In this document: positions 1-64,000 of the stretch, one piece after another
Numbering within the stretch: the stretch's first letter is position 1
Layout: the number at the start of each line of letters is the position of its first letter
Source: a virus
DNA: 64,000 nt
Reading direction: 5' to 3' (one strand)
Virus record (IMG/VR): IMGVR_UViG_3300042402_002564
Coordinates: 1-64,000 of that record
The notes under the pieces: model-generated
The model's input: only the letters and a program-made list of their open reading frames with translations
What the model was told of the DNA's origin: nothing
Database searches by the model: none
Program-made: the position numbers and the translations under genes

Positions 1-13
1 TAAGGAATGTTAA

Positions 14-21
14 GATAAATA
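14..21 (+). promoter_or_regulatory. Putative late promoter (GATAAATA) before psbD
   Basis: GATAAATA matches the NATAAATA form of the T4-type late promoter box. It ends 20 bases before the psbD start, leaving room for the AGGAGG ribosome binding site at about 34-39. The window starts just upstream, so further promoter elements cannot be seen. Confidence 0.5.
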
Positions 22-41
22 TGAGAAATACATAGGAGGTT

Positions 42-1103
42 ATGACTTCTTCAACACTTTCACAACCAATTTCACAAAGAGGATGGTTCGATGTCCTGGA
101 TGACTGGCTTAAACGAGATCGCTTTGTCTTTGTGGGTTGGTCTGGATTACTTCTTTTTCCCACTGCTTATTTGGCCCTTGGTGGCTGGCTTACTGGCACA
201 ACGTTTGTTACCAGTTGGTACACCCACGGGTTGGCGTCTTCTTATCTTGAAGGTGCTAATTTCCTCACGGCAGCTGTGTCTACGCCTGCAGATGCTATGG
301 GTCATTCTCTTCTTCTACTTTGGGGTCCTGAATCTCAAGGAGATATTGTCAGGTGGTTCCAACTTGGGGGACTCTGGCCTTTTGTGGCACTACACGGGGC
401 TTTCGCTCTAATTGGATTTATGCTTCGCCAGTTTGAGATTGCCCGTCTGGTTGGCATCCGTCCTTATAACGCAATCGCATTCTCTGGTCCTATCGCTGTA
501 TTCGTCAGCGTCTTCCTGATGTATCCTCTGGGTCAATCCAGTTGGTTCTTTGCTCCATCGTTTGGTGTGGCAGCAATCTTCAGATTTCTTCTATTTCTTC
601 AAGGTTTCCACAACTGGACTCTTAATCCTTTCCATATGATGGGAGTTGCTGGTATACTGGGAGGTGCTCTACTCTGTGCTATTCATGGTGCAACAGTTGA
701 AAACACCCTCTATGAAGACGGTGAACAATCAAATACCTTCAAGGCATTTGAACCCACCCAAGAAGAAGAAACCTATTCTATGGTTACAGCGAATAGGTAC
801 TGGTCTCAAATTTTTGGAATCGCTTTTAGTAATAAGCGTTGGCTCCATTTCTTTATGTTGTTTGTACCTGTTATGGGTCTCTGGACATCTAGTATTGGAA
901 TTATTGGGCTCGCTCTTAACCTTCGAGCATACGATTTCGTCTCGCAGGAAATTCGTGCAGCAGAAGATCCAGAATTTGAAACGTTCTACACGAAAAATAT
1001 CCTTCTAAACGAAGGTCTTCGTGCTTGGATGGCTCCAGTAGATCAGATTCATGAGAATTTTGTCTTTCCAGATGAGGTTCTCCCGAGGGGCAACGCACTT
1101 TGA
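42..1103 (+). CDS. psbD: Photosystem II reaction centre protein D2
   Basis: D2 is the thylakoid-membrane partner of D1 in photosystem II. It binds the P680 chlorophylls, pheophytin and the quinone QA. The 353-residue product has the normal host length and the expected membrane segments. It carries the [15 protein letters not shown] region with its chlorophyll and iron ligands (about residues 189-203) and the D2-type C-terminus EVLPRGNAL. The start is set by the strong AGGAGG site just upstream. It is followed by its own terminator at 1111-1131. Cyanophage psbD is a known auxiliary gene that keeps PSII repair going during infection. The gene is intact; I see no frameshift or missing ligand. 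GC content is somewhat higher than in neighbouring phage genes, consistent with a host origin. Confidence 0.98.
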
Positions 1104-1110
1104 TTTTATA

Positions 1111-1131
1111 AGACCCTTCGGGGTCTTTTTT
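1111..1131 (+). terminator. Rho-independent terminator after psbD
   Basis: AGACCC and GGGTCT form a 6-bp stem around a stable TTCG tetraloop, followed directly by a run of six T. It lies 8 bases after the psbD stop and isolates psbD from the talC operon. Confidence 0.9.
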
Positions 1132-1180
1132 ATTATGTCTTTAATTCATAACAAAATTTAATATCTTATCAAGAACCCGT

Positions 1181-1192
1181 TATAATTATAAT
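1181..1192 (+). promoter_or_regulatory. Possible -10 element(s) before talC
   Basis: Two overlapping TATAAT hexamers (1181-1186 and 1187-1192) lie directly before talC. Any -35 element is weak. If the first is used, transcription would start close to the talC ATG at 1209 and leave almost no leader. No Shine-Dalgarno site is visible, so translation may be nearly leaderless. Confidence 0.4.
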
Positions 1193-1208
1193 GAGTTCTT
1201 ATTTTTAT

Positions 1209-1868
1209 ATGAAGATCTTTTTAGATACCGCAGATGTTTCAATGATTAGTCCAGCATATGAGACTGGACTATTGGATGGAGTTACTACAAATCCCACTTT
1301 GATTCTTAAAAGTGGTAGACAACTTCAAGAAGTTATTAACGAAATTTCGGATATATTTCCAAATTTAGACAGCATTTCTGCTGAGGTAGTTGCAGACACT
1401 GCTGACGAAATGATTTCGCAAGCACAACAATATTACACAATCGCTCCTGCTGTTACAATCAAAGTCCCTTGTACTGTAGAAGGACTTAAAGTTTGCAAGT
1501 TTCTTTCCGATAAAGGAATTCAAGTTAATGTAACACTTGTGTTCTCAGTGGCACAAGCAATTCTTGCATCAAAGGCAGGAGCAACATTCATCTCCCCATT
1601 CGTTGGACGTTGGATGGATAATTCAATTGATGGAATTGAACTTATCAAAAACATCCGTAAGGCATTTGATTACTCAGGAACATCTACACAAATTCTTGCA
1701 GCATCTCTTCGTGACGTAAGACAGGTAGAACAATCTGCTCTTAATGGTGCAGATGTAGTTACAATTCCTCCCATTGTATTCTGGGCAATGTATAAGAACA
1801 TTATGACTGATAAGGGTTTGGAACTCTTCCAGAAAGATTGGGACTCTGTTTTAGATAATAAAAAATGA
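1209..1868 (+). CDS. talC: Transaldolase, TalC/FSA-type short form
   Basis: Transaldolase moves a dihydroxyacetone unit between sedoheptulose-7-P/glyceraldehyde-3-P and erythrose-4-P/fructose-6-P in the pentose phosphate pathway. The 219-residue product is the short TalC type, not the long TalB type of the host. Visible signatures are MKIFLDTADV at the start, GVTTNPTL, the Schiff-base lysine in VTIKVPCT and ISPFVGRWMD. An upstream in-frame ATG at 1191 would add six residues (MSSYFY) that the family lacks, so 1209 is preferred. The last four bases overlap zwf (ATGA). TalC is a hallmark cyanophage metabolic gene; here it heads a talC-zwf-gnd cassette that would act as one unit. Confidence 0.96.
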   Translation: MKIFLDTADVSMISPAYETGLLDGVTTNPTLILKSGRQLQEVINEISDIFPNLDSISAEVVADTADEMISQAQQYYTIAPAVTIKVPCTVEGLKVCKFLSDKGIQVNVTLVFSVAQAILASKAGATFISPFVGRWMDNSIDGIELIKNIRKAFDYSGTSTQILAASLRDVRQVEQSALNGADVVTIPPIVFWAMYKNIMTDKGLELFQKDWDSVLDNKK

Positions 1869-3196
1869 AATCAATAGTAATATTTGGGGCAACTGGTGAC
1901 CTTTGTAAAAGGAAACTCATACCAGCACTTTATTCTCTTCACAAGAAAAATCTTTTACCAAAAGGATTTAAAATTATTGGTGCTTCTAGAACTAAACATA
2001 GTAAGGAGAGTTGGGTTGAGATTTTAGGACACTATTCTCAAGAGTTTATTAAACGACTTGATTATGTTCCTTGTGACTTAAGCGATTTAGAATCTTTAAA
2101 ACTGATAGATTCTTGCGATGACACCACTTATTTTCTATCAGTTCCTCCAGAAAGATATGTTGATGCAATTACTAATCTAAAAGAGGCAGGTAAATTAGAT
2201 GACGCAGAAAAATCTAGAGTCATTATTGAGAAACCTTTTGGCACCGATATTCAATCTGCTAATCATTTACAATCTGTGGTGGCTGGATATTTACGCGAGA
2301 AACAAGTATATCGCATTGACCATTATCTGGGTAAAGATACTGTTAATAATATTCTTGCCACCCGCTTTAGCAATATTTTACTTGAACCACTTTGGAACAG
2401 GAACTTTATAGAAGAAGTTCAGATCTTTGCAACTGAAACGATTGGTTGTGAAGGTCGTGCCCAGTATTATGATACTGCTGGTGCCGTAAGAGATATGCTT
2501 CAAAACCATATGCTTCAGGTGCTTGCATTAATTGCAATGGAACCTCCTTGTAAAAATGATGCTAAAGAAATTCGCAGAGAGAAGGTTAAGGTTCTTGCTG
2601 CAACTAGACTTGGTGATAATGTAGTTCTTGGACAATATGATGAATATAAAAATGAGGAAGGAGTAACTCAAGGTTCTCAAACTCCAACTTTTGTTGCTGG
2701 TGATCTTTATATTGATAACTGGAGATGGAAAGGAGTTCCATTTCACTTTATGACAGGTAAAAAAATGCCCGTGAATTGTGTTGAGGTTGTGATTAAATTT
2801 AAATCTCCACCACAACAATTATTTGATGGGCACGAATGCAACGATAGAATTGTAATGAGATTACAACCAGATCCACATTTGGATATGCGTATTGACATCA
2901 AATCTCCTGGACTAAATGATAATGTAGAATCAGCAATTCTTCAGTATCATTATCCAGTAGAAAAAGCAATTGATGGTTATGTAAAACTTTTTTATGATGC
3001 AATAAATGAAGATCAGTCACACTTTGTTCATGCTGATGAGGTATTAGAATCTTGGAGAATTGTTGATGATCTTTTATGTACTGGAGATCATTGTCGCATT
3101 ATGACAATGCCATATCTTTATAATGAAGGTGTTTGGGGACCTTGGCAAAAAACAGAACTTATTACTAAGTGGGATTATCCACTCAAATTAAAATAG
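1865..3196 (+). CDS. zwf: Glucose-6-phosphate dehydrogenase
   Basis: The enzyme oxidises glucose-6-P to 6-phosphogluconolactone and makes NADPH, the first oxidative step of the pentose phosphate pathway. The 443-residue protein has the N-terminal nucleotide motif GATGDLCKRKLIPALY, the VIIEKPFG segment (about 119-126) and the catalytic RIDHYLGKD motif (about 150-158). The last is canonical except for Asp in place of the usual Glu. It is shorter than cyanobacterial enzymes of roughly 500 residues. It overlaps talC by 4 bases and is 9 bases from gnd, so the three genes are translationally linked. Codon use is as AT-rich as its phage neighbours. Confidence 0.97.
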   Translation: MKSIVIFGATGDLCKRKLIPALYSLHKKNLLPKGFKIIGASRTKHSKESWVEILGHYSQEFIKRLDYVPCDLSDLESLKLIDSCDDTTYFLSVPPERYVDAITNLKEAGKLDDAEKSRVIIEKPFGTDIQSANHLQSVVAGYLREKQVYRIDHYLGKDTVNNILATRFSNILLEPLWNRNFIEEVQIFATETIGCEGRAQYYDTAGAVRDMLQNHMLQVLALIAMEPPCKNDAKEIRREKVKVLAATRLGDNVVLGQYDEYKNEEGVTQGSQTPTFVAGDLYIDNWRWKGVPFHFMTGKKMPVNCVEVVIKFKSPPQQLFDGHECNDRIVMRLQPDPHLDMRIDIKSPGLNDNVESAILQYHYPVEKAIDGYVKLFYDAINEDQSHFVHADEVLESWRIVDDLLCTGDHCRIMTMPYLYNEGVWGPWQKTELITKWDYPLKLK

Positions 3197-3205
3197 GAGT
3201 AAAAA

Positions 3206-4231
3206 ATGAAAGTAGGAATGATTGGATTAGGGAGAATGGGTGAAGGAATGTCTCGTCGTATGATGAAGGCAGGAATAGAAGTCTGGGGTTATCGTAGAAA
3301 TTATGAAAAAGCACAGGAAGCATATGAGAAAGGATATGTGAATGGAGTTGCAACTACTATTGAAAATCTTGTTAAAGTAGTAAAAAAGGATGGGCAACAA
3401 CCAGGCATTTTTCAAATGGTTGTGCCAGCAGAAACAGTAGAGGAAACGATTAATGAGTTACTACGATATTGTGGTGAGGGAGATATTATTATTGATCATG
3501 GCAATAGCAATTTTAAGGACAGTCGGAAGAGAGCAGAACGCTTGGCAAAACTTGGTATCCAATATATTGATTGTGGCACTAGCGGTGGTGTTTATGGTCT
3601 GGATCGTGGATACTGTCTTATGGTTGGTGGCGGAGATACTGCGGTCTCCACTTGTTCAAGCATTTTTAATGCCCTCTCCCCAGGAATTGACGCTGCCCCC
3701 AGGACTCAATTTGACTCAGACATAACTTCTGCTGAATACGGTTGGTTGCATTGTGGTGGTCCAGGTGCTGGACACTTTGTGAAGATGGTTCATAATGGTA
3801 TTGAGTATGGCATTATGCAGGCATATGCAGAAGGATTCAACATCATTAAGAACGCCAATTCAGGTGCTCAGTATGTTAGAGAAGGTGATGCGGAAGTTGC
3901 CCCAATGGCAGATCCAGAATCCTATTGCTATGATATTGATGTTGCTGAGGTTGCTGAGTTATGGCGTCGTGGTAGCGTGGTTGGGTCTTGGTTACTTGAC
4001 CTTACTGCTGATGTGCTACGCAGGGATGGTAGCCTTAAACAGTTCTCTGGAGGTGTATCCGACAGCGGTGAGGGTCGTTGGACTGTTTCTACCGCTGTGG
4101 ATCTGGGGGTTCCCGCTCCTGTTATTACTACTGCCCTTTTTGAAAGATTTAACTCACGCAATCTCGGATCGTTCGGAGCAAAAATCTTGAACGGAATGCG
4201 GTATATGTTTGGAGGACACCACGTTAGGTAA
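3206..4231 (+). CDS. gnd: 6-phosphogluconate dehydrogenase, short decarboxylating type
   Basis: The enzyme oxidatively decarboxylates 6-phosphogluconate to ribulose-5-P with formation of reduced cofactor. At 341 residues it is the short form, not the roughly 470-residue form typical of host Gnd. It has the Rossmann motif GLGRMGEGMSRR (about 7-18), DCGTSGG (about 123-129) and the catalytic block GAGHFVKMVHNGIEYG (about 192-207). An AGGAG ribosome binding site lies 8 bases upstream. With zwf it makes two NADPH (if NADP is the cofactor) per hexose, feeding nucleotide synthesis. The two Arg after the second beta strand (GYRRN) would suit NADP, but this is inference. Confidence 0.95.
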   Translation: MKVGMIGLGRMGEGMSRRMMKAGIEVWGYRRNYEKAQEAYEKGYVNGVATTIENLVKVVKKDGQQPGIFQMVVPAETVEETINELLRYCGEGDIIIDHGNSNFKDSRKRAERLAKLGIQYIDCGTSGGVYGLDRGYCLMVGGGDTAVSTCSSIFNALSPGIDAAPRTQFDSDITSAEYGWLHCGGPGAGHFVKMVHNGIEYGIMQAYAEGFNIIKNANSGAQYVREGDAEVAPMADPESYCYDIDVAEVAELWRRGSVVGSWLLDLTADVLRRDGSLKQFSGGVSDSGEGRWTVSTAVDLGVPAPVITTALFERFNSRNLGSFGAKILNGMRYMFGGHHVR

Positions 4232-4234
4232 ATC

Positions 4235-4295
4235 GTTATCGATAACAAGTGCTTGTAACAAATTTAAAATAAATATTCATAAGTTGCAAGCACTT
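4235..4295. repeat. 12-bp palindrome and long inverted repeat before the HNH gene
   Basis: Immediately after the gnd stop there is a perfect 12-bp palindrome, GTTATCGATAAC (4235-4246). Overlapping its end is an inverted repeat. AAGTGCTTG (4247-4255) pairs with CAAGCACTT (4287-4295), and a further AAC/GTT pair inside one mismatch lengthens the stem. The right arm ends exactly before the ATG of the HNH gene at 4296. It could be a translational hairpin, a terminator without a T-run, or a nuclease target or insertion scar. Confidence 0.7.
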
Positions 4296-4667
4296 ATGAG
4301 ACCTCTCCAATCGCCTCAAGAATACTTGTTCAATCTTCAAACAACAAGTCAATCTGAAGCAAAACGATTATGGAGAAAAGAAATAAAAGAAAGTTGGAAT
4401 CATAAATGTGCTTATTGTGGTTCAGAAGAAGATTTAACTCTTGACCATGTTATTCCACAATCAAAAGGTGGATTAGATATTACAAGAAATGTAGTATGTT
4501 GCTGCAAGTCTTGCAATCAATCCAAAGGACATGACCACTGGAAATTGTGGTATGTTCAGCAAGATTTTTATTGTGAAGAAAAATTTGATATAATAGAGGA
4601 GTGGATGAAACCACCTAAACCAACGAATCTTTATTCTTATCGTCCAAGGAAAAATAATGCATCATGA
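4296..4667 (+). CDS. Free-standing HNH endonuclease
   Basis: The 123-residue protein has a complete HNH nuclease fold signature. There is a CAYCGS zinc knuckle, then LDHVIPQSKGG with the DH catalytic pair, NVVCCCKSCNQSKG with the second cysteine pair, and the closing GHDHW. Such genes are usually mobile homing-type nucleases in T4-like phages. A longer reading from TTG at 4209 would overlap gnd by 23 bases and cross the inverted repeat. The ATG at 4296 fits better because the N-terminal extension looks non-coding. It sits between the carbon cassette and the accessory genes, a typical boundary position. No intron is evident. Confidence 0.85.
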   Translation: MRPLQSPQEYLFNLQTTSQSEAKRLWRKEIKESWNHKCAYCGSEEDLTLDHVIPQSKGGLDITRNVVCCCKSCNQSKGHDHWKLWYVQQDFYCEEKFDIIEEWMKPPKPTNLYSYRPRKNNAS

Positions 4668-4777
4668 TTAATTCAACAACTCCATATAAACTTGCTGAAA
4701 TTATTAGAGATACATGGCCAAATTTGTATCGACCACCTAAAAATTTTAATCCACCTTCAATAAAAAAATCTAAATAA
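4664..4777 (+). CDS. Small hypothetical protein (37 aa)
   Basis: This short frame overlaps the HNH stop by four bases (ATGA), a junction used repeatedly in this genome. It encodes a 37-residue basic, proline-containing peptide with the segment YKLAEIIRDTWPNLYRPP. No family is recognised. It may be a translationally coupled companion of the HNH nuclease or a remnant of a longer gene. Confidence 0.4.
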   Translation: MINSTTPYKLAEIIRDTWPNLYRPPKNFNPPSIKKSK

Positions 4778-4799
4778 GAAAAATATTGTAATTTTTAAA

Positions 4800-5636
4800 A
4801 TGGATACATCAATAGAAACCTTGATTAATAAATTAGAATCTATAGAAAAAAGATTAGATAATATAGAAAAAGAAGTATTTTTAGACTATGATAAACCAAA
4901 GTGGGTTTTGAATGATAATCTTCCATATCCATTTTACCCACAAAAGGTAGAAAAAAATACCAAGATTGTTAGAGTAAAGGATAATTATTTTTATACTGCA
5001 TACAATCTTTTTGATAAAGTGACTATCAATAGTATGCGTGAAGATTGTGATAGACAATTTAATAAGACAAATCAGACTCCATTAAGAGGAAAACAAAATA
5101 GTGGGTGTATCATAGACTGTCACGGGCATCATTTGTCTAATAGTCCAGAATATCCATATAAAGAAAATTGCTGGAATACATTTTGTATGGCAGCAAAAAA
5201 ACATGTAGTTAATTATTGTATTCATGCTGGAATTGATCCAGAAAAAATAATTCCGCATTCTTGCTGGTCTTCTAGAATGGTAGATTATGAAGATCCAAAT
5301 AATTACCTAACTTTAGAATGGAATCACAGTACAGATAATGTAATTAGTAAACATCTAATTGGTATTATATACTATTTGTCAAATCCAGATCCAAAATATG
5401 GAACTTATGTTTCTATAGAAAAACCAAAAATAAAAGGATTATTTAATTCTAAAAATACTTATTATAATGAAGGTATTGAAAATTCATTTTTTATTTTTGA
5501 TGCTGGTAAGTCATATCATTCTGATATGATTCCCAAACTAGAGGATTTGAGAAAAAAACCAAAATATGTTATTAGATTTGATTGGTATATAAATTTTCCA
5601 TACAATAAACCCTCTTGGGAACTACCAAAAGTATAA
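4800..5636 (+). CDS. 2OG-Fe(II) oxygenase-like protein with N-terminal coiled coil
   Basis: The 278-residue protein starts with a short coiled coil (LINKLESIEKRLDNIEKE). The rest resembles a double-stranded beta-helix oxygenase. A candidate metal-binding stretch (EWNHSTD, about 180) leads into a strand with IIYYLSNPD. Later come FFIFDAGKSYHSDMIP, with a possible distal histidine, and YVIRFDWYINF, with a possible 2-oxoglutarate-binding arginine. The HxD pair is not in canonical spacing, so the family call is tentative. It is followed head to head at its 3' end by a reverse-strand sulfotransferase, so the two form a small accessory pair next to the HNH gene. The target is unknown. Confidence 0.5.
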   Translation: MDTSIETLINKLESIEKRLDNIEKEVFLDYDKPKWVLNDNLPYPFYPQKVEKNTKIVRVKDNYFYTAYNLFDKVTINSMREDCDRQFNKTNQTPLRGKQNSGCIIDCHGHHLSNSPEYPYKENCWNTFCMAAKKHVVNYCIHAGIDPEKIIPHSCWSSRMVDYEDPNNYLTLEWNHSTDNVISKHLIGIIYYLSNPDPKYGTYVSIEKPKIKGLFNSKNTYYNEGIENSFFIFDAGKSYHSDMIPKLEDLRKKPKYVIRFDWYINFPYNKPSWELPKV

Positions 5637-5640
5637 AAAA

Positions 5641-6255
5641 TTAATATCCTAAAATTTCATAATCTTCAAAATAGTAATTCTTAATTAAGGATTCTATTTT
5701 TTTATTTTCTTTTATTTTATTTTCTTTTAATTCTGCTGGATCTCCATAATAGGAATACTCTTTTATTTCTACATTATCATTAAAGTTTTCATTAAACCAT
5801 GTAATAAAATTTTTAGTCAATCCATCTTCAAACTTATAGACTAAGGTTTTATCACTTAAAAATTCATTTTGTGGTCTCATCCAGTTTGAATTATATCTTT
5901 TAGTAATTGCGTGGTATTCAATGAAATGTTTTAACCCTTCTTCAGTTTCCAATGAAGAAATTACTTGGTCTTCCATATCAGAGTACCATTCATTAATCAT
6001 ACAGTGTGCTGAAGAAGCAAATCTGGTAAATGGATCTCTAACAATTGCAAACTGTTTAGAATTCTCAACGTCTTCTAGCATTTCATATAATGGATAATGT
6101 AAATGCATTATACTGATGCCATAAATTGATTGCTCATAATCAGTGTGATAAAGATCATACCCATTATTAGACAAAACTTCTTTAATATACCTACCACCAG
6201 TTCTGGGAATGTGAATATGAAAAGCTTTAATATCTTCTTTTACGAATAACGTCAT
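5641..6255 (-). CDS. Sulfotransferase-family protein
   Basis: The 204-residue protein has the two PAPS-binding motifs of the sulfotransferase fold. The 5'-phosphosulfate loop is FHIHIPRTGGRYIKEVL near the N-terminus, and the 3'-phosphate motif is IVRDPFTRFASS (about 71-82). It would transfer sulfate from PAPS to a glycan or other acceptor, which cannot be read from sequence. It is a lone reverse-strand gene. A TATAAT (reverse strand 6283-6278) lies just upstream of its start, but no good -35 is seen. It ends 4 bases from the end of the forward gene. A second sulfotransferase lies at 40049-40780. Confidence 0.8.
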   Translation of the reverse strand: MTLFVKEDIKAFHIHIPRTGGRYIKEVLSNNGYDLYHTDYEQSIYGISIMHLHYPLYEMLEDVENSKQFAIVRDPFTRFASSAHCMINEWYSDMEDQVISSLETEEGLKHFIEYHAITKRYNSNWMRPQNEFLSDKTLVYKFEDGLTKNFITWFNENFNDNVEIKEYSYYGDPAELKENKIKENKKIESLIKNYYFEDYEILGY

Positions 6256-6299
6256 TTTTATTTTTACCGCTCATCCTATTATACCGTATATATCGAAAT

Positions 6300-6328
6300 T
6301 TGACACCACCCCAAAATATCGATAAAAT
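6300..6328 (+). promoter_or_regulatory. Sigma-70-type promoter (TTGACA-17-TAAAAT)
   Basis: TTGACA (6300-6305) and TAAAAT (6323-6328) are separated by exactly 17 bases. The pair lies in the 145-base gap between the reverse-strand sulfotransferase and the forward fibre cluster. A late promoter box lies 40 bases further on, so the cluster may have both host-type and late promoters. The 17-base spacing was measured directly. Confidence 0.5.
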
Positions 6329-6368
6329 ACCTTTGTTGGGTTTGAATAAATATAGCTCTTTATAATAC

Positions 6369-6376
6369 TATAAATA
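6369..6376 (+). promoter_or_regulatory. T4-type late promoter (TATAAATA)
   Basis: An exact TATAAATA box lies 24 bases before the first fibre-cluster gene at 6401. This is the right distance for a late promoter with a short leader. It marks the start of the virion structural block. Confidence 0.85.
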
Positions 6377-6400
6377 TTTGAAACCCTCAGAAGAAGTGTA

Positions 6401-6736
6401 ATGGCAGCAATACCCTTAAATCTTACTATTGAACAGGGTGCAGATTTCCAAATAAATTTAACTGTTAGAAATAAAGATGGTACTCCATTGAATCTGTTGG
6501 GATATACTGCTTCGAGTAATTTAAGAAAGCATCATACATCAACAACTACATATCCTTTTATTCTTACTTTTGTTGATAGAATTAATGGAAGAATATCTTT
6601 AGAAATGTCAGATGCTGTAACGGCAACTTTGACTGAGGGGAGATATGTATATGATATTTTTATTGAATCATCTAATGGTAAAAAGACAAAAGTAGTTTAT
6701 GGAATGGCATTAGTGTCTCCAGGAGTTAGCTTCTAA
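6401..6736 (+). CDS. Small virion/fibre-associated protein (beta-sandwich-like)
   Basis: The 111-residue protein begins MAAIPLNLTIEQGADF and has an alternating beta-strand pattern (FQINLTVRNKDG, YTASSNLRKH, YVYDIFIESSNG). This resembles the small immunoglobulin-like or BppU-type N-terminal domains found with phage baseplate and fibre proteins. It is the first gene after an exact late promoter and overlaps the next gene by one base (TAATG). Its role as a virion component is inferred from this context; the precise function is not known. Confidence 0.6.
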   Translation: MAAIPLNLTIEQGADFQINLTVRNKDGTPLNLLGYTASSNLRKHHTSTTTYPFILTFVDRINGRISLEMSDAVTATLTEGRYVYDIFIESSNGKKTKVVYGMALVSPGVSF

Positions 6737-7446
6737 TGTCTGATTTTATAGTAACAGTTGATGATGGTTTATATGATGTTACGATTGATCCAGGATTACA
6801 ACGATATAATCTTGGAGTCAATTATGAGATACCATCAAAATCAACACAATATAGTAATTTACTTTTAGATAATATATCATCATCTTTTAATGGAACTTCT
6901 CAAACATTTCCATTAACTGTCAATGGTGAACCATATTTTCCTTTAAATGAACAACAGTTAATAATTTCTGTTAACGATGTTGTTTTAAATCCTGGTGTAG
7001 ATTATCAAATATCTGGAAGTAATATCCATTTCACAATACCTCCATCTAATGGAGATGTATTTTTTGGGGTTGCGATGGCAACCACTGCAGATCTTACAAG
7101 GACTATTAATTTTGTTCTTGATAGTGGGTCTGAAGATATATCACCAGGGTCTAAAGGACAACTTGGTATTGATGTAACTGGAAGAATAGAATCCTGGGTT
7201 TTAGTTTCTGAGGATGTTGGATCAATAGTCATTGATATTCAAAAGGATAGATATGACACATTCCCAGATAACCTTACATCTATTGTTGGAACTGAATACC
7301 CAAGATTAAGTAATCAACTTAAAAATAGAGATGAAGATCTTACAACTTGGAGCACAATTATTACTGCTGGGGACATTTTAGACTTCAGTGTAATATCTTG
7401 TTCTGGAATTAAAAAGTGTTCTTTATTCCTTAGACTTTTACTTTGA
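6736..7446 (+). CDS. Virion structural protein, probable tail fibre component
   Basis: The 236-residue protein has beta-rich segments such as FPLTVNGEPYFPLNEQQLIISVNDVVLNPG and VDYQISGSNIHFTIPP. This 'function with default value' pattern is common in phage fibre connector domains. It follows the previous gene with a one-base overlap and precedes a late promoter. No enzymatic motif is visible. It probably assembles with the neighbouring 111-residue protein in the adsorption apparatus, but that is inference from position. Confidence 0.55.
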   Translation: MSDFIVTVDDGLYDVTIDPGLQRYNLGVNYEIPSKSTQYSNLLLDNISSSFNGTSQTFPLTVNGEPYFPLNEQQLIISVNDVVLNPGVDYQISGSNIHFTIPPSNGDVFFGVAMATTADLTRTINFVLDSGSEDISPGSKGQLGIDVTGRIESWVLVSEDVGSIVIDIQKDRYDTFPDNLTSIVGTEYPRLSNQLKNRDEDLTTWSTIITAGDILDFSVISCSGIKKCSLFLRLLL

Positions 7447-7463
7447 TACAATTATTAAAATCT

Positions 7464-7471
7464 TATAAATA
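7464..7471 (+). promoter_or_regulatory. T4-type late promoter (TATAAATA)
   Basis: An exact TATAAATA box lies 36 bases before the ATG at 7508, in a 61-base intergenic gap. It gives the next structural gene its own late transcription start. Confidence 0.85.
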
Positions 7472-7507
7472 AAAACATAACGGACAACTGTAACGGAGAC
7501 CTTTCAA

Positions 7508-8887
7508 ATGGCTTTATTAGTATCAGACAGTGGTGAATTACAGTCATTGAGATATCTGGTAAATAGCAATCGCAATATTCCAAGAAATTTAATTCTGAAG
7601 CTTTTTACTAGCAACACCACTCCAGCTGAGAGTGATGTTCCAACTCAATTGAAGTATTATGAACCATATGACGCATCTGGATCTGTTGGTTATGGAACCG
7701 CAGCAAGCACTGGATATCCTTTAGTAATTAATAATAGAAACGACGAAGATTATTCAAGACAATACGGTATTCTTCTGAATGGTAGTCAGTGGAATGTAAG
7801 AACAATTGTTACCCCAATTGCAACTCCAACTGGAAGTGGTAACATCAACGAATATACCATTACCGTATCTTCAACAACCAATATTGCTGTTGGTCATTAT
7901 GTATCTGGTGGTGGTGTAGGTTCTAATGCAACTGTTGCTGCAATTGACGGTAACGTAATTGTCCTTACTGTTAAGAACGCATCTACATTCAGCAACCAAG
8001 CACTAGAGTTTGGTAGAGGAACAACAACTGCTTCTTATGCTGAGCAGACCTTTACCTTTACTTCTGCTGCTAATAACTGCTATGGTTACTACCTAGTTAG
8101 AGCAAACAACATGCCTGTTGCTCTAAATGGTGTTCTTCACGCTGCTTCAGTAGGTATCGGTTCAACAATTTCTAAGGCACAGACTAGTGGAACCATCGGA
8201 CAGTCATTTGTAACTCTATTCCCATTCAAGTCTGAACCAACTGCAACTGGTATTGGATCTGAATTTACAATCACAGTATCTACAAATGCAGGTATTACCA
8301 CTAACCAAAGAGTTATTGGTGTAGGTATTGCTTCTGGTGCAACAGTTGTTGGTATCATGAATACCACTACTATTGTTCTTAGTAAGAAAAATACAGGATC
8401 TGTAAGCGGTGTTACAACATTCTTTAGAAATGTTACTGAAGATCTCTGTGTAGGTATGGGTGTTACCCATGGATTCCTTGCTGGAGAAACTGACGCTATT
8501 CCTGCTGGAACTGTTGTCACTGGTATTGATGAAAAAACTGGTATTGTATATCTGAGTAATGAACTCGATAACAACATTCAGTCTGCGACTGGTAACATCG
8601 TTTACTTTAACTTCAGTCAAGTTACTGCTACTGATCACGGATTAGTTCCTGGTGATGTAATTTATATTGCTGCTGGTGCTGCAAACACAACTACAACATC
8701 CGCAACTTATACAATCTTTGAGACTCCAAATACTAATACCTTTAGAACTGTTCCTGCCCTATCTGGTATTGGAAGTGCTACTCTTTATAGCAGCATCTTC
8801 TTCGCAGAAAGATTCACAAACGGTCCTTACAACATTCAGAACAACGGTGACCAAATCAAGGTTACTCTGAATATCAGCCTCGACTGA
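7508..8887 (+). CDS. Virion structural protein (beta-rich, Ser/Thr/Gly-rich)
   Basis: The 459-residue protein is beta-rich with little charge. It contains repeated modules in which a value/threshold-like motif recurs, for example TITVSSTTNIAVGHYVSGGGVG and FTITVSTNAGITTNQRVIGVGIASG, about 110 residues apart. These point to internal duplication of a beta-sandwich domain. It starts after an exact late promoter with an upstream GGAGA site, and ends at a strong terminator, so it is a single-gene transcription unit. That arrangement suggests a highly expressed virion protein. Codon use is richer in C-ending codons than the flanking fibre genes, also fitting high expression. The exact virion location cannot be read. 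Confidence 0.6.
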   Translation: MALLVSDSGELQSLRYLVNSNRNIPRNLILKLFTSNTTPAESDVPTQLKYYEPYDASGSVGYGTAASTGYPLVINNRNDEDYSRQYGILLNGSQWNVRTIVTPIATPTGSGNINEYTITVSSTTNIAVGHYVSGGGVGSNATVAAIDGNVIVLTVKNASTFSNQALEFGRGTTTASYAEQTFTFTSAANNCYGYYLVRANNMPVALNGVLHAASVGIGSTISKAQTSGTIGQSFVTLFPFKSEPTATGIGSEFTITVSTNAGITTNQRVIGVGIASGATVVGIMNTTTIVLSKKNTGSVSGVTTFFRNVTEDLCVGMGVTHGFLAGETDAIPAGTVVTGIDEKTGIVYLSNELDNNIQSATGNIVYFNFSQVTATDHGLVPGDVIYIAAGAANTTTTSATYTIFETPNTNTFRTVPALSGIGSATLYSSIFFAERFTNGPYNIQNNGDQIKVTLNISLD

Positions 8888-8913
8888 TTTACACTGCTTG
8901 ATATCTTTGTTAT

Positions 8914-8948
8914 GGGGGGATTGCCAAAGCGATCCCTCCTATTTTTTT
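8914..8948 (+). terminator. Rho-independent terminator
   Basis: An 11-bp stem (8914-8924 with 8929-8939, including two G-U wobbles) with a CAAA loop is followed by a T-rich tail (8940-8948). It ends the single-gene unit of the structural protein at 7508-8887. Confidence 0.88.
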
Positions 8949-8968
8949 ATCGGAGATAAGGGAATACT

Positions 8969-11530
8969 ATGCCAGCACGTAATGTAGGTATAAATTCAAC
9001 GTTTGAACAGCAACGACAAGTCATCAATTCAATTGCTGAGGATGTTTTTACTTTAACATCCTCTATTGTTGGATTTGGTAGTACTGGAATAACTGTTGAT
9101 GTTGATTATGCACCAAATGCTGGTGTCGCAACTTATTCGCAAACCTCTGGTATTGCTACTTATGCTGCTACTGCAGGAATAGTTTCTTATGCTAATTTAG
9201 CTGGAGTTGCAACATATGCATCAACTTCTGGATCTGCTGTTCAAGCACAAACTGCAGCATTTGCTGATGTTGTTGGTGTAGCGTCTTATTCATCAATTTC
9301 TGGTATTGCAACGTATGCTGTAGTTTCTGGCGTTGCTACTTATGCTTCTGTTTCTGGAATATCAACATATTCCTCATTATCTGGATCTGCTTCTATAGCG
9401 AGTTATTCTCCTGTTGCTGGATTTGCCACTGTTGCTGCTAATCTAACAGGAGTACCAAATCTTAATGTTGGTATTCTTACTGCTAGTAAATTTGTTGCTG
9501 ATGATGCAGAGTTTACTGGAATATTAACAGCACAAAGTCTTAAGTCGAGTTCTGGTTATATTCTTTCTCCAGATAATCAACAATCAATAAGAATTTTTAG
9601 TAGTAGTGGATCTGTAACATTTCCATTAGGAATTGGGTCCGATATAAATGTTGCTGGTATCATAACTGGAACAAAGTTATATGGTGATGCTTCTAATGTA
9701 ACTGGAATCGTTACTGATGGCATCTCATCTATTGTTGCTGGTGGTAATATAATTGTTCAGCAAACAGGGAATGTTGCTATTGTAACTGCTGTATTGGCAG
9801 GTGGTGGAGGAGGATTTTTTGAAGGCGGAACTGCTGGAATTGGAACAACATCTGCAGTTGGAATTGGAACAACTATACCAACAGAAAAATTAACAGTTAA
9901 AGGTAATGTTTCTGTTACTGGTAATATTATTCTTACTGGAGAAATAAGTTCTCCAACTAGAATTAAGTTTGGTAGTGGTGGGGAAAATATAAAAATTGGA
10001 GATTTAACTGGTGGTTTTGGTTCTGCAAACGTTGCGATTGGAGATCAGGCATTAGGACTAAACAATGGTGGTCTTGGTCATAATATTGCTATTGGACAAC
10101 TTTCCTATTATGCAGTAACTTCTGGACAATATAACATTGGACTTGGAGATCGTGCTGGACAAAATTTAACTACGGGATCTTATAATGTAATCATTGGTTC
10201 TTATAATGGACAGACTGGATTAGATATTAGAACATCATCAAATAATGTAGTCATTGCTGATGGTGCGGGTAATATTCGTCAGTATATTAATTCAAGTGGT
10301 AATGTTGGATTTGGTACAATCGATCCATCAGATAGATTAACTGTTTCTGGTAGAATACAGATACAACAAGATTCTGGTTCCAATAATAGAATTGTTTTTA
10401 GAGGACAACCATCATCCTCTTATCGTTGGAGTATTGATAACTACTCATCCAATAATGAATTTAGAATTTTTAGAGAAGATGATGCAACTGCTGCAAATGG
10501 TTTTGTTGCTGTTAGTATAAGTACTACTGGAACTTTAAATGCTACTAAATTTTCTGGAGATGGATCTTTATTAACTGGAATTACTGCTCTAGGGTCTGGA
10601 ATTCAAATCAAAGATGATGATGTTCTTGTAGGAACTGCAGCAACAGTAAATTTTGGATCTAACTTAAATGTTACTCTTTCCTCTGGCATTGCTACTGTCT
10701 CTGGGAATGGATTGGCAACTTATGCAAATATATCTGGTATTGCAACTTATGCATCTACTGCTGGGATTTCTACAACTTCTTCTTATGCAACTTCATCAGG
10801 AATTTCTACTTATGCTAGTTCATCAGGAATCTCTACTTACGCAACTTCATCGGGAATATCTTCTAGTTTAATTGCTACAGCAAGTGTTAATACTTCTGGA
10901 ATTATTACAGCATCTTCCTTCTCTGGATCTGGTTCTGGACTTACAAATCTTCCAGCTGCACAACTTACAGGATCACTGCCAGCAATTGATGGTTCTGCTT
11001 TAATAAATGTAACTGCATCTGGAACTGGTATTGTAGTTGAAGATAATAATGTAAATGTTGGATCTGCAGTAACAGTCAATTTTGGAACTGGACTTGATGT
11101 TACATTCAGTTCTGGTATAGCAACTGTATCATCATCTGGTGGTTCACTACAATCTAGAATAACAGTTAGTGGAGTAACTACATCAATTCCTAATCTTGGG
11201 ATTGGTAATACTGATATTACTGGATTTAAATCTTATTCATTAATGAAAGTTGGATTATCTACCGCAGGATGGATAAGACTATATACTGATAGTACATCTA
11301 GAACGAACGATGTGACCAGAAGTGTTGGAGAAGATCCAGCACCTGGAAGTGGAGTGATTGCTGAGGTTGTAACTACTGGAATATCAACTCAACAAATAAT
11401 TACTCCTTTTGTTATGGGTGGCAATATGGATACTCCCGTCACCGATAAAATTTATGTTGCTATAACCAATTTATCTGGTTCGACGCAAACAATCACCGCA
11501 AATCTCACCATTCTTCAACTGGAGGCATAA
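8969..11530 (+). CDS. Large tail fibre protein with decapeptide repeats and head-type beta-roll
   Basis: The 853-residue protein has two blocks of near-decapeptide repeats of the form ATYASxSGIS/A (about residues 50-150 and 580-635). Between them is a segment with NVAIGDQALG, NIAIGQLSYYA, NIGLGDRAG and NVIIGSYNG (about 355-425). This is the NxAIG-type repeat of trimeric adhesin heads and long tail fibres. Repeats such as these build trimeric beta-helical shafts. A GGAGA ribosome binding site precedes the start. The next gene follows after six bases. It is likely a host-recognition fibre; no chaperone or autoprotease domain is recognised at the C-terminus. Confidence 0.75.
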   Translation: MPARNVGINSTFEQQRQVINSIAEDVFTLTSSIVGFGSTGITVDVDYAPNAGVATYSQTSGIATYAATAGIVSYANLAGVATYASTSGSAVQAQTAAFADVVGVASYSSISGIATYAVVSGVATYASVSGISTYSSLSGSASIASYSPVAGFATVAANLTGVPNLNVGILTASKFVADDAEFTGILTAQSLKSSSGYILSPDNQQSIRIFSSSGSVTFPLGIGSDINVAGIITGTKLYGDASNVTGIVTDGISSIVAGGNIIVQQTGNVAIVTAVLAGGGGGFFEGGTAGIGTTSAVGIGTTIPTEKLTVKGNVSVTGNIILTGEISSPTRIKFGSGGENIKIGDLTGGFGSANVAIGDQALGLNNGGLGHNIAIGQLSYYAVTSGQYNIGLGDRAGQNLTTGSYNVIIGSYNGQTGLDIRTSSNNVVIADGAGNIRQYINSSGNVGFGTIDPSDRLTVSGRIQIQQDSGSNNRIVFRGQPSSSYRWSIDNYSSNNEFRIFREDDATAANGFVAVSISTTGTLNATKFSGDGSLLTGITALGSGIQIKDDDVLVGTAATVNFGSNLNVTLSSGIATVSGNGLATYANISGIATYASTAGISTTSSYATSSGISTYASSSGISTYATSSGISSSLIATASVNTSGIITASSFSGSGSGLTNLPAAQLTGSLPAIDGSALINVTASGTGIVVEDNNVNVGSAVTVNFGTGLDVTFSSGIATVSSSGGSLQSRITVSGVTTSIPNLGIGNTDITGFKSYSLMKVGLSTAGWIRLYTDSTSRTNDVTRSVGEDPAPGSGVIAEVVTTGISTQQIITPFVMGGNMDTPVTDKIYVAITNLSGSTQTITANLTILQLEA

Positions 11531-11536
11531 GGATAA

Positions 11537-13465
11537 ATGGCAATCTCTACAAATACTTTTAGAGTTAATCCAGGTTGGGCAAGATCTGATGTTATTAGTC
11601 AGATGGAGAGTGCTTTAACTTGGTTAGGTTGGCATTCTGGAACTGAAACTGGTCAAGTTGTTGGACTCAGTAGTTTTTGGGGTGGTGGTAATACTGGTGT
11701 TACCGAGTATTATTACGATGTCAGACAAAAATCTACAAGTGGTGTTGGAACAAATGCTAGCTTTTTTGTTTATAGAGACACTATTGGGGTTAGATATGTT
11801 CTTGTAAATCGTCCTGGTGTTGGATATACTGGTGGTGAATTAATTGTCCTTGATGGAAATAGCATCGGTGGAATTTCAAGTGGTGCAGCAGACTTATCGT
11901 TTAAAGTTTGTGTAAATGAAACAGTAACGGGTGGAACTAATATTTCTATAGCAGTAACAAATATTGTTTATGGTGGAACTGATTATACGTGGAGATTTTC
12001 GGGTTCAGATAGAAATGGAGTAATTGGTTCAGGTCAAACTCATATTACCGTAAGAGAAGGTGATGTGGTAAGTATTGGTAATAGTTATACTAATTCATTT
12101 AATCCCGCTCTTGCAAATCCAACTCCATATACGACAAGTAATACAAATACAAATAGAGATCGTGGAATGATTGCAGGTCAAAATTCTGGTGGTATTCCAT
12201 ATAATAATTTTATTGTTTTTAGACCTAAAATCGGACAAGCAGGAACATATACCTTTAGAGGTACAGGGAGTAATCTTGGACCAGAAATGGGTAGATTGAT
12301 TGTTCAACCTTGGAGTGGAAATCCTGGTGATAGAACATTAGTTGGAATAGGATCAACAAATACTTTCTGGGATAAAGATTTATCAACAACTTATCCTTGG
12401 GCAGTTCAAAATCATAAGATACAAGATAATAAACGGTATGGATCTACTTATCGTATTTTTAGAGAATATACTGCTGGGTATCTTGATATTGTAACATGTA
12501 GTGGATATAGTTCTTACTATGGTGGGGAATATTATGGTAACGTTGATAATAACAATACCGACACTTCCGATTATCATGGCGGAACAGCGTCTCCCAAAAG
12601 AGCTGCTGGATCTACTCTTTTAGATTACCCATCTAATAATATAAGTGATATAAGGGACAGTGGAATGTCATTGGCAGAATATGCCACTTTGACGACCCAG
12701 ATTATGCGTTTGGCAACTGTTAATCACGGAACAAATTATGGATTTAATTTGGATTTAAATGTATTTAAATCTAACCTTGACCCTAGGTTTGCAGTATTTT
12801 CTTATAGAGCATCTAATTTATCATCAACACATCTTACTACAAATACTTTTGATACTTGGTTTTTCCACAACTTTACTACTGATATTTGGGATTTGGATCA
12901 TGTATTTCTTGGTGGAATGACTGTGATTTATCCTACAACTGGGAATACAACAAATCCAACATTAACGTTTAGAACTTATTTGAGCTCCAAAGATCCAGAT
13001 AATCTTAATTCTGGAGCAAAAAGAACTGCAGAATTTCCTTATCAAGATAATAGGGGATACACTTCTGGTTCGGACAATTATGTTGATTGGATTATAGAAT
13101 CGACTGCATATCCATTTGACATGACTCCGTATACCACAAGAATGTATTATAGGTCTAATGATTCTGTTCTTACTTATGGTGGTGGATATCCCAATACTGA
13201 TGGTGGAAATGAAAGAGTGTCTCCAGATGCAAACTTTAATGCCGTTATAAAAGGATTGCCGATTAGTGGATGCCTTCTTCCTATTCCATACTATTTGCCA
13301 GATGACTTTGTTTTGATTCAATTTTATTACAATGCTGCAAGTGCAAATATTCAACAGGGAGATACAATTACAATAAGTCCCAGTGAAGTTTATACTGTAA
13401 TTACTGGATCTTATAATCAAACAACAGTGACTCGTGGAATTTTATTCTGTGCGAGGACTGTTTGA
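11537..13465 (+). CDS. Virion structural/fibre protein
   Basis: The 642-residue protein is rich in Gly, Ser, Thr, Tyr and Asn, with almost no Cys or Lys clusters. The N-terminus, with WARSDVISQMESALTWLGWH, looks alpha-helical and may bind another fibre part. The rest is beta-rich with a GxGYTGGELIVL module. It lies between the large fibre and a small companion gene in one operon, with very short gaps. No enzymatic motif is recognised. A role in the adsorption apparatus is inferred from position and composition. Confidence 0.6.
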   Translation: MAISTNTFRVNPGWARSDVISQMESALTWLGWHSGTETGQVVGLSSFWGGGNTGVTEYYYDVRQKSTSGVGTNASFFVYRDTIGVRYVLVNRPGVGYTGGELIVLDGNSIGGISSGAADLSFKVCVNETVTGGTNISIAVTNIVYGGTDYTWRFSGSDRNGVIGSGQTHITVREGDVVSIGNSYTNSFNPALANPTPYTTSNTNTNRDRGMIAGQNSGGIPYNNFIVFRPKIGQAGTYTFRGTGSNLGPEMGRLIVQPWSGNPGDRTLVGIGSTNTFWDKDLSTTYPWAVQNHKIQDNKRYGSTYRIFREYTAGYLDIVTCSGYSSYYGGEYYGNVDNNNTDTSDYHGGTASPKRAAGSTLLDYPSNNISDIRDSGMSLAEYATLTTQIMRLATVNHGTNYGFNLDLNVFKSNLDPRFAVFSYRASNLSSTHLTTNTFDTWFFHNFTTDIWDLDHVFLGGMTVIYPTTGNTTNPTLTFRTYLSSKDPDNLNSGAKRTAEFPYQDNRGYTSGSDNYVDWIIESTAYPFDMTPYTTRMYYRSNDSVLTYGGGYPNTDGGNERVSPDANFNAVIKGLPISGCLLPIPYYLPDDFVLIQFYYNAASANIQQGDTITISPSEVYTVITGSYNQTTVTRGILFCARTV

Positions 13466-13695
13466 TGGCTAATTTTACTTTTGCATCAGTAACAACAGCA
13501 AGAGTTGGAATTGCATCAACAGAGACAATTTATTCTAATATAGTTGGTGTTGCTTTATCTGTTACAACAACAAATGGGACAATTCCAATGGGGAATATAT
13601 CAGGAATGATCATTGATAATTCTCGTCCTGGTACATTAACTGGAAGAAGACCTCAAACTGGTCAAGTATTCCCTCGTGGAATTTACAATAAATAA
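13465..13695 (+). CDS. Small virion-associated protein (76 aa)
   Basis: The ATG at 13465 overlaps the previous stop (TGATG), giving a 76-residue protein beginning MANFTFASVTTARVGIAS and ending QVFPRGIYNK. An alternative TTG three bases upstream adds one residue and is less likely. It is beta-rich and resembles the small domains at fibre junctions. Coupling to the upstream gene suggests the two products act together. The function is unknown. Confidence 0.55.
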   Translation: MANFTFASVTTARVGIASTETIYSNIVGVALSVTTTNGTIPMGNISGMIIDNSRPGTLTGRRPQTGQVFPRGIYNK

Positions 13696-13705
13696 AACAT
13701 ATAGA

Positions 13706-13726
13706 TCTACAATTTAAGATTGTAGA
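13706..13726 (+). terminator. Hairpin with weak terminator character
   Basis: TCTACAAT (13706-13713) and ATTGTAGA (13719-13726) form a perfect 8-bp stem around a TTAAG loop in the 36-base gap before the giant fibre gene. The downstream sequence is AT-rich but has no clean T-run, so it may attenuate or stabilise mRNA instead of terminating. Confidence 0.5.
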
Positions 13727-13731
13727 ATTAA

Positions 13732-16700
13732 ATGGCAGTATACTCCTACACATCTTCTGCCACTTTAAATATTACAGACGGATATGATGGCGATTTACTA
13801 GGGTCATATCCAGGATATTTTGTATCTACATATAGCGAAGAAAAAACATCTTTCGATTATAATAAAGATTCTATAGTTACCTATGATGTATGGGACTATG
13901 GAAGTATATCTGATGCAATAACTGAAGATGAAGATTATGGAGAAATAACCGCTACCATTGAATTATGGTATCAAATACAAGATTATGGTACGTTAGAAGT
14001 TAATACTACAAGATCTCCTTATGGGGAAATTAATTTTGGTGATTTTGCAGATTCTCGTTTAATCCGAGTTAGTGTTGGGGGAGTTCAATTTGCTCTGTTT
14101 GGTAGGGCAGCAACTGAAGTAATATTTAATCCTGTTAATAGAGTCTTTGATATTGAAGGTGCTGCTACTGTTAGGGCTACGTTGGCTTCTGCTGGTAACG
14201 GCATTGTCAACTTCCCTCGCGTCAAAGCGACAGATTCTGTGGGATTTTCTTCTCCAGAGTCTGTCTTTTTGTTGAAAATTCAAGGAAGTGCTGTTACTTA
14301 TCCAGTATTCTATGAAGGAGATAGAGTATTTGATATTGAAGGAACGGCAGATGAATCTATAACTTATGATTACAATGACTCTTCTAAACTTGATCTTAAT
14401 AGTGATGATTATGGATTTATTACTGAAGCTCTTTCTAGAACAGAAGACTTTGGATTAATAACTGAAGGTCAAGATATTCAAAGATGGGACTCTGAAGCAG
14501 AAGATTGGGGTCTTATTACTGAAGATATTACCGTTAATCTTTACGGTAAATTTAAATTATTCGGTAAAGGTGAAGAGAGCTTTATATTTGCAAATTATGA
14601 TGGATCTTGGGGTAATAAGCAACCAAGACTACTTGGTACTGCTAAAGATTATTCAACACCAAAAATTAATGGATCTGGAAAGATTACTCTTGAAGGAACT
14701 CCTCGCGTCCAAATTAGGATGCACTACAAGGCGGATGGTGGATGGGATAGATATCCAGACAGATTCCGTGGTGGATCACTATTTGGATTTAGTAGTGCTA
14801 CTCAAACTTCTACATTTACAGAATCTCCAACAGGAAAACTATTCTCAGTACAGAGTACAACTACATTTAGTGCAGTAAGAGATGAAGTTGGTATTAGTGA
14901 TGAGGATATTTTAGTCAGAGGTAATGCAAATTATATTGTTATCTTTAATGAAGTTGATAGGGTACTTACCTTTAGCAACATTGAAGATAATAGCAGGGTA
15001 TATTCATATAATGAAACTTCAATTGTTAATGTTGAAGGAATCGATTATGGATTTGTAAGTGAATCTCCAACATTATTTGAAGATTATCAAAATATAACTG
15101 GAGATGCTTATTATCCATGGGAAATTGATGACTATGGATTCTTAACACCAGATAGACCACTATTCCCATATGGTGTTGCAAGAATTATTAGCACTACTGC
15201 TGATAGTCAGACTAAGATTTATATTGGTGATGGGTTAACTTCCATCAATGGCAATGCTAAGGTATATGTATTACCTAAGCATAATGGATCTGGATTTATC
15301 AGAATTGCTGGTGAACTTATTGAGAAGAACACTGAAAATTATGTTGGTTCTGGATCACTGTTTGGATTCTCCAGCACATCTGAGTCTACTGCTGTTGTTG
15401 AAGAATCTAAGGAACTCTTCAAGTTCATTGGTAATGCAGTTGAGAAGAATACTGAGAATTATGTTGGATCTGGATTATTCTCCACACTTGGTGGATCCGC
15501 AGAATCTTATGGTCCAAATCCAGAAGAACAAGGAGAACTTTTTACATTCTCTGGATCTGCTGTTGAAAGAAATGCAGAATCTTACGTTGGTTCTGGATCA
15601 CTCTTCAGTATTAGTGGACATGCAGAAAGAGTTACATATCACTACAATGAATCTTCAATAGTTGATATTGAATCTTATGATTATGGATTTATTACTGAAA
15701 CTCCACTATTTGAATCATCTTGTGACACTATTTCTGATTACTCTTCTGAACTGATTAGTACTTATGCTGATGAAATAGTATCTGAATTTGGATGTGTTGA
15801 TGTTGGTGATGATTATGGATTAGTTGGTGATCAAACCATATATCCATGGCAGCGTGATGATTATGGATTTATTATTCCAGATGCTCCAAGAAGACCATAT
15901 GGTAAGTTTGAGTTTATCAGTGGAACTACTGATGCTCAAACTAAGGTATACATTGGATCTGGTTCACTATTTGGATTCTCCAGTACAACTGAAGCAACTG
16001 TTGTACAAGCAGAATCTAAAGGACTCTTTAGAATTTCTGGTAATGCTGCTGAGTCTACAACTCCTGCAACTGAAATTGGATCTGGATCCATATTTACATT
16101 TGTATCCTTTACTGAGACTGCTACTTATAATCCACCAGAATCTACTGAACTATTCAAGATTTCTGGTGAAGCATATGTATTGATTGCACCAGATTATCCT
16201 GGTAGTGGAACTATTACCGTTAGCGGTGAGGCAAGAATTTATGTCTTACCTAAGCATAATGGTTCTGGATTCGTTCATATTTTTGGTAATGCTGCTGAAT
16301 CAACAACTCCTGCAACTGAAATTGGTTCTGGATCCATATTTACATTTGTATCCTTTACTGAGACTGCAGTATTTAATCCTGCAGAATCTACAGAACTCTT
16401 CAAGATTACTGGTTCTGCAGTTGAGAAAAGTTCACCAGGACCAGATGGATCTGGAACTATTGAACTTAATGGTTCTGCAACAACCATCTTTAGACTTAAG
16501 GTTACTGAAACTGGAAGAGAACCAATTAAGGTTACTGGTAATGCTACAGAATCTACAACACCAGCAACTGAGATTGGATCTGGTTCACTCTTTGGATTCT
16601 CTAGCACAACTGAATCTACTTCTAATGCTGAGACTTCCAGAGAACTCTTCAGATTCTCTGGAACTGCAGTTGAGAAGAACACTGAGAATTACGTTGGTTC

Positions 16701-17712
16701 TGGTAATGTCAATATTGAAGGTAGTGCAACTACAATTTTTAGACTCAGAGTTACTGAGACTGGAAGAGAACCAATCAGAATTACTGGTAATGTAATTGAG
16801 AAGAATACAGAATCTTATCTTGGTTCTGGTTCACTCTTTGGATTCTCCAGTACAACAGAGTCTACATCTAATGCTGAGACCTCCAAAGAACTCTTCAAGT
16901 TCTCTGGAACTGCAACAGAACTTGTTTCTTATAATCCACCAGAAGTTGGTGAATTTATTAAACTTAGTGGAACTGCAGTTGAGAGAAATACTGAATCCTA
17001 TCTTGGAACTGGTTCACTCTTCGGATTCTCTGGTGCATCTGAGTCTATTTCTAATGCCGAGACTTCTAAAGAGCTCTTTAGATTCTCTGGTAAAGGTCAA
17101 GAATCTACAACTCCAGCACCACATATTGGTTCTGGTTCTATCTTTACTTTCGTATCATTTACAGAATCCACTTCTGTATCTGAAGTATCAACTGAACTCT
17201 TCAGATTCTCTGGAACTGCTGAAGAGAAGAATACCGAATCTTATATTGGAACTGGTTCACTCTTCGGATTCTCTAGCACAACTGAAGCATCTGGTTCTAA
17301 TCCTCCAGAATCAACAATTCTCTTTAGATTCGCTGGTAAAGGTGAGGAGTCTACAACTCCTGCTCCACATGTTGGATCTGGTTCCATCTTTACATTTGTA
17401 TCCTTCACTGAAACTAGAACCGTATCTGAAGTATCAACTGAACTCTTCAGATTCTCTGGAACTGCTGAAGAGAAGAATACTGAAGCATATAAAGGAACAG
17501 GACTTATTACTTCTATCGGAAGTAAGAGCACCACAATCTTCAGAGTTAGAGTTATTTCCGATGGTTCTCTCCTCAGAATTAATGGAAATCTTCGTGAAGC
17601 ATTTGCATATGGTTTATATAATGGATACGATGAAATTCAAATTAGTGGAGAATCTAGAGATAGAAAGATTAAGGCAGAACCTAAGAAGCCACCAAGAATA
17701 TATGTAATCTAA
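13732..17712 (+). CDS. Giant repetitive tail fibre/adhesin (1326 aa)
   Basis: The 1326-residue protein is built from two repeat classes. The N-terminal half contains DYGFITE-type repeats (DDYGFITEAL, DFGLITEG, DWGLITED, DYGFVSES, DDYGFLTPD). From about residue 340 to 1270 there are many copies of a unit containing GSGSLFGFSSTTE, SKELFKFSGTAVEKNTE and TPATEIGSGSIFTFVSF. DNA-level copies are very similar, so recombination between them could vary length. Cys is almost absent. The C-terminus is basic with a KAEPKKPPRIYV tail. It is most likely a long fibre or adhesin. A late promoter for the next gene starts three bases after its stop. No catalytic domain is seen. Confidence 0.75.
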   Translation: MAVYSYTSSATLNITDGYDGDLLGSYPGYFVSTYSEEKTSFDYNKDSIVTYDVWDYGSISDAITEDEDYGEITATIELWYQIQDYGTLEVNTTRSPYGEINFGDFADSRLIRVSVGGVQFALFGRAATEVIFNPVNRVFDIEGAATVRATLASAGNGIVNFPRVKATDSVGFSSPESVFLLKIQGSAVTYPVFYEGDRVFDIEGTADESITYDYNDSSKLDLNSDDYGFITEALSRTEDFGLITEGQDIQRWDSEAEDWGLITEDITVNLYGKFKLFGKGEESFIFANYDGSWGNKQPRLLGTAKDYSTPKINGSGKITLEGTPRVQIRMHYKADGGWDRYPDRFRGGSLFGFSSATQTSTFTESPTGKLFSVQSTTTFSAVRDEVGISDEDILVRGNANYIVIFNEVDRVLTFSNIEDNSRVYSYNETSIVNVEGIDYGFVSESPTLFEDYQNITGDAYYPWEIDDYGFLTPDRPLFPYGVARIISTTADSQTKIYIGDGLTSINGNAKVYVLPKHNGSGFIRIAGELIEKNTENYVGSGSLFGFSSTSESTAVVEESKELFKFIGNAVEKNTENYVGSGLFSTLGGSAESYGPNPEEQGELFTFSGSAVERNAESYVGSGSLFSISGHAERVTYHYNESSIVDIESYDYGFITETPLFESSCDTISDYSSELISTYADEIVSEFGCVDVGDDYGLVGDQTIYPWQRDDYGFIIPDAPRRPYGKFEFISGTTDAQTKVYIGSGSLFGFSSTTEATVVQAESKGLFRISGNAAESTTPATEIGSGSIFTFVSFTETATYNPPESTELFKISGEAYVLIAPDYPGSGTITVSGEARIYVLPKHNGSGFVHIFGNAAESTTPATEIGSGSIFTFVSFTETAVFNPAESTELFKITGSAVEKSSPGPDGSGTIELNGSATTIFRLKVTETGREPIKVTGNATESTTPATEIGSGSLFGFSSTTESTSNAETSRELFRFSGTAVEKNTENYVGSGNVNIEGSATTIFRLRVTETGREPIRITGNVIEKNTESYLGSGSLFGFSSTTESTSNAETSKELFKFSGTATELVSYNPPEVGEFIKLSGTAVERNTESYLGTGSLFGFSGASESISNAETSKELFRFSGKGQESTTPAPHIGSGSIFTFVSFTESTSVSEVSTELFRFSGTAEEKNTESYIGTGSLFGFSSTTEASGSNPPESTILFRFAGKGEESTTPAPHVGSGSIFTFVSFTETRTVSEVSTELFRFSGTAEEKNTEAYKGTGLITSIGSKSTTIFRVRVISDGSLLRINGNLREAFAYGLYNGYDEIQISGESRDRKIKAEPKKPPRIYVI

Positions 17713-17714
17713 AA

Positions 17715-17722
17715 TATAAATA
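17715..17722 (+). promoter_or_regulatory. T4-type late promoter (TATAAATA)
   Basis: An exact TATAAATA box lies 27 bases before the ATG at 17750 and directly behind the giant fibre stop codon. Confidence 0.85.
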
Positions 17723-17749
17723 ATCTTAAGAATATTTTTTCCCTTTTTA

Positions 17750-18199
17750 ATGGCAAATACCAAACGAGTACAACTTCGTAAAGGGACCGAAACAGAACAT
17801 GCCTCATTTACTGGGGCATTAGCAGAAGTAACTTATGATACGACAAAAGGTGTCATAAGAATGCATGATGGATTGACAACATCTGGATTTGAAGTTCAAA
17901 AATCTAGATTGACTGAAATTAGTTCAACAACCAATTTGGCAACTAATATTAAATACTTTACTGATACTTCTGGCGGTCCATTTACTGTAACATTACCAAC
18001 ATTAAAATATGTTGGTGATGTCATTCAATTAGCAGATTCCAAATACTATTGGGGTATAAATAATCTTACGGTGAATACTCAAAGTGGTGAACAAATAAAA
18101 GATAGTACTGGATATATTGATGCACCTTTGGTATGTGATGTATCTGGGGCTTATATAGAATTAATTTGGGAAGGAACTTATTGGAGACTGTTCTCATGA
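17750..18199 (+). CDS. Small fibre-type protein with tropism-determinant-like N-terminus
   Basis: The 149-residue protein starts with a module seen at the N-terminus of many phage fibre proteins (RVQLRKGTETEHASFTGAL, then EVTYDTTKGVIRMHDG). The second half, from about residue 60, resembles the last 80 residues of the large fibre at 18581-22369. Both contain a [N/D]TSGGxFTxTLP motif and end in W-R-[L/I]-F. The gene follows an exact late promoter and overlaps the next gene by four bases (ATGA). It may cap or dock the neighbouring fibres; the shared C-terminal domain supports that idea. Confidence 0.6.
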   Translation: MANTKRVQLRKGTETEHASFTGALAEVTYDTTKGVIRMHDGLTTSGFEVQKSRLTEISSTTNLATNIKYFTDTSGGPFTVTLPTLKYVGDVIQLADSKYYWGINNLTVNTQSGEQIKDSTGYIDAPLVCDVSGAYIELIWEGTYWRLFS

Positions 18200-18561
18200 C
18201 AATGCATCTAAGTAGATCAAATACAACTGGAGAAAAGACAGTAACGCAGTCAAACGATTTTGTCGTTCATGCATTGCGTAGAGACTCTACTGGAATGCTT
18301 TATTATACTAGAGTTGGTTCCGCAAGTACTGAAGTTGCTGATTTTCATAGAACAGATGGAACTCAATACCCTGGATTTTTGGATGGTGTTGATTATGTAG
18401 ATGAAACGACAGAAGAGAAATCTTATACGAATCATCCAACAGATAAATACCAACAGTATAGATTTGATTTTAGAGGATTAAATTATCTCATCGATGATGA
18501 TGGATACCTCGTTGCCAGAATTAATGGCACCTATGATTATAATACCCAAGGACCTAAGTAA
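18196..18561 (+). CDS. Small virion-associated protein (121 aa)
   Basis: Start at the ATG overlapping the upstream stop (ATGA). The 121-residue product is beta-rich and Asp/Thr-rich, with RRDSTGMLYYTRV and a C-terminal DDDGYLVARINGTYDYN segment. It has no recognised family. It is translationally coupled to the preceding small fibre protein and lies 19 bases before the large beta-helix fibre, so it is probably part of the same structure. Confidence 0.55.
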   Translation: MTMHLSRSNTTGEKTVTQSNDFVVHALRRDSTGMLYYTRVGSASTEVADFHRTDGTQYPGFLDGVDYVDETTEEKSYTNHPTDKYQQYRFDFRGLNYLIDDDGYLVARINGTYDYNTQGPK

Positions 18562-18580
18562 AGTAAGGAATTAAAACACA

Positions 18581-21500
18581 ATGGCTGATTTTAGATTAGG
18601 GAGACTAAAATTCAACTGGAGAGGCGAGTGGGCACCCAGTACTGCTTATGTTATTGACGACATTGTAAAATTTGGTGCAAATACTTATGTTTGTACTACA
18701 AACCATACTTCTTCTTCTTCAGAACAAGTATGGTATTCTGTAGACGTATCAAATTGGTCTTTACATACTGAAGGAGTACGAAATGTTGGTACTTATACTC
18801 CAGGGACTTTTTATAAAATTAACGATGTAGTTCTTGATGGTAATACACAGCGTAGAGTTACCTCAGGAATTGCTACTAATGCTGGTATTGGAAGTACAAA
18901 TACTACATTATATGTTTCTGGATTTAACGGTGAGGGAACTTATGACCCAGGCGAGATTTACCAAAGTGGAGATGTTGTAGTATTTAATGGTATTAGCTAC
19001 GTAGCTATTACTACTACAACTGCTGGAGTCGTACCTCCTGTTGAATTGGGAACAAAATGGAATGTTCTTGCTGATGGTATTAATGCTGCTGGAATTACTA
19101 CCTATCAAGGAAATTCAATTTATTATAAAGGAGATTTAGTAAGACTTGGTGGAAATACATATAGACTTAACGCGACTACTGCACAATATGTTAATCCTGC
19201 AATTGGTTCTACCATTGGAATTGGATCTACTGTTGTTGGTGTTGCAGTAACTGCTTGGGATTTATTTAATACTGGATTAAGATACGCTGGAACATATTCA
19301 TCAACTACTCAATATTTTGCAAATGACGTTGTAGAATATTCTTCATCTGCATATGTTGGTATAGGTTCAACTTCATTCCAAGGAATTGTTCCTGGAACAA
19401 ATGCTGCTATTTGGGGTGCCTTGGCAATTGGAGATTCCAATGCCCTACTAACCACAAAAGGTGATATTTTAATTAGAGATTCTTCTGCCCCATCTAGACT
19501 TGGAATTTCTACAATTCCTTATAAGTCTCTTGGTGTAAGTACATCGGGTGTTCCACAATGGATGACCATTGGTGATTCTACTCGTATTTACTACGTTGAT
19601 CCAGAACTTGGTTCTGATACTTATAATGGTAGTACACCTGATATGGCATTCAGAACTCTGAAGTATGCCTGTGATAATGCTAGTGCTGTAACATCTATCA
19701 CAAACTTTGTATATGATCCATTAACTGGTATCTCTACAATTACTGCTCCTTCGCACGGAATTCTATATCCAAATATTACCATTAGACTTGAGGATATTGA
19801 ATTTGAATGTCTGAGTGGTGGTAGAAGTTATAACGTTACTGGATTTACTTATGATAGAACATCTGGTATTGGTACTGTAACTGTTGGAACTGGAGCAACA
19901 GGAATTTCTCCTGGTACAGTAGTTAGACTTAAAGACTTAGAATTTACTTGTCCTGGTGGATCTGGAATTACAACTACAATATTCCCAGATGGTACAAGAG
20001 CTCAAGGACCTAATTTCACAGTAACTTCTGTTAATAGTTCAACATCATTTGCAGTAAACGTTGGTGTTTCTACAATCAACCACATTTATGTAAGTGGTGG
20101 TAATGCATTTGTTGGATTTGATACCACAGTATTCCCAAGAAATGTAGTTGAATCTTATTTTACAGTAAGTGAAATTGTAGATAATAATACTATTAAAGTT
20201 AATGCTGGACTATCTACAATTTATCACAATTATGTAAGTGGTGGTCACGTAATTAACCTTTCACCTGCAGTTGTTAAGTTATCTGCATCTGAATTTGCTG
20301 AGCAACTTCCAATTACTGTTCCAGCATTTACAAGCATCGTTGGATCTACTCTTAGAGCGTCTAAGATTCGTCCTGCTGCTGGTTTATCAACTGATGGTAC
20401 TACTCCAAATAATCGCCAGACAATGTTTAGATTGTCTGATGCAACAACAATTCAAGGTCTGAATGTATCTGGTCTTGTTGGATTTAATTATGACGTTAAC
20501 CGTCCTTATGAATTAGAAGCAAGTACAGTTAGAACTGGTGTTGGAACAACTGCTTGTGGTGTTTACTTTGCATTCAATCCAAGTTCACCAATTTTAAATA
20601 AATCACCTTACGTTAAGGATTGTACTTCATTTGGTGATCCAGATCCTAATGGTTATGGTGGTGCTGGCGTCGGTGTATTCATTGATGGAGGAGTGCATAA
20701 TGAAGGTGCCAAGACAATGGTATTCGATGCATATACCAATGTTCTGAGTGATGGTGCTGGATTCATTCTTGATAGGGATGCTGGTGCAGAAATTGTATCT
20801 TGCTTTACCTATTATTGTAGATGGGGTTACTATTCTGGTGGTGGATCTAGAATTCGTTCTGTCGCTGGTAACAACTCTTATGGTGATTATGGTGTTGTCT
20901 CTTCTGGATTCTCTACATCAGAAACTCCAAGAACTGGTAGAGTCTTTGGTGATAGAGCAGATACCGTTGTTGGAACTATAAGTGGAACTATCGGCGTCGG
21001 TATGACAATGATTGGTGAAACCTCTGGTGCAAGAGCAACCTTCATTAATGATCAAACCAGTGCAGATAGAATTTACTTCAAGTATTGGCCTGGTTATGGT
21101 GCTACAGGTATTGGTACAACATCATTTGTCAATGGTGAGTGGGTAACATTTATTGGAGCTGGTACAACTGGTGCTCTTAGAATCGCTACTGCTGCTGGTT
21201 CAGTATCTGGACAAAAGGGTGTTATTATTGAACTTGATGAAGTTGATGGTAATAATTTACCATTAGTTGGTGATGCTATCGGATTTACTACAACTGGAAT
21301 TGGTAGTGATAGAACGGGTGGGGAAGTAAGATACTATATTATTAATAATGTAACTGGATTTACTTCATCGTATACTCAGTACCGTGGTTCTAGTGGATTA
21401 TCTTCAGTAACTTATAACAATAGAGTTACCATTACAATTTCTCCTGAAAAAGGTGGTGCTACTCCTGATACAAGATCTACTTATCTATCTGGTGTTGGTA

Positions 21501-22369
21501 CTGCTTCTGGTGGTTCATTCGTAGACATTAGAACTAAGTTCTCTAATGCTCGTTTAACTGGTCACGACTTCTTATCTGTTGGTACTGGAAACAAAGCTGA
21601 AACAAATTATCCTAACGTTGACGAATCAACTGTTCAACAGGGTAATGAGACAAATACATTTGGTCCAGGTAAAGTATTCTATGTATCTACTGACCAAGGT
21701 GGTAACTTCCGTGTAGGTGATCTCTTCTCGGTTAACCAGTTAACTGGTGCTGCAACTCTTGATGCTTCTGCATTCAACCTGTCTGGTCTTACAGAATTGA
21801 GACTCGGTTCTCTTGGTGGTCAGATTGGTGAAGCAATTAATGAATTCTCATCTGATGAGACAATGAGTGGTAATTCCAATACTGCTTGTCCTACTGAGTA
21901 TGCAGTTCGTGGATATCTTACCAGAGATAAGATGGGTAGTGAGGCTATGGTTCCTCCTACAGGAACTACTGCTGAAAGACCTGGTGTTGGCAACTTAATT
22001 GAAGGTCAATTCCGTTACAACACTGATCTTAAAACTCCAGAATATTATGATGGAACTCAATGGATTCCTGCTGGAAGATGGTTAACTGTGGATGTATCTA
22101 CAAATACTACTGCGTCATCTTGGAGAACTTACTTCTGCAATACAAGTGGTGGTGCATTTACTTTAACACTTCCTGCTTCTCCAGTTAAGGGTGATGCAAT
22201 TAGGGTATTTGACGTTAATAATACCTTTGATACTAATAACTTAACAATTGGTAGAAATGGAAAACCAATCGGTGGACTTGCTGAAAACATGACAGTAACT
22301 TCTGAAGGTGCGTCATTTGAATTAGTATTCTTTGATAATACACAAGGTTGGAGAATCTTTACTGTTTAA
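18581..22369 (+). CDS. Large fibre with chitin-binding-like repeats and a right-handed beta-helix
   Basis: The 1262-residue protein opens with about five repeats of a W-x-x-x-x-Y-x-x-x-D-x-V-x-x-x-x-x-x-Y unit, such as WAPSTAYVIDDIVKFGANTY and TYDPGEIYQSGDVVVFNG. This resembles CBM5/12-type carbohydrate-binding modules. From about residue 336, YYVDPELGSDTYNG followed by AFRTLKYAC is typical of the start of a pectin-lyase-like beta-helix. Such helices are common in phage tailspikes that bind or cut polysaccharide. The last 80 residues are shared with the small protein at 17750. A strong terminator follows. Enzymatic activity cannot be confirmed. Confidence 0.75.
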   Translation: MADFRLGRLKFNWRGEWAPSTAYVIDDIVKFGANTYVCTTNHTSSSSEQVWYSVDVSNWSLHTEGVRNVGTYTPGTFYKINDVVLDGNTQRRVTSGIATNAGIGSTNTTLYVSGFNGEGTYDPGEIYQSGDVVVFNGISYVAITTTTAGVVPPVELGTKWNVLADGINAAGITTYQGNSIYYKGDLVRLGGNTYRLNATTAQYVNPAIGSTIGIGSTVVGVAVTAWDLFNTGLRYAGTYSSTTQYFANDVVEYSSSAYVGIGSTSFQGIVPGTNAAIWGALAIGDSNALLTTKGDILIRDSSAPSRLGISTIPYKSLGVSTSGVPQWMTIGDSTRIYYVDPELGSDTYNGSTPDMAFRTLKYACDNASAVTSITNFVYDPLTGISTITAPSHGILYPNITIRLEDIEFECLSGGRSYNVTGFTYDRTSGIGTVTVGTGATGISPGTVVRLKDLEFTCPGGSGITTTIFPDGTRAQGPNFTVTSVNSSTSFAVNVGVSTINHIYVSGGNAFVGFDTTVFPRNVVESYFTVSEIVDNNTIKVNAGLSTIYHNYVSGGHVINLSPAVVKLSASEFAEQLPITVPAFTSIVGSTLRASKIRPAAGLSTDGTTPNNRQTMFRLSDATTIQGLNVSGLVGFNYDVNRPYELEASTVRTGVGTTACGVYFAFNPSSPILNKSPYVKDCTSFGDPDPNGYGGAGVGVFIDGGVHNEGAKTMVFDAYTNVLSDGAGFILDRDAGAEIVSCFTYYCRWGYYSGGGSRIRSVAGNNSYGDYGVVSSGFSTSETPRTGRVFGDRADTVVGTISGTIGVGMTMIGETSGARATFINDQTSADRIYFKYWPGYGATGIGTTSFVNGEWVTFIGAGTTGALRIATAAGSVSGQKGVIIELDEVDGNNLPLVGDAIGFTTTGIGSDRTGGEVRYYIINNVTGFTSSYTQYRGSSGLSSVTYNNRVTITISPEKGGATPDTRSTYLSGVGTASGGSFVDIRTKFSNARLTGHDFLSVGTGNKAETNYPNVDESTVQQGNETNTFGPGKVFYVSTDQGGNFRVGDLFSVNQLTGAATLDASAFNLSGLTELRLGSLGGQIGEAINEFSSDETMSGNSNTACPTEYAVRGYLTRDKMGSEAMVPPTGTTAERPGVGNLIEGQFRYNTDLKTPEYYDGTQWIPAGRWLTVDVSTNTTASSWRTYFCNTSGGAFTLTLPASPVKGDAIRVFDVNNTFDTNNLTIGRNGKPIGGLAENMTVTSEGASFELVFFDNTQGWRIFTV

Positions 22370-22375
22370 TAATAA

Positions 22376-22404
22376 AAGGGAGGAGAATTAAGTTCTCCTC
22401 CTTT
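22376..22404 (+). terminator. Rho-independent terminator
   Basis: GGAGGAGAA (22379-22387) and TTCTCCTCC (22393-22401) form a perfect 9-bp stem with a TTAAG loop. It is flanked by AAA on the left and TTT on the right. It ends the fibre operon seven bases after the stop of the large fibre. Confidence 0.9.
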
Positions 22405-22407
22405 AGA

Positions 22408-22415
22408 CTAAATAA
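22408..22415 (+). promoter_or_regulatory. Possible variant late promoter (CTAAATAA)
   Basis: CTAAATAA sits just behind a terminator and 20 bases before a gene that otherwise lacks a promoter. The same box occurs in the gap before 26867 (26804-26811) and, as CTAAATAT, before speD (40787-40794). It may be a variant of the late promoter box; this is inference from position. Confidence 0.35.
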
Positions 22416-22435
22416 TAGTAATCCAAGTAATAAAA

Positions 22436-23218
22436 ATGGCATCATACTCAAGTTATAAAAAAATTTTAACAGAAAGTATAGTAGCAGGTTCTATTCCAGA
22501 ATCTAAAATTAGTTCTACTGCTCTGAAAAATTACACTGTTCAGTGGATTCGTGGTGGATTAGGTGCAGCATCTGGTGGTTGCTGCTGTCTTTGGACAGTT
22601 CCTTCTGGTGTAAGAAGAGTTACATTTGAACTTTGGGGTGCTGGTGGTAATGGTAGTGGTGCTTGCTCTAATGGTAGGTGTCAACATTGGGCTGGTGCTC
22701 AGGGAGGATACTATAACTCAAGAACAATTTCTGTTACTCCTGGATGGACATATACCGTATGTGCTGGTGGAGTATTTCCTTGTTGTCAATTTGATTGTGT
22801 TGGTTGTACTGGATGTGCTTCATTTATTACTGGATGTAATTTAAGTAACTTTTGTGCTGCTGGTGGTGTTGGTGGATGTGCTAATGCTGATTGGTCAGAA
22901 AAATGTAATTCTGATTGGGGTGCATGTTGTCTAGTACCTGGTGGATGGGGCGGTGATTTTGGAATGGGTAACCATCGTGGAGCATTTACTGGTTCATTTG
23001 CTTGCCATTGCTATCGTCATAAGTTTTGTTCTAGTGGCGGACCATTCTTAGGAAGTCCTGGAGTAGTTGGTGGATTGACTGAATGTTGGATTCGATGCGG
23101 ATGTTGGTCAGTTCCTTATAGTGCTGGTGGGCAGAGTGCTATGACCACTTATTGTGGTAATGCCTGTGGCCAAGGCGGAACGGGCGGTTCTGGTGTTGTT
23201 AAAATTACATATTTTTAA
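22436..23218 (+). CDS. Cysteine-rich glycine-rich virion protein, copy 1
   Basis: The 260-residue protein contains about 25 Cys by my count and many Gly, Trp and His. Its core has CCCLWTVP (about 49-56), ELWGAGGNG (the glycine-rich tail-fibre-type domain), repeated C-x-x-C pairs (DCVGCTGC), SNFCAAGGVGGCAN, HCY and RCGCWSVPY. It ends with GQGGTGGSGVVKITYF. Phage fibre tips of the glycine-rich type share the LWGAGG motif, but the cysteine load here is exceptional. It could be disulfide-linked after release or bind metal. It is the first of three tandem homologues and lies in a late transcription unit next to a fibre-assembly protein. Confidence 0.7.
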   Translation: MASYSSYKKILTESIVAGSIPESKISSTALKNYTVQWIRGGLGAASGGCCCLWTVPSGVRRVTFELWGAGGNGSGACSNGRCQHWAGAQGGYYNSRTISVTPGWTYTVCAGGVFPCCQFDCVGCTGCASFITGCNLSNFCAAGGVGGCANADWSEKCNSDWGACCLVPGGWGGDFGMGNHRGAFTGSFACHCYRHKFCSSGGPFLGSPGVVGGLTECWIRCGCWSVPYSAGGQSAMTTYCGNACGQGGTGGSGVVKITYF

Positions 23219-23230
23219 GGAGCAAAATCA

Positions 23231-24028
23231 ATGGCAACTTATGCAAGTTACAAAAAAGTAGATGCGGTATCTATACCAGAAAGATCCTTAACTAATGATA
23301 ATTTTTCACCAACTACTAGAAAGACTTTTGGTGTAAAATGGTTTTTTGGACCACCAGAAGCTTGTTCTCAAGGTTGTTGCTGTCTCTGGACTGTACCAAC
23401 TAATGTAACTAAACTTTTTATTGAACTTTGGGGTTCTGGTGGAAGTGGACATGGAGCATGTTCTTGCAGTAGATGTCACCACTATAAAGGTGCTGGTGGT
23501 GGACAATACAATTCTAAAATGATTACTACTGTCCCAGGATGTCAATATACAGTTTGTGCTGGTGGAAATGGAAACTGTTGCCGTTTTGAATGTATAGGAT
23601 GCTGTGGATGTGTATCTTATATGAATGGATTTAATTTAAGTAACTTCTGTGCCCTTGGTGGATCTCCTGGATGTGCTAATACCGATTGGACTACTGAATG
23701 TAATTCTGCATGGGAATGTTGTGTTCAAGGTGCCTATAACGGAGGAGATTTTGGATATGAAAATCATGCAGGAACTTTTGGTGGTGTTGAATGGTGGTTT
23801 ACAGTTGGATTCTGCCATTGTCATATTCAAGAAACACAACCAAGGTCTGCACCATTAATTGGAACTACCGTACAACAGTCAATTAATTATTGCTGGATGC
23901 GTTGTGGATGCTGGACTGTTCCTTATGGGCATGGTGGACAAGGTGCAATGACTTCTTATTGTGGTACTAGTTGTTGTGGGCAAGGTGGTATGGGTGGCCC
24001 TGGTCTTGTTAGAATTACATATTTTTAA
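23231..24028 (+). CDS. Cysteine-rich glycine-rich virion protein, copy 2
   Basis: The 265-residue paralogue of the preceding gene has about 28 Cys. It keeps CCCLWTVP, ELWGSGGSG, the C-x-x-C cluster (ECIGCCGC), SNFCALGGSPGCAN, CHCH, RCGCWTVPYGHGGQG and the C-terminal GGPGLVRITYF. The first eleven residues (MATYASYKKVD) are identical to copy 3, while the centre differs in spacing and charge. The gene is preceded by an AAGGAG site eight bases from the ATG, and the same intergenic layout recurs before copy 3. This shows tandem duplication. Confidence 0.7.
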   Translation: MATYASYKKVDAVSIPERSLTNDNFSPTTRKTFGVKWFFGPPEACSQGCCCLWTVPTNVTKLFIELWGSGGSGHGACSCSRCHHYKGAGGGQYNSKMITTVPGCQYTVCAGGNGNCCRFECIGCCGCVSYMNGFNLSNFCALGGSPGCANTDWTTECNSAWECCVQGAYNGGDFGYENHAGTFGGVEWWFTVGFCHCHIQETQPRSAPLIGTTVQQSINYCWMRCGCWTVPYGHGGQGAMTSYCGTSCCGQGGMGGPGLVRITYF

Positions 24029-24040
24029 GGAGTAAATTCA

Positions 24041-24820
24041 ATGGCAACTTATGCAAGTTACAAAAAAGTAGATGGTTCTTCTATCGTTGATGGTAGTATA
24101 AATGAAGATCGTATTTCATTGAGTTCTTTTGCTACATGGTCCGTCCAATGGATTTATGGGCAACCTTGTTTTTGTTCTACTGGTTGCTGCTGTCTTTGGA
24201 CAGTTCCTTCTAATGTAAGAAGAGTCTATTTTGAACTATGGGGTGCTGGTGGAAACGGTCATGGTGCCTGCTCTAACGGAAGATGCCAACATTATGCTGG
24301 TGCAGGCGGCGGATATTATAACGCTAAGATGATAGATACTGTACCAGGATGTCAATATACTATTTGTGCTGCTGGAGTGTTTCCTTGCTTAACTAATGAA
24401 TGTATTGGTTGTCAAGGATGTTCTTCTTATATAACTGGATTTAATTTAAGTAATTTTTGTGCCATTGGTGGTATTGGTGGTTGTGCCAATGGAAGTTGGC
24501 AGGAAGCTTGTTTTTCTGATTTTTCTTGTTGTTTAGGACCAACTTCAAATGGTGGTGATTTTGGAATGGGTAATCATAGAGGTGGATTTCATCTGCACAG
24601 CTCTAACTGCCATTGTCAATGTCGTGGAGAAACACCTACTCCAGCACCTTTTATTGGTACACAAGTACATCAAAGCACTCAAGAATGTTGGATTCGTTGT
24701 GGATGCTGGACTGTTCCTTATGGACATGGGGGCCAAGGTGGAATGACTGCTTATTGTGGTGGTTGTTGTGGGCAAGGTGGAACTGGTGGTCCTGGATTAG
24801 TTAAGATTTCTTTCCTATAA
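24041..24820 (+). CDS. Cysteine-rich glycine-rich virion protein, copy 3
   Basis: The 259-residue third paralogue has about 27 Cys. It shares CCCLWTVPSNVRRV, FELWGAGGNGHGACSNGRCQH and the C-x-x-C cluster (ECIGCQGC) with copy 1, but its N- and C-termini match copy 2. This mosaic pattern suggests recombination between copies. It also has an HCQC element near residue 190. The stop codon overlaps the late promoter for the following gene. Like the others it has no signal peptide or membrane segment, so the cysteines must stay reduced, or bind metal, in the host cytoplasm until assembly or release. Confidence 0.7.
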   Translation: MATYASYKKVDGSSIVDGSINEDRISLSSFATWSVQWIYGQPCFCSTGCCCLWTVPSNVRRVYFELWGAGGNGHGACSNGRCQHYAGAGGGYYNAKMIDTVPGCQYTICAAGVFPCLTNECIGCQGCSSYITGFNLSNFCAIGGIGGCANGSWQEACFSDFSCCLGPTSNGGDFGMGNHRGGFHLHSSNCHCQCRGETPTPAPFIGTQVHQSTQECWIRCGCWTVPYGHGGQGGMTAYCGGCCGQGGTGGPGLVKISFL

Positions 24821-24823
24821 ATA
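24816..24823 (+). promoter_or_regulatory. T4-type late promoter (TATAAATA)
   Basis: An exact TATAAATA overlaps the last codons of the third cysteine-rich gene and lies 35 bases before the ATG at 24859. Confidence 0.8.
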
Positions 24824-24858
24824 TACATATACGGCAAATTTAATTTAAAGATAAGACC

Positions 24859-25551
24859 ATGAAACAAATTTCAGTAGAATTTGATTTACCATTACCAAAT
24901 GAATTTTTAGTAGATCATTCTTTTAGTGAGGGTAAAACTAGAAAATATACTTATCATGGACCAGATAAAATTTATCTTCAAATTGGCGAAGATGGAACTG
25001 AAAAATATGGTCCTTTAACAGAAGATGAAATTGCAGATGGTAGACCAGTTCCTGCCGATGTTGTAGAATGGTTTGAAGTTGACTGTACAACTAATCCTTT
25101 AATTTGCCAATTGAGAGGACCTGTTGTTAATGAACTTCAGGAAGAATATACTGGAGAACAAGTTCATCCAGGGTCTCCAGTTGTAGAAGGATATCCACAG
25201 TATACTTATCAAACTCCATTAATGCCTGGTGATATATATCCCAAAACTGGTGTTAAAGTTGTTGATGGTAAACCAGTCGCTACTCCTTATAATGCAATTG
25301 AAAAACTTCATGATAAAGTAACTAATTTGACTTGGGATGATATTAGAAAGCATAGGGCATTATTATTATCTAATAGTGATGGTCAAATCGCGGAAGATAT
25401 GCCTCAATCAGTTAAAAATGAGTGGATTGAATATCGTCAAAAATTAAGAGACCTTCCTGCAGTTTTAGAAGAATCTGGTGTTGAACCAAATATTGCTTAT
25501 TACATGTTCCCTAATACTCCAGGATCAACTCCACCACCATCACAAGAGTAA
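24859..25551 (+). CDS. Probable tail fibre assembly protein
   Basis: The C-terminal third of this 230-residue protein has the layout of tail-fibre-assembly (Caudo_TAP-type) proteins. There is RKHRALLLSNSDGQIAEDMP, then WIEYRQKLRDLPAVLE, where the W-x-x-YRQxLRDLP signature is typical. Those proteins help fold or trimerise the adjacent fibre. The N-terminal two thirds (FDLPLPNEFLVDHSFSEG onward) may bind the fibre partner. Placement directly after the cysteine-rich triplet suggests those are its clients. A late promoter and a weak GATAAG site precede the start. The C-terminus is a Pro-rich tail. Confidence 0.65.
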   Translation: MKQISVEFDLPLPNEFLVDHSFSEGKTRKYTYHGPDKIYLQIGEDGTEKYGPLTEDEIADGRPVPADVVEWFEVDCTTNPLICQLRGPVVNELQEEYTGEQVHPGSPVVEGYPQYTYQTPLMPGDIYPKTGVKVVDGKPVATPYNAIEKLHDKVTNLTWDDIRKHRALLLSNSDGQIAEDMPQSVKNEWIEYRQKLRDLPAVLEESGVEPNIAYYMFPNTPGSTPPPSQE

Positions 25552-25560
25552 TAAATTTTT

Positions 25561-26094
25561 ATGAATTATAAATTATTTTATTTTGACTATATTAAAGAAA
25601 ATCAAAAAGAAATAATAAAAGATTTAAAGACATCTCAAGATAATTTAGTTAAATATGGGGTTTTCGATACTACGAAATCCTATATCTACTATAATATCTT
25701 TGGGGTGTCTTCTCCATCTAAACATTTATACGTAATATATAAAAAAATTAGAGATATTGTAAGAGATAAATTTCCAAATGAAATAATTTGGATACAGTCT
25801 TGGTTAAACTATCATGATTATGATGAAGTCCTAGGTTGGCACAATCACTCTTCTAGTTGGCATGGATATGTATCAATAGAACCTCAAGATACAATTACTC
25901 AATTTGAAGATTGGTTTATTGAAAATGAGTGTGGAAATATATATTTTGGTCCAGGGAAACATATTCATAGAGTTGTAAATAAATCAAATTATTCTGGTAA
26001 AAGAATTACAATTGGATTTGATATAATGTTAGAAAGTGATTATACTGGAATGGTTTTACCAACTGAAAATTTTGGAGCAATTCCTTTATTATAA
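25561..26094 (+). CDS. 2OG-Fe(II) oxygenase family protein
   Basis: The 177-residue protein fits the small double-stranded beta-helix oxygenases common in cyanophages. IWIQSWLNYHDYDEVLGWHNH provides the first metal ligands (about 80-100). IYFGPGKHIHRVV (about 128-140) provides the distal histidine, and KRITIGFDI the 2-oxoglutarate-binding arginine. Such enzymes hydroxylate proteins, sugars or small molecules using iron, O2 and 2-oxoglutarate. It overlaps the next oxygenase gene by one base, so the two are co-translated. The substrate is unknown. Confidence 0.75.
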   Translation: MNYKLFYFDYIKENQKEIIKDLKTSQDNLVKYGVFDTTKSYIYYNIFGVSSPSKHLYVIYKKIRDIVRDKFPNEIIWIQSWLNYHDYDEVLGWHNHSSSWHGYVSIEPQDTITQFEDWFIENECGNIYFGPGKHIHRVVNKSNYSGKRITIGFDIMLESDYTGMVLPTENFGAIPLL

Positions 26095-26798
26095 TGTTTG
26101 AAATAAATTCTGAATTAAAAGTAAAAATAGAAAGAGTTCAAGATATATTTTGGACTTCAACTGATAGTGGATTAGTAAGTTTTGATTCTAGTGTAATAAT
26201 AAAAAAACCAATTTTTATTATTGATGATTTTTACAAAAATCCAGATGAAGTTAGAAAATTGGCAAAAGAATCAAAATTGCATACTGATAAAGATATTCTT
26301 GCTGGGGCAATAGGAAGAAGAGTATGGAGAGAAGAACCAGAAATAATGTTTGAAATGGCAAATAAAATGTGCCCTGTATTTGAGCAAATGTGTCAACATG
26401 AAGAATGGCATATTAAGTTTGATAAAATTCATCATTATGAAAAATGGAATTCTATGAGATTTGTTGTTAATGTTACTAATGACAAAGAAATTATTGATTC
26501 TGGTAGAGATTGGGATACAATCTGTCATATTGATGGCCCTTATAATAAATGGGCATCCTTGGTGTATTTAAATACTCCAGACGAATATGGATCTGAAGAT
26601 TCTATTTCTGGAACTGGATTTTATTCTGTGGTTGAACCAGAAAAAAATGGATCAATTAATAAACCAAAGTTGCAATATACATGCTCAATGAAGTATAATA
26701 GGGCAATATTATATGACGCTAATCTGGTTCATGGTGCAATTTTAGAACCAAATATGTACAAAGATTATGATAGAATGACACAAATTATGTTTTTTTGA
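26094..26798 (+). CDS. 2OG-Fe(II) oxygenase-like protein (DUF6445 type)
   Basis: The 234-residue protein begins with a 'bodyguard' segment IFIIDDFYKNPDEVRKLAKE, typical of this phage oxygenase group. It then has DTICHIDGPYNKWASLVYLNTP, with an H-x-D metal motif at about 144-146, and GTGFYS. RAILYDANLVHGA has the distal His, and DRMTQIMFF the arginine. All expected catalytic positions are therefore present. It is coupled to the upstream oxygenase (TAATG). The protein at 41146-41631 has the same plan in a shorter form. The target may be a virion protein or glycan; that is inference. Confidence 0.7.
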   Translation: MFEINSELKVKIERVQDIFWTSTDSGLVSFDSSVIIKKPIFIIDDFYKNPDEVRKLAKESKLHTDKDILAGAIGRRVWREEPEIMFEMANKMCPVFEQMCQHEEWHIKFDKIHHYEKWNSMRFVVNVTNDKEIIDSGRDWDTICHIDGPYNKWASLVYLNTPDEYGSEDSISGTGFYSVVEPEKNGSINKPKLQYTCSMKYNRAILYDANLVHGAILEPNMYKDYDRMTQIMFF

Positions 26799-26803
26799 TT
26801 GGT

Positions 26804-26811
26804 CTAAATAA
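26804..26811 (+). promoter_or_regulatory. Possible variant late promoter (CTAAATAA)
   Basis: CTAAATAA occurs in the 68-base gap between the oxygenase pair and the glycosyltransferase gene. No TATAAATA is present there. Same element as at 22408-22415. Confidence 0.35.
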
Positions 26812-26866
26812 TTCAAATTAAGCTATTAAAATAGCAAATATTAGTTAATACTGGGGTTGAACACAA

Positions 26867-28003
26867 ATGAGATCAAAAGCATTTTTTATTAATGGTGGAG
26901 CTGGCAGAGTAATATGCTCTATCCCTGCATTTGAAAAATATGCAGAAACTCATGACGATTTTATAATCGTTTGTGAAGGAGGAACAGATTTCTATAAAGG
27001 TCATCCTATTTTACATAATAAAGTATTTGATAGTTGGCATAAAGGATTGTTTGAAAAAGAAATTAAACATAGAGATTGTATAAGTCCAGAACCATATAGA
27101 ATTTGGGAATATTACAATCAAAAATGTAATTTATCTCAAGCATTTGATATGATCATTAACAATCTTGAAGAACCTAGGGAACTTCAAGATCCAAAAATAA
27201 TTTTAAATAAAATGGAACTTTTACAGGGATATAATTCTGTAGAAGAAATAAAGGCAGGAACTGGTAAAGATAAGGTTTTGGTTGTTCAACCATTTGGTAG
27301 AAGTGTAGAACAAGTTGGTAATGATTTTATTGCAGATTCCACTTCACGAAGTTTTTCTCTTAATAATATTGTTGAAATTATTAATGAACTTAAGAAAGAT
27401 TATGCAGTAGTTATTATGAGTGAAATTCATTTTCCTCTTGAGAAAAATGAAGACAAATCTAAATATCGTGTTGCAAGACCTCAAATTACTGATATGAGAC
27501 TTTGGGCAAGTATTATTAATGCTGCCGATCACTTTTTGGGATGTGATAGTATGGGGCAACATATTGCTAAAGCATTTGGTAAAACTGCAACTGTTGTTCT
27601 AGGGTCTACATACCCCGAAAATATTTCTTATCCAAATTCAAAAGATTTTGATATTATTGATGCTGGACTTGATAGAAGAAAATATAGTCCTATTAGAATT
27701 TCAATAGATGAAGAAATTGATAGGTATAATGATGAAGCAATGGAATTAGACACAAAAAAAGTTCAAGAAGTAATTGCTTCCGTTAAAAAAAGAATGGGTA
27801 AATCTGTAGCTTATACTGGTGATTGGGTGCAAACTTCTTCACAACAATCAACATGTTGCCCCAAACCCCAAGATAAAATGGCAATATCCCCTGATATGAA
27901 AATGCCATCAAATCCAGTGTTAATGCCAAAAGAAAATAAAGGTTTTAGTGGAAAAGAATCTTTAGATAAAGAAATTAATAATATTTTAAAAAAACTTAAG
28001 TGA
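26867..28003 (+). CDS. Glycosyltransferase family 9 (heptosyltransferase-like)
   Basis: The 378-residue protein has a GT-B layout. It has an N-terminal FINGGAGRVICSIPAFEKYA, where GGAGRVICSIP resembles the GDxLxxxP nucleotide-sugar loop of GT9. In the C-terminal domain is FLGCDSMGQHIAKAFGKTATVVLGSTYPENISYP (split here into FLGCDSMGQHIAKAFGK and the following strand), the classic GT9 'D-S-x-x-x-H-x-A-x-A-x-G' donor site (about 224-250). GT9 enzymes usually transfer heptose from ADP-heptose to lipopolysaccharide. ADP-heptose synthesis genes follow at 31.3-35.0 kb, so the donor is probably ADP-heptose. The last 70 residues are low complexity and atypical. Confidence 0.75.
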   Translation: MRSKAFFINGGAGRVICSIPAFEKYAETHDDFIIVCEGGTDFYKGHPILHNKVFDSWHKGLFEKEIKHRDCISPEPYRIWEYYNQKCNLSQAFDMIINNLEEPRELQDPKIILNKMELLQGYNSVEEIKAGTGKDKVLVVQPFGRSVEQVGNDFIADSTSRSFSLNNIVEIINELKKDYAVVIMSEIHFPLEKNEDKSKYRVARPQITDMRLWASIINAADHFLGCDSMGQHIAKAFGKTATVVLGSTYPENISYPNSKDFDIIDAGLDRRKYSPIRISIDEEIDRYNDEAMELDTKKVQEVIASVKKRMGKSVAYTGDWVQTSSQQSTCCPKPQDKMAISPDMKMPSNPVLMPKENKGFSGKESLDKEINNILKKLK

Positions 28004-28012
28004 GGTAATTAA

Positions 28013-29806
28013 ATGACTCAATGGATTGCTGCTATTGCTAGAGGTCACAATTCTGGCGTGTGTTTATTAAAAGATGGTGAATTAGTTTTTTCTATTGAAG
28101 AGGAAAGACTGTCTAGACATAAGTATGATGGTGGACCATTGGCTTCAATGGTTAAAATATTAGAGTATACTAATCGCTTAGACTATCTTGTTATCGCTCA
28201 TACACAACCATTATCTGATGCTGGTAAAATTGATTTTACTGGGGATGATATGTATACTGGTATGGCTAGAAAACTTGGGTTAATTGATAGAAAGGAAAAT
28301 AACTATGATCATCCTCAAGTTATTGATTTAAGTAAAATTCATCACAAGTTACATGCTTCTTGTGCTTTTTATCGTTCTGGTTTTGAGAGTGCTGTTGCTG
28401 TTATTGTTGATGGTGCAGGAACTTTTATTCCAATGAATTTTGGAAGACAGCAAGAAATGACATGGGAATTAGAAACTATTTTTAGTTGTGAATATCCTGC
28501 AAATATCAAAACTCTTTATAAACATCAGGGGGGTAGAGGTCCATGGGCTTCTGTCAAAATTCCCGAAATGTATAATCAGGATGAGGAATCTAATTATGAA
28601 TTGATTGTTGACGAAACTGCTGGTATTACAAAAGCATATGAAGCAGTAACTCAATATTGTGGATGGCCTCCTATTGAAGCTGGTAAAACCATGGGATTGT
28701 TCCCTTATGGAAAATTAAATGATAAAGTCCCAGAAATTTATACTGATTGTGGTGGGGGAAAATGGAAGAGTGCTGATAGAAATGTTATTGTCCCTACCTA
28801 TCCTAATGGTGCAATTGTTAATGAAGGAAGATTTGAATTTCTTGAAACTCCAGAAGAATTTGAAGATCTAACTCTTTTAGAAAATCGTCGTGACTTGGCG
28901 TATGCTATTCAAACACAATCACAACAGATGGTTCTTGATTTAATTCGTAAAGCAGTTCAAATGTCTGGAAATAATAATGTTGTTATTTCTGGTGGATATG
29001 GACTTAATTGTGTTGCAAACTATTGGTATCTTGAGCAACTTAAAGATGAAGGAATTAATCTTTATGTTGAACCAGTAAGTAATGATGCAGGAACTGCTAT
29101 TGGTGCTGCATTGCTTGCTCATCATAGACTTAATGAAGATGGTATTGTCAAATCTAGAATTGATAATCTTTATACTGGATTAGAATATACTTACATTCAA
29201 ACTGAAATTCAAAGTATTTGTGAAAAATACAATGTAACATCAGTATCGAGTTCAAATTATAAAGATATTGTTGAATTAATTACCCAAAAAAATATCGTTG
29301 CATTGTTCCAGGGAAGATCGGAGGCTGGTCCTCGTGCTCTTGGTAATCGTTCTATTCTTTATGATCCTAGAGATCCAGATGGTAAGGATCATGTGAATAG
29401 AATTAAAAGAAGAGAATACTTTAGACCTTTTGCAGGATCTATTTTGCAAGAGCACGTTCACGACTGGTTTGATCTAAGAGGAATGGAAGATTCTCCTTTT
29501 ATGATGTATGCAGTAAACTGCAAGGAAGGGATTGAGGAAAAAATTCCAGCAATTATTCACGTTGATTGTACTTGTAGAATACAGACAGTAACAGAAGAGC
29601 AAAATAAACATTATTACAATCTCATTTCTGAGTTCTATAATCAAACTGGTTGCCCAATTATTTTTAATACCTCTTTTAATCTTGGTGGAGAACCTTTAGT
29701 TGAAACCTTGGACGATGCGATCAGAACTCTTGCAAATAGTCTTATTGAATATTTGTATCTTCCAGAATATGAACTTTTAATTTATGTAAAAAATGAAAAA
29801 AATTAA
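28013..29806 (+). CDS. NodU/CmcH-type carbamoyltransferase
   Basis: The 597-residue protein is a full-length carbamoyltransferase. It has the N-terminal ATP-fold GHNSGVCLLKDGELVFSIEEERLSR, the metal-binding HHKLHA (about 109-114) and IVDGAG. A C-terminal YrdC-like/Kae1-type half has GPRALGNRSILYDPRDP and NTSFNLGGEPLVET. These enzymes use carbamoyl phosphate and ATP to carbamoylate hydroxyls on sugars or antibiotics. The gene lies in the GT9-halogenase-heptose operon and overlaps the halogenase start by 14 bases. The acceptor is probably a glycan made by neighbours. A second, more diverged copy is at 36661-38253. Confidence 0.9.
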   Translation: MTQWIAAIARGHNSGVCLLKDGELVFSIEEERLSRHKYDGGPLASMVKILEYTNRLDYLVIAHTQPLSDAGKIDFTGDDMYTGMARKLGLIDRKENNYDHPQVIDLSKIHHKLHASCAFYRSGFESAVAVIVDGAGTFIPMNFGRQQEMTWELETIFSCEYPANIKTLYKHQGGRGPWASVKIPEMYNQDEESNYELIVDETAGITKAYEAVTQYCGWPPIEAGKTMGLFPYGKLNDKVPEIYTDCGGGKWKSADRNVIVPTYPNGAIVNEGRFEFLETPEEFEDLTLLENRRDLAYAIQTQSQQMVLDLIRKAVQMSGNNNVVISGGYGLNCVANYWYLEQLKDEGINLYVEPVSNDAGTAIGAALLAHHRLNEDGIVKSRIDNLYTGLEYTYIQTEIQSICEKYNVTSVSSSNYKDIVELITQKNIVALFQGRSEAGPRALGNRSILYDPRDPDGKDHVNRIKRREYFRPFAGSILQEHVHDWFDLRGMEDSPFMMYAVNCKEGIEEKIPAIIHVDCTCRIQTVTEEQNKHYYNLISEFYNQTGCPIIFNTSFNLGGEPLVETLDDAIRTLANSLIEYLYLPEYELLIYVKNEKN

Positions 29807-31286
29807 TTCAGTAAAAAGAATAACTATTGTTGGTGGAGGTACTTCTGCATGGTTGAGTGCCGCCTTCTTTTTAAAACAATCACAGTTTGGTACAGAAATT
29901 GTAGTTATTGATAAAGAAAAGGGAAATCCTGTTGGAGTTGGTGAAGCAACATTACTTAGTTTTAAAACTTTTATGGATTTTTGTGGATTTCCTATTCAAT
30001 CCTGGTTTGATGAAATTGATGCTACTTTTAAATCGGGAATTCTATTTACAAATTGGAATAGACAAAATGATGACATTTGGCATCCTTTTTGTTTTCCTCA
30101 ATTTGATTTTTTAAAATCTTCTTTACTCAACTTATGGTCAAAAACTAATTTTGGTCTTAAAACACATGGATCTGCTTTATATGAATGTTCTGTAAAAGAA
30201 AACAAAATAGATACCAATAATATTGGAGCATATGCATTCCATATTGACTGTGGAAAATTGGTAAAATTCATTCAATCTCAAATAAAAAATAATATTAATT
30301 TTATAAATTCTGAAGTTATTGATATTATTAGGGATGATACTGGTGATATAAATCATTTATTATTGGTAAATGGTCAAAAAATAGAATCTGATTTGTATAT
30401 TGATTGTACTGGATTCAAAAGATTTTTGGGATCCAAACCAAAAACTGTAAATCTTAGAGATAGACTATTTTGTGATACTGCAATTGCTGGGCATATTCCT
30501 TATAAAAATGAATCTGAGGAAATGCGTCCATATGTAATTTGTGATGCTGTAGAACATGGTTGGATTTGGAATATACCAGTTAGGTCTAGAATAGGTTCTG
30601 GTTTAGTTTTTAATAGATCTGTAACTGACATAGAAGAAGCAAAAGAGTATTTTGTAAATTATTGGGATAATAGAGTAGAAAAAGAATCGTTAAAAGTTAT
30701 TGATTGGACTCCGTATTACCATGAAAATTTTTGGGATAATAATGTGGTGTCTATTGGATTATCTGCTGGATTTATTGAACCATTAGAAAGCACTGGTGTT
30801 GGTCTTATTTGTGCGGGTATTTTAGAACTCGGGGATAGATTGAAAAAAGCACATTATAATTATGATGATATTAATCTATACAATTGTAAGATGAAATGTT
30901 TTTTTGAATCTGCAGTTGATTTTGTTAATATGCATTATTCCAATACAAATAGATTTGGTAAATTTTGGGAATGGGTAAAAAGAGAACATACGGTTAATAC
31001 TACACATCAATATTTTATTGATGAATTTTTAAATAACCCATATAGTTTTCCTCATGGTGGAACAGAAATGTTTGATGGGAATAACTGGAGTATATGGCTT
31101 TGTCAATTAAATACATCTTTTATTCCAAAATTTGCAGATGGTGTTGATACCAAACATTCATATGAGTTAGTAAATAATTTTCATGATAATGAAATAGAAA
31201 AACATAAAAATTCTATTTTGCACTCGGAATTTGTTAAAACCTTTACTAAAGAATTAAATGGAAAAAATGGAAAAAATATTCGTTAA
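29793..31286 (+). CDS. Flavin-dependent tryptophan halogenase
   Basis: The 497-residue protein has the FAD-binding IVGGGTSAWLSAAF near the N-terminus and GVGEATLLSF. The active-site lysine is in ATFKSGILFTNW (about residue 81). The halogenase-specific W-x-W-x-IP motif appears as WIWNIP (about 256-261), and SAGFIEPLESTG follows. All signature residues are intact, so halogenation with chloride or bromide and reduced flavin is likely. It could act on free tryptophan, a peptide or another aromatic. It overlaps the carbamoyltransferase start-to-end by 14 bases and the heptose gene by 29. This ties it to the surface-modification operon. No flavin reductase is in the window. Confidence 0.9.
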   Translation: MKKINSVKRITIVGGGTSAWLSAAFFLKQSQFGTEIVVIDKEKGNPVGVGEATLLSFKTFMDFCGFPIQSWFDEIDATFKSGILFTNWNRQNDDIWHPFCFPQFDFLKSSLLNLWSKTNFGLKTHGSALYECSVKENKIDTNNIGAYAFHIDCGKLVKFIQSQIKNNINFINSEVIDIIRDDTGDINHLLLVNGQKIESDLYIDCTGFKRFLGSKPKTVNLRDRLFCDTAIAGHIPYKNESEEMRPYVICDAVEHGWIWNIPVRSRIGSGLVFNRSVTDIEEAKEYFVNYWDNRVEKESLKVIDWTPYYHENFWDNNVVSIGLSAGFIEPLESTGVGLICAGILELGDRLKKAHYNYDDINLYNCKMKCFFESAVDFVNMHYSNTNRFGKFWEWVKREHTVNTTHQYFIDEFLNNPYSFPHGGTEMFDGNNWSIWLCQLNTSFIPKFADGVDTKHSYELVNNFHDNEIEKHKNSILHSEFVKTFTKELNGKNGKNIR

Positions 31287-31674
31287 TGGTACTTTTGATA
31301 TTTTGCATAAAGGACATTTAGAACTGTTAAATTATGCCAAATCAAAAGGAGATATTTTATATGTTGCCATTGATACTGATCAGAGAGTTAAAGAAAAAAA
31401 AGGAGAATCAAGACCAATTAATAATCAAAATGATAGGGCAGAATTTTTAATTAATTTAAAATCTGTAGATTATGTTGTTCTATTCAATACAGATGAAGAA
31501 TTAGAATATTTGGTTAAAAGTATAGAACCTGATATAATGGTTGTAGGTTCAGATTGGATTGGTAAAACAGTTATTGGATCTGAACATGCAAAAGAATTAA
31601 AATTTTTTAATAGATTAGATGGATACTCAACTACAAACACAATTGAACGTATTGTTAATAGGGGAGAAGTGTGA
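31258..31674 (+). CDS. hldC: Heptose-1-phosphate adenylyltransferase (HldC/RfaE C-domain)
   Basis: The 138-residue protein is a stand-alone nucleotidyltransferase of the HldE C-terminal type. It has FVNGTFDILHKGHLELL, with the H-x-G-H catalytic motif, then DTDQRVKEKKG and a terminal YSTTNTIERI (the ISTT-like motif). It activates D-glycero-beta-D-manno-heptose-1-P with ATP to ADP-heptose. A second in-frame ATG at 31267 is an equally good start. In most bacteria it is fused after the kinase domain. Here it is a separate gene placed before the kinase and overlapping it by 56 bases in another frame. Confidence 0.88.
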   Translation: MEKMEKIFVNGTFDILHKGHLELLNYAKSKGDILYVAIDTDQRVKEKKGESRPINNQNDRAEFLINLKSVDYVVLFNTDEELEYLVKSIEPDIMVVGSDWIGKTVIGSEHAKELKFFNRLDGYSTTNTIERIVNRGEV

Positions 31675-32425
31675 AGATGAATATCTTTATGGTGATGTAG
31701 AACGCATTAGTCCAGAAGCTCCAGTACCAATACTTAAGTATATTTGTACTGAAACTCATTCTGGAATGTCTTCTAATGTTAAAAATAATCTAGAATCTTT
31801 TGGTATTAATGTAGTTCATATAACCAATAAAGAAACTATTAAAAAAACTAGAGTAGTTCACAATGGTAGTAAACAACAACTTTTAAGAATTGATAAAGAT
31901 GTAAAAGTATCTCCGATTAAACCCTCTGAGGTTCGGAGTGCTTTTTTGCATTTTTCTTATGATGCAGTTGTTGTATCTGATTATGATAAAGGTCTTCTTA
32001 CAACTGACGACCTTAAAGTAATTTGTCAGAACTTTAATGGTCCTGTTTTTATTGATACTAAAAAACGGGATTTATTTACTGAAAAGAATGTAATTTTTAA
32101 AATAAATCAGAGAGAATATAATAATCTTATATCTTATCCAGAGGATGTACATTTAATTGTTACTATGGGTAGTGATGGAGTTAAATACTTGGGATATACA
32201 TATCCATCGGAAAAAGTAAATGTATTTGATGTTGTTGGTGCTGGTGATACCTTCTTAGCAGCATTTGTATACTCTTACTTGACATGTAAAGAAGATAGAT
32301 TTAGATTTTCTGAATCTATTAAATATGCAAATAAAGCAGCAGCAATTGCTGTTCAACATTTTGGTACATATACATTATCAGAAGATGATATTAGGAGTTT
32401 AAATAATGGCAATATATTGTATTGA
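31619..32425 (+). CDS. hldA: Heptose-7-phosphate kinase (HldA/RfaE N-domain, PfkB family)
   Basis: The 268-residue protein matches the kinase half of HldE. It has the typical YGDVERISPEAPVPI (about 24-38), KTRVV, LRIDKD, VVSDYDKG, the PfkB anion-hole motif VGAGDTFLAAF (about 204-214) and ANKAAAIAVQHFGT. It phosphorylates D-glycero-D-manno-heptose-7-P at C1. The N-terminus lies inside the adenylyltransferase gene. The ATG at 31619 gives a MDTQLQTQLN lead before the NVLLIGE strand, and a downstream TTG is an alternative. The protein is shorter than the roughly 315-residue bacterial domain, mainly at the N-terminus. Confidence 0.85.
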   Translation: MDTQLQTQLNVLLIGEKCEDEYLYGDVERISPEAPVPILKYICTETHSGMSSNVKNNLESFGINVVHITNKETIKKTRVVHNGSKQQLLRIDKDVKVSPIKPSEVRSAFLHFSYDAVVVSDYDKGLLTTDDLKVICQNFNGPVFIDTKKRDLFTEKNVIFKINQREYNNLISYPEDVHLIVTMGSDGVKYLGYTYPSEKVNVFDVVGAGDTFLAAFVYSYLTCKEDRFRFSESIKYANKAAAIAVQHFGTYTLSEDDIRSLNNGNILY

Positions 32426-32735
32426 TATTGATGGTACAATTTGTGAAAATGGAGCATGTAAAGTATGTGCTTATGAGGGAAGTATGCCTCATTTAGAACG
32501 AATTGAAAAAATCAATCAACTTTATGAAGATGGGCATACAATAAAATATTTTACTGCTAGAGGAATGGGTAGATATAATGATGATGCTCAAAAAGCGAAA
32601 GATAAATTTTATAATTTAACTAAAATGCAATTAGAATTATGGGGATGTAAATACCATGAATTGATAATGGGTAAACCATCAGCAGACTACTATATAGATG
32701 ATAAAGCAATAAAAGACAATGACTTCTTCAATTGA
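32406..32735 (+). CDS. HAD-superfamily phosphatase (capsule/heptose type)
   Basis: The 109-residue protein has all four HAD motifs. They are CIDIDGTIC (nucleophile Asp), FTARG (motif II), GKPSAD (Lys) and YIDDKA (motif IV). Short HAD proteins of this type sit in sugar-nucleotide operons. In this operon it could serve as the heptose-1,7-bisphosphate phosphatase (GmhB role) between kinase and adenylyltransferase. Its sequence is closer to the generic capsular HAD group than to classic GmhB, so this assignment is inference. It overlaps both neighbours by about 20 bases. Confidence 0.7.
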   Translation: MAIYCIDIDGTICENGACKVCAYEGSMPHLERIEKINQLYEDGHTIKYFTARGMGRYNDDAQKAKDKFYNLTKMQLELWGCKYHELIMGKPSADYYIDDKAIKDNDFFN

Positions 32736-33072
32736 ATTTGTTCCCAAAGGATGGGGATTTGAAAAGTGGATTGTAAATACAGAACAATATTGTGGTAAAC
32801 TTTTATATTTTGTAAAAGGTAGAAAGTGTTCTTGGCATTATCATAAAATTAAAGATGAAACTTTCTATGTTCAATCTGGATTATTGATACTTCATTATGG
32901 GTATGATGATGATATTAATTTAGCACAAAAAAGAACACTTAAAAAAGGAGAAAAATTCCATGTCCCAGTTGGACTTAGACATAGAATGTATGCCCTAGAA
33001 GATACTGAATTATTTGAATTTTCTACTCAACATTTTGAAGAAGATAGTTACAGGGTTATTAAAGGAGATTAA
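32719..33072 (+). CDS. Cupin-domain protein
   Basis: The 117-residue protein is a single cupin. It has WHYHKIKDETFYVQSG (metal ligands H-x-H and Glu, about 32-47), then KGEKFHVPVGLRHRMYAL with the distal His. Such small cupins in glycan operons are often sugar isomerases, epimerases or binding proteins. It overlaps the HAD gene by 17 bases and precedes a prolyl-hydroxylase-like gene. Its substrate is not evident. A sugar role is suggested by context only. Confidence 0.75.
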   Translation: MTSSIEFVPKGWGFEKWIVNTEQYCGKLLYFVKGRKCSWHYHKIKDETFYVQSGLLILHYGYDDDINLAQKRTLKKGEKFHVPVGLRHRMYALEDTELFEFSTQHFEEDSYRVIKGD

Positions 33073-33075
33073 ATT

Positions 33076-33657
33076 ATGGATATAAAAGATTTAGTTGTTG
33101 AATTTAATAATTTTATATCTGATCAAAAATGTGATGAGATGATAGAATGGTTTGAAACTAATTCTCATCTACAATTAGATGGAACTGTTTCTGGAACTTT
33201 AAATGGAAAAAATGATAATTATGTAATGATGGATTTTAAAAAAGCGAAGCAATCTAATCCATTACCAGAGGATCCAGTGTCTCATTTAATGACTAATATT
33301 ATATTTGATACATATAAAACTTATTCAGAAATAAGACCAGCACCTCAAACAAATATTTGTGCAAGAGATTATTCTATAAGAGTTTATAAAAAAAATGAAG
33401 GTTATTTTAAACCTCATGTTGATCAAGATGCTGGTGGTAATGTTACTAGGATTTTTGCAATTATAATGTATTTAAATGATGTTGTGGAAGGTGGGGAGAC
33501 AGAATTTCCACATTATGATATAAAAGTTAAACCAGAAAAGGGTAAAGTATTAATATTTCCTTGTAATTATTTATTTCCACATCAAGGTAATATGCCAATA
33601 TCTAATGACAAATACATTGCTACTTCATTTATCAATTATACGGATATAAAATGTTAG
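33076..33657 (+). CDS. Prolyl-4-hydroxylase-type 2OG-Fe(II) oxygenase
   Basis: The 193-residue protein fits the P4Hc domain well. SIRVYKKNEGYFKPHVDQDAGG has the H-x-D motif (about 114-116), IMYLNDVVEGGETEFP follows, then KGKVLIFPCNYLFPHQGNMP with the distal His, and KYIATSFINY supplies the 2OG-binding Lys/Ser region. It should hydroxylate a protein or small molecule using iron and 2-oxoglutarate. It overlaps the next oxygenase gene by seven bases. Cyanophages are known to carry such genes, but the target remains unknown. Virion fibres or glycan carriers are candidates. Confidence 0.87.
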   Translation: MDIKDLVVEFNNFISDQKCDEMIEWFETNSHLQLDGTVSGTLNGKNDNYVMMDFKKAKQSNPLPEDPVSHLMTNIIFDTYKTYSEIRPAPQTNICARDYSIRVYKKNEGYFKPHVDQDAGGNVTRIFAIIMYLNDVVEGGETEFPHYDIKVKPEKGKVLIFPCNYLFPHQGNMPISNDKYIATSFINYTDIKC

Positions 33658-34265
33658 AATACAATGTAACTAAACCGTTTGGTCCTATCATTTTTGAATG
33701 TTTTTGCCCACAAAATGTGGTGGATAATTTTAATAATTTCATTGATAATATGGATCAAGAAACAAAAGAACTATGTTCCTCTAAGCATAGTAAAGTTCAA
33801 GGATTTCCTGATCTATTATCAAGAGGATTTGAGATTGTATATTTGACAAGTGATCAATTAGATACTATTGGATTTTCATCTTTTATTGCTAATGCTTCTG
33901 AAGAATATATGAAAGTTCATGGTGTGAATAGTGCGGATATATATTTTAACAATTCACATTTTTCAGAGTTATTTGTTGATGTTTGGGTTAATAGATATTT
34001 TCAAAATGACTATACACCACCACATGATCATGCTGGACATATATCTGGAATAACGATATTGGATTTACCAGAAGATTCGGATTGGTATGATTTACATAAT
34101 TTGGAATTTATTTGGAATAATGAGCATCATAGACCTGAGCAGAAAATAGGAAAGACTTTTTTGTTTCCCAGTAACCTTATGCATTGGGTTACTAAACAAA
34201 AAAGTCTTTTAGAAAGAAGGACTATTAGTTTTAATTTACTTGTAAATACTCAGCAACAGACTTGA
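33651..34265 (+). CDS. 2OG-Fe(II) oxygenase-like protein (2OG-FeII_Oxy_5 type)
   Basis: The 204-residue protein shows a family-typical core. VDVWVNRYFQNDYTPPHDHAG (metal ligands H-x-H, about 115-130) is followed by GITILDLPEDSDW, and KTFLFPSNLMHWVTKQ supplies the distal His. RRTISFNLLVN holds the 2OG-binding Arg. It overlaps the P4H gene by seven bases and converges with the reverse-strand hldD gene, overlapping it by 35 bases. No terminator is visible between them. The substrate is unknown. Confidence 0.72.
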   Translation: MLEYNVTKPFGPIIFECFCPQNVVDNFNNFIDNMDQETKELCSSKHSKVQGFPDLLSRGFEIVYLTSDQLDTIGFSSFIANASEEYMKVHGVNSADIYFNNSHFSELFVDVWVNRYFQNDYTPPHDHAGHISGITILDLPEDSDWYDLHNLEFIWNNEHHRPEQKIGKTFLFPSNLMHWVTKQKSLLERRTISFNLLVNTQQQT

Positions 34266-35025
34266 AGTTATAATTTTTTAACCAACTCATATCTGCACAA
34301 GTATAAGTTTGATATTTACCAACTAAATGATCTGGGAAGGGAATGGTATTAATTTTACCATTCTCTTTTTTTGCAACTAATTCTGCAACCTCTTGGAATG
34401 AAATTGGATTTCCTGTGCCAATGTCATAAATTCCACTTGGTGCATCATTGTTTAAAACAATATCAACAATATCATCAACACAAACAAAGTCACGAAGAAA
34501 TTTGTCTGATCCTTCAAATAAATTAAGTTCTCCAGTTTCTCTAATTTCTTTGGTGAATTTACTAACTGGACTTGCTTGATTTCCTTTATGATCTTCTCCA
34601 TCACCGTACACATTAAAATAACGGAATCCCTGAATCAATTGGAATTGGTCTAAGTTATCTAATACACAATAATCAATTTGAAGTTTTGAAATTGCGTATT
34701 GATTTAATGGATTAATCTGCCCATTAGTGTTTCCGTATACTGATGCTGAAGATGCATACTTTACTGGAATTTTATATTCGATTGCTTTATTAAATAAGGC
34801 ACAAGAAAATGCTACATTATAATGCCATAATTTTTGTAAGTTTTTTTCTGTAGTCGATGATATTGCACCTTGATGTATGATAAGACTTACTTTGTCCCAA
34901 TCTTCAAATTCTCTTAATAATCTCCAAGAATCTTCTTGATCTATTAATAGTATGTCTTCATTTGTACTGATTTTATTTACAAAATGTTGACCAATAAAAC
35001 CAGATGATCCTGTAAGTATAATCAT
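34231..35025 (-). CDS. hldD: ADP-L-glycero-D-manno-heptose 6-epimerase
   Basis: This 264-residue short-chain epimerase converts ADP-D-glycero- to ADP-L-glycero-D-manno-heptose. It has the TGSSGFIGQH nucleotide motif, YASSASVYG and the catalytic NQYAISK (Y-x-x-x-K). It also has HldD-specific blocks: GFRYFNVYGDGEDHKGNQAS, FLRDFVCVDDIVDI, GIYDIGTGNPISFQEVA and IPFPDHLVGKYQTYTCAD. Together these make the HldD call much safer than a generic epimerase. It lies on the reverse strand, with an AGGAG site before its ATG, facing the heptose kinase operon. Its 3' end overlaps the oxygenase gene. It is slightly shorter than bacterial HldD (about 310). Confidence 0.88.
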   Translation of the reverse strand: MIILTGSSGFIGQHFVNKISTNEDILLIDQEDSWRLLREFEDWDKVSLIIHQGAISSTTEKNLQKLWHYNVAFSCALFNKAIEYKIPVKYASSASVYGNTNGQINPLNQYAISKLQIDYCVLDNLDQFQLIQGFRYFNVYGDGEDHKGNQASPVSKFTKEIRETGELNLFEGSDKFLRDFVCVDDIVDIVLNNDAPSGIYDIGTGNPISFQEVAELVAKKENGKINTIPFPDHLVGKYQTYTCADMSWLKNYNFKSVAEYLQVN

Positions 35026-35039
35026 AATTCTCCTATTAT

Positions 35040-35047
35040 AATAAATA
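35040..35047 (+). promoter_or_regulatory. Late promoter variant (AATAAATA)
   Basis: AATAAATA lies in the gap between reverse-strand hldD and the forward gene at 35077, 29 bases before its ATG. It fits the NATAAATA form of the late box. Confidence 0.55.
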
Positions 35048-35076
35048 ATAACATAAAAAAGACTAAAAGTATATCA

Positions 35077-35733
35077 ATGTCCTTTGGATCTCTAGCCTCA
35101 TATTCTACAATAAATAACTTCCCACAAATATTATATACTTCGCCATCTTCAAATTTTTCTGAAGGTAGTGTATATGTGGTTAATATGAATTCTTTCCCCG
35201 TTAAAATTAGAGTTGCGGTTTTGGGGAGCAATGATATAAGTGATTTACTAATTTCAGATTACATTATATATAACCATACAATTCCAACTGGAGAAAAATT
35301 TGTCTCCGATAAAATATTTTTAAAAGATGGTGAGTCTGTAGTTGTTAGAGCAGATTTGCCTAATGTTAAATTTACTTTCCGTGGTAGCGAAGTTGGGTTA
35401 TCAACTTCAACTTGTGGAATTTTATCTGCCTTTAGTCCAGTAACTAATGTTAAAATTGGTGCTGGACAAACGGTATTCAATATTCCAGTATCTATACTTG
35501 AAACTGATGCTAATTTATACATAACTAATACATCGCCAGATTACGTAGAGGTTAGCGTTGGTATCGGTACAACCATTGGCTCAAATCATTATTTGGTATA
35601 TAATGAGAGAGTTGATCCTGGAAATTATTTTTGTCAGAACGACATTAAATTGGGTGCTGGAGAAATTATTTTTGCGAAGGCTACATCAACAGATATAAAC
35701 ATAGTCGCTTTAGGAAAAACCACGAACAGATAA
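35077..35733 (+). CDS. Virion-type protein with two related beta domains
   Basis: The 218-residue protein contains an internal duplication. Residues about 28-100 (SVYVVNMNSFPVKIRVAV to SVVVRADLPNVKF) and about 145-215 (NLYITNTSPDYVEVSVGIG to EIIFAKATSTDINIVALG) share strand order and motifs. Both have a [YI]Y[N][HE][xx]PxG[EN] segment. The fold looks like paired beta-sandwich domains of minor virion proteins. It follows a late-type box and is one base from the glutaredoxin gene. No enzyme motif is seen, and a structural role is inferred. Confidence 0.55.
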   Translation: MSFGSLASYSTINNFPQILYTSPSSNFSEGSVYVVNMNSFPVKIRVAVLGSNDISDLLISDYIIYNHTIPTGEKFVSDKIFLKDGESVVVRADLPNVKFTFRGSEVGLSTSTCGILSAFSPVTNVKIGAGQTVFNIPVSILETDANLYITNTSPDYVEVSVGIGTTIGSNHYLVYNERVDPGNYFCQNDIKLGAGEIIFAKATSTDINIVALGKTTNR

Positions 35734-35975
35734 TGATGAAATTTACAGTTTATTCTAAATATGGTTGCCCATATTGTACCAAAGTTGAAGAAGTTTTAAA
35801 GTTGGCAAACCTTGAACATAAGGTTTATAAGTTGGATGATGATTTTACCCGTAACCAATTTTATGCAGAATTTGGTGAAGGTGCTACATTCCCACAAGTA
35901 TTGTTAAATGATCAACAACATCTTGGTGGTTGTACTGAAACAGTGAAGTATTTAAAAGAGCAGAATTTAGTGTAG
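35733..35975 (+). CDS. Glutaredoxin
   Basis: The 80-residue protein has the dithiol active site CPYC at residues 12-15 (YSKYGCPYCTKVEEVL). It also has the cis-Pro region TFPQVLLND and the glutathione-binding GGCTETVKYL. It reduces disulfides using glutathione, commonly for ribonucleotide reductase. In this genome it could also keep the cysteine-rich fibre proteins reduced before assembly (inference). The start at 35733 overlaps the upstream stop; an ATG three bases later is also possible. It converges with the bilin reductase, overlapping by nine bases. Confidence 0.95.
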   Translation: MMKFTVYSKYGCPYCTKVEEVLKLANLEHKVYKLDDDFTRNQFYAEFGEGATFPQVLLNDQQHLGGCTETVKYLKEQNLV

Positions 35976-36614
35976 GTCGAATAAAAAATTGTAAATATAT
36001 CTTTCGGCAAATTCTTTATTATAATGTGCTTTTAAAATTCCATAAGCTGGATCTGTAGAAGACAGATGGTAATCATATCCTTTTTGATAAAGGTATGATA
36101 CTTCTGTCTTCTTTGAATTTTCTACACATTTTTTATATTGAAATATATATTGTGTAAATTGATCTATGTATTCTTTATAAAAACATACATCAGAACTTTT
36201 AAGCCATAATTTTTTTGAAAAGTATTTGTTTAAATCATATATTTTAGATTGCTCTTTTTTTCTATCTGCAAAATCTGATAAGTATGAATCAATATACTTT
36301 GAATTATATTCTGAATCTGATTTCAATGGATGGAAGTCTATAGTTCCAAAATATTTTTTACTTGAGGTTCCCAAATATTCAGTACCAAGAATCGGAAACT
36401 CGTAGTTGAAGTCTGGATATAATACCAAAGACTCTGCAAAAAATTTATTTTTTATATTTAATTCACACAACCTTATCCTTCTTATTTTATCAGTCTTCCA
36501 AATGTATGAAGTTATAGTAGATTCATTTTCTGTAATATGATTGTTTAACCATGGAGGTAAATCTACTGGTTCTAAATTATTAAATGTGCCTAGTAAGATA
36601 TCTTTTAAACTCAT
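35967..36614 (-). CDS. Ferredoxin-dependent bilin reductase (PebA/PebS-like)
   Basis: The 215-residue protein belongs to the family that reduces biliverdin to phycobilins (PebA, PebB, PebS, PcyA, PcyX). Visible family blocks are RRIRLCELNIKN, YPDFNYEFPILGTEYLG, GTIDFHPLKSDSEYNSKYI with its active-site Asp, and a C-terminal TDPAYGILKAHY with the second Asp. NKEFAERYIYNFLFDL closes the protein. By eye the middle part is closest to PebA/PebS. Product identity cannot be fixed from sequence alone. It is a lone reverse-strand gene; no heme oxygenase is in the window. It converges on the glutaredoxin gene. Confidence 0.83.
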   Translation of the reverse strand: MSLKDILLGTFNNLEPVDLPPWLNNHITENESTITSYIWKTDKIRRIRLCELNIKNKFFAESLVLYPDFNYEFPILGTEYLGTSSKKYFGTIDFHPLKSDSEYNSKYIDSYLSDFADRKKEQSKIYDLNKYFSKKLWLKSSDVCFYKEYIDQFTQYIFQYKKCVENSKKTEVSYLYQKGYDYHLSSTDPAYGILKAHYNKEFAERYIYNFLFDLH

Positions 36615-36642
36615 GCACTTATAATATAAATTATTATAACAA

Positions 36643-36650
36643 TATTTATT
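36643..36650 (-). promoter_or_regulatory. Late promoter variant on reverse strand (AATAAATA)
   Basis: On the reverse strand this reads AATAAATA, 28 bases before the bilin reductase ATG at 36614. A late promoter would be unexpected for a pigment gene, so it may also be chance in an AT-rich gap. Confidence 0.4.
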
Positions 36651-36660
36651 TGTTACTTTT

Positions 36661-38253
36661 ATGAGAATTTTATCAATTTTTGATGGTCATGATGCATCGG
36701 CAACTGTTTTAAATAATGGTGTCATCGAACATTATTTAAAAGAAGAAAGATTCTCTAAAGTAAAGAAGGACAAAAAGATAGACAATATATTTAAAATTTG
36801 TTTAGAAAATTTTGTAGATAAGTGTGACTATTTTATTTTTAGAACTAATGATACTAATGAAGTAAAGGATGATAAAAATAAAATAATTCAGCAAAAGAAT
36901 AAAAATATAATATTAATAAATTCTAATACTCATCATCACTTATATCATGCATCAATTGCTTTTTATAATAGTGGATTTGAAAGAAGCGTAGTGCTAGTAG
37001 TAGATTCTTCTGGAGCAATATTAAAAAATATGCATGAGTGTGAATCTGTTTATATTTTAGAATATCCAGATAAGATAACTCCAATTTATAAAAACCATCA
37101 TAGTTCTATTCCACAAAATTTAGATAAAAGTATTGATGGGTGTCGATACATTTGTAAATCACAATATGGAATAGGTAATTTATATGATGGTGTTGCAATG
37201 ATTATGGGGCAAACCATTGATGATTGTGGTAAGGCAATGGGGTTGTCATCATATGGGAATAGAATTCCAGATTTTATTAATTTTTTTGATAAGACAATAG
37301 ATGAACCAATAGTATTATTAAATGATGCTGAAGAAAGATTGTTTTTTAATTTAATTGACAATGGAAAGAATGTAAAAATTACAGAAGATAATTATCAGTT
37401 TTATGCTGATTATTGTCTTGAGGTTCAAGTTCAAACACAAGAAGCTATTTGTAAGTTAGTAAAAAATTCTATTGAAAAAACTGGTATAAAAAATGTCTGC
37501 ATAAGTGGTGGATATGGAATGAATATAATATCCAATCATTTATTAACTAAAAGATTTCCCAATATCAATTTTTATTTTGAACCTCTTTGTGATGATGGTG
37601 GGATATCTATAGGTGCAGCAATGTATGCATATAGAAAGATAACCAAAGATTCACAAATAATTCCAATAAAAAATACATTTGTTCATGGTTTTAAATATGA
37701 CATATCACAATATAAAGGAACTACTGTAGATATAAAACAACTTGCCAAAATTTTATATACCAATAAATCTGTTGCAATATATAATGATCTTGCTGAATCT
37801 GGGCAGCGGGCATTGGGCAATAGGTCTATTTTATTCAATGCGTTAAACCTTAATGCAAAAGAAATAGTTAATGGCATTAAAAAAAGAGAATGGTATAGAC
37901 CTTTTGCTGCTATAGTTTTGGAAGAGGATGCTGACCAATATTTTGATATGAGAGATTTAAAATCGAATCCTTTTATGACAGTGTGCTTTCCAGTAAAAAC
38001 TGATATAATTCCAGGTGTAACTCATGTCGATAAAACCTGTAGAGTCCAAACGGTTAATAGTGGACACTTGAAAGAACTTCTGCTAGAATTTAAAAAAATT
38101 AGCGGACATGGAATTCTTTTAAATACTAGTTTTAATCTTGCTGGGGAACCATTAGTAGAAACTCCTGAAGATGCATTTAAAACATTAAACAACTCATCTT
38201 TAGATTATCTTTGGTTTTATGAATCAAAGCAACTGTTTAATTCTTATTATTAA
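36661..38253 (+). CDS. NodU-type carbamoyltransferase, second copy
   Basis: The 530-residue protein has the same fold as the carbamoyltransferase at 28013. It starts MRILSIFDGHDASATVLNNG, then has HHHLYHASIAFYNSGF (metal site), VVDSSGA, GQRALGNRSILFN, RPFAAIVLEE and NTSFNLAGEPLVETPEDA. It is shorter by about 65 residues and clearly diverged, so it is not a recent duplicate. It would carbamoylate a different acceptor. It stands alone between the reverse-strand bilin reductase and a run of small genes. No ribosome binding site is obvious before the ATG. Confidence 0.88.
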   Translation: MRILSIFDGHDASATVLNNGVIEHYLKEERFSKVKKDKKIDNIFKICLENFVDKCDYFIFRTNDTNEVKDDKNKIIQQKNKNIILINSNTHHHLYHASIAFYNSGFERSVVLVVDSSGAILKNMHECESVYILEYPDKITPIYKNHHSSIPQNLDKSIDGCRYICKSQYGIGNLYDGVAMIMGQTIDDCGKAMGLSSYGNRIPDFINFFDKTIDEPIVLLNDAEERLFFNLIDNGKNVKITEDNYQFYADYCLEVQVQTQEAICKLVKNSIEKTGIKNVCISGGYGMNIISNHLLTKRFPNINFYFEPLCDDGGISIGAAMYAYRKITKDSQIIPIKNTFVHGFKYDISQYKGTTVDIKQLAKILYTNKSVAIYNDLAESGQRALGNRSILFNALNLNAKEIVNGIKKREWYRPFAAIVLEEDADQYFDMRDLKSNPFMTVCFPVKTDIIPGVTHVDKTCRVQTVNSGHLKELLLEFKKISGHGILLNTSFNLAGEPLVETPEDAFKTLNNSSLDYLWFYESKQLFNSYY

Positions 38254-38276
38254 TATATAATTTAATCTGAGAGCAC

Positions 38277-38642
38277 ATGAATTTAATGACCGACAATCTT
38301 TTCGATGTTCATCATGATGTTGAAAAGGCTATTGACCTTGCTTTTAATGGAAAATTTGTTTTAAATTTTTATGATTATTTAAAAGTTAATAGTGCAAAAA
38401 GATATCAAGTTGAAACATTCATTGAGAGTAAAACCGCTAATAATATTAATAATATTATTATGGATTTAGATGAATATTTGGAGGGTGGTTCTGATAATGA
38501 ACATAAACTTCTTAGGGAAGCATATGGACATATTCCTAAACCACAAGCAAGAAAAATTAGAAACTACCTTTATGGTATTTTAGAAGATGCCTGGAGATAT
38601 AGTAATGATAGAAGACCAGGAAGAAAAAAGCAAACTAAATAA
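38277..38642 (+). CDS. Conserved-looking hypothetical protein (121 aa)
   Basis: The 121-residue protein is mainly helical and acidic at the start (DNLFDVHHDVEKAIDLAF) with a basic C-terminus (GRKKQTK). It contains LREAYGHIPKPQARKIRNYL, which resembles a nucleic-acid- or protein-binding helix pair. A second in-frame ATG at 38286 is possible. It overlaps the next small gene. Genes of this size and order occur in the early/middle region of cyanophages, but I do not recognise a family. Confidence 0.55.
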   Translation: MNLMTDNLFDVHHDVEKAIDLAFNGKFVLNFYDYLKVNSAKRYQVETFIESKTANNINNIIMDLDEYLEGGSDNEHKLLREAYGHIPKPQARKIRNYLYGILEDAWRYSNDRRPGRKKQTK

Positions 38643-38814
38643 TCATGAACCCGAAATTAATCGGGGATTTGAGTTAATGTTAAGACAGAATAATAGGAGG
38701 GAAAATTCATTAACGCCAAAAACATTTGAGATAATGTTTGGTAAAATGGTTTCTCTCTTCAAACGAGAGTTCCATATTCAGTTCCAATTTATCTTTGATG
38801 TAAAAAAGATTTAA
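38605..38814 (+). CDS. Small hypothetical protein (69 aa)
   Basis: Start chosen at the internal ATG at 38605 (MIEDQEEKSKLNNHEPE); an upstream ATG at 38587 would add six residues. The 69-residue product has charged N-terminal and aromatic C-terminal halves (FHIQFQFIFDVKK). It overlaps the previous gene by 38 bases. No family recognised. Confidence 0.5.
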   Translation: MIEDQEEKSKLNNHEPEINRGFELMLRQNNRRENSLTPKTFEIMFGKMVSLFKREFHIQFQFIFDVKKI

Positions 38815-38830
38815 CTCTCGGGAGAAAAAA

Positions 38831-39055
38831 ATGTTAGCAGTAACTCTTACTTTAGGAACATTAATTTCTATTATGTTCTTTTTTGTTGGTGGATTATGCG
38901 GATGGATGGTAAAACAGTATTTAATTGAAAGAAATTATACCGCATATACACATCCCGAAATGTTTGATGAAAACGGAAATGTTATTCCAGACGAAATTTT
39001 AGCAGTACGATTTGAAAACAGTTATGACGACTACGAAGACGAAGAAGACGACTGA
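38831..39055 (+). CDS. Small membrane protein with acidic tail (74 aa)
   Basis: The 74-residue protein has one clear membrane segment (LTLGTLISIMFFFVGGLCGWMV, residues about 5-26, split here as LTLGTLISIMFF and VGGLCGWMV). A cytoplasmic part with THPEMFDENGNVIPDE follows, then a strongly acidic end (YDDYEDEEDD). A GGGAG site precedes the ATG. The single-span topology is visible; the role in the host membrane is unknown. It overlaps the next gene by 32 bases. Confidence 0.65.
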   Translation: MLAVTLTLGTLISIMFFFVGGLCGWMVKQYLIERNYTAYTHPEMFDENGNVIPDEILAVRFENSYDDYEDEEDD

Positions 39056-39602
39056 AAGAACTAGTAAATCTACAATTACGGAACTTCAACCTAATGCTTT
39101 TCAGTTTGAAATTTTAGAACTAGCATCAAAACAAAGGTCGAATGCTAATAAGGTTGAAGTTCTAAAAAAATATAGAAATGATGCTTTGGTATCTATATTG
39201 ATTTGGAATTTTGATGAATCTATTATTTCACTTTTACCTGTAGGTGAAGTTCCATATTCTCGCGTAGAAGAGCAATCTTCTTTTAATGATACCTTGTCTG
39301 CGTCTCTATCTAAATCTGCAAAAGTGGAAGGTTTGAGTAGGGCAGATGAATTTATCAGAGAAAGACATACATCTATTCGAAATGAATATCAAAACTTTTA
39401 TAATTATCTTCAAGGCGGAAATCCAGCACTTAGTTCTTTACGTAGAGAAACTATGTTCATTCAAATGCTGGAAGGACTTCATCCTCTTGAAGCAGAAATT
39501 ATGTGCTTAGTCAAAGATAAAAAGTTAACTGATAGATATAAAATCACCTTTGACCTTGTTAAAGAAGCATATCCCGATGTTGTTTGGGGAGGTCGCTCTT
39601 AA
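39024..39602 (+). CDS. Conserved phage protein of unknown function (192 aa)
   Basis: Start at the ATG at 39024; a TTG 12 bases upstream would add four residues. The 192-residue protein begins with a Thr/Lys-rich tail and then forms a helical domain: FEILELASKQRSNANKVEVL, LIWNFDESIISLLPVGEVPY, MFIQMLEGLHPLEAEIMCLV. It ends KEAYPDVVWGGRS. Proteins of this build are common in the replication/transcription region of T4-like cyanophages and may bind host polymerase or DNA, but no function is established here. It overlaps both neighbours slightly. Confidence 0.6.
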   Translation: MTTTKTKKTTERTSKSTITELQPNAFQFEILELASKQRSNANKVEVLKKYRNDALVSILIWNFDESIISLLPVGEVPYSRVEEQSSFNDTLSASLSKSAKVEGLSRADEFIRERHTSIRNEYQNFYNYLQGGNPALSSLRRETMFIQMLEGLHPLEAEIMCLVKDKKLTDRYKITFDLVKEAYPDVVWGGRS

Positions 39603-39859
39603 TGTGTAAAATTATTCATGAAAATTGTGATGTATCTTTGGCAAAGGACAAGACTTTGCCATTAAACTCCTATCTTGTAAAATATTACAAAGAAGATAAT
39701 CTACAATATGATATTGTTATCTGTAATAAACGTGCAGATATTTTTGATATTTATTGGGATAGGTATAGAGAAGGTTTAAAGTCTATAAAATGGACTGATG
39801 GTAGAGTTAATCCAAAACTTTGGGGAATTGAACCTAAGGAGGGTAAAAAGAAAAAATGA
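39602..39859 (+). CDS. Small hypothetical protein (85 aa)
   Basis: The start at 39602 overlaps the previous stop by one base (TAATG). The 85-residue product, MCKIIHENCDVSLAKDK and on, has a compact mixed fold (YLVKYYKEDNLQYDIVICNK, then YWDRYREGLKSIKW) and a Lys-rich tail. It looks like the small conserved cyanophage proteins near the clamp-loader region. Function unknown. Confidence 0.55.
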   Translation: MCKIIHENCDVSLAKDKTLPLNSYLVKYYKEDNLQYDIVICNKRADIFDIYWDRYREGLKSIKWTDGRVNPKLWGIEPKEGKKKK

Positions 39860-40062
39860 CAACAGGATTTGGTGGAACTCCGAATAAAAAGAATAAAGCA
39901 ACAGTAATAGTTAATGATGATGAAGTTACAAAATTAATTAAAGAGTATAAAAAAATAAAAAAATATATGAAGTCTTCATTATATAAAATTATGACACTTG
40001 ATGGGACCGAAAAAAAAGTGTCTAGTTTATTAGAAGAATACGGTGAAGATGATATCTCCTAA
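39856..40062 (+). CDS. Small basic hypothetical protein (68 aa)
   Basis: The ATG overlaps the previous stop (ATGA). The 68-residue product has a Lys-rich helix (KLIKEYKKIKKYMKSSLYK) and an acidic end. Its end overlaps the sulfotransferase start. Function unknown. Confidence 0.5.
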   Translation: MTTGFGGTPNKKNKATVIVNDDEVTKLIKEYKKIKKYMKSSLYKIMTLDGTEKKVSSLLEEYGEDDIS

Positions 40063-40780
40063 ATGGAAAGACCAAATACTTAATTTAGATTGGAAAAAAT
40101 ACAATGATACTGTTTATAATTCAGTATCATTTAATTATTTTCCTAAAGAACAATTGGATATTGATGCTATCGGGGAAACCGATGTTTTTTATAAGTTGGA
40201 TGAACTTAAAATAGCATATATTCCAATATATAAAAATGCATCTACATCAATAAAAAATTCTTTAAACTTTGAACCAGTTTATATAAAACCAAAGAAAGAA
40301 GAAATATTTGATATTGATATACCAAAAGAATATAGAGATTATAAATTTTTTACTATTATTAGAGATCCAAAAACTAGATGGATTTCTGGAATTAATGAAT
40401 TCATAAACATATATCAAGATCTTGGTGTAGATTTTGATGGTGATATAAAGGGATCTAGAAAAAAATTTTTGCTTGAGTTAAAAAGAAATAAATTTATATT
40501 TGATGGGCATACAAGACCTCAACTATCATCTATTGATTTTTGCTTTAAGTATGACATTGATTTATCTCTTATAAAAATGGATGAGAAGTTAGAAGAAAAA
40601 ATATCTGATTTTGTGGGAAAATATATTAAATTGCGACATGATAATCCCATTGAAAAATATAAATTTAAATTGGAAAATTATAATTTTTGTTATCAAATAT
40701 TAAACAGATATTGTATGAAGAATAGTTCATTCTTAGAGTTATATGATATGGATTTTTATCTGTACAATAACTCTTTTTAA
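40049..40780 (+). CDS. Sulfotransferase-family protein, second copy
   Basis: The 243-residue protein has IAYIPIYKNASTSIKNSL (5'-phosphosulfate loop, about residue 57-74) and FFTIIRDPKTRWISGINEF (3'-phosphate motif, about 105-123), as expected for sulfotransferases. The start is taken at ATG 40049; a GTG two codons upstream is possible. It differs strongly from the reverse-strand copy at 5641-6255, so it is not a recent duplication. PAPS would come from the host. The acceptor could be a cell-surface or virion glycan. It lies between small helical proteins and speD. Confidence 0.75.
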   Translation: MISPKWKDQILNLDWKKYNDTVYNSVSFNYFPKEQLDIDAIGETDVFYKLDELKIAYIPIYKNASTSIKNSLNFEPVYIKPKKEEIFDIDIPKEYRDYKFFTIIRDPKTRWISGINEFINIYQDLGVDFDGDIKGSRKKFLLELKRNKFIFDGHTRPQLSSIDFCFKYDIDLSLIKMDEKLEEKISDFVGKYIKLRHDNPIEKYKFKLENYNFCYQILNRYCMKNSSFLELYDMDFYLYNNSF

Positions 40781-40786
40781 ATGAAT

Positions 40787-40794
40787 CTAAATAT
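40787..40794 (+). promoter_or_regulatory. Possible variant late promoter (CTAAATAT) before speD
   Basis: The box lies in the 42-base gap before speD, 28 bases upstream of its ATG. It has the same CTAAATA core as the elements at 22408 and 26804. Confidence 0.3.
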
Positions 40795-40822
40795 AAAATA
40801 ATCTTTTTTTTCGTTGTTTAGA

Positions 40823-41149
40823 ATGGGCAAGCATTATCTACTTAATTTGTATGGGTGTTCTTTTTCTTTATTGAACGATTCAGAATTTTTAATAGATCTT
40901 TTAGAAAATGCTGCATATGCTAGTGGAGCTACAGTATTGCAGACAGTTTATAAAAAGTTCGACCCTCAAGGGGTAACTGTTTTGTGTTTACTTTCTGAAA
41001 GTCACATTAGCATTCATACATGGCCAGAAGAGGGAAAGGCTGCTTGCGATGTTTATACGTGCGGAACATCTAACCCTAAAATAGGATGTGATATTATAAT
41101 TGAACAATTAAAGTCTGAAAATCATACATTAAGTTATATTGAGAGATGA
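40823..41149 (+). CDS. speD: S-adenosylmethionine decarboxylase proenzyme
   Basis: The enzyme makes decarboxylated SAM for spermidine synthesis. The 108-residue protein is the small prokaryotic SpeD. It has LSESHISIHTWPEEG, with the serine that becomes the pyruvoyl group after self-cleavage, and CDVYTCG with the catalytic Cys. The ATG at 40823 gives the usual MGKHYLLNLYGC start; a TTG nine bases earlier is less likely. Cyanophage speD is a known auxiliary gene and may support polyamine needs for DNA packaging. It overlaps the next gene by four bases (ATGA). Confidence 0.95.
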   Translation: MGKHYLLNLYGCSFSLLNDSEFLIDLLENAAYASGATVLQTVYKKFDPQGVTVLCLLSESHISIHTWPEEGKAACDVYTCGTSNPKIGCDIIIEQLKSENHTLSYIER

Positions 41150-41631
41150 ATATTGATACTATCATAGTAGATAAATTTTTAGATAATCCAAATTTAGTGA
41201 GAGAATCTGTATTAAAAATACCATTCATACATTCTGGAACATTCCCTGGACTAAGGAGTGATGCTGCGGATAAAGATTATCAAAAAATGGTTAAAGATAA
41301 ATTTACAAAAATTTTAGGAACAAGTAATATTATCTTTAGAAAAGACCGCGATTGTTTTAGATTTCAACTATGCTTTGAAAATGATGATAGTTGGATACAT
41401 AAAGATGATTCCGAATGGGCAGGAGTTTTGTATTTAACTCCAAATGCTGATGTAAATTCTGGGACAGGAATATATGATCAAAATCAAAATTTGGTCACTA
41501 TAATTGGGAATGTTTATAATAGATTGGTATTATACCGAGGAGATTTATTTCATAGAAGTTTAGTTTCTGGTTTTGGTGATACTGTAGAAACTGGAAGACT
41601 TACTCAAGTATTCTTTTTTGATATAAATTAA
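41146..41631 (+). CDS. 2OG-Fe(II) oxygenase-like protein (DUF6445 type)
   Basis: The 161-residue protein begins with IIVDKFLDNPNLVRESVLK. It then has DSWIHKDDSEWAGVLYLTP (H-x-D-like metal site, about 86-88), GTGIYD, RLVLYRGDLFHRSL (distal His) and GRLTQVFFFD (2OG-binding Arg). It is a shorter version of the protein at 26094-26798. It is translationally coupled to speD by an ATGA overlap. The substrate is unknown. Confidence 0.68.
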   Translation: MNIDTIIVDKFLDNPNLVRESVLKIPFIHSGTFPGLRSDAADKDYQKMVKDKFTKILGTSNIIFRKDRDCFRFQLCFENDDSWIHKDDSEWAGVLYLTPNADVNSGTGIYDQNQNLVTIIGNVYNRLVLYRGDLFHRSLVSGFGDTVETGRLTQVFFFDIN

Positions 41632-41654
41632 ATTTTTCTTATAGTATAAAAATA

Positions 41655-42527
41655 ATGAATAAAAAAAATCTTTATTCCAGTTCTCCAAAAAGATTATTTA
41701 CTTTTGGGTGTAGTTTTACTGATTATGCTTGGGCAACGTGGGCAAATATACTTGGATTTGAATTGAATAAAACTACTGGATGTGAATTTTATAATTTTGG
41801 TAAATGTGCATCTGGTAATACATACATAGCAAATATTATTTCTCAGGTAGATCAACATTATAATTTTAATTCAGATGATCTTGTAATTGTTTGTTGGACA
41901 AGTATCACAAGAGAAGATAGGTGGATAACCGATAGATGGGAATGCCACGGCAACATATACTCACCAAACACAATATACGATAAAGTTGTTGTTGAAAAAA
42001 TAGCAGATATTTTTCATTTTTTAATGAGAGATTTGTCTAATATAAAACTTGTAGATTCTTTGTTGAAAGATAAAACACAATACCATTTTCTTTCGATAAA
42101 AAACTTATTAAATGATAAATTGCATACTAATAAAAATTATTATAAATTAAAAAAAAATTATAAAAATATAATTGATAAAATATATCCTAGTTATTCTGAG
42201 GTTTTGTGGAAAAATGATATTAGAATAAAAACTTATAATGACAAAAATATCTTCCATAAAAATTATGTAGAAGGACATCCATCTCCATTAGAGCATTTTA
42301 AATATTTGTGTAATATCTTTGATTATAATTTTTCAGATGATACTAAAGATGTTGTGGAAAAAATCAACGATGAATATAGAAATTTAATTATAGATTTGTA
42401 TTCTGACCAAGACAAAGAATGTCATCCAGCAGATTTGCCCGAAGAAAAGCTAAATGAATATCATTTAAGATGTCGAAATTTTTTAATATATAATTCTAAA
42501 AAGTTATCTGATCTAATAATTGTATAG
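41655..42527 (+). CDS. SGNH/GDSL-hydrolase-like protein
   Basis: The 290-residue protein has a block I-like LFTFGCSFTDYAWATW (nucleophile Ser after Cys, about 14-29) and a block II/III-like NFGKCASGNTYIANII with the expected Gly and Asn. GHPSPLEHFKYL (about 207-218) holds the catalytic His near the C-terminus. Such phage enzymes usually deacylate or deacetylate glycans. The middle is AT-rich and Lys/Asn-rich (about 140-180), unlike the ends. It is the last gene before the riboswitch hairpin. Activity on a surface glycan is plausible but inferred. Confidence 0.65.
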   Translation: MNKKNLYSSSPKRLFTFGCSFTDYAWATWANILGFELNKTTGCEFYNFGKCASGNTYIANIISQVDQHYNFNSDDLVIVCWTSITREDRWITDRWECHGNIYSPNTIYDKVVVEKIADIFHFLMRDLSNIKLVDSLLKDKTQYHFLSIKNLLNDKLHTNKNYYKLKKNYKNIIDKIYPSYSEVLWKNDIRIKTYNDKNIFHKNYVEGHPSPLEHFKYLCNIFDYNFSDDTKDVVEKINDEYRNLIIDLYSDQDKECHPADLPEEKLNEYHLRCRNFLIYNSKKLSDLIIV

Positions 42528-42536
42528 TATTATACA

Positions 42537-42567
42537 AGACCTCTTGACTAAATACGTCAAGAGGTCT
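42537..42567 (+). terminator. 12-bp perfect hairpin before the riboswitch promoter
   Basis: AGACCTCTTGAC (42537-42548) and GTCAAGAGGTCT (42556-42567) form a perfect 12-bp stem with a 7-base loop (TAAATAC). It ends the upstream gene cluster 10 bases after the SGNH stop. There is no T-run behind it, so it may work as a processing or blocking element more than as a classic terminator. The -35 hexamer of the next promoter lies in its left arm and loop. Confidence 0.7.
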
Positions 42568-42572
42568 ATGAT
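42544..42572 (+). promoter_or_regulatory. Sigma-70-type promoter (TTGACT-17-TATGAT)
   Basis: TTGACT (42544-42549) and TATGAT (42567-42572) have the ideal 17-base spacing. Transcription would start near 42580, the first paired base of the glutamine aptamer. The promoter is embedded in the hairpin at 42537-42567. Confidence 0.65.
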
Positions 42573-42574
42573 GA

Positions 42575-42706
42575 CCTTACGTTCATCAGAGGAAACTCTG
42601 ACGCAAGTAGGACGGCGGAACGGTACGTTCATTCGCTATTCGCAAATAGCGAACGCAAACCGCCCGAAGGAACGGGACCTAAAAATCTCATTTCTTTGGA
42701 GGAAAT
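42575..42706 (+). ncRNA. Glutamine riboswitch (glnA/Downstream-peptide class)
   Basis: The sequence carries the conserved blocks of this aptamer in order. CGTTCATC (42580) pairs with GAACG (42670-42674) as P1. TCAGAG-GAAA-CTCTGA forms the next hairpin, followed by GACGCAAGTAGG. A long third helix has GGCGG/CCGCC closing an arm with a perfect 9-bp hairpin (TTCGCTATT/AATAGCGAA). It ends in CCCGAAGGAACG. This class binds L-glutamine and is known upstream of short peptide genes in picocyanobacteria and their phages. The SD GGAG of the first gene lies in the loop of ATTTC/GAAAT (42690-42706), a likely expression platform. A protein frame across this region is not credible. Confidence 0.82.
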
Positions 42707-42710
42707 TCTA

Positions 42711-42848
42711 ATGTCTAAAGTAGTATATCGCGGCGTTGAATATAATACCGAAAAGCGTATTCAATACCAACAGCAGATGATGCAGCAACCCCAACAGTAT
42801 AACGAAACCTATCGTGGTGTTAAGTTTACTAAGGAGGGTCATAAGTGA
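42711..42848 (+). CDS. Riboswitch-controlled YRG-motif peptide (45 aa)
   Basis: The 45-residue peptide lies directly behind the glutamine riboswitch with a strong GGAGG site seven bases from the ATG. It holds two copies of a YRGV[EK][YF] motif (VVYRGVEYNTE and ETYRGVKFTKE), separated by a Gln-rich linker (QYQQQMMQQPQQY). The motif matches the small cyanobacterial DUF4278-type proteins. Peptides of this kind are the usual partner of the Downstream-peptide riboswitch, where they are thought to act in nitrogen control. The function in a phage is not known. It overlaps the next gene by one base. Confidence 0.8.
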   Translation: MSKVVYRGVEYNTEKRIQYQQQMMQQPQQYNETYRGVKFTKEGHK

Positions 42849-42946
42849 TGAAAAAACTTAATGTACTTCAACTCATTAAAGAGCAGAAGCAAAAAGAGCA
42901 ACGTCGTCATGAAGCATCACTTGCCCAACTAGTTGGCAATAGATAA
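42848..42946 (+). CDS. Small helical peptide (32 aa)
   Basis: The ATG shares its A with the preceding stop (TGATG). The 32-residue product is one Lys/Gln/Arg-rich helix (LNVLQLIKEQKQKEQRRHEA). Its stop overlaps the next start (TAATG). It has no known family, but tight coupling and the riboswitch make expression credible. Confidence 0.6.
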   Translation: MKKLNVLQLIKEQKQKEQRRHEASLAQLVGNR

Positions 42947-43101
42947 TGAAAGATTACCATTATCACTATGATGATATGGATAAGGACAGTAGAAGTCCAG
43001 CTTGTTATCTTTTAACATATCGTGGGTGTCGATACTGGTCATGTTATCGTATTCATCTAGTGGAATGGTTTGAAAAAATGTTTAAATCTGAGGGGTCTTG
43101 A
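42946..43101 (+). CDS. Small aromatic YRG-motif protein (51 aa)
   Basis: The 51-residue protein starts MKDYHYHYDDMDKDS and contains LLTYRGCRYWSCYRIH. This YRG-x-x-Y element is similar to the first peptide of the operon and to DUF4278 proteins. Three Cys and several Tyr/Trp suggest metal or protein binding. The stop codon lies inside the loop of the terminator hairpin. It is the last gene of the riboswitch operon. Confidence 0.65.
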   Translation: MKDYHYHYDDMDKDSRSPACYLLTYRGCRYWSCYRIHLVEWFEKMFKSEGS

Positions 43102-43118
43102 CACCCCTCTTTTTTTTA
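43090..43118 (+). terminator. Rho-independent terminator of the riboswitch operon
   Basis: GAGGGGT (43090-43096) and ACCCCTC (43103-43109) form a 7-bp stem with a 6-base loop, followed by an eight-T run. The loop contains the stop codon of the last small gene and the -35 element of the next promoter. Confidence 0.92.
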
Positions 43119-43126
43119 ACTATAAT
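43098..43126 (+). promoter_or_regulatory. Consensus sigma-70 promoter (TTGACA-17-TATAAT)
   Basis: A perfect -35 (43098-43103) and perfect -10 (43121-43126) are separated by exactly 17 bases. The -35 overlaps the terminator loop and the last base of it pairs in the stem. It drives the small gene at 43150 and thyX, and possibly phoH and the genes after it. As a host-consensus promoter it should be used early. Confidence 0.88.
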
Positions 43127-43149
43127 TACCTTTGAAACGGTTGATAAAA

Positions 43150-43320
43150 ATGGATGTAGAAAAGGTTAAGCTAATTGTCAGAAACCTTGAGTCTCTGGTA
43201 GAATGCCTGAAGTCAGAAATTTATTCTGACACGACTCCATATCAAATGGATTACGAAGAATCTAACTTTCAAATTACAGATTACGACGAAGTATTTTATG
43301 ACGGAGACGAAGATGAATAA
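43150..43320 (+). CDS. Small acidic hypothetical protein (56 aa)
   Basis: The ATG at 43150 follows a consensus promoter by 24 bases. The 56-residue product has one helix (DVEKVKLIVRNLESLVECLK) and a strongly acidic C-terminus (DEVFYDGDEDE). An in-frame TTG at 43132 is an unlikely start. The end overlaps thyX by eight bases. As the first gene behind a perfect host promoter it may be an early host-takeover peptide; no family recognised. Confidence 0.6.
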   Translation: MDVEKVKLIVRNLESLVECLKSEIYSDTTPYQMDYEESNFQITDYDEVFYDGDEDE

Positions 43321-44032
43321 TCAGATTGATGAATTTGAGTTTATGAAACCAGAAGTAAAACTTATTAGTGTTACCCCAAATGCAGAAAAACACATGGCGT
43401 ATTGTGCCCGTGTAAGTAATCCTGCTAATCAAGAGAATGAAAAGTTCTCTGGACTGCTCAAGTATTGTATTCAACATCAGCACTGGAGTATTTTTGAACA
43501 GGCAAGTATGACTGTTGAGATTAATACTACTCGTGGACTGGCAGCACAAATTCTTCGTCACCGTTCATTTACATATCAAGAATTTTCACAACGGTATGCT
43601 GATACTAATCTCCTAAACAAGACTATTCCTCTTCCTGAACTTCGTCGTCAGGATACAAAGAACCGTCAAAATAGCATTGATGACATTCCAGATTATCTGA
43701 AACTGGTTTTACTTGAAGACATTCGTGTTTTGTTTGAACACTCTCAAAAACTCTACAATCGTCTTCTAGAGAAGGGTGTGGCAAAGGAGTGTGCAAGGTT
43801 TGTATTGCCCTTGGCGACCCCTACAAGACTCTATATGACGGGCTCTGTGCGTTCTTGGATCCACTACATTGATTTGCGTTCAGCACACGGTACACAGAAG
43901 GAACACATGGAGATTGCTGAACTAGTTCGTTGCATCTTTACGTGTCAGTTCCCTGCAGTGTCTGAAGCACTTGGATGGACTCGTGAAGGTTGTTCTGAAT
44001 GCGTGGATGCACCTTCTATTACGATCGAATAA
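43313..44032 (+). CDS. thyX: Flavin-dependent thymidylate synthase
   Basis: ThyX makes dTMP from dUMP with methylene-tetrahydrofolate and reduced FAD. The 239-residue protein has the diagnostic ThyX motif R-H-R-x-x-S-x-x-E-x-S-x-R-Y in slightly altered form (RHRSFTYQEFSQRY, about 88-101). HWSIFEQA precedes it, and SVRSWIHYIDLRSAHGTQKEH holds dUMP-binding residues. A GGAG site seven bases before 43313 supports that ATG over the one at 43298. A typical cyanophage nucleotide gene. Confidence 0.96.
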   Translation: MNNQIDEFEFMKPEVKLISVTPNAEKHMAYCARVSNPANQENEKFSGLLKYCIQHQHWSIFEQASMTVEINTTRGLAAQILRHRSFTYQEFSQRYADTNLLNKTIPLPELRRQDTKNRQNSIDDIPDYLKLVLLEDIRVLFEHSQKLYNRLLEKGVAKECARFVLPLATPTRLYMTGSVRSWIHYIDLRSAHGTQKEHMEIAELVRCIFTCQFPAVSEALGWTREGCSECVDAPSITIE

Positions 44033-44035
44033 ATA
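44028..44035 (+). promoter_or_regulatory. Late promoter variant (AATAAATA)
   Basis: AATAAATA overlaps the thyX stop codon and lies 22 bases before the next ATG. It may add late transcription to the phoH-gp32 genes, or be chance. Confidence 0.4.
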
Positions 44036-44057
44036 TTGTTACAGTTTATGGTAATTT

Positions 44058-44300
44058 ATGGCAATTTATCCTATCATCAATAAAGAGACTGGGGAACAAA
44101 AAGTCATTGAGATGAGTGTTCATGAAATCACTCAGTGGTATAAAGATAATCCAGAATGGCAACGAGATTGGTCTGAAGGATGTGCTTCTCTTGGAGAAGT
44201 TGGTGAATGGAAAGACCAACTCATCAAAAAACATCCTGGTTGGAATGAAGTTCTTGAAAAAGCGTCTAAAGCCCCTAAGTCCCTTGTTAAGAAAATCTAA
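44058..44300 (+). CDS. Small conserved phage protein next to phoH (80 aa)
   Basis: The 80-residue protein begins MAIYPIINKETGEQKVIEMSV (first part quoted: MAIYPIINKETGEQK) and has aromatic WYKDNPEWQRDWSEG followed by LGEVGEWKDQLIKKHPGW. It ends in a basic tail. Its start resembles FmdB-type small regulatory proteins but the zinc cysteines are missing. It overlaps phoH by one base (TAATG). A role with PhoH is suggested only by coupling. Confidence 0.6.
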   Translation: MAIYPIINKETGEQKVIEMSVHEITQWYKDNPEWQRDWSEGCASLGEVGEWKDQLIKKHPGWNEVLEKASKAPKSLVKKI

Positions 44301-45058
44301 TGGCAAGAAGAAGAAGAAGTGATGAGCATCAACCAATAGGTGTTGGTATGACTGCAAAACAAATGAAAAGAAAAAAACCTATTAATACAGAATTACTTTT
44401 AGATATTGATCCTTTGACGGAAAATCAAAAAAGATTATTCTCTTCATACGGTGAAAATAAAAATCTTGTAGCATATGGTGCTGCTGGAACTGGTAAAACT
44501 TTTATCACTCTTTATAATGCACTAAGAGATGTACTTGACGAAAGAAACCCTTACGAAAAAATTTATATTGTACGTTCCCTTGTGGCAACTAGGGAGATTG
44601 GTTTTCTTCCAGGTGATCATGAGGATAAGTCCTCTCTTTATCAGATTCCATATAAGAATATGGTAAAGTACATGTTCCAACTTCCAAGTGATACTGAGTT
44701 TGAGATGTTATATGGAAATCTAAAAACACAGGGAACGATAAGTTTTTGGTCAACATCATTTCTTCGCGGAACTACATTAGATAATTCTATTATTATAGTT
44801 GATGAATTTCAAAACTTGAATTTTCATGAACTTGATAGTATAATTACTCGTGTTGGTGAGAATACTAAAATTTGTTTTTGTGGAGATGCGACTCAATCGG
44901 ATCTTGTAAAAACAAATGAGCGTAATGGTATTATTGATTTTATGAAAATTTTAAGGGTAATGCCTTCTTTTGATATTATCGAATTTGGTGTAGAAGATAT
45001 TGTTCGTTCTGGTCTATGTAAAGAATACATTATTGCAAAAACTGAACTAGGATTTTAA
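44300..45058 (+). CDS. phoH: PhoH-like ATPase
   Basis: The 252-residue protein has Walker A AYGAAGTGKTFITL (about 55-68), Walker B IIIVDEFQN (about 159-167) and CFCGDATQSD, as in the PhoH family. VRSLVATREIGFLPG is also typical. PhoH is an ATP-binding protein, in some bacteria phosphate-regulated with RNA helicase-like features, and is widespread in marine phages. Function in infection is still unclear. It overlaps both neighbours by one base, so it is part of a tightly coupled operon with the nuclease and gp33. Confidence 0.93.
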   Translation: MARRRRSDEHQPIGVGMTAKQMKRKKPINTELLLDIDPLTENQKRLFSSYGENKNLVAYGAAGTGKTFITLYNALRDVLDERNPYEKIYIVRSLVATREIGFLPGDHEDKSSLYQIPYKNMVKYMFQLPSDTEFEMLYGNLKTQGTISFWSTSFLRGTTLDNSIIIVDEFQNLNFHELDSIITRVGENTKICFCGDATQSDLVKTNERNGIIDFMKILRVMPSFDIIEFGVEDIVRSGLCKEYIIAKTELGF

Positions 45059-45735
45059 TGTTTAAACATATTGATTTGAATCTTCCCACGCTAGAGCGGG
45101 AGACTATAGATGGAGTTCGTTATTATAAAATTCCTGATGGAGAAGAACTTCTAAAATTATTTTCTATTACTTCGGTAACTAGTCATAAAAATCGCCAGTT
45201 TTTTGCAAACTGGCGTAAAAAAATTGGTGAAGAAGAGGCGGATAAAATTACACGACAAGCAACAAGTCGTGGTACTGATATGCATACTCTGGTTGAGTAT
45301 CATTTAAAAAATGAAAAACTTCCAGAAGTTCAACCTCTGTCAGATTACTTATTTAAAATTGCTAAGCCAGAATTAAATAAGATAAATAATATTCATGCTC
45401 TAGAGTCTTCTCTCTATAGTAAAGTATTAGGTGTTGCTGGAACAGTAGATTGTATTGCCGAATTTAATGGGGAATTGGCAATAATAGATTTTAAAACTTC
45501 AAAAAAACCCAAACCAAGAGAGTGGATTGAACATTATTTTGTTCAGTGTGTAGCATACGCATGTATGCTTTATGAGTTAACTGGAATTACGGTTAAAAAA
45601 CTAGTAATTATTATGTCCTGTGAAAATGGAGAATGCATTGTTTATGAAGAATACGACAAAGAAAAATACATCAAACTACTCATACAGTATATTAGAGAGT
45701 TTGTTCAATACAAATTGGGAAAATATGAAACCTGA
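45058..45735 (+). CDS. RecB/Cas4-type PD-(D/E)XK exonuclease
   Basis: The 225-residue protein has GTDMHTLVEYHL (His of the motif, about 79-90), GVAGTVDCIAEFNGELAIIDFKTSKK (quoted as GTVDCIAEF and LAIIDFKTSKK, with the D and E/D-x-K catalytic residues, about 125-148) and YFVQCVAYACMLYELTG, the conserved Q-x-x-x-Y. This is the RecB-like nuclease fold. Four-cysteine iron-sulfur motifs of Cas4 are not present. It likely processes DNA ends in recombination or host DNA degradation. It overlaps gp33 by 11 bases. Confidence 0.83.
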   Translation: MFKHIDLNLPTLERETIDGVRYYKIPDGEELLKLFSITSVTSHKNRQFFANWRKKIGEEEADKITRQATSRGTDMHTLVEYHLKNEKLPEVQPLSDYLFKIAKPELNKINNIHALESSLYSKVLGVAGTVDCIAEFNGELAIIDFKTSKKPKPREWIEHYFVQCVAYACMLYELTGITVKKLVIIMSCENGECIVYEEYDKEKYIKLLIQYIREFVQYKLGKYET

Positions 45736-46015
45736 TAAACAAACAAAAAGTAATTCAGAACAAAGAGAATTTGAAAAGGTATTAGAAAATAAGTTTTTTT
45801 GTCCGACTAAATTTGCTCAAGAAATTGAGTCTTTAGTTCATCTCAATAGTGATATGAATTATATTGATGCTATTATTCATTTTTGCGATAGGAATAATAT
45901 TGATTTAGAATCTGTCCCTAAACTTATATCTAAACCATTAAAAGAAAAAATTAAATATAATGCAATGGAACTTAATTTCTTAAAACGAACTTCCAGAGCT
46001 AAATTAATTTTTTGA
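45725..46015 (+). CDS. gp33: Late transcription co-activator gp33
   Basis: The 96-residue protein resembles T4 gp33, which links host RNA polymerase to the sliding clamp gp45 at late promoters. The core is FAQEIESLVHLNSDMNYIDA (about 37-56), then FCDRNNIDLESVPKLISKPL and KEKIKYNAMELNFLKRTSR. The start is at ATG 45725, 11 bases before the stop of the nuclease gene. This matches the many TATAAATA late promoters in the window. The gp33 name rests on pattern and on position before gp59. Confidence 0.75.
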   Translation: MKPDKQTKSNSEQREFEKVLENKFFCPTKFAQEIESLVHLNSDMNYIDAIIHFCDRNNIDLESVPKLISKPLKEKIKYNAMELNFLKRTSRAKLIF

Positions 46016-46030
46016 TTTTTAATTTATATT

Positions 46031-46621
46031 ATGACACCCTTTGAGGTCTATAAAACATATCTTGCTTTAAAAAATCATTTTACTAATGATAGTTACGATT
46101 ATCATAAGTATTGTGGTAAAAGTAGGGCAACTTTACAGTCCTTTTATAAAAGGAAGGATAGGTATTGGTTTGAAAAATTATCTAGACAAAAAAGTGATAA
46201 AGAAGTTATAAATTTTTTTGTTGCTAATTTTGTTACCTGTGATGATCCCCAATCATTGTGGATTGGAGAAATAATTAGAGAAGGCGAAGATAGATACGTC
46301 GATTGGGAAAAAAAGAAGCAATCACTTTCATATCATTTTAAAGAGCAAGTAAGTAATATATTTAATAAAACTAATCTTGATGAGATGTTTTTTATAGAGG
46401 GATCATCTCATCCACAAATATTGAAGCAGCATTTACAAAATAATATCTCCTTAGAAACTTTTATTATACTTGATAAAATTTTTGGTTTTGTAAAAATATT
46501 TGATAAAAAATTAAATGACCCTGTGTGGAAATTTATATCATCTAGAATAAAAAAATATTCTTCGTTTCTAAATATTGATATATTTAAGTATAAAAAGATT
46601 TTAAAGGAGTGTGTATTATGA
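46031..46621 (+). CDS. gp59: Replicative helicase loader gp59
   Basis: The 196-residue protein has the gp59 N-terminal pattern FEVYKTYLALKNHFTNDSYD, then YHKYCGKSRATLQSFYKRKD and RYWFEKLSRQ, in the same order as T4 gp59. gp59 loads gp41 helicase on gp32-coated forked DNA. It is slightly shorter than T4 gp59 (217). It ends with four bases overlapping the next ATG. Position between gp33 and gp32 is the T4 order. Confidence 0.87.
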   Translation: MTPFEVYKTYLALKNHFTNDSYDYHKYCGKSRATLQSFYKRKDRYWFEKLSRQKSDKEVINFFVANFVTCDDPQSLWIGEIIREGEDRYVDWEKKKQSLSYHFKEQVSNIFNKTNLDEMFFIEGSSHPQILKQHLQNNISLETFIILDKIFGFVKIFDKKLNDPVWKFISSRIKKYSSFLNIDIFKYKKILKECVL

Positions 46622-46959
46622 GTTTTTTTGAATCTGATGTAGTTCGTGCAGAGATGGCAGAAATTTCAGAACTACAAGAAGAACTTTATAACAGCGTGTT
46701 TAAATTTTACCAAATGGACCATAATGGTAAAATGGGACATGTAAATTTACTTCAAAGACTTTTAGATAAACAAAAAGTTTTATATACTAGACTGTCTCTG
46801 TCTGATGATCCAGAGGCAAAAAAGATGAAAGAAAATATTTCCAAATCTGCTGTAATGATGGGATTACCAGCAAATGTCGATATGAATGTGATATTTACCA
46901 ATATGCAAACTCTAATTGAAAAGATGAAAGAACAAATTAATAAATTCGAAAGCAAATAG
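46618..46959 (+). CDS. DUF1825-like small protein
   Basis: The 113-residue protein starts at the ATG behind AAAGGAG. SFFESDVVRAEMAEI, ELYNSVFKFYQMDHNGKMGH, LLDKQKVLYTRLSLSDDPEA and MKENISKSAVMMGLPANVDM match the helical cyanobacterial DUF1825 family by eye. DUF1825 is a small cyanobacteria-specific protein of unknown role, so a host origin is likely. It lies between gp59 and gp32, an insertion compared with T4. It overlaps gp59 by four bases. Confidence 0.75.
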   Translation: MSFFESDVVRAEMAEISELQEELYNSVFKFYQMDHNGKMGHVNLLQRLLDKQKVLYTRLSLSDDPEAKKMKENISKSAVMMGLPANVDMNVIFTNMQTLIEKMKEQINKFESK

Positions 46960-46961
46960 AC

Positions 46962-46990
46962 TTGACACTGACGGGCATCTGCAATATATT
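46962..46990 (+). promoter_or_regulatory. Sigma-70-type promoter for gp32 (TTGACA-17-TATATT)
   Basis: TTGACA (46962-46967) and TATATT (46985-46990) have a 17-base gap. Transcription would start near 46997, 65 bases before the gp32 ATG. The -10 lies in the loop of the 10-bp inverted repeat at 46973-47015. Confidence 0.75.
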
Positions 46991-47025
46991 GGTTTAGTGC
47001 CCACCGCAGATGCCCTAACGGGCAC
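46973..47025 (+). promoter_or_regulatory. Alternative-structure leader upstream of gp32
   Basis: Two helices are possible. GGGCATCTGC (46973-46982) pairs with GCAGATGCCC (47006-47015), ten perfect base pairs. GTGCCC (46997-47002), within the loop of the first, pairs with GGGCAC (47020-47025). A transcript from upstream can form the first helix. A transcript from the local promoter, starting near 46997, can form only the second, at its 5' end. T4 gp32 regulates its own mRNA through a 5' leader pseudoknot at a similar distance from the start codon. Confidence 0.65.
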
Positions 47026-47061
47026 CCAAAGGCCAAATCTAATTAAATCCGAGGTAATCTA

Positions 47062-48027
47062 ATGTCTTTCTCTGATCTTAAAAAGCAATCTTCTCTTGGT
47101 TCTCTTACACAAAAACTTGTTAAAGAGATGGAGAAGATGAATACATCTTCTAATGGTTCTGATGAACGTCTCTGGAAACCAGAGATGGATAAAACTGGTA
47201 ATGGTTATGCCGTTGTTCGTTTTCTTCCTGCACCAGAAGGTGAAGATCTTCCGTGGGTAAAAATGTATGCCCATGGATTCCAAGGTCCTGGTGGATGGTA
47301 TATTGAGAATTCTCTTACTACTATTGGACAAAAAGATCCAGTCTCCGAATACAACCGAGAACTGTGGAATAGTGGTAACGAAAAGGATAAAGAAACTGTT
47401 CGTAAGCAGAAGCGTAAACTGTCTTACTACTCCAACATCTATGTGGTGAAGGACCCAGCAAATCCCGCAAATGAGGGTAAAATCTTCCTCTTCAAGTATG
47501 GTAAAAAAATCTTTGATAAGATTATGGCAGCAATGCAACCAGAATTTGAAGACGAAACTCCCATCAATCCTTTTGACTTCTGGCAAGGTGCAAACTTTAA
47601 ACTGAAGATTCGTAAGGTTGATGGTTATTGGAACTATGATAAGTCCGAATTTGATCGCCCTGAACCTCTTCTGGATGATGATGAAGCAATGGAAGCAATT
47701 TGGAAGAAAGAGTATTCTCTTAACGAATTGATTGCACCTTCACAATTCAAGACTTATGAAGAACTTGAGAAGCGTCTTAAGTATGTCCTGGGACAAAAAT
47801 CTGCATCACAACGTCCTATTGATGATGAAGTTGATGATGAAGACAATTCACGCGGTTCCTATACACCAAACTTTGAGTCTCGTCGTCAAACTTCTGAACT
47901 TCCAGAAGATCTTAGTTCCGAATTAAATGCACTCGCTTCAAATTCTAAAAGTTCAGCATCTTCTTCGTATGAAGATGAGGAAGAAGATGATGCTATGAGT
48001 TACTTCCAAAAATTAGCTGAAAGTTGA
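47062..48027 (+). CDS. gp32: Single-stranded DNA-binding protein gp32
   Basis: The 321-residue protein has the gp32 layout. There is a basic N-terminal LAST-type region (SFSDLKKQSSLGSLTQKLVK), the OB-fold core with VVRFLPAPEGEDLPWVKMYAH, and an acidic, Ser-rich C-tail (VDDEDNSRGS, YEDEEEDDAM). It coats single-stranded DNA in replication and recombination. The His/Cys zinc-binding site of T4 gp32 is absent: residues 75-125 hold KKRKLSYYSNIYVV-type sequence and no Cys. It has its own sigma-70 promoter and structured leader. It abuts the reverse-strand gp53 gene with no gap. Confidence 0.95.
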   Translation: MSFSDLKKQSSLGSLTQKLVKEMEKMNTSSNGSDERLWKPEMDKTGNGYAVVRFLPAPEGEDLPWVKMYAHGFQGPGGWYIENSLTTIGQKDPVSEYNRELWNSGNEKDKETVRKQKRKLSYYSNIYVVKDPANPANEGKIFLFKYGKKIFDKIMAAMQPEFEDETPINPFDFWQGANFKLKIRKVDGYWNYDKSEFDRPEPLLDDDEAMEAIWKKEYSLNELIAPSQFKTYEELEKRLKYVLGQKSASQRPIDDEVDDEDNSRGSYTPNFESRRQTSELPEDLSSELNALASNSKSSASSSYEDEEEDDAMSYFQKLAES

Positions 48028-50367
48028 TTAATCGTAATATCTAGGATTATCTGCTCTCTTAAGGGTTCTGGACAAATATTGTTCAGAACCTTTTTTGTAT
48101 GTCATAAGATTTTCAATGTCATCAAATACAATACTTATATAATCTGGTTTCAGAACATAAATTGATCTTTTACGTTCTTCGAGTTCAATCTCATATTCAT
48201 AGTTTGTTACTGGTTTTGATACTCTTCTTCCTTCAATTTCGACAACTTTTCTTTCTTTTATGTCGTAATATTGTACACCATCTGATATTTTTCTATACCA
48301 ATTAAATCCATTATATTTCCACAACTGTCCATTAATTTCAAATACTTCATCTACTTGTGGTTCGTAGATGTTTCCTGGAGGACTAATTGTTACTTGTGGT
48401 GCTGTCTCATACCCTCTTCCTGGATTTGAGAGTATTAAATCAATAATTACTCCATCTTCAACTACAGCTCTTCCAGATGCTTGGATAGGGTCTAACGGTG
48501 GTTGTATTGTGATTTGGGGTGGTTCTCTGTAATTGTATCCTGGATCTGTTATTATTATTTGATTTACTGTTCCATCAGCAAAAAGTGCATAACCTTGAGT
48601 TGTTCTTGATGGAATTGGTGGTTGAATAGTAATCGTTGGTGGTACAGTGTAACCCCCACCAGGATTAGTTAATACAAATGATCCTATATTTTCTCCATCT
48701 AGTGTTACATATCCTCTTGCTTGCAAATCAATATTATAACCATATGCTTTTCTTGTAGATGAACCTGAAATAATTAATCTGGTTCTTGCAGAATCTATAA
48801 AAACATCTTGTGGATATAAATCTTTAGATGAAAAATCTAAACTTGTTAAAAGACTTGCAGTTGTAATATCCCACGCAGTCGTTAAAGTAAAAGCATATAC
48901 TGTGTTTAATCCACCTACAAATAAATCTTTACCAGTATCATTGAAGTTAAATCCTAAATTACTAAAATCATTTGTAATTGCGGAAAGATTTAATGAAGAT
49001 ACTTGTATTGGTGATAATGTTGTAATGTCCCAAGCAACTGCTAAAGAATATTTTCTAATTGTGTCTGGAGAGTCTCCATCTAAAAGATAAATAAATCTTC
49101 CGTTATCTTGAAATCTTACCCCAGCGGCACCAATTGTTGATATGTTGGATTTATAAGTTACTGATGTTAATAACCAAGGATTTCCTAAAGTATATTGAGC
49201 AACTTTAAATCCACTTGATGTCAGTCCAGAAACATACATCCTTGTACCATCTGGACTGAATTCTACTCCAGTTGCATAAGTAAATGATACTCCAACGGTT
49301 AGGTTATATGTGCCAACATAAGATGCTGATGTGATATCCCAAGGTACTGTTAAAGTATATTGTTCTATTCTGCCTTGTGTATAACCAGATGCTCCATGGG
49401 CAGTGTACATTCTGTCTCCATCTGGAGATATGTACATTCCTTCAAGACCAGTATTAATTGTTTGTGAAGGCATCTCACCCAAGAATATCGCATTACTGAT
49501 AATATCCTCTGGGTAAGAAAACTCTAATGTAGGTAAAAATGTATAACCATCTCCAGAATTTCCTATGGAAACTGAGGTTACTGTTCCTGCTGTACCTATA
49601 GTAACATTAAATTCTGGAGGTATAGTTGGTGGTGGTGGCGTAAATGATACTAATGGTTGATATGTGTAACCTCTACCAGAGTCTACAATTGATACTGAAG
49701 CAACTTCTCTTTCACCTAAAACTGTTGATAATACCGCTGTAGCAATAGCAACTCTTCCTTGTGGTGGAGTCTCAATATAAATTTGTACATTATCGTCATA
49801 AGCAGTACCAGCATTAATTAAGTTTAAATTTACAATGCTAGAATTACTTATTGCTGATGATGCAGTCGCTTGTTCACCAGGTATTGCTGTTGGTAATTCT
49901 ATATCACTATCTAACTCTAATGTATATTCTGGTGCTTTATAAAATCCTTCATCTACAATGGTTCCATTAGGAACAATTGTGATAGAATTGGCAGTTTTAT
50001 ATTCTATTGTCTCGTAATGGTGTATTCCAGAATAAAGATTTTCATACGAACCATATTTTTCTAGTAGATATTTGTCGAGAGCATATTGTGTTTTTGGCCA
50101 TTCATCATAGACATTTAATATATTATTTGACAATAAAACTACCCAGTCTAATGTAGAATCATCATAAAGATTCTTTGCAACATTATCTGGGCGTTCATCG
50201 CCAATAATGTCATACTTTGTAAAGTATTTTAAATTACCAAAAATATCGTCTCTTATTTTACCCCTCTTAAATAAATTCTTTACAGTTACATAATCATTAA
50301 GATTCCTCTTTCCTGGGAATCTACTTACATATTCAAAATTGGGTACGTTTCTAAAATAGAATGCCAT
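48028..50367 (-). CDS. gp53: Baseplate wedge protein gp53 with inserted beta-propeller and GxGY repeats
   Basis: The N-terminal 125 residues match gp53 (FKRGKIRDDIFGNLKYF, DERPDNVAKNLYDDSTLDWV, LSNNILNVYDEWPKTQ). T4 gp53 is 196 residues; this one is 779. The extra part holds GxGYxxxPxVxIxPP repeats (about 225-275 and 555-660). Five blade-like repeats of the form FSPDGTRMYVSG, then QYTLxxPWDITxAS (about 295-545), look like a beta-propeller. A conserved end follows from about 665. It forms part of the baseplate wedge on the late reverse-strand operon. The propeller may face outward and bind host surface; that is inference. Confidence 0.85.
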   Translation of the reverse strand: MAFYFRNVPNFEYVSRFPGKRNLNDYVTVKNLFKRGKIRDDIFGNLKYFTKYDIIGDERPDNVAKNLYDDSTLDWVVLLSNNILNVYDEWPKTQYALDKYLLEKYGSYENLYSGIHHYETIEYKTANSITIVPNGTIVDEGFYKAPEYTLELDSDIELPTAIPGEQATASSAISNSSIVNLNLINAGTAYDDNVQIYIETPPQGRVAIATAVLSTVLGEREVASVSIVDSGRGYTYQPLVSFTPPPPTIPPEFNVTIGTAGTVTSVSIGNSGDGYTFLPTLEFSYPEDIISNAIFLGEMPSQTINTGLEGMYISPDGDRMYTAHGASGYTQGRIEQYTLTVPWDITSASYVGTYNLTVGVSFTYATGVEFSPDGTRMYVSGLTSSGFKVAQYTLGNPWLLTSVTYKSNISTIGAAGVRFQDNGRFIYLLDGDSPDTIRKYSLAVAWDITTLSPIQVSSLNLSAITNDFSNLGFNFNDTGKDLFVGGLNTVYAFTLTTAWDITTASLLTSLDFSSKDLYPQDVFIDSARTRLIISGSSTRKAYGYNIDLQARGYVTLDGENIGSFVLTNPGGGYTVPPTITIQPPIPSRTTQGYALFADGTVNQIIITDPGYNYREPPQITIQPPLDPIQASGRAVVEDGVIIDLILSNPGRGYETAPQVTISPPGNIYEPQVDEVFEINGQLWKYNGFNWYRKISDGVQYYDIKERKVVEIEGRRVSKPVTNYEYEIELEERKRSIYVLKPDYISIVFDDIENLMTYKKGSEQYLSRTLKRADNPRYYD

Positions 50368-50369
50368 TT

Positions 50370-51800
50370 TTAGTAACCTATTTCGCTAGAAGAATCGTCA
50401 TAATCTTTTGCGTATATTGGTTCAAGTTCCATAAATTGTAAACTTAAAGTATACGAAAACATTGAGTGACTTTTATTGTCCCCATCTTCCATGAAATCTT
50501 CATTAAATGTCATATAAGAACCATCTGGAGTGTAGTCAACACTGCACGCTTGTAATGCACATTTCTTTATTTTGTTAATTCCCTTGTGTGGTTTTCCCTG
50601 ATAGAAATATGAGATTTCATAAACACATGGAGCTTTTAAAAACAAATCTTTTGGAGTAGTTACTACTGCCATAGTTTGTTTAAAAAATCTAATAATTCCT
50701 TTTACTTGTTCTGCCTCTTTTATAGATCTTGGTGATAATTTAAAATTAAATGTAAAAGGTCTCAGTGTTGGTCCATCAAATAGTAATTCTAAATTTGGAT
50801 TTACAATTGCACCAGTTAATCTTGCCGCTAGATTTGTTTGTACTGCTTGTTCTGCTGCATATAATGCCACAAAGTTTTGTATTTGTGATGATACCTCACC
50901 GTCTTGGGTAGTTCTTAATGCATTTGATAATGCTGCTTTAGCACCTTCCACACCATTGTTTATAGTTCCTAGGGACAAATTTGCCCCTCCCATTTGTAAA
51001 GGTGTTATTGTCCCTTCATTCCACTTAACACCATTTTGGTCTGTAATTGATGGTTGAATTGGAAGTCTTACGGATCCTTTTATTTCTTGCTTTAAATCAC
51101 GTTCTTTAAAACTAAAGATATCTCCACTAGCACCACCAACATCTCTTCCACCATATTTAAATGCTTTGAAAATAATGTAATCTATTGATTGTGTTCCTTC
51201 GTTTAATGGATATCTATAATCTGCATATTCACCTCTTTGACCAACACCTTTAAAATCTAAATTTGCTATCCCAGATATATTTACTGAAGTTGCTGTAGTA
51301 TCTTGACCATTTTGATTATTAACATCACCGCCTGTTGGTGGGGTGTCTGCAGGATTTGATGTATCTGGTGGAGTTATAACTCTTTTTTGTTCTTCTTTTG
51401 AGCTTATGCCACTATTTTCAAGTGTTCTTGTTACTTCCGTAGATGTATTTTGGTATAATTTTCCATTTTGGTTTGTTAAGGAACTTGCTTCTGAAGCACT
51501 TAAAATTTGCTTTCCGTCAGAAGATTTTAATAAATCCCAAGATGTTCCATTATTTGTTCTTGCTACTGGAACCCAACTACCATTTCCAGTTACTACTCCA
51601 GTTAAATTATTTACTCCTTGCCACTTATATAATGTAGTTGTTCCTCCAGTAACTGCAGTTCCTCCAGATTGCTGAGAAACTGCAGTAGATGTCCTATAAA
51701 GACCACTAACTCCAGTGGATGATCTAGCACTTCCACTAGTTTTAGATGAAAATTCTCCACTACAAATTTGACCTTGGGGACATTGAAAGTTTCCTGCCAT
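50370..51800 (-). CDS. gp48: Baseplate tail tube cap gp48
   Basis: The 476-residue protein has the gp48/gp54-type core LELLFDGPTLRPFTFNFKLS, then PRSIKEAEQVKGIIRFFKQT, LKAPCVYEISYFY, CALQACSVDYTPDG and SYTLSLQFMELEPIYA (about 310-465). gp48 caps the baseplate and starts the tail tube. The N-terminal 150 residues are Ser/Thr/Gly-rich and low complexity (KTSGSARSSTGVSGLYRTST), longer than in T4 gp48 (364). Position between gp53 and the gp4 locus fits. The low-complexity part may have been acquired from a fibre gene. Confidence 0.8.
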   Translation of the reverse strand: MAGNFQCPQGQICSGEFSSKTSGSARSSTGVSGLYRTSTAVSQQSGGTAVTGGTTTLYKWQGVNNLTGVVTGNGSWVPVARTNNGTSWDLLKSSDGKQILSASEASSLTNQNGKLYQNTSTEVTRTLENSGISSKEEQKRVITPPDTSNPADTPPTGGDVNNQNGQDTTATSVNISGIANLDFKGVGQRGEYADYRYPLNEGTQSIDYIIFKAFKYGGRDVGGASGDIFSFKERDLKQEIKGSVRLPIQPSITDQNGVKWNEGTITPLQMGGANLSLGTINNGVEGAKAALSNALRTTQDGEVSSQIQNFVALYAAEQAVQTNLAARLTGAIVNPNLELLFDGPTLRPFTFNFKLSPRSIKEAEQVKGIIRFFKQTMAVVTTPKDLFLKAPCVYEISYFYQGKPHKGINKIKKCALQACSVDYTPDGSYMTFNEDFMEDGDNKSHSMFSYTLSLQFMELEPIYAKDYDDSSSEIGY

Positions 51801-51802
51801 TA

Positions 51803-52444
51803 TCAGTTCCCCCTAAAGTCTAAATCATTTTTGCCGTATCCTTTATAATTTCTTACTCCTCTTAGCATTTTCTTAAATGTTTTGTTAGTGTCTTTCCAAA
51901 CATCAGTTACTAAAATGGATTTTTCTCTACCTTCTTTTATTGATACAAAAGATTCAATTGGTATATTTATGGCAGTCATCCATTCGTCAAATGCTATATC
52001 TAATAATAAACCTTTAATTTGATTCATATTATATTTAGACACAGAACTATATGGTAAATTTAATCTACCTTCCATTAAATTTTCGGTTATGATTTGTCTC
52101 TTAATTGGGTCAATATAATGCAAATTACTCCCAGTAAAAGAATTTCCAGAAGTTGAAATTACATATACTAAAGGATTTCTATCAAAGTATTTTAAATTTT
52201 TTGATGATGCTTCATACTGAAACATCATTAGATGACCAGATTTTGGAATTCTTCTTAGTACATTTTTATCTTTACTTCCTTCTTCTCCATTATCTTGTTG
52301 CTCATCTAATATTAATCTTTGTGGATCATTTTTATATTTTTCTGATAATCTTTTAAAGGCTCTTCTGTAGAAAATTGATGATCTTCCTTTTCCTTCTAGG
52401 TTTACTTCTTCGTTAATTTCCTCAAACAGAGTTTTTTTAGACAT
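51803..52444 (-). CDS. Conserved virion protein between gp4 and gp48 (possibly gp2-like)
   Basis: The 213-residue protein begins MSKKTLFEEINEEVNLEGKG and has a central PKSGHLMMFQYEASSKNL, FDRNPLVYVISTSGNSFTG, NLHYIDPIKRQIITENLM. The YFDRNPLV[YL]V and xNLHY pattern occurs in T4-like head/tail completion proteins. A gp2 (DNA end protector) role is possible. It shares one base with gp4 (TAATG on the reverse strand). The precise role cannot be set without a profile search. Confidence 0.5.
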   Translation of the reverse strand: MSKKTLFEEINEEVNLEGKGRSSIFYRRAFKRLSEKYKNDPQRLILDEQQDNGEEGSKDKNVLRRIPKSGHLMMFQYEASSKNLKYFDRNPLVYVISTSGNSFTGSNLHYIDPIKRQIITENLMEGRLNLPYSSVSKYNMNQIKGLLLDIAFDEWMTAINIPIESFVSIKEGREKSILVTDVWKDTNKTFKKMLRGVRNYKGYGKNDLDFRGN

Positions 52445-52887
52445 TATTTTATACCTAAATCGTCTTCTGTTATAATTTTAAATTCTAAAAGTCTATCTTT
52501 ACACCACTCTTCTGCAGCCTTCCATTTGGCTTTATTTACTTCATATAACTGAGATTCATATAAAAAAGATTTTGTTATTCTTGATTTTTTCTTTGGTGGG
52601 GCAGTTTGTCTTTTTGGTTTTACTTCAACTACGTATGTTTTTATAGACCCTCTTTTATCTCTCATCTTTACTATAAAGTCTGGAAAATACTTATGAACTT
52701 TTCTATCAATTGGTGATATGTAAGGAATAAAAAATTCCTCACTTGCCCACTCTAAAATATTTTCATTTAAGTCGCACCATTGACAAAATTTGCGTTCCCA
52801 ACTACTTCTACAAATAATATTATTAGGATTACCTTTATATTTTTGTGGGTTTGATGGTCGGTACTTGCTTTTTATACTTTCGTTCAT
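52444..52887 (-). CDS. gp4: Head completion protein gp4
   Basis: The 147-residue protein equals T4 gp4 (150) in length and has the nuclease-fold-like RSSWERKFCQWCDLNENILEWASE, HKYFPDFIVKMRDKRG and YVVEVKPKRQTAPPKKKSR. This gives the D and E-x-K positions of a PD-(D/E)XK fold. gp4 completes the filled head before tail joining. It is the first gene of the reverse-strand operon, read from a late promoter at 52926-52919. Confidence 0.83.
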   Translation of the reverse strand: MNESIKSKYRPSNPQKYKGNPNNIICRSSWERKFCQWCDLNENILEWASEEFFIPYISPIDRKVHKYFPDFIVKMRDKRGSIKTYVVEVKPKRQTAPPKKKSRITKSFLYESQLYEVNKAKWKAAEEWCKDRLLEFKIITEDDLGIK

Positions 52888-52918
52888 AAATTAACTACAT
52901 AGTATATAATAGTAAAAA

Positions 52919-52926
52919 TATTTATA
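52919..52926 (-). promoter_or_regulatory. T4-type late promoter on reverse strand (TATAAATA)
   Basis: The reverse strand reads TATAAATA 31 bases before the gp4 ATG at 52887. It lies one base from the ATG of the divergent forward gene at 52928, so the two operons share a 40-base intergenic region. Confidence 0.85.
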
Positions 52927-52927
52927 G

Positions 52928-53791
52928 ATGACTGGTAAAAGTCTTCCACCAATAAATCCTGGAGTATCCATGTCTAGAATAAAAAGCAGGTTATTGCAAC
53001 CTGCTTTGACTTCTAATTATTCTGTTATAATTACTCCTCCAGGTAAAGCATCTTTTCCTAGACAATCTGGAGATAAAGGTTTTGCCTTATCATTTATAGA
53101 AACCCAATTAGGTGAACAAATAGATAATGAAATATTAGAATTATCCTGCTCTGAAGCATCTCTTCCAGGGTCATCTTTTGCAACTATTGATATTAGTAAT
53201 GATTATATGGGAATAACACAAAAACATGCTTATAGGAGATTATATGATGACAGGGCAGACTTTACTTTTTATGTAACTCAAAATAGTAATTATTATCAAA
53301 TAAGATTTTTTGAAGCATGGATGAGATATATTGCAAATGAACAGTATATTCAAGGAGTATCTGCTAATGATAAATTATCGGGGGCATCAATATCTAGAGT
53401 TCAATATCCAGAATTTTATAAATCAGTTATTCAAATTGCCAAATATGAAAGAGACTATGGAACAGGAAGATCACCGACATCACCAATACTAATTTATAAA
53501 TTTATAGAGGCATTTCCTATAAGTATTAATTCTATTCCAGTATCTTATGAATCTTCTTCTTTATTAAAAGTTACCGTATCTTTTTCTTATACTAGATATG
53601 TCATTGATGACTTGACTACAGTTGCAGAATCGACAGTACCAAGTAGAAATCCAAATTCAATTGGAAATCCAGATGTTCCTTCTGGAACAACAACAGTACA
53701 GTTAAATGGACCAAGATCTACGGATATACCTAGAAATGTTACTTTACAAGATGGAAGATCTACATTAGCCCAATTGAATGATGGTGTATAA
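52928..53791 (+). CDS. gp54: Baseplate tail tube initiator gp54
   Basis: The 287-residue protein has the tail-tube fold seen in gp19 and gp54. ILELSCSEASLPGSSFATID, ITQKHAYRRLYDDRADFTFY, IRFFEAWMRYIANEQ, SINSIPVSYESSSLLKVTVSFSYTRY (quoted as INSIPVSYESSSLLKV and FSYTRY) are typical. gp54 starts polymerisation of the tail tube on the baseplate. It is the first forward gene of the hub operon, divergent from gp4. A short Pro/Ser-rich C-tail (residues 215-287) is unlike T4. Confidence 0.82.
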   Translation: MTGKSLPPINPGVSMSRIKSRLLQPALTSNYSVIITPPGKASFPRQSGDKGFALSFIETQLGEQIDNEILELSCSEASLPGSSFATIDISNDYMGITQKHAYRRLYDDRADFTFYVTQNSNYYQIRFFEAWMRYIANEQYIQGVSANDKLSGASISRVQYPEFYKSVIQIAKYERDYGTGRSPTSPILIYKFIEAFPISINSIPVSYESSSLLKVTVSFSYTRYVIDDLTTVAESTVPSRNPNSIGNPDVPSGTTTVQLNGPRSTDIPRNVTLQDGRSTLAQLNDGV

Positions 53792-53805
53792 GTTCTTAAA
53801 AGCAC

Positions 53806-53813
53806 AATAAATA
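53806..53813 (+). promoter_or_regulatory. Late promoter (AATAAATA) before gp26
   Basis: AATAAATA matches NATAAATA and lies 25 bases before the gp26 ATG at 53839, in a 47-base gap. Confidence 0.7.
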
Positions 53814-53838
53814 AAGTAACTGAATTTTATAGGAGATT

Positions 53839-54558
53839 ATGCCTTTACCAAAAATTTCTGCCCCAACATATGAGTTGGAATTGCCTTCAACTGGTCAAGT
53901 TATACAATATAGACCTTTTTTAGTAAGAGAAGAAAAATTATTAGTTCTTGCTTTAGAAAGTGAAGATACAAAACAAATTACTACAGCAATTAAAACAGTT
54001 ATTAAAAATTGTATTATTACAAAAAATATAAAAGTAGAATCGTTACCAACTTTTGATATTGAATATTTGTTCTTAAATATTCGTGGAAAATCTGTTGGGG
54101 AAGAACTTGAAGTTAATATTATTTGTCCTGATGACGAACAGACTACAGTGCCTGTGACTATTAATATTGATGATATTCAAGTACAAAAAAATGATAAGCA
54201 CAAAACGCAGATTAAAATTGATGACTCTATAATGATGGAAATGAAGTATCCTTCATTGGATCAATTTATTAAGAGTAACTTTGATTTTAGTGGTAATAGT
54301 AATATGGAGCAATCTTTTGATTTAGTTGCTTCTTGTGTTGATAAAATTTATACTGAGGATGAAGCATGGTCTTCCTCTGATGTAACTAAAAAAGAATTAA
54401 TAGAATTTTTAGATCAGATGAATTCTTCTCAATTTAAAATGATTGAAGAATTTTTTGATACTATGCCAAAACTTTCTCATGAAATTAAAGTTACTAATCC
54501 CAACACTGGGGTTGAGAGCACTGTCGTTCTGGAGGGTCTGTCGAGTTTTTTCGTATAG
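53839..54558 (+). CDS. gp26: Baseplate hub assembly protein gp26 (shifted product reaches 54737)
   Basis: The 239-residue zero-frame product matches gp26-type proteins. It has YELELPSTGQVIQYRPFLVR, VLALESEDTKQITTAIKTVI, KNIKVESLPTFDIEYLFLNI and PSLDQFIKSNF. gp26 is a baseplate hub assembly factor in T4. The last codons AGT TTT TTC GTA TAG contain a classic T TTT TTC slip site with an upstream GGAGGG. A -1 shift would bypass the stop and add the downstream 55-residue frame to give 299 residues. It directly precedes two tape-measure-like genes, the position of tail assembly chaperones with programmed frameshifts in other tailed phages. An AGGAG site precedes the start. Confidence 0.85.
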   Translation: MPLPKISAPTYELELPSTGQVIQYRPFLVREEKLLVLALESEDTKQITTAIKTVIKNCIITKNIKVESLPTFDIEYLFLNIRGKSVGEELEVNIICPDDEQTTVPVTINIDDIQVQKNDKHKTQIKIDDSIMMEMKYPSLDQFIKSNFDFSGNSNMEQSFDLVASCVDKIYTEDEAWSSSDVTKKELIEFLDQMNSSQFKMIEEFFDTMPKLSHEIKVTNPNTGVESTVVLEGLSSFFV

Positions 54559-54575
54559 CCCTGGTCCACATGGAC
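54531..54575 (+). other. Predicted programmed -1 ribosomal frameshift site
   Basis: GGAGGG (54531-54536) is an internal Shine-Dalgarno-like element. Nine bases later the heptamer T TTT TTC (54546-54552) is in the right phase for -1 slippage. The zero-frame stop TAG is at 54556-54558. A small hairpin, GTCC/GGAC with loop ACAT (54564-54575), follows. The -1 frame is open from the slip site through 54737. No ribosome binding site precedes the ATG at 54570, so frameshifting is the more likely way to express this frame. Confidence 0.8.
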
Positions 54576-54737
54576 TTAGAGAATTATTATAAATTAACTT
54601 TCTCTTTAATTCAGTATCATAAATATTCATTAACAGAGATTGAAAATTTGATACCGTGGGAGCGGGATATTTACGTTACTTTATTGAAGGCTCACTTGGA
54701 AGAAGAAAAACTTAAACAGCAACAAAATGGCGGCTAA
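54570..54737 (+). CDS. Downstream half of the gp26 frameshift product (T-like, 55 aa frame)
   Basis: The 55-residue frame (MDLENYYKLTFSLIQYHKYS, LTEIENLIPWERDIYVTLLK, AHLEEEKLKQQQNGG) has the look of the gpT-like part of tail assembly chaperones, with the IENLIPWERxxYVxLL motif. It has an ATG but no Shine-Dalgarno site. It lies in the -1 frame relative to gp26, which reaches it through the slip site at 54546. It overlaps the tape-measure-like gene by 11 bases. In the fusion, RIALVH links the two parts. Confidence 0.72.
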   Translation: MDLENYYKLTFSLIQYHKYSLTEIENLIPWERDIYVTLLKAHLEEEKLKQQQNGG

Positions 54738-57129
54738 TAAACCAAAGTTTATCGATAAATTTTGGCCAATATCTACTATTGTAGCAAGTAGAACTGGGCA
54801 ATACAAAAAAATACTTGCTCAACGAATGGAGAAGAGCAAGTATTTAATCGAGAATAACTTTGGTGTAAAGGCAGATAAAGTAGTAGATACTTTTATTAAA
54901 GCATATTTGTCTTCTGATAAGGATTATCCAGCACCAATTGAGTCTGTACAAAATCCACAATCTAATAAAGACTTTAGTTTACGTGATCAATATATTTTAT
55001 TTTTGTGGAATTATTATGTAAATGATAAAAGTAAAAAAACAAAAATACCAAAAGAAGTTCCTCCCAAAGAACAGTCTAAAGGAAATATTTCAGATCCTTC
55101 TGGTGCATTAACCTTATATGAAGGTATCAAAGAAGAAGATTTAATTAATGAAGAAATTGATGAAAGAATATTAAAAATACTTGGAATACAAGATGTTTTT
55201 GATATTGATTATGGTACTTATTTGAGTTTGCTAAAAGAAAAATTAGTAACCATAAGTATGGGGGATAAAAAAATCCCCAGAGAAGAGCAGATATTATTAC
55301 AAGATGAATTTAAAAGAGTAAAAGGAAAAGTTGGTAGATTTAAAGTAAGAAGTAAAAAAATAAATGCTGATAATATTGGAACAACAGGTCCGATAAGAGT
55401 ATCAAGGCAGCAATATTTTCTTGCTGGAAAAGTTTCTGTACCTGATGTTTCTAGAGAATCTGCAAACATTGGAAGTTCTATAAAAAAAGATATAGAAGCA
55501 ATAAAAAATTCTATAGTTTCTATTGCCTCTCTTCTTGCATCTCAAAATAAACTGATTCAAAAAGATGCGGATAATCAAAGAAAAATTGCTGAGAATTTAA
55601 AAAGAGGTAAAAGAGAGGAAGACCTAGAAAAAAAAGATAACAAGTTAAAAACATTAGCATCAAAAGTCTTAGCACCATTCCAAAGTATTCTTGACAAAAT
55701 AATTAATTTTATTGTTTGGACTTTACTTGGTCGTTTGATGGTCAAGTTTATAGATTGGATATCAGACAAAAAGAATAAGAAGAAAATTGATACTTTAGTT
55801 AGATTTATTGGTGATTGGTGGCCTGCTTTATTGGGGGCATTTCTATTATTCGCAACTCCTTTAGGCGGATTTGTTAGATCTATTATTGGAACGGTTGCTA
55901 AATTAACATTTAGATTGAGTAAATTTGCAATCCCTAAACTTCTTAATTTTGTAAAGGCAAATCCTGTTGCGGCAGCTCTTATTGGTGGTAGTATTGCTGC
56001 TGGGGTTGGTGCTTATGCATCCACACAACAAGTAGATAAGACTAGAAAAGAAAACAAAAAATCAGATCCTTCTACAGTACTACCTCAAGAAACTGCAAAA
56101 ACTGGTAAAGCACCAGGTGCTGCACAGTTATCGCAAGAGCAAATACAAAGTCGTGGATTTAATATGTTTAGGGGTGGAGGACTAATCCCTAAATTTGGAG
56201 ATTATCAAAAACCAACTCCAATTAGAGATATTGGATTTGAAAGTGGTGGTGCTATAACCGATGATACTGGTGTTAGAATTGCTGGTGCTGGAAAGGATAC
56301 TCAATTAATTGCTGCTCAACCTGGAGAGATTGTTATTTCTAAACCAGCAGTTGATAAGTATGGGGCAAACTTCTTTTTAGGATTAAACAAGTCTGGTGGG
56401 GGAACCAATGTTCCTAAGATGGTGAACAATATTCAACTAGCTGCTGGTGGAGGAATGGTTGGAACAATAGTTCCAGAAAAACCATCTGCTGCTGCTAAAA
56501 AATCTGTTTTTAATCCTGAGGTTGCTAATAAAAAATCTATGATGGGTCTTAATAATATTATGAATGTGACTAATTCTTTTGACCAAAATAAAAAAATGAC
56601 AACTCCAACAAAAATGTTTGGAGATACCGCAGATACTTTACAAAATACACCAACTACAAATAAAAAATCAAATCAAAAAACATCTTCCATTAAACCATTT
56701 TCCCTTAAACCATCAAGAATACAACCAAATAATAAACCATCCAATTTACAAATATCTAATGATACAAACTCAGTTCCGATAAAAGACGCTGCGTTACAAT
56801 CATTTAGACCATTATCTCAAAAAATGCCTTTCATTGTACCATTCATTAATAATGCAATGACAATGATAAGTGGTGTGGGTGATACTTTAGTCGATCTTAG
56901 AAAAAGAAATATTAATATACAACCAAATATTAAGCAGTATATTCCAGAACCACCTAGTGTAAAATCAAAATCAAATATTATTACATTACCACCTGTTATA
57001 AAACAGTCAACTGAATCTTCTGGAACTAAAATGAGTGCTATAAGAGATGTGGAAGATTTCCCTGCATTTATGATGAGTTCTCATCGAAAAAATAATATTC
57101 AAATATACGGAATAGGTGGTATAAACTAA
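54727..57129 (+). CDS. Tape-measure-like tail hub protein 1 (800 aa)
   Basis: The 800-residue protein has a charged N-terminal half with coiled-coil stretches (about 245-310). Then come hydrophobic segments at about 327-345, 364-383 and 407-428 (WWPALLGAFLLFATPLGG, VAAALIGGSIAAGVGAYAS). At about 530 is PGEIVISKPAVDKYGANFF, the tape-measure end motif PGE-[FIV]-[VI]-x-x-x-A-V-x-x-[YF]-G. It follows the chaperone-like frameshift gene, as tape measures do. It may fill the gp29 role, alone or with the next gene. The C-terminal 250 residues are low complexity and Lys/Pro/Asn-rich. Confidence 0.7.
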   Translation: MAANKPKFIDKFWPISTIVASRTGQYKKILAQRMEKSKYLIENNFGVKADKVVDTFIKAYLSSDKDYPAPIESVQNPQSNKDFSLRDQYILFLWNYYVNDKSKKTKIPKEVPPKEQSKGNISDPSGALTLYEGIKEEDLINEEIDERILKILGIQDVFDIDYGTYLSLLKEKLVTISMGDKKIPREEQILLQDEFKRVKGKVGRFKVRSKKINADNIGTTGPIRVSRQQYFLAGKVSVPDVSRESANIGSSIKKDIEAIKNSIVSIASLLASQNKLIQKDADNQRKIAENLKRGKREEDLEKKDNKLKTLASKVLAPFQSILDKIINFIVWTLLGRLMVKFIDWISDKKNKKKIDTLVRFIGDWWPALLGAFLLFATPLGGFVRSIIGTVAKLTFRLSKFAIPKLLNFVKANPVAAALIGGSIAAGVGAYASTQQVDKTRKENKKSDPSTVLPQETAKTGKAPGAAQLSQEQIQSRGFNMFRGGGLIPKFGDYQKPTPIRDIGFESGGAITDDTGVRIAGAGKDTQLIAAQPGEIVISKPAVDKYGANFFLGLNKSGGGTNVPKMVNNIQLAAGGGMVGTIVPEKPSAAAKKSVFNPEVANKKSMMGLNNIMNVTNSFDQNKKMTTPTKMFGDTADTLQNTPTTNKKSNQKTSSIKPFSLKPSRIQPNNKPSNLQISNDTNSVPIKDAALQSFRPLSQKMPFIVPFINNAMTMISGVGDTLVDLRKRNINIQPNIKQYIPEPPSVKSKSNIITLPPVIKQSTESSGTKMSAIRDVEDFPAFMMSSHRKNNIQIYGIGGIN

Positions 57130-57130
57130 A

Positions 57131-60100
57131 ATGGCTGTACTAGATCCTAAAAAATTATTACCATCTTCTAAGGAAGAAAATAAAAGGGCATCTTATAGTA
57201 ATGTTACTAGATTTTTAGTACCAGCAAAAAATGTGCAGTATAGGGATACTGCACCAGTTTCTCCAGAACCTGATGAACAAGAATCTAACATTGATTTAAA
57301 AAAAGATGTTTTAATTATTAAAGAAAAAGTAATATCTATAGAGGATATTTTAAAAAAGAGTTTAGATTTACAAAAGAAAACTTTAATAGGAAAAAGTAAA
57401 GATTTAGAAAATAGAAAAAGAGCAAAAAAAGAAAGTATTTTAGAACAAAAAAAAGATAAACCTGTTCTAGGTGGATTATCTGTTCCCACTAAAAGAATGG
57501 GACTACTTGACAGCATTAAAAATTTTGTTACTAGTACTTTACTTGGATTTGTTTTAGTAAGACTAGTAAAATATCTCCCACAAATAATTGATTTTGCTAA
57601 AAAAATAACTCCAGCAATAACTTTTATTGAGAGTTTTGTTGGTGGAATGGCTAATAAATTAATTAGTTTTATTGAGATTGGATATGGTGTATATGATAAA
57701 GTCAGAGATACTATTAAAAATATTGGTGGAGAGAATCTTCAAAAAACTTTTGATCAATTTTCTGGGCAGTTAAACACTTTTATTAATCTTGCTATAATTG
57801 CTGGAATGTCCACCATGGGTGGAACTGATTTTGGAATGGGTAAAAAAAGTCCAAAGGGACTGCCTACTAAACCTGGAACAAAACCTACAGCACCATCAAA
57901 TCAATCTCTTAACAGATATTTAAATCGAGGGAAGGAAGCAAAATTAATTGAAAGAAAATTTGGTAATAGTGCAGCAAGATATTATGAAGAACTAAGAGAC
58001 TCTGGTAAAAATTCTACACAAGCATTCAAAGAAGTTAAAAGAAGATTTCAACCAAGAGGATTATTTAATCGCAGAAATATTTCTGGACTTGCTGGAGAAG
58101 GACAAACTGCTGGGCAAGTCGGTAGGAGAGGGCTTGGAAGAACTGCAACTAGATTTGCTACAAAGAACTTTGGTAAGGGTGGGGCAAAAATTGCTAGTGG
58201 TGCTACTAAAGCACTCGGTAGATTTCCTATTATTGGACCTTTAGTTGATTTTGCTTTTAGATATTTTGTTCTTAGAGAACCACTTGGTAAATCTGCTGCT
58301 GGTGCTGTTGGTGCTGGAGTTGGGCAAGCACTTGGTACATGGTTGGGTGGAACTGTAGGTGGTGTTGCTGGAACTGTAGTCCCAATTATTGGTAATTTAA
58401 TTGGTGCTGGTGCTGGTGCTGCGATTGGAGGTCTTCTTGGTGGATTAATTGGAGATCAATTGGGTGTAAGTTTGTATGAAACCATTGTTGCTTATCAAAA
58501 ACCACCAAAAATTGAAGGCCGTGCTAAAGGTGGACAGGTATCTACAAGAGGTGGAAAACAAGTTGGTGGAAAAATACAAAGATCTTTTAAAAGAGCAAAA
58601 CCAAAACCACCAAAAATAAATGAAAGACCAGTTCAAATTGGTAGAGATATTGGTGGACAAGAAGTAATTGAAAAAGTATTTACTCCAGAAGATCCAAAAA
58701 ATTCTCAGCAAATGAGTTCTTTGAGGGTTTTAACAACTGCATCTAGTGAACTTAAAAAACCAAATAGTTCATTTTTTGGTCAAATTATGGGTGTTGGTGT
58801 TGATCTTGTAATGGGTCAAAAACCAAATAAGAATTTTTATAATCAAGTTGGCAATGCTTTTGGTTCGGTTATTCAACAATTAATTGATACAAATGCTGAT
58901 ATGGCAGTCAATGATACTGCAAGAACTATTCTAGCAATGGCTAATGGTGGAATAGTTCCGACTATGTTATCAAATGATAAGTTAAATTTTGGTGAAAGAG
59001 TTGGAAATGCTGTTGCTGGAATGTTTAGGCAATTTGTAGAAAGACAATCTGATATAATATTAAATTCGATTAAATTGGAATCTGAAAAGACACCTCCTGC
59101 TGGGTCTGTTACTGGAGACCCTACTGCTGGATTAGATGGAGAACTTGCTGCTGGAACTGTGGCAAGAGGGCAAATAACTATTGAACAACTTGTTGGTTTG
59201 GCTAAAGGTGCTGGATTTAGTCAGTCTGATGCTATAATTATGGCTGCAATTGCTATGGCAGAATCTGGTGGAAATTCCAACGCACATAATGCAAAACCAC
59301 CAGATAATTCATATGGTTTATGGCAAATTAATATGATTGGTAATTTGGGTCCAGAGAGAAGAAAACAAATAGGAATAACAAGTGATGACCAATTAAAAGA
59401 CCCAGTTATAAATGCACACGCTGCAAAATTGATAAAACAAAGTCAAGGATTTAGTGCATGGACAGTATATAAAACTGGGGCATACAAAAAACATTTAAAT
59501 GCTGCACAAAAATCTGCAAGTGCTTCACCAATTACAGTATACAAACCATCAACTGGTGCAAATATTGATCCAAATATGCAGCTTGGAAGTGGGCGAGGGA
59601 ATTTACAATCTGTTAGATCATTAGCAGAAAGTATGGGTGTTCCTTTATTCTCTAGTTATCGCCCAGGATCTAGAGGTTATCATGGAGTTGGTCGTGCAAT
59701 GGATTTCTCAAATGATTCTAAAGGATTAGGAACACCGCAACAACTTGCTTTGGCAAAAGAAATTGTAAAAAGATATGGAAGTTCCGTTCAAGAATTAATA
59801 TATACTCCTCTTGGATTTGGAATTTCTGGAGGTAAAAAAGTTCCTTTAACACATTGGGGACCACCATCAAAATCTAAATGGGCTGGGGGAGATCCTTCCA
59901 ATACTAATGCTGCACATTATGACCATGTTCACGTAGCATTTAAAAAGGGTGGTTATACTGGTGATGGTGGTGTAGGATTACTTCACAAAAATGAAATGGT
60001 TATGTCTTCAAAGGCAGTTAATCTATTTGGCAGAGAAACTTTTGAAGCAATGAATGAGATGGGTAATAAAATGCATGATATGAAACCATCTGCAAAAATA

Positions 60101-60298
60101 TCAAAAGTAAATAAAAAATCTTATGTTCCTGAAAGCATAAAATCTCAAGCATCATATGAATCTACTGGAATGACCGTTGTAATACTACCAATACATGAAA
60201 GAATTAAATCAACATCTACTGTTGGGTCTGGTGGAGGAATTCCTAATATTGGAAGATCTGCACACATAGATAATAGTATCGAATCCGCACTAGCATGA
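57131..60298 (+). CDS. Tape-measure-like tail hub protein 2 with SLT and M15-type peptidoglycan domains
   Basis: The 1055-residue protein has an N-terminal charged region and an amphipathic part. A Gly/Ala-rich hydrophobic stretch follows (about 365-445; GTWLGGTVGGVAGTVVPIIG). A lytic-transglycosylase-like SLT domain (about 681-790) has AAIAMAESGGNSNA with the catalytic Glu and SYGLWQINMIG. A D-Ala-D-Ala carboxypeptidase M15-like domain (about 835-940) has SSYRPGSRGYHGVGRAMDFS and AHYDHVHVAF, with the His/Asp/His zinc ligands. After these comes HKNEMVMSSKAVNLFG, a tape-measure-type end motif. The two enzymes could open host peptidoglycan during DNA entry. It starts one base after the stop of the previous gene. 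Confidence 0.82.
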   Translation: MAVLDPKKLLPSSKEENKRASYSNVTRFLVPAKNVQYRDTAPVSPEPDEQESNIDLKKDVLIIKEKVISIEDILKKSLDLQKKTLIGKSKDLENRKRAKKESILEQKKDKPVLGGLSVPTKRMGLLDSIKNFVTSTLLGFVLVRLVKYLPQIIDFAKKITPAITFIESFVGGMANKLISFIEIGYGVYDKVRDTIKNIGGENLQKTFDQFSGQLNTFINLAIIAGMSTMGGTDFGMGKKSPKGLPTKPGTKPTAPSNQSLNRYLNRGKEAKLIERKFGNSAARYYEELRDSGKNSTQAFKEVKRRFQPRGLFNRRNISGLAGEGQTAGQVGRRGLGRTATRFATKNFGKGGAKIASGATKALGRFPIIGPLVDFAFRYFVLREPLGKSAAGAVGAGVGQALGTWLGGTVGGVAGTVVPIIGNLIGAGAGAAIGGLLGGLIGDQLGVSLYETIVAYQKPPKIEGRAKGGQVSTRGGKQVGGKIQRSFKRAKPKPPKINERPVQIGRDIGGQEVIEKVFTPEDPKNSQQMSSLRVLTTASSELKKPNSSFFGQIMGVGVDLVMGQKPNKNFYNQVGNAFGSVIQQLIDTNADMAVNDTARTILAMANGGIVPTMLSNDKLNFGERVGNAVAGMFRQFVERQSDIILNSIKLESEKTPPAGSVTGDPTAGLDGELAAGTVARGQITIEQLVGLAKGAGFSQSDAIIMAAIAMAESGGNSNAHNAKPPDNSYGLWQINMIGNLGPERRKQIGITSDDQLKDPVINAHAAKLIKQSQGFSAWTVYKTGAYKKHLNAAQKSASASPITVYKPSTGANIDPNMQLGSGRGNLQSVRSLAESMGVPLFSSYRPGSRGYHGVGRAMDFSNDSKGLGTPQQLALAKEIVKRYGSSVQELIYTPLGFGISGGKKVPLTHWGPPSKSKWAGGDPSNTNAAHYDHVHVAFKKGGYTGDGGVGLLHKNEMVMSSKAVNLFGRETFEAMNEMGNKMHDMKPSAKISKVNKKSYVPESIKSQASYESTGMTVVILPIHERIKSTSTVGSGGGIPNIGRSAHIDNSIESALA

Positions 60299-61566
60299 CG
60301 GCAAATAAAGAAGCACAATCTGCCAATATTAAAAAGTTTATTGTCTACTCGAATCGAGGTAGTGGTTCTTGTGATGTATCTACTGGTGTGGTATTATTTG
60401 ATTATTATGAAAGTGTACTAGAACATACTATAACTGTTTCTACTACTATTATTGATACTGGAAATGCTCCTGGTAGTAAAACTGTATTGGAAGGATTAAA
60501 ATTATCTGGATTTGAAAAGGTAGAACTTGAATTTGAAGACAATTATGGTAATGTTTTAAAATTTGATGAGTTGTATATTTCTAAGATTAGAAATATTTTT
60601 TCCGATAGACAAAATGCTGTATTTACTTTAGATATTGTAAGTAAAGAATTTTTGACAAATCAATTCACAAATTCTGAAGTGTATAGGAGATTTGATGGGG
60701 AAATATCAGAATCTGTAATGAGAATTTTGCGAGATAATATAAAAACTGATAAAATTATAGATGTTGATACAACAGTAAACAAATATAATTTTATTGGTGG
60801 TGGAAAAAAACCATTTAAATTGGCAACAGAAGTTGCAAAGTTATCTGTTCCCAGTGGATCATCTGGAACTTCTGCGGGATATTTTTTGTTTGAAACTTAT
60901 GATGGATTTAAATTTAAATCCATTGATAAATTATTTGAACAAGAACCAGTAGCAAAATATATTTTTAATGGTACTACATTATTACCTCCTGGTTATGATG
61001 CCAAAATATTAAGATATGATGCAAGTAAAACAATTGATGTTATGTCTAATTTGGTTATGGGTTCTTATGAAAGTAAGATTGAAACATTCGACCCATATAC
61101 CGATAAATTTAGGACTACCAAACAGTTATCTTCAGAACAACAAGAAGAACTTGGTGGTTTAGAATCTCCCAAACTGGGTGAGGGTTTTGAAGGTGCAACT
61201 AGAAGATCGTACAAAAGAATGGATGTTGGGCATTTGCCAGAACCTGCAAATAATAGTAATTCTCAACTTCAAAAAGCGACAAAAGAAAATTTAGATTCTA
61301 ATAATGTTCTCATTCAATCTTCTATGAGATATAATCAAGTTTTTACTTTAGTATTAAGTATTATTATTCCAGGAGATTGTTCATTAAGAGCTGGTGATTT
61401 AGTTTTTTGTGATTTTCCAGAACAAGGGGAAAAAGAAACAATTATGGCAGACAAGGAATTAAGTGGTATATATATGATATCAGATATATGTTTTCACATT
61501 ACACCAAGTTCAACTCTAACAAAAATGAACTTAGTCCGTGACTCATTTGGAAGAAAACCAAGGTAA
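60295..61566 (+). CDS. Baseplate hub subunit gp27-like
   Basis: The 423-residue protein has the hub layout: LKLSGFEKVELEFEDNYG, LYISKIRNIFSDRQNAVFTL, DIVSKEFLTNQFTNSEVYRRF, ILRDNIKTDKIIDV, GYFLFETYDGFKFKSIDKLF and VLSIIIPGDCSLRAGDLVFC. The last element (near residue 355-375) is the beta-barrel closing strand with a hub-type PGD-x-x-[LI]-x-x-GD motif. Size is near T4 gp27 (391). It lies before gp5, as partners in the T4 hub do. It overlaps the previous gene by four bases (ATGA). Confidence 0.78.
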   Translation: MTANKEAQSANIKKFIVYSNRGSGSCDVSTGVVLFDYYESVLEHTITVSTTIIDTGNAPGSKTVLEGLKLSGFEKVELEFEDNYGNVLKFDELYISKIRNIFSDRQNAVFTLDIVSKEFLTNQFTNSEVYRRFDGEISESVMRILRDNIKTDKIIDVDTTVNKYNFIGGGKKPFKLATEVAKLSVPSGSSGTSAGYFLFETYDGFKFKSIDKLFEQEPVAKYIFNGTTLLPPGYDAKILRYDASKTIDVMSNLVMGSYESKIETFDPYTDKFRTTKQLSSEQQEELGGLESPKLGEGFEGATRRSYKRMDVGHLPEPANNSNSQLQKATKENLDSNNVLIQSSMRYNQVFTLVLSIIIPGDCSLRAGDLVFCDFPEQGEKETIMADKELSGIYMISDICFHITPSSTLTKMNLVRDSFGRKPR

Positions 61567-61573
61567 AAAAATC

Positions 61574-61786
61574 ATGGATACAATCAATCAACACATTGAA
61601 AAGGATAAAAAAATTCTTGATGATCCACAAACATCTCCACAAGCTCGTAGACATACTCAAGAAGAATTGTCTTCTTTAGAGAAATATAAAGAAAATCACC
61701 CAAATGATGAACACGATCCATCTCCTTTAGAGTTGTTTTGTGATGAAAACCCTGATGCTCCAGAATGTAGAATATACGAAAGTTAA
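61574..61786 (+). CDS. cp12: CP12-like regulator of the Calvin cycle
   Basis: The 70-residue protein ends in LELFCDENPDAPECRIYES, which matches the CP12 C-terminal signature C-x-x-x-P-x-x-x-EC-x-x-Y. CP12 binds and shuts down GAPDH and phosphoribulokinase under oxidising conditions. The N-terminal cysteine pair is absent, as in several cyanophage forms, and the AWD-VEEL core is reduced to RRHTQEELSSLEKYK. The start at ATG 61574 is preferred over 61538. It lies between the hub genes gp27 and gp5, so it probably shares their late transcription. It would help zwf, gnd and talC divert carbon into the pentose phosphate pathway. Confidence 0.83.
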   Translation: MDTINQHIEKDKKILDDPQTSPQARRHTQEELSSLEKYKENHPNDEHDPSPLELFCDENPDAPECRIYES

Positions 61787-61789
61787 TAA

Positions 61790-64000
61790 ATGGAATTTGC
61801 TGGATCTTTTTTATTCGAGTCTGATAAACCCTGGTTAATATGGGAAGGTATTGTTGCACCTAGAACTGAATGGCCTAGGGATGATGAAGGTCTTGAAACC
61901 AGGGAACAATTAAAAAATTGGGCTTATCGTGTTAAGGTTAGAATACAACATGTTCACCCTGAAGATAAGAAGATACTTCCAGATTCTGCCCTTCCTTGGA
62001 TTGAAGTACCAACAACCATTATGGGTTCTGGGCACAAAGGAACTGGAATAACACCTGGAATTACTCAAGGAACTAGAGTTTGGGGTATTTGGGGTAGCCC
62101 TTCCACAAAAACTAATCCTATAATGTTGGGAGTTAAAGTAAATAATGACCAAACAAAATTAGTAAAAACTCAACCAACTAACGCTGCTTTTACTCCTTAC
62201 AGTGGATATACTCCTGAAGATACTGTTGCTGGATATGATGTACCTCTAGCAAAAGGATTGCCTTTAGAGGGAATAAATTATCCAAATATATGGAGTATTT
62301 CTGATTTAGACATATTAGATGAACCAAAATTTGCTGTTGCTGCACCATCAGACTGTGAAAAAATTCCTTTACGAGGAATTCAAAAAGCAATTCAGGGTTT
62401 GATACAGGACATTGAAAAAACTCAACGCCAATTAAAAAGATGGCAAAATGCTGCTCAAGGATGGATTGCTGATAAACAAGCATATATTCAAAAATTAATT
62501 GATAAGGCAGCAAAATTTATTGCCAAAGCACTTAAGTGGGTATTTGAAGAAATTAGAAAATTTGTATTAGAACAAATAAATGATAAGACAAAAAAACTTT
62601 ATTATCTTGTAAATCCACCAGATAGAGATAAAGTAAAGGCTGCTAAAGACACTGTTGTAGAATTAATTGTTTGTTTGTTTAATAAGTTAATTGCCAACTT
62701 AATTAAAATGGTTGGCAGATTCTTATTCAATGCCTTTGATAAGTTTATTACAGTTCCTGAATGTGTTGTTGAGAATTTTATTGGTAATTTGTTGGGAAAT
62801 GTGTTGGGTCTTGTTGGGGGACTTGTAGATAAAATACTCGGAACTTTATCATCTATTTTAGGTGCTGTTTTTAGTATTGCTGATGGTATTCTTGGACTTC
62901 TTAAAGCAATTCTTGGGTTTTTCTTGTGCGATGAAAAACAAGAATGTCCACAAGCTAAAGAATGGGATATATTTGAAGCAGGAGAACCTGGAGCAATTTT
63001 TGATTTTGATTCTATTATAAGCAAAGCTAAAAGTATTTCTGCTAGTGTAGCTGGATTGTCTAGTATTGATGATTTAAATATCAACTTTTCTAATATGATT
63101 TCTGGTGCAGGATCTGCATTTGACTCTTGTAATACTGGACCAGTATTTTGTGGACCTCCTAGTATTCAAATTTGGGGTGGTGGGGGTTCTGGTGCAGTAG
63201 GAAATGCAATAATAAGTGCTACTGGTGACTTATTGGGTGTTGATATAATTGCTGGTGGATCTGGATATACTGAGGCACCATATGTTAATTTTAAAGATTC
63301 TTGTGGAAAAGGTAAAGGTGGTAGAGGTAGAGTTATAGTTAATGATGATGGCACAGGAAATGGAACTAGTACAGTATCGAATGTAGTTATTTTAGATGAG
63401 GGTTATGGATATCTACCATCACCAAATGGAGATCTTGGTGGTGATGGAAGAACTTGGGCAACAAATAATCAAACAGTTGTTCAGAGAGTAAATGGAAGTT
63501 ATGATGTTCCCTATGATCCAGGTGAAGAAATAACACCAGAACTAAGAGATGGTGATAGAGTAATTAGACCAGAAGATAGAACAATATTAAATACAATTGC
63601 TGTTTTGGGTGGAGGTTCTAATAATCCTATTAATTTTGGACCTACAAATACTGGAATTGCTGGAAGTAGTACTGGTAGTCCAAGTATAGGATTTGCTGGA
63701 ACTGATACTGCATCTAATAATATTGCAACACCACCTATTCCAGGTTCTGGTGTTAATGGTGCAACTGATTTTAAATCTTTCCCAAGAGTTAATGTTGGTT
63801 CTTATCCTGTTATTTTATATCTTTGTGGTATTGACATTGAAAATGCTGGTATAAATTATTCTAGTGAAGATAAAATTGTTATAGAACCAAATACTGGTGG
63901 TGCTGTTGTTGAACCAATTTTTGGACCTTTTGGTGTTTTGACTGGAATTAATATTGTTGATGGTGGAAAAGGATTTACTGAAAGACCAAGTATTTACATT
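61790..64000 (+). CDS. gp5: Baseplate hub gp5-like protein, open at the window end
   Basis: At least 737 residues are encoded before the window ends without a stop. An OB-fold occupies about residues 10-115 (IWEGIVAPRTEWPRDDEGLE, ALPWIEVPTTIMGSGHKGTG, GITQGTRVWGIWG), as in gp5. A long helical/coiled region follows (about 185-270; IEKTQRQLKRWQNAAQGWI) and a hydrophobic stretch (about 310-385). After about 445 come GxGYxxxPxVxF-type repeats (GGSGYTEAPYVNF, GYGYLPSPNG, GGKGFTERPSIYI) like those in gp53. No T4 lysozyme domain is visible; that activity may be supplied by the neighbour with SLT and M15 domains. Confidence 0.8.
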   Translation, partial: MEFAGSFLFESDKPWLIWEGIVAPRTEWPRDDEGLETREQLKNWAYRVKVRIQHVHPEDKKILPDSALPWIEVPTTIMGSGHKGTGITPGITQGTRVWGIWGSPSTKTNPIMLGVKVNNDQTKLVKTQPTNAAFTPYSGYTPEDTVAGYDVPLAKGLPLEGINYPNIWSISDLDILDEPKFAVAAPSDCEKIPLRGIQKAIQGLIQDIEKTQRQLKRWQNAAQGWIADKQAYIQKLIDKAAKFIAKALKWVFEEIRKFVLEQINDKTKKLYYLVNPPDRDKVKAAKDTVVELIVCLFNKLIANLIKMVGRFLFNAFDKFITVPECVVENFIGNLLGNVLGLVGGLVDKILGTLSSILGAVFSIADGILGLLKAILGFFLCDEKQECPQAKEWDIFEAGEPGAIFDFDSIISKAKSISASVAGLSSIDDLNINFSNMISGAGSAFDSCNTGPVFCGPPSIQIWGGGGSGAVGNAIISATGDLLGVDIIAGGSGYTEAPYVNFKDSCGKGKGGRGRVIVNDDGTGNGTSTVSNVVILDEGYGYLPSPNGDLGGDGRTWATNNQTVVQRVNGSYDVPYDPGEEITPELRDGDRVIRPEDRTILNTIAVLGGGSNNPINFGPTNTGIAGSSTGSPSIGFAGTDTASNNIATPPIPGSGVNGATDFKSFPRVNVGSYPVILYLCGIDIENAGINYSSEDKIVIEPNTGGAVVEPIFGPFGVLTGINIVDGGKGFTERPSIYI

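Follow-up and report, generated by a model that had tools for sequence, protein, structure and literature searches.

The locus

Three neighbouring genes of the IMG/VR virus record IMGVR_UViG_3300042402_002564 encode proteins in which about every tenth residue is a cysteine (Table 1). The window, by which we mean the whole stretch of DNA that was analysed, is 64,000 nucleotides long (positions 1 to 64,000) and constitutes a portion of the 246,502-base record. The genes, here called copies 1, 2 and 3, are spaced by 12 bases, and their products agree with the description, in an earlier note on this DNA, of adjacent paralogues of about 260 residues with 25 to 28 cysteines. Cysteine makes up 9.6, 10.6 and 10.4% of copies 1, 2 and 3, respectively. 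In the window's 41 other plus-strand, stop-to-stop frames that are 150 residues or longer, the median is 1.2% and the highest value 6.3%. The CCC, CxC, CxxC and RCGCW elements pointed out in the note are all present. The glycine-rich LWGAGG motif, which it ascribed to all three proteins, occurs in copies 1 and 3, whereas copy 2 has LWGSGG; glycines number 51, 43 and 47 in the three copies.

Table 1. Features of the locus, with positions in the window
Feature	Position	Strand	Details
Long tail fibre gene preceding the triplet	18581..22369	+	phrog_9851 tail fiber protein, E 9.8e-267; Pfam CBM_5_12 in 4 stretches
Copy 1, cysteine-rich fibre-tip protein (predicted)	22436..23218	+	260 aa, 25 Cys; phrog_4205, E 3.7e-54
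Copy 2, cysteine-rich fibre-tip protein (predicted)	23231..24028	+	265 aa, 28 Cys; phrog_4205, E 2.5e-56; Pfam Gly_rich_2, 22.6 bits (below the cut-off of 24.3)
Copy 3, cysteine-rich fibre-tip protein (predicted)	24041..24820	+	259 aa, 27 Cys; phrog_4205, E 1.5e-58; modelled copy, pLDDT 83.9
Copy 3, variable stretch (residues 151-215), proposed to contact the host	24491..24685	+	from between-phage distance; role by analogy with Pam3
Probable fibre-assembly chaperone	24859..25551	+	Pfam Phage_tail_APC, E 2.1e-7; phrog_4912 tail fiber assembly, E 3.3e-8; model pLDDT 94.0
Glutaredoxin	35745..35915		family search of the record

All three proteins belong to PHROG 4205, covering positions 1-285 of the 287 positions of its profile, and they are the only matches to this family in the record. 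According to PHROGs, the function of the family is not known. The curated cut-off of the Pfam family Gly_rich_2 (PF21722) is not reached by any copy; copy 3 scores 16 bits, and copy 1 gives no match at E <= 1. Among 130 relatives, 75 match Gly_rich_2 at E <= 0.01, the best at 5.1e-9.

The triplet is preceded by a long tail fibre gene and followed by a gene whose product is a member of Phage_tail_APC (PF16778), with 31.1 bits against a curated cut-off of 26.6. The fibre-assembly-like protein that the earlier note placed nearby thus adjoins the triplet. The glutaredoxin that it also mentioned is a real gene, located about 11 kb away, so that a functional link is weak. Family searches of the same record, which is possibly a fragment, detected neither a thioredoxin (E <= 0.1) nor an Evr1/Alr oxidase (E <= 1). 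Genes in the vicinity match, in Pfam or PHROG, a tail fibre, a carbamoyltransferase, a tryptophan halogenase and a nucleotidyltransferase. Together with the named relatives, of which S-SSM7, P-SSM2, S-CAM3 and S-CAM1 are Kyanoviridae according to their records, these neighbours point to a T4-like cyanomyovirus. The record of another relative, Sf-FS3, carries no family. S-SSM7 and Sf-FS3 likewise have a long fibre-like gene on one side of the triplet and a chaperone-like one on the other.

Predicted fold and its relatives

A structural model was built for copy 3 on 124 aligned relatives, and what follows on the fold pertains to this predicted model. In VIA-align searches it matched two entries of the tail fibre of cyanophage Pam3 with Z scores of 16.9 and 16.0, the best alignment extending over 195 residues with an rmsd of 3.2. 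Identity to the Pam3 fibre is 16-17%. The matches that followed were the Bxb1 tail tip (11.6) and the glycine-rich domains of ALK/LTK (10.2-8.0), after which the scores fell to 4.2. Foldseek gave an E value of 4.7e-7 for 7ypx. The copy 3 model therefore has the TNF-like plus glycine-rich fold of the Pam3 gp24-type tail fibre. Its residues 1-33 contain three-residue helices only, and the mean pLDDT values over residues 1-30 are 51, 70 and 61. The structure of S16 gp38, an adhesin with a polyglycine lattice, is absent among the matches listed by Foldseek and VIA-align for this model. For the model of the chaperone-like protein, no clear match was found in the PDB (the top Foldseek match had an E value of 2.5, and the highest Z score was 4.9), and Pam3 gp25 is not among its listed matches. 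By sequence, a group I profile (see below) found nothing in the PDB at E <= 1, while a second profile found only fusion constructs at E > 3.

Within the folded part, residues 151-215 differ most between phages, with a mean distance of 0.52-0.53 versus 0.31-0.33 for residues 33-150; residues 11-30, outside the fold, are equally variable. The paralogues of the same phage are also only 34-41% identical in this stretch, as opposed to 66-70% in the stem.

Several other cyanophage proteins resemble the triplet. S-CAM1 and S-CAM3 each have three, and P-SSM2 has two, hyper-cysteine proteins that are annotated as hypothetical and occupy the same gene neighbourhood, with 24-36 cysteines per protein in the S-CAM phages and 36 each in P-SSM2. 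The two best BFVD matches of the copy 3 model are predicted structures of proteins from this set. They differ from the triplet, however, in their length of 278-356 residues, in a structural-alignment identity of only 20-29%, and in forming separate sets on the tree. Synechococcus phage Syn9 gp36, gp38 and gp39 are also glycine-rich and encoded in a fibre locus, and gp38 was matched in BFVD with an E value of 9.6e-9, but they contain only 8, 2 and 7 cysteines alongside 111, 58 and 91 glycines.

Copy number and divergence of the three genes

Relatives were collected by scanning IMG/VR. A nine-member profile returned 258 related stretches, of which the best 80 (79 loci) were used. Scans seeded with the S-CAM1/3 and P-SSM2 proteins and with divergent members gave at least 168, 59, 214 and 123 stretches, representing 78, 55, 80 and 80 loci, the last two scans yielding mostly already-known contigs. 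We distinguish window-like (group I), S-CAM-like (group II) and P-SSM2-like (group III) proteins, whose median cysteine contents are 10.0, 10.3 and 9.2%, respectively (192, 175 and 94 distinct proteins, from the initial three scans together with the retrieved phages). For group I, 81 three-copy loci were reduced, by dropping 14 identical triplets, to 67 distinct triplets or 201 rows; 71 of these rows were excluded from the group I profile as near-copies, and a locus cut by a contig end (L020) was excluded from the trees. At least two related loci lie in genome contigs, both titled metagenome-assembled genomes; we read these as stray phage contigs, and a host origin was rejected.

The gene order observed in the window is a constant feature of group I. 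Wherever there was room on the contig, a relative of the C-terminal 450 residues of the long fibre lay upstream (36/36 loci) and a relative of the chaperone-like protein was present (80/80 loci). With the chaperone-like protein of the window as query at E <= 1e-5, no relative was found in the 74 group II loci with sufficient room, and the 53 such loci of group III gave 3. In these two groups, the link to a chaperone is therefore based on gene position and a less stringent search.

A survey of copy number in related phages, which the earlier note had proposed, revealed fixed numbers. Counting identical clusters once and regarding a cluster as uncut if the contig continues for 1 kb or more beyond each of its ends, in scans that are blind to phages with other copy numbers or with cysteine-poor copies lacking the search motifs, we found three copies in 40/40 distinct clusters of group I and 72/72 of group II, and two copies in 43/44 of group III. 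The exception in group III (L198) has a second copy that was matched over its first 23 residues only. Even among clusters less than 1 kb from a contig end, the full number was seen in 58/59, 10/15 and 7/9 cases in groups I, II and III, respectively. On a FastTree phylogeny of 476 proteins, which has long branches, the 201 rows of group I fall into one starred set; it follows that the three-copy state of groups I and II either arose separately or was homogenised.

The copies are largely orthologous by position, as judged from the tree of the 201 group I proteins. Position labels require 6 changes on this tree, compared with a minimum of 2 and a mean of 95.2 for shuffled labels. The labels are not perfectly clean, with 3, 3 and 4 changes needed for copies 1, 2 and 3, and the exceptions are whole lineages. 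The between-phage distances of the three copies are strongly correlated (Mantel r 0.91-0.93) and have nearly equal means (0.39, 0.40 and 0.40). Such co-diversification is predicted for an obligate three-part complex, and part of it is predicted by linkage alone. Within the window, copy 3 is 62% identical to copy 1 and 61% to copy 2, and copies 1 and 2 share 53%. In contrast, the identities of copies 1, 2 and 3 to the same-position copies of the related contig L014 are 73, 81 and 71%, which indicates that the triplet is old. The description of copy 3 as a mosaic of copies 1 and 2 is thus only locally apt: some stretches favour one copy or the other, and local gene conversion may occur, but the same-position copies of L014 are closer. 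A recent duplication or mosaic as the main story was rejected on the grounds that copies cluster by position. When we looked for residues that distinguish the copies throughout the lineages, a single column qualified, 205, with Leu in copy 1 and Ile in the other two, so that subunit identity is weakly marked. Column 198 is cysteine in 55/67 of copies 1 and in 0/67 of both copies 2 and copies 3.

Cysteine positions

The earlier note staked its reading on cysteine positions being conserved among homologues, and they are. In the alignment of 201 rows from the 67 distinct triplets, columns 49, 50, 51, 77, 82, 109, 116, 127, 140, 164, 190, 192, 216 and 239 (copy 3 numbering) are cysteine in every row, and columns 121, 124, 157, 163, 220, 222 and 243 are cysteine in 174-200 rows. 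The 14 invariant columns indicate that the richness in cysteine is more than chance. The mean entropy of cysteine-dominated columns is 0.65, versus 1.01 for glycine-dominated columns.

The numbers of cysteines show no preference for parity. Counts are even in 114/201, 92/177 and 51/94 proteins of groups I, II and III, and sums per cluster are even in 28/67, 30/59 and 24/47 cases. Some columns exclude each other. Column 104 is cysteine in 131 rows, where column 134 is Tyr, Phe or His; in 52 rows column 104 is Trp and column 134 cysteine; in 18 neither column is cysteine, and both are cysteine in 0/201. At columns 142 and 163, column 163 alone is cysteine in 183 rows, column 142 alone in 14, neither in 4 and both in none. 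In the rows lacking both members of the first (18) or the second (4) of these pairs, the sole further column without cysteine is the variable column 43.

Cysteine is replaced by His at column 220 (16 rows), by Asp at column 222 (6 rows), and by Asp (26 rows) or His (19 rows) at column 242, and columns 220-243 and 242-243 are coupled. In one clade of nine loci, C243 is absent from each of the three copies, and so are C242 and C79; of the 27 proteins involved, 26 are also without C45 and 16 have His at column 220. Changes at the same cysteine column in different copies fell on one branch of the tree in 28 of 107 possible cases, while changes at different columns shared a branch in 83/1488 cases between copies and 54/809 within a copy. 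Either equivalent cysteines are coupled, as they would be near a threefold axis, or changes were spread by short gene conversions. Comparing presence across copies for inter-chain cysteine partners, we found no significant pair among the pairs listed, there being only one to a few changes per trait, which is too few for significance.

Discussion

We propose, with a probability of about 0.88, that the three genes encode fibre-tip adhesins, which would make up the receptor-binding far end of a tail fibre. This prediction builds on the match between the copy 3 model and the Pam3 fibre and on the order of fibre gene, triplet and chaperone-like gene. Each chain would fold into a beta-sandwich of the TNF-like type that bears a glycine-rich loop domain with conserved cysteines throughout its loops, and the product of the downstream gene would assist assembly. 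Residues ~151-215 would form the variable end that contacts the host, by analogy with Pam3. For the virion presence of the proteins, which the earlier note had assumed, their stoichiometry, the role of the chaperone and the state of the cysteines, we infer rather than observe. The earlier note had envisaged a rigid polyglycine tip; proteins of the glycine-rich fibre-tip kind are indeed suggested by the Pam3 fold and the gene order, whereas the case for a polyglycine tip is weak, the group median being 17% glycine per protein as against 39% in the glycine-rich domain of the Pam3 fibre (PMC9608196).

PMC9608196 describes Pam3 gp24 as a trimer with a helical docking, a TNF-like and a glycine-rich domain, and places its proposed receptor binding at the distal ends of the loops. 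According to the same paper, co-expression of gp24 with the chaperone gp25 gave much soluble complex, and gp24 was detected in the virions while gp25 was not (PMC9608196). The fold and the fibre-plus-chaperone arrangement are already known from Pam3 (PDB 7ypx, 7yfw), with which the triplet shares the TNF-like and glycine-rich architecture and a chaperone-like gene next to it. The two systems also differ. Pam3 has one gene that forms a homotrimer (PMC9608196), whereas the triplet phages have three paralogues, and the triplet proteins are about 10% cysteine and share only the low identity given above. The model of copy 3 also lacks the long N-terminal helix, an end that is poorly modelled; as no such helix was modelled, we suppose that the chains would be seated on the preceding long fibre.

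That the proteins act inside the cell, e.g., as metal-binding or assembly factors, without being part of the virion, is very improbable, since the predicted fold resembles that of a virion fibre and the genes are constantly found after a fibre gene. It could be said in favour of such a role that the proteomics discussed in passages of PMC3037559 covers S-SM1, S-PM2 and Syn9, and not the triplet-bearing phages. How the adhesins would be assembled is a finer question. We lean slightly towards one A:B:C trimer of the three paralogues on the preceding long fibre, on account of the fixed copy number, the orthology by position, the co-diversification, the same-column cysteine changes and the cysteine at column 198 of copy 1; fibre tip and A:B:C trimer taken together fall just short of an even chance. 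Linkage alone would also lead to co-diversification, and gene conversion to the same-column coincidences. Three separate homotrimeric tips, with different receptors or fibre positions, so that a virion would display three adhesins, make up a sizeable though lesser likelihood. Pam3 gp24, the relative that is known, forms a homotrimer (PMC9608196), the paralogues diverge sharply in the variable stretch relative to the stem, there are almost no copy-specific conserved columns, and group III has two copies, which speaks against an A:B:C trimer. However, separate tips would be expected to be gained, lost or exchanged singly, and no uncut cluster of groups I and II deviates from three; moreover, the copies diverge in step.

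For the cysteines, we consider it an even bet that they are mainly in disulfides. The core set would brace the stem of the loops, and disulfides, some of them between chains, would close once the virion meets the oxidising sea water. Full pairing within chains is contradicted by odd counts in about half of the proteins and by the absence of paired losses of conserved cysteines, and the odd counts together with the odd triplet sums argue against full pairing within a 1:1:1 trimer as well. Precedents for disulfides in virion tails exist in Pam3, whose fibres are disulfide-bonded to baseplate subunits (PMC11821841), and in Agrobacterium phage Milano, where disulfides crosslink the components of the tail (PMC10811340). 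The bonds described are located in the sheath, the baseplate and the fibre bases, and the distal garland proteins of Milano contain no cysteine (PMC10811340).

An adhesin with metal clusters, in which the cysteines are ligands of zinc, iron or copper instead of forming disulfides, is a minority reading that we deem unlikely. It is compatible with odd counts being as frequent as even ones, it fits the His and Asp substitutions at columns 220, 222 and 242 and the coupling among these columns at least as well, and it is consistent with the altered cysteines of the nine-locus clade, which recur in all three copies. Those substitutions, on the other hand, derive from few events on the tree, and the mutually exclusive sites pair cysteine with an aromatic residue rather than with another ligand. 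We give similarly low weight to the notion that most cysteines are reduced and serve as small packing residues in place of glycine in the loop lattice, with few being chemically linked. The exchange of Cys 104 with an aromatic residue or His at 134 for Trp 104 with Cys 134 does look like a packing swap, and the conserved cysteines are not lost in pairs. Yet packing alone can hardly explain why the 14 columns are never Ser, Ala or Gly in 201 rows. A more far-reaching scenario, doubtful at present, is that two lineages independently turned a homotrimeric glycine-rich fibre into an obligate A:B:C receptor-binding tip, with equivalent cysteines meeting near the threefold axis as a redox or metal latch that is set after lysis.

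Tail-fibre trimers are usually built of one chain. In the open-licence literature, searched mostly at the level of titles and abstracts, we found no description of a form that is packed with cysteines and whose paralogues always number three, or of a heterotrimeric cyanophage fibre tip; PMC9608196 describes the tail fibres identified to date as trimers. This study offers a likely role for PHROG 4205. If our reading is true, three paralogues that always occur together, evolve in step and are packed with cysteines would be an uncommon way to build a receptor-binding tip, and cultured phages such as S-SSM7, S-CAM1 or P-SSM2 would allow tests of the redox or metal chemistry that virions undergo in sea water.

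Genes flanking the proposed fibre tip

Two genes lie upstream of the long tail fibre gene, and the three tandem cysteine-rich genes of the proposed fibre tip are followed, beyond the probable fibre-assembly chaperone gene, by a run of further genes (Table). In the repeat-rich upstream protein the sole Pfam match is a weak DUF4075 stretch, and the domain found in the smaller product is the N-terminal domain of the major tropism determinant (Pfam, E 7.1e-12). All 58 group I loci (window-like, with three copies) that leave 4 kb of room carry the carbamoyltransferase, and 30 of them carry the halogenase as well.

Table. Genes around the long fibre and the proposed fibre tip
Feature	Position	Remark
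1,326-residue protein	13732-17712	upstream; mostly repeats of GSGSLFGFSSTTE-like units
small protein with Mtd_N	17750-18199	ahead of long fibre
2OG-Fe(II) oxygenase	within 25561-32425	behind fibre tip; weak match
DUF6445 protein	within 25561-32425	behind fibre tip
carbamoyltransferase	within 25561-32425	behind fibre tip
tryptophan halogenase	within 25561-32425	behind fibre tip
cytidylyltransferase	within 25561-32425	behind fibre tip
PfkB kinase	within 25561-32425	behind fibre tip

Elsewhere in the window, the frame at 4191-4664 has a cysteine content of 6.3%, arranged as CxxC pairs; from its motif, we take it to resemble an HNH endonuclease.

Related loci

Among the P-SSM2-like (group III) loci with at least 1 kb of contig on both sides of the cluster, L198 is the only one with a single copy. 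Its positions 8560-8628 still match the first 23 residues of a second copy, perhaps because that gene is disrupted or the contig was misassembled.

Behind the fibre locus of Syn9 lie two halogenases and several 2OG oxygenases. Syn9 gp36 (L224, the Syn9 locus, 28855-29805) has 316 residues, including 111 glycines and 8 cysteines, the latter in short motifs resembling GCYGCW and SCSGC, and is possibly an intermediate between glycine-rich and cysteine-rich tips.

What the first reader, a model, noticed from the sequence alone, without database searches (positions are those of the whole stretch)
26867..35025. Near-complete ADP-heptose pathway plus a GT9 transferase in a cyanophage
The island contains heptose-7-P kinase (HldA), adenylyltransferase (HldC), a HAD phosphatase that could do the GmhB step, the 6-epimerase (HldD) and a GT9 heptosyltransferase-like enzyme. 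Only the GmhA isomerase is missing. Published work on marine Synechococcus lipopolysaccharide, as I recall it, reports no heptose or Kdo. If so, the phage makes a sugar foreign to its host, for altering the cell surface (superinfection exclusion), or for decorating virion proteins.
Basis: partly seen in the sequence, partly recalled or inferred. Interest (0 to 1): 0.78.

Follow-up and report, generated by a model that had tools for sequence, protein, structure and literature searches.

The report
Phage heptose pathway with cupin isomerase
A cyanophage carries a gene set for making the seven-carbon sugar heptose that its hosts mostly lack, and the step that looked missing is very probably done by a small neighbouring protein from an unrelated enzyme family, which also appears to replace the standard enzyme in several bacterial phyla and in archaea.

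Summary
Phage heptose genes were already known: the cassette is annotated in many cyanophages, and a 2024 Science study assayed viral heptose enzymes.

The new result concerns the "missing" isomerase. No GmhA exists in the 246.5-kb genome. The gene beside hldA and the HAD (32719-33072), labelled "cysteine dioxygenase" in relatives, encodes a metal-site cupin whose closest solved structures include D-lyxose/mannose isomerases, which catalyse the same stereochemistry.

- It accompanies HldA in 46 of 47 viral loci, and HddA of the alternative GDP-heptose route in 26 of 27; GmhA is in none of these. The two routes share the isomerase and phosphatase steps.
- In archaea it is fused to HldA, and to GmhB plus HldC.
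- Among 168 HldC-positive Planctomycetota, all 16 with the cupin lack GmhA, while 139 of 152 without it have GmhA (p=7e-15).

I conclude the phage pathway is probably complete: cupin as isomerase, HAD probably as phosphatase. Most Cyanobiaceae genomes lack both HldC (195/201) and GmhA (166/201), so the sugar is foreign to most potential hosts. Its destination is open. No enzyme activity was measured.

The parts
26867..28003 (+). GT9-fold glycosyltransferase (phrog_8954), candidate heptosyltransferase
   Evidence: AF2 model pLDDT 79; 3tov Z 21.4, 1psw 18.9, TibC 18.6, WaaC 17. Donor-site-like DSMGQH 227-232 conserved; the position of WaaC catalytic Asp13 is Arg14, invariant in 23 relatives.
28013..29806 (+). 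NodU/CmcH-type carbamoyltransferase
   Evidence: PF16861 2.9e-61, PF02543 3.1e-26. Precedent: WapO carbamoylates LPS heptose in Pseudomonas (PMC8005017).
29793..31286 (+). FAD-dependent tryptophan-halogenase-like enzyme, optional in the cassette
   Evidence: PF04820 2.1e-87; at the same place in S-SSM7, absent there in P-SSM2.
31258..31674 (+). HldC, heptose-1-phosphate nucleotidyltransferase with an STTR5-type arginine (RLDGYSTT)
   Evidence: TIGR02199 1.5e-36; GTFDILHKGH motif; R at -5 of STT; motif definition from PMC11461863.
31619..32425 (+). HldA, heptose-7-phosphate kinase (PfkB family)
   Evidence: TIGR02198 1.3e-41; family profile hits the heptose kinase 4e84 at 1.1e-43 against ribokinase at 1e-11; GAGDT 207-211.
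32406..32735 (+). Cap-less HAD phosphatase (EcbF-like), candidate heptose-1,7-bisphosphate phosphatase
   Evidence: TIGR01689 2.1e-8, no GmhB model hit; D7, D9, T50, K90, D98, D99 invariant in 27 relatives.
32719..33072 (+). Cupin (phrog_7851), proposed non-orthologous phosphoheptose isomerase
   Evidence: H40, H42, E47, H88 invariant in 64 relatives; top Foldseek hit D-lyxose isomerase 7nzp; phyletic exclusion of GmhA; fusions.
33076..33657 (+). 2OG-Fe(II) oxygenase, variable cassette member
   Evidence: PF13640 1.1e-12.
33651..34265 (+). 2OG-Fe(II) oxygenase, variable cassette member
   Evidence: PF13759 2.4e-10.
34231..35025 (-). HldD, ADP-heptose 6-epimerase
   Evidence: TIGR02197 1.2e-63; aligns with E. 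coli HldD 1eq2 including YxxxK (Y110, K114) and the HKG lysine.

Best explanation
The cassette encodes a complete route from sedoheptulose 7-phosphate to an NDP-heptose, plus enzymes to use it. [quoted passage not shown] HldA phosphorylates it at C1, the small HAD removes the 7-phosphate, HldC adds the nucleotide, and HldD epimerises C6. A GT9-fold transferase then attaches the heptose to an acceptor, probably with O-carbamoylation. Shown by sequence and structure: the HldA, HldC and HldD families, the GT9 fold and the cupin metal site. Inferred from comparative genomics: the cupin as isomerase (strong) and the HAD as phosphatase (moderate). Inferred only from neighbourhood and precedent: carbamoylation of the heptose and use on virion tail fibres or the host envelope.
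For: (1) No SIS/GmhA in this genome or in 11 of 12 related phage records. (2) The cupin is in 46/47 HldA-anchored and 26/27 HddA-anchored viral loci, median 1.06 kb from the kinase; GmhA is in none. (3) It serves both the ADP route (HldA/HldC) and the GDP route (HddA/HddC, Bellamy L010), which share the isomerase and phosphatase steps. (4) Fusions in Woesearchaeota: HldA-cupin (L065) and GmhB-cupin-HldC (L072). L072 already has GmhB, so the cupin is not needed as its phosphatase. (5) Planctomycetota, HldC+ genomes: cupin+ 16, GmhA in 0; cupin- 152, GmhA in 139; p=7e-15. Of 33 HldC+ cupin+ genomes from several phyla, 27 lack GmhA. (6) AF2 pLDDT 96; best Foldseek hit D-lyxose isomerase with D-fructose; phosphomannose isomerase at Z 15. 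The deeper sequence profile also reaches 7nzo (2e-6) and 2y0o (1e-5), though quercetinase scores higher. D-lyxose, D-mannose and manno-heptose share the C2-C4 configuration (established carbohydrate chemistry).
Against: No activity was measured. The cupin fold is functionally promiscuous: CapF, KdgF and other non-isomerases score as well by fold. Six of 33 HldC+ cupin+ genomes also have GmhA, as does phage SynMITS9220M01. Five of 59 viral cupin loci show no heptose gene within the fetched DNA. In the 13 Planctomycetota loci fetched with wide flanks the cupin is not beside hld genes. Phyletic counts are not corrected for shared ancestry. The HldA and HddA viral queries were built from cupin-associated sequences. 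The GT lacks the WaaC catalytic aspartate.
Confidence: 0.76

Rival explanations
1. The phage relies on a host GmhA (or uses the sugar pool of particular hosts), and the cupin does something else.
For: 35 of 201 genomes of the host family carry a GmhA-like protein of at least 80 bits.
Against: 166 of 201 lack one. The idea does not explain the cupin's replacement of GmhA in Planctomycetota and other cellular genomes, nor its fusions to HldA and GmhB-HldC.
Confidence: 0.08
2. The cupin is an NDP-heptose epimerase or modifying enzyme acting after activation, like the CapF cupin domain or RmlC-type epimerases.
For: CapF is among the closest structures (Z 15.7); cupins do such chemistry in capsule pathways; it sits in a nucleotide-sugar cassette.
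Against: A downstream epimerase would not be expected to exclude GmhA (0/16 against 139/152) or to be shared by the ADP and GDP routes with little else in common.
Confidence: 0.1
3. The enzymes act on sugars other than heptose, for example a mannose- or lyxose-type sugar, and the heptose labels are only family names.
For: Scores are below the NCBIfam equivalog cut-offs; cupins of this type isomerise mannose, lyxose or mannose 6-phosphate.
Against: Several separate families of the pathway point to heptose: HldA far closer to heptose kinase than to ribokinase, HldC, HldD with its diagnostic motifs, and the HddA/HddC variant. The same cupin goes with full-length HldE and HldC in cellular genomes.
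Confidence: 0.06

Closest known systems
GmhA, SIS-fold sedoheptulose-7-phosphate isomerase (TIGR00441)
   Same: Proposed reaction and place in both NDP-heptose routes.
   Different: Unrelated fold (SIS against cupin), about 117 against 192 residues, no sequence match; the two largely exclude each other across genomes.
Cupin D-lyxose/D-mannose isomerases (2y0o, 7nzo, E. coli 3kmh) and cupin phosphomannose isomerases (7zvm, 7zvy)
   Same: Cupin fold, metal-site motifs, aldose-ketose isomerisation of sugars with the same C2-C4 configuration.
   Different: Only about 16-25% identity; PF07385 not reached at its cut-off; no genomic link to heptose reported for them in the papers found.
Cyanophage LPS gene clusters of P-SSM2, S-SM2 and S-SSM7 (T4-GC 304, 305, 307, 308)
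   Same: The same HldC, HldA, cupin and HldD families; co-occurrence noted and functional linkage suggested in 2010 (PMC3037559).
   Different: Function of GC 307 (the cupin) was not assigned there; records call it nucleotidyltransferase or cysteine dioxygenase, and call the HAD phosphoheptose isomerase.
Viral heptose biosynthetic enzymes of Tang et al. 2024 (via PMC11461863, PMC11573728)
   Same: HldA/HldC-type enzymes and the STTR5 motif; viral NDP-heptose synthesis shown in vitro for at least one set.
   Different: That survey, as summarised, found no phosphatase in viruses, and the two commentaries read here mention no cupin isomerase. The original paper was not available to read.
Mannose-6-phosphate isomerase of cyanophage S-SCSM1 (PMC9602691)
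   Same: A cyanophage sugar isomerase of the type II MPI family.
   Different: S-SCSM1 is not among the 35 records matched by this cupin, and the paper does not mention heptose or cupin.

Membership tests
GmhA (SIS-fold phosphoheptose isomerase) | SIS_2/TIGR00441 match in the phage | tested here: not met
   No match at E<=1 in the 246.5-kb record.
HldA heptose-7-phosphate kinase | Best match to heptose kinase over other PfkB kinases, GAGD motif | tested here: met
   4e84 1.1e-43 against ribokinase 1e-11; GAGDT present. TIGR02198 142.7 bits, below its 345-bit cut-off.
HldC heptose-1-phosphate nucleotidyltransferase | HxGH motif, STT motif, best NCBIfam match rfaE_dom_II | tested here: met
   125.3 bits against a cut-off of 181.5.
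HldD ADP-heptose 6-epimerase | SDR fold, YxxxK, and the second catalytic lysine (HKG) | tested here: met
   Alignment to 1eq2; positions.
GT9 heptosyltransferases | GT9 fold | tested here: met
   Z 17-21 against GT9 structures, next family 11.8.
GT9 heptosyltransferases | PF01075 sequence match | tested here: not met
   No hit.
GT9 heptosyltransferases | Catalytic Asp at the WaaC Asp13 position | tested here: not met
   Arg14, invariant in 23 relatives, by my own alignment of the N-terminal motif.
GmhB heptose-1,7-bisphosphate phosphatase | GmhB/HisB-type sequence match | tested here: not met
   Only EcbF-BcbF and BT0820 HAD models match.
Cupin sugar isomerases | 3-His 1-Glu cupin metal site | tested here: met
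   H40, H42, E47, H88 invariant in 64 relatives.
D-lyxose isomerase family PF07385 | Match above the gathering score | tested here: not met
   13.3 bits against 20.8 for the window protein; some cellular relatives give weak hits to it.
[quoted passage not shown]
   Needs an enzyme assay.

The most novel reading that the evidence does not exclude
The cupin is a second, unrelated class of phosphoheptose isomerase that has displaced GmhA in T4-like cyanophages, Planctomycetota, Binatota-like and other bacteria and Woesearchaeota, serving both the ADP- and GDP-heptose routes. Together with a HAD that stands in for GmhB, it gives these phages a heptose pathway that needs no host enzyme after sedoheptulose 7-phosphate.
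Probability: 0.74. Interest if true: 0.82.

Novelty: new variant of a known kind. Interest (0 to 1): 0.72.

Why it matters
It fills a gap that has made phage and archaeal heptose gene sets look broken, and corrects two wrong labels carried through many cyanophage records: the gene called phosphoheptose isomerase is a HAD phosphatase, and the gene called cysteine dioxygenase next to it is the likely isomerase. If right, heptose synthesis can be predicted in many genomes now scored as lacking it, including phages that impose a foreign sugar on hosts with heptose-free LPS. GmhA is also an inhibitor-design target, so knowing of an unrelated replacement enzyme is useful. The claim can be settled with one purified protein.

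Tried and rejected
Near-identical DNA for the island in the phage collection: none. Apparent long cupin fusions in Planctomycetota (L177-L180) are only long open frames without a second Pfam domain, so I do not count them. The Prochlorococcus single-cell genome with cupin, HldA, HldC and HAD (L024, L199, L200) lies on what looks like a phage contig (RecA/UvsX-like ORF), so it is not evidence for a host pathway. Several MAG contigs in the GTDB scan (such as L015-L019 and L074) carry the phage cassette and are probably phage contigs; I left these out of the cellular counts. TIGR02201 and RfaQ hits for the GT are far below cut-off and were not used. Literature searches for cupin with heptose or phosphoheptose isomerase returned nothing relevant, in an open-access library only.

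Full report
**What is there.** The window is the first 64,000 bases of a 246,502-base IMG/VR virus record. Its flanks match T4-like cyanomyoviruses with psbA/psbD, zwf and gnd. In order they are a GT9-fold protein, carbamoyltransferase, tryptophan-halogenase-like enzyme, HldC, HldA, a small HAD, a cupin, two 2OG-Fe(II) oxygenases and, on the minus strand, HldD. Several reading frames overlap by some tens of bases, as expected for one operon.

**The same cassette elsewhere.** Synechococcus phages S-SSM7, S-CAM1, S-CAM3 and Sf-FS3 and Prochlorococcus phage P-SSM2 carry the core in the same order: GT, carbamoyltransferase, HldC, HldA, HAD, cupin, divergent HldD. It lies beside tail-fibre genes and, in most of them, near the neck gene gp13. 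S-T4, Sf-CH8, S-SM2 and P-TIM68 have rearranged versions. Co-occurrence of T4-GC 304, 305, 307 and 308 was noted in 2010 with the suggestion of functional linkage (PMC3037559). In deposited records the HAD is called phosphoheptose isomerase and the cupin cysteine dioxygenase or nucleotidyltransferase. The HAD has the motifs of a phosphatase (D7, D9, T50, K90, D98, D99), and no GmhA model matched it.

**The missing isomerase.** There is no SIS/GmhA protein in this genome, nor in 11 of 12 relatives searched whole. The cupin is better conserved than its neighbours: 61-68% identity between phages, against 38-50% for HldA. Its 3-His 1-Glu metal site (H40, H42, E47, H88) is invariant in 64 relatives. 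In phages Bellamy and SynMITS9220M01 it lies between an HddA-like kinase (NF049969, 7e-83 in Bellamy) and an HddC-like guanylyltransferase, that is, in the GDP-heptose route. The ADP and GDP routes share the isomerase and phosphatase steps.

**Tests of the isomerase hypothesis.** Viral loci found with HldA: 46 of 47 with adequate flanks have the cupin and none has GmhA. Viral loci found with HddA: 26 of 27 have the cupin and none has GmhA. Viral loci found with GmhA: 20 have a heptose gene nearby, of which one has a cupin, 5 kb away. These viral queries are not independent of phage lineage. The stronger test is cellular. In 199 Planctomycetota genomes, 168 have HldC; of these, 16 have the cupin and none of the 16 has GmhA, while 139 of the 152 without the cupin have GmhA (Fisher p=7e-15, not corrected for shared ancestry). 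The four weaker cupin hits (<62 bits) all lie in GmhA-positive genomes. Of 38 cupin-positive genomes from several phyla, 33 have HldC and only 6 of those have a GmhA of 80 bits or more. One of the six, G024, appears to have separate heptose clusters, one with GmhA and one with the cupin (L060). In Woesearchaeota the cupin is fused to HldA (L065) and lies in a GmhB-cupin-HldC fusion (L072). In L072 GmhB, HldA and HldC are all present, leaving the isomerase as the unfilled role.

**Structure and chemistry.** The AF2 model (pLDDT 96.2) has D-lyxose isomerase 7nzp as its best Foldseek match (8.8e-10), with CapF, KdgF and phosphomannose isomerase close behind. By profile it reaches D-lyxose, D-mannose and L-ribose isomerases; quercetinase and other cupins also score, quercetinase higher. 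The fold alone therefore does not settle function. The GmhA reaction is the heptose counterpart of the mannose/fructose and lyxose/xylulose interconversions (established stereochemistry), so the chemistry is within reach of this fold.

**Other steps.** HldC carries arginine five residues before STT (RLDGYSTT), as do 45 of 62 sequences scored. This is the STTR5 feature linked to use of CTP and UTP (PMC11461863), so CDP- or UDP-heptose is possible. The HAD is a reasonable stand-in for GmhB: it occurs in 39 of 47 HldA loci, with no GmhB in any of them. But many phages of enterobacteria and Acinetobacter also carry the family, and these were not among the records with this HldA, so this step is only moderately supported. 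The GT has the GT9 fold and a conserved DSMGQH donor motif, but arginine where WaaC has its catalytic aspartate; its activity is uncertain. In loci with this GT the carbamoyltransferase is nearly always present (20 of 22). WapO carbamoylates LPS heptose in Pseudomonas (PMC8005017), so O-carbamoyl-heptose is a reasonable guess.

**Host.** LPS of Synechococcus WH8102 and CC9311 lacks heptose and Kdo (PMC4515613). In 201 genomes of the host family HldC of 100 bits or more occurs in 6, one on a phage-like contig, and GmhA of 80 bits or more in 35. The product is thus foreign to most potential hosts, and most could not supply the isomerase. The host of this phage is not known.

**Verdict.** The claim of a gap is most likely wrong, because the phage probably carries its own isomerase of a different fold. 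That assignment, not the presence of heptose genes, is the new part; it rests on comparative genomics and needs one enzyme assay.

Noticed in passing
window 32406-32735 and many cyanophage records: The protein labelled phosphoheptose isomerase (phrog_1238 and GenBank entries) is a HAD phosphatase with full catalytic motifs; the label appears to be a propagated error.
   Followed up: yes
window 32719-33072 and relatives: The PHROG and RefSeq label cysteine dioxygenase for this cupin is unsupported; it has a 3-His 1-Glu metal site.
   Followed up: yes
window 22436-24820: Three consecutive paralogous cysteine- and glycine-rich proteins of about 260 aa directly after the large tail-fibre-like gene 18581-22369; similarly sized hypothetical proteins follow the large gene in Sf-FS3.
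   Followed up: no
window 36661-38253: A second carbamoyltransferase outside the cassette; cassettes in some relatives also have two or three.
   Followed up: no
L065 9047-10378; L072 9359-10870: Woesearchaeota fusions HldA-cupin and GmhB-cupin-HldC.
   Followed up: yes
L060 and genome G024: One genome appears to hold separate heptose gene clusters, one with GmhA and one with the cupin.
   Followed up: partly
L015-L019, L024, L074: Contigs binned in MAGs or single-cell genomes named Rhodobacteraceae, Planctomycetaceae, Euryarchaeota and Prochlorococcus carry this phage cassette or parts of it and are probably phage contigs.
   Followed up: partly
Planctomycetota genomes G039, G044, G052, G071, G134, G137, G164, G185, G194, G205, G209, G214, G222: HldC present but neither GmhA nor the cupin found; incomplete genomes or a third isomerase.
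   Followed up: no
L109, L112, L116, L148, L157: Viral loci with the cupin but no HldA, HldC or HddA within the fetched DNA.
   Followed up: no

Follow-up and report, generated by a model that had tools for sequence, protein, structure and literature searches.

Interlocked two-copy glutamine-I riboswitches in cyanophages, most of which house a gene

Glutamine riboswitches have been described in cyanophages (PMC9964418), and their association with DUF4278/YRG genes is known from cyanobacteria (PMC6316151). A leader of this type precedes three very small genes in the DNA studied here. The window, i.e. the whole stretch of 64,000 nucleotides analysed, corresponds to the first 64 kb of a cyanophage record of 246,502 bp, and the nearest named relatives across this stretch are mostly Synechococcus phages. 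The new elements are two interlocked aptamer half-repeats with one shared P3 and, in most relatives, a gene inside the sensor. No earlier description of the interlocked fold or of the nested gene was found in the searchable literature.

A glutamine-I riboswitch operon in a cyanophage

An earlier note on this DNA had proposed a complete glutamine aptamer that begins at the predicted start of its own promoter and is followed by three overlapping small genes and a strong terminator. The order of promoter, glutamine-I riboswitch, three coupled genes and terminator was confirmed. The sequence contains a sigma-70-type promoter (TTGACT-17-TATGAT, positions 42544-42572, plus strand), whose expected start adjoins helix P1 of the riboswitch; sigma-70-like promoters also lie 5' of 136 related leaders. 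The three genes (42711-42848, 42848-42946 and 42946-43101, all on the plus strand) are joined by TGATG and TAATG, and the operon ends with an intrinsic terminator consisting of a 7-bp G+C-rich hairpin and T8 (43090-43117, plus strand). A thyX-like gene is located downstream (43298-44032); S-PM2, P-SSM2 and other phages likewise have such a gene close to their equivalent locus.

Three further promoter-related features were noted. A perfect sigma-70 consensus (TTGACA-17-TATAAT, 43098-43126) starts within the terminator hairpin and would drive the next gene (phrog_878) and thyX. In five relatives (L169, L194, L245, L249, L250), the T4-type late promoter TATAAATA replaces the sigma-70 form 5' of the leader; the timing of the riboswitch operon may therefore vary among phages. 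Just 5' of P1, an inverted repeat with varying letters (GGTCTATAATAGACC, GGTAGCGAAAGTTACC) occurs at 42564-42577 and in many relatives, where it often overlaps the -10 box.

Scanning the leader with the Rfam covariance models, as the earlier note had suggested, yielded a match to RF01739 (glutamine-I, glnA RNA) at 42578-42678 on the plus strand. Its score of 35.5 bits exceeds the cut-off of 35, with E = 5.7e-4 over the entire window and 9.8e-6 over the local stretch. This was the sole Rfam match within the window, and the complete 246,502-bp record contains one RF01739 match. RF01704 (glutamine-II, Downstream-peptide) scored 20.9 bits versus a cut-off of 33. The glutamine-II class was therefore rejected and the riboswitch type is glutamine-I. 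The phage leader shares the CGUUCA, CGCA and GGAACGG elements with glutamine-II, which in marine picocyanobacteria likewise lies ahead of DUF4278 small proteins, but lacks the PK/P2 arrangement of that class. The leader is a glutamine riboswitch, but not a simple aptamer; a second, permuted copy had been overlooked. The insert of 52 nt that appears when the leader is aligned to the Rfam model is part of this second copy. The pattern describing the joint between copies 1 and 2 occurs once in the window, versus zero occurrences expected from 100 shuffles.

Two three-way junctions share one helix P3

In named cyanophages, the leaders likewise contain two consecutive half-repeats of the form CGTTCA-hairpin-ACGSAA..GNAACG. 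The joint pattern, which is blind to the content of the second loop, matched in at least 120 IMG/VR contigs. In total, 262 distinct leaders including that of the window were parsed, and all counts are lower bounds. Since the leaders were found via conserved strings, the conservation of these strings was left out of the evidence. Related phage leaders are not independent events, and the counts given below ignore kinship.

The double aptamer of the window, as deduced from the RF01739 match and from the nested fold indicated by covariation, spans positions 42580-42675; all its elements lie on the plus strand. The 5' strand of P1 (CGTTC, copy 1, 42580-42584) pairs with 42670-42674. It is followed by the P2 hairpin of junction A (TCAGAG-GAAA-CTCTGA, 42586-42601), which covaries in relatives, and by J2/3 (CGCAAGTA, 42602-42609), whose C42604 is predicted to pair with G42675 as the ligand-contact long-range pair. 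The 5' strand of the shared P3 (GGACGG, 42610-42615) pairs with 42660-42665, with one A.C mismatch. The inner helix P1' (GAACG-GTA-CGTTC, 42618-42630), identified by covariation, joins the 3' strand of copy 1 to the 5' strand of copy 2. The P2' hairpin of junction B (42632-42653) is empty in the window and is the site of an additional gene, termed ORF0, in 210 of the 262 leaders. J2'/3 (CGCAAA, 42654-42659), in which C42656 is predicted to pair with G42623, leads into the 3' strand of P3 (CCGCCC, 42660-42665). The fold is completed by GAAG and the 3' strand of P1 (GAACG, copy 2), which together occupy 42666-42674; at this site, ORF0-bearing relatives possess CTGAAGG or CTAAAGG, which provides the stop codon of ORF0. 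Junction A has the anatomy of glutamine-I, with a three-way junction, conserved J2/3 and J3/1, and a covarying ligand-contact pair.

Covariation among the related leaders demonstrates that P1 connects copy 1 with copy 2 and P1' connects copy 2 with copy 1, both junctions using one P3. For P1', GGAACG is combined with CGTTCA in at least 120 contigs and GCAACG with CGTTGA in at least 120; a search for the two mismatched combinations in IMG/VR gave zero matches for each. The outer P1 strands (CGTTC, GAACG) remain constant while P1' varies, and four apparent exceptions are P2 loops that were misparsed. P3 is formed by the segment after AAGTA of copy 1 and the segment before GAAGG/AAAGG of copy 2. 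Its two strands are of equal length in 254 of the 262 leaders and occur as AGTCG/CGACT, AATCG/CGATT, AGTCA/TGACT, AGACAACT/AGTTGACT, GGACGG/CCGCCC and GGCTAACG/CGTTGAGCT. In 22 haplotypes of equal strand length, 83% of the positions are paired as compared to 75% in shuffles, and none of 2000 shuffles reached this value. In the 8-bp form of P3, positions 3 and 6 are frequently A.C or C.A mismatches. P2' is paired at positions 1-4 in at least 99% of the distinct leaders, by several types of base pairs.

The ligand pocket of glutamine riboswitches with known structure is closed by a long-range pair (PMC6698751). The counterpart of this pair covaries between copies 1 and 2: CGC in copy 1 occurs with G after copy 2 in 201 leaders, with A in three, which look like parsing slips, and CGG occurs with C in 19. 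At junction B, the contact pair is C:G in 222 of 223 leaders. The leader thus consists of two three-way junctions placed back to back on a single P3.

This arrangement has to be compared with two ordinary glutamine aptamers lying side by side, each closing its own P1, folding independently and behaving pseudo-cooperatively. Two repeats are indeed visible in the sequence, in some phages a single copy is scored by Rfam, and 157 glutamine doublets have been counted as tandem (PMC9481103). However, C/G changes in 75 of the 262 leaders break both tandem P1 helices and spare both nested ones, and a tandem reading of the ligand-contact pair produces clashes in 19 leaders for each copy. Moreover, RNAalifold predicted the nested P1/P1' unprompted on 35 natural leaders lacking the gene, and according to folding energy the nested form was more stable than the tandem form in 37 of 37 leaders. 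The side-by-side fold was rejected on the basis of covariation and the ligand-contact pair, and we consider it extremely improbable.

A gene within the aptamer

The P2' loop comprises either 10-26 nt (52 leaders, among them that of the window) or 137-194 nt (210 leaders), and no loop of intermediate length was found. The long loops correspond to ORF0 (phrog_504/13397), which has a length of about 49-66 amino acids. Its ATG is usually located four bases past CGTT(C/G)A. In 209 of 210 cases, ORF0 is in frame with GAC-GCA of the aptamer core, and in 202 its stop codon is the TGA or TAA of the core element CTGAAGG/CTAAAGG (CUGAAGG/CUAAAGG in the RNA). The C-terminus typically reads C-x-W-D-A-N-D or a near variant; the codons for D-A and for the final D are the GACGCA and the GAC of the aptamer.

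The divergence of the ORF0 body is 0.28, 0.12 and 0.43 at codon positions 1, 2 and 3, respectively. In the last four codons, the value for the third position is 0.03, which means that synonymous sites are frozen. Correspondingly, the GAT:GAC ratio for Asp is 344:107 in the body and 7:361 in the last codons. These data show that ORF0 is a coding sequence whose frame is locked to the aptamer. Both aptamer halves were also present at all 91 ORF0 loci that were fetched by means of the protein alone: 83 contain the exact pattern, seven have the matched GCAACG/CGTTGA joint, and the last one is L253, which shares with L075 an ORF0 stop just 5' of the core.

Relatives of ORF0 were found in 320 phage records, all of which are cyanophages or marine viruses by name. 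The flanks of L026, which contains ORF0, and of L119, which does not, are 93% identical; this near-identity indicates that the ORF0 cassette is gained or lost precisely at P2'. Within the subtype having a 5-bp P3 and a G-type joint, GGAG is present in the P1' loop of 98 of 101 loaded leaders and of none of nine empty ones; the subtype with an 8-bp P3 lacks it, as does part of the GCAACG subtype. A phrog_504 match was absent from the 246,502-bp record, which is weak evidence since the same search also missed phrog_504 in all control genomes. ORF0 is predicted to form three helices (pLDDT 78), and a Foldseek comparison with viral proteins gave one match with E < 0.001, an unnamed cyanophage protein. 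Neither ORF0 nor the YRG peptides had an informative match in NCBIfam, PADLOC or the PDB.

A host origin of the interlocked form was rejected: among 84,980 species genomes scanned, there were 28 matches, most of them outside an aptamer context. The seven aptamer-like matches that were read all lie on MAG/SAG contigs with cyanophage-type genes. MAG or SAG contigs labelled as bacteria or archaea (L138, L140, L142, L150, L153, L158, L160) have cyanophage-type genes that include PhoH-, ThyX-, NrdA- and NrdB-like ones.

The downstream YRG peptides

Gene 1 encodes a 45-residue peptide (phrog_5049, DUF4278-like) with the two YRG motifs VVYRGVEY and ETYRGVKF, and gene 3 a 51-residue peptide with the single motif LTYRGCRY and relatives in 37 cyanophage records. 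The 32-residue product of gene 2 resembles phrog_545. Its module (LNVLQLIKEQ..) is found in other phages fused to YRG at either end, both orders being represented among L076, L086, L098, L009 and L013, which suggests that the three peptides of the window act together.

A YRG-type motif is present in the first ORF 3' of the leader in 204 of 207 leaders, and two motifs in 198. Given this frequency and the published associations cited above, the system is, contrary to what had been supposed, not undescribed in kind. In L256 and L294, the first ORF is HNH-endonuclease-like instead. DUF4278 was matched at an E value of 0.01 by 39 of 40 such downstream peptides. For peptide 1 of the window, the Pfam score for DUF4278 (PF14105) is 19.1 bits versus a cut-off of 25.3, and the P-SSM2 relative scores 29.0. 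DUF4278 is the sole Pfam resemblance of the window peptides, which matched nothing in NCBIfam and no other named family; the structure model of the YRG peptide is weak (pLDDT 69).

DUF4278 constitutes the N-terminal part of IF17, and has been reported to be dispensable for IF17 function (PMC6316151). IF17 (gifB, Synechocystis) is controlled by the same riboswitch class and shares the DUF4278 part; in contrast, the phage peptides match DUF4278 only. Thus, a riboswitch does precede a YRG-peptide operon in this phage as proposed, but the postulated link to glutamine synthetase inactivation is weak. A nitrogen-related role of the YRG peptides nevertheless remains plausible.

Proposed mechanism and alternative explanations

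Glutamine is reported to activate glutamine riboswitches, whose main targets in cyanobacteria are reported to be DUF4278 genes (PMC6316151, PMC6698751). By analogy, the phage leader is most likely a glutamine-ON translational switch: high glutamine would stabilise the fold and thereby allow the DUF4278-type YRG peptides encoded downstream to be translated. As both junctions retain the counterpart of the ligand-contact pair, the RNA may bind two glutamines.

ORF0 starts at the P2' stem and ends in the strand before P1, and many copies are preceded by a putative SD sequence, GGAG in the P1' loop. Because start and stop lie within the aptamer, a ribosome on ORF0 must unfold it; reading to the core stop would open P2' and P3. 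Conversely, the folded RNA would cover part of the ORF0 start codon and hide it. This geometry argues that ORF0 translation and aptamer folding are mutually exclusive. If it is used as a toggle, low glutamine would lead to synthesis of ORF0, and high glutamine to that of the YRG peptides. We consider it probable that the leader is an interlocked two-copy glutamine-I riboswitch that is ON for the YRG peptides and exclusive with ORF0. A more far-reaching version is that the aptamer houses a gene, toggles two reading frames by glutamine and has two cooperative sites with a helix in common. As the last codons and the stop of ORF0 are conserved core strands, ORF0 translation and glutamine binding would then exclude each other; we advance this version tentatively, at somewhat less than an even chance.

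It is also conceivable that glutamine binds solely to the outer junction, and that the inner junction, the shared P3 and ORF0 are tolerated decoration, the cassette having no regulatory meaning. Junction B lacks the canonical GUA of J2/3 and GAA of J3/1 and for this reason may not bind glutamine, and the cassette is absent from the window and, as L119 illustrates, can be absent within nearly unchanged flanks. However, the contact pair of junction B is almost invariant and P1' covaries; furthermore, the start and the stop of ORF0 lie inside conserved RNA, and at none of the 91 loci was ORF0 located outside the aptamer. We regard this alternative as unlikely. ORF0 could be made regardless of aptamer folding. 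If, on the other hand, it were a leader peptide, ribosome stalling rather than glutamine alone would govern the fold, in keeping with its position in the leader and with the fact that a moving ribosome has to open P3 and P1. Against this stand its length, a body that diverges like a protein gene, the predicted helices and the absence of a glutamine run, which make a leader peptide quite improbable.

Relation to known systems and expression platform

With canonical glutamine-I (RF01739), the interlocked riboswitch has in common the core CGUUCA-P2-ACGSAAGUA-P3-GAAGGAACG, the three-way junction and the DUF4278 gene downstream. It differs in that P3 leads into a second, permuted junction and not into a short hairpin, and in that P2' holds a gene in relatives. 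Tandem riboswitches, including glutamine doublets (PMC9481103), also have two aptamer copies per leader, but there the copies follow one another, whereas those of the phages interlock and share P3. Some surveyed glutamine tandems may therefore need to be re-read as the interlocked fold.

Group I and group II introns carry protein genes in peripheral loops of a structured RNA. In contrast to such intron-housed genes, the RNA considered here senses a metabolite, and its binding core is read through by the gene. S-PM2 and P-SSM2 are among the well-studied cyanophages that have this architecture. It makes testable how a lytic phage senses the nitrogen status of its host, and whether ribosome and metabolite compete for the same nucleotides.

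A conserved anti-SD helix before gene 1 found no support as expression platform, since the observed pairing was lower than in permutations. A helix directly after P1 received modest support (8.24 versus 7.53, sd 0.17). Between P1 and the SD sequence of gene 1, six leaders (L036, L096, L171, L261, L269, L366) contain an extra conserved hairpin (ACGGATC..GAGAAGGTT).
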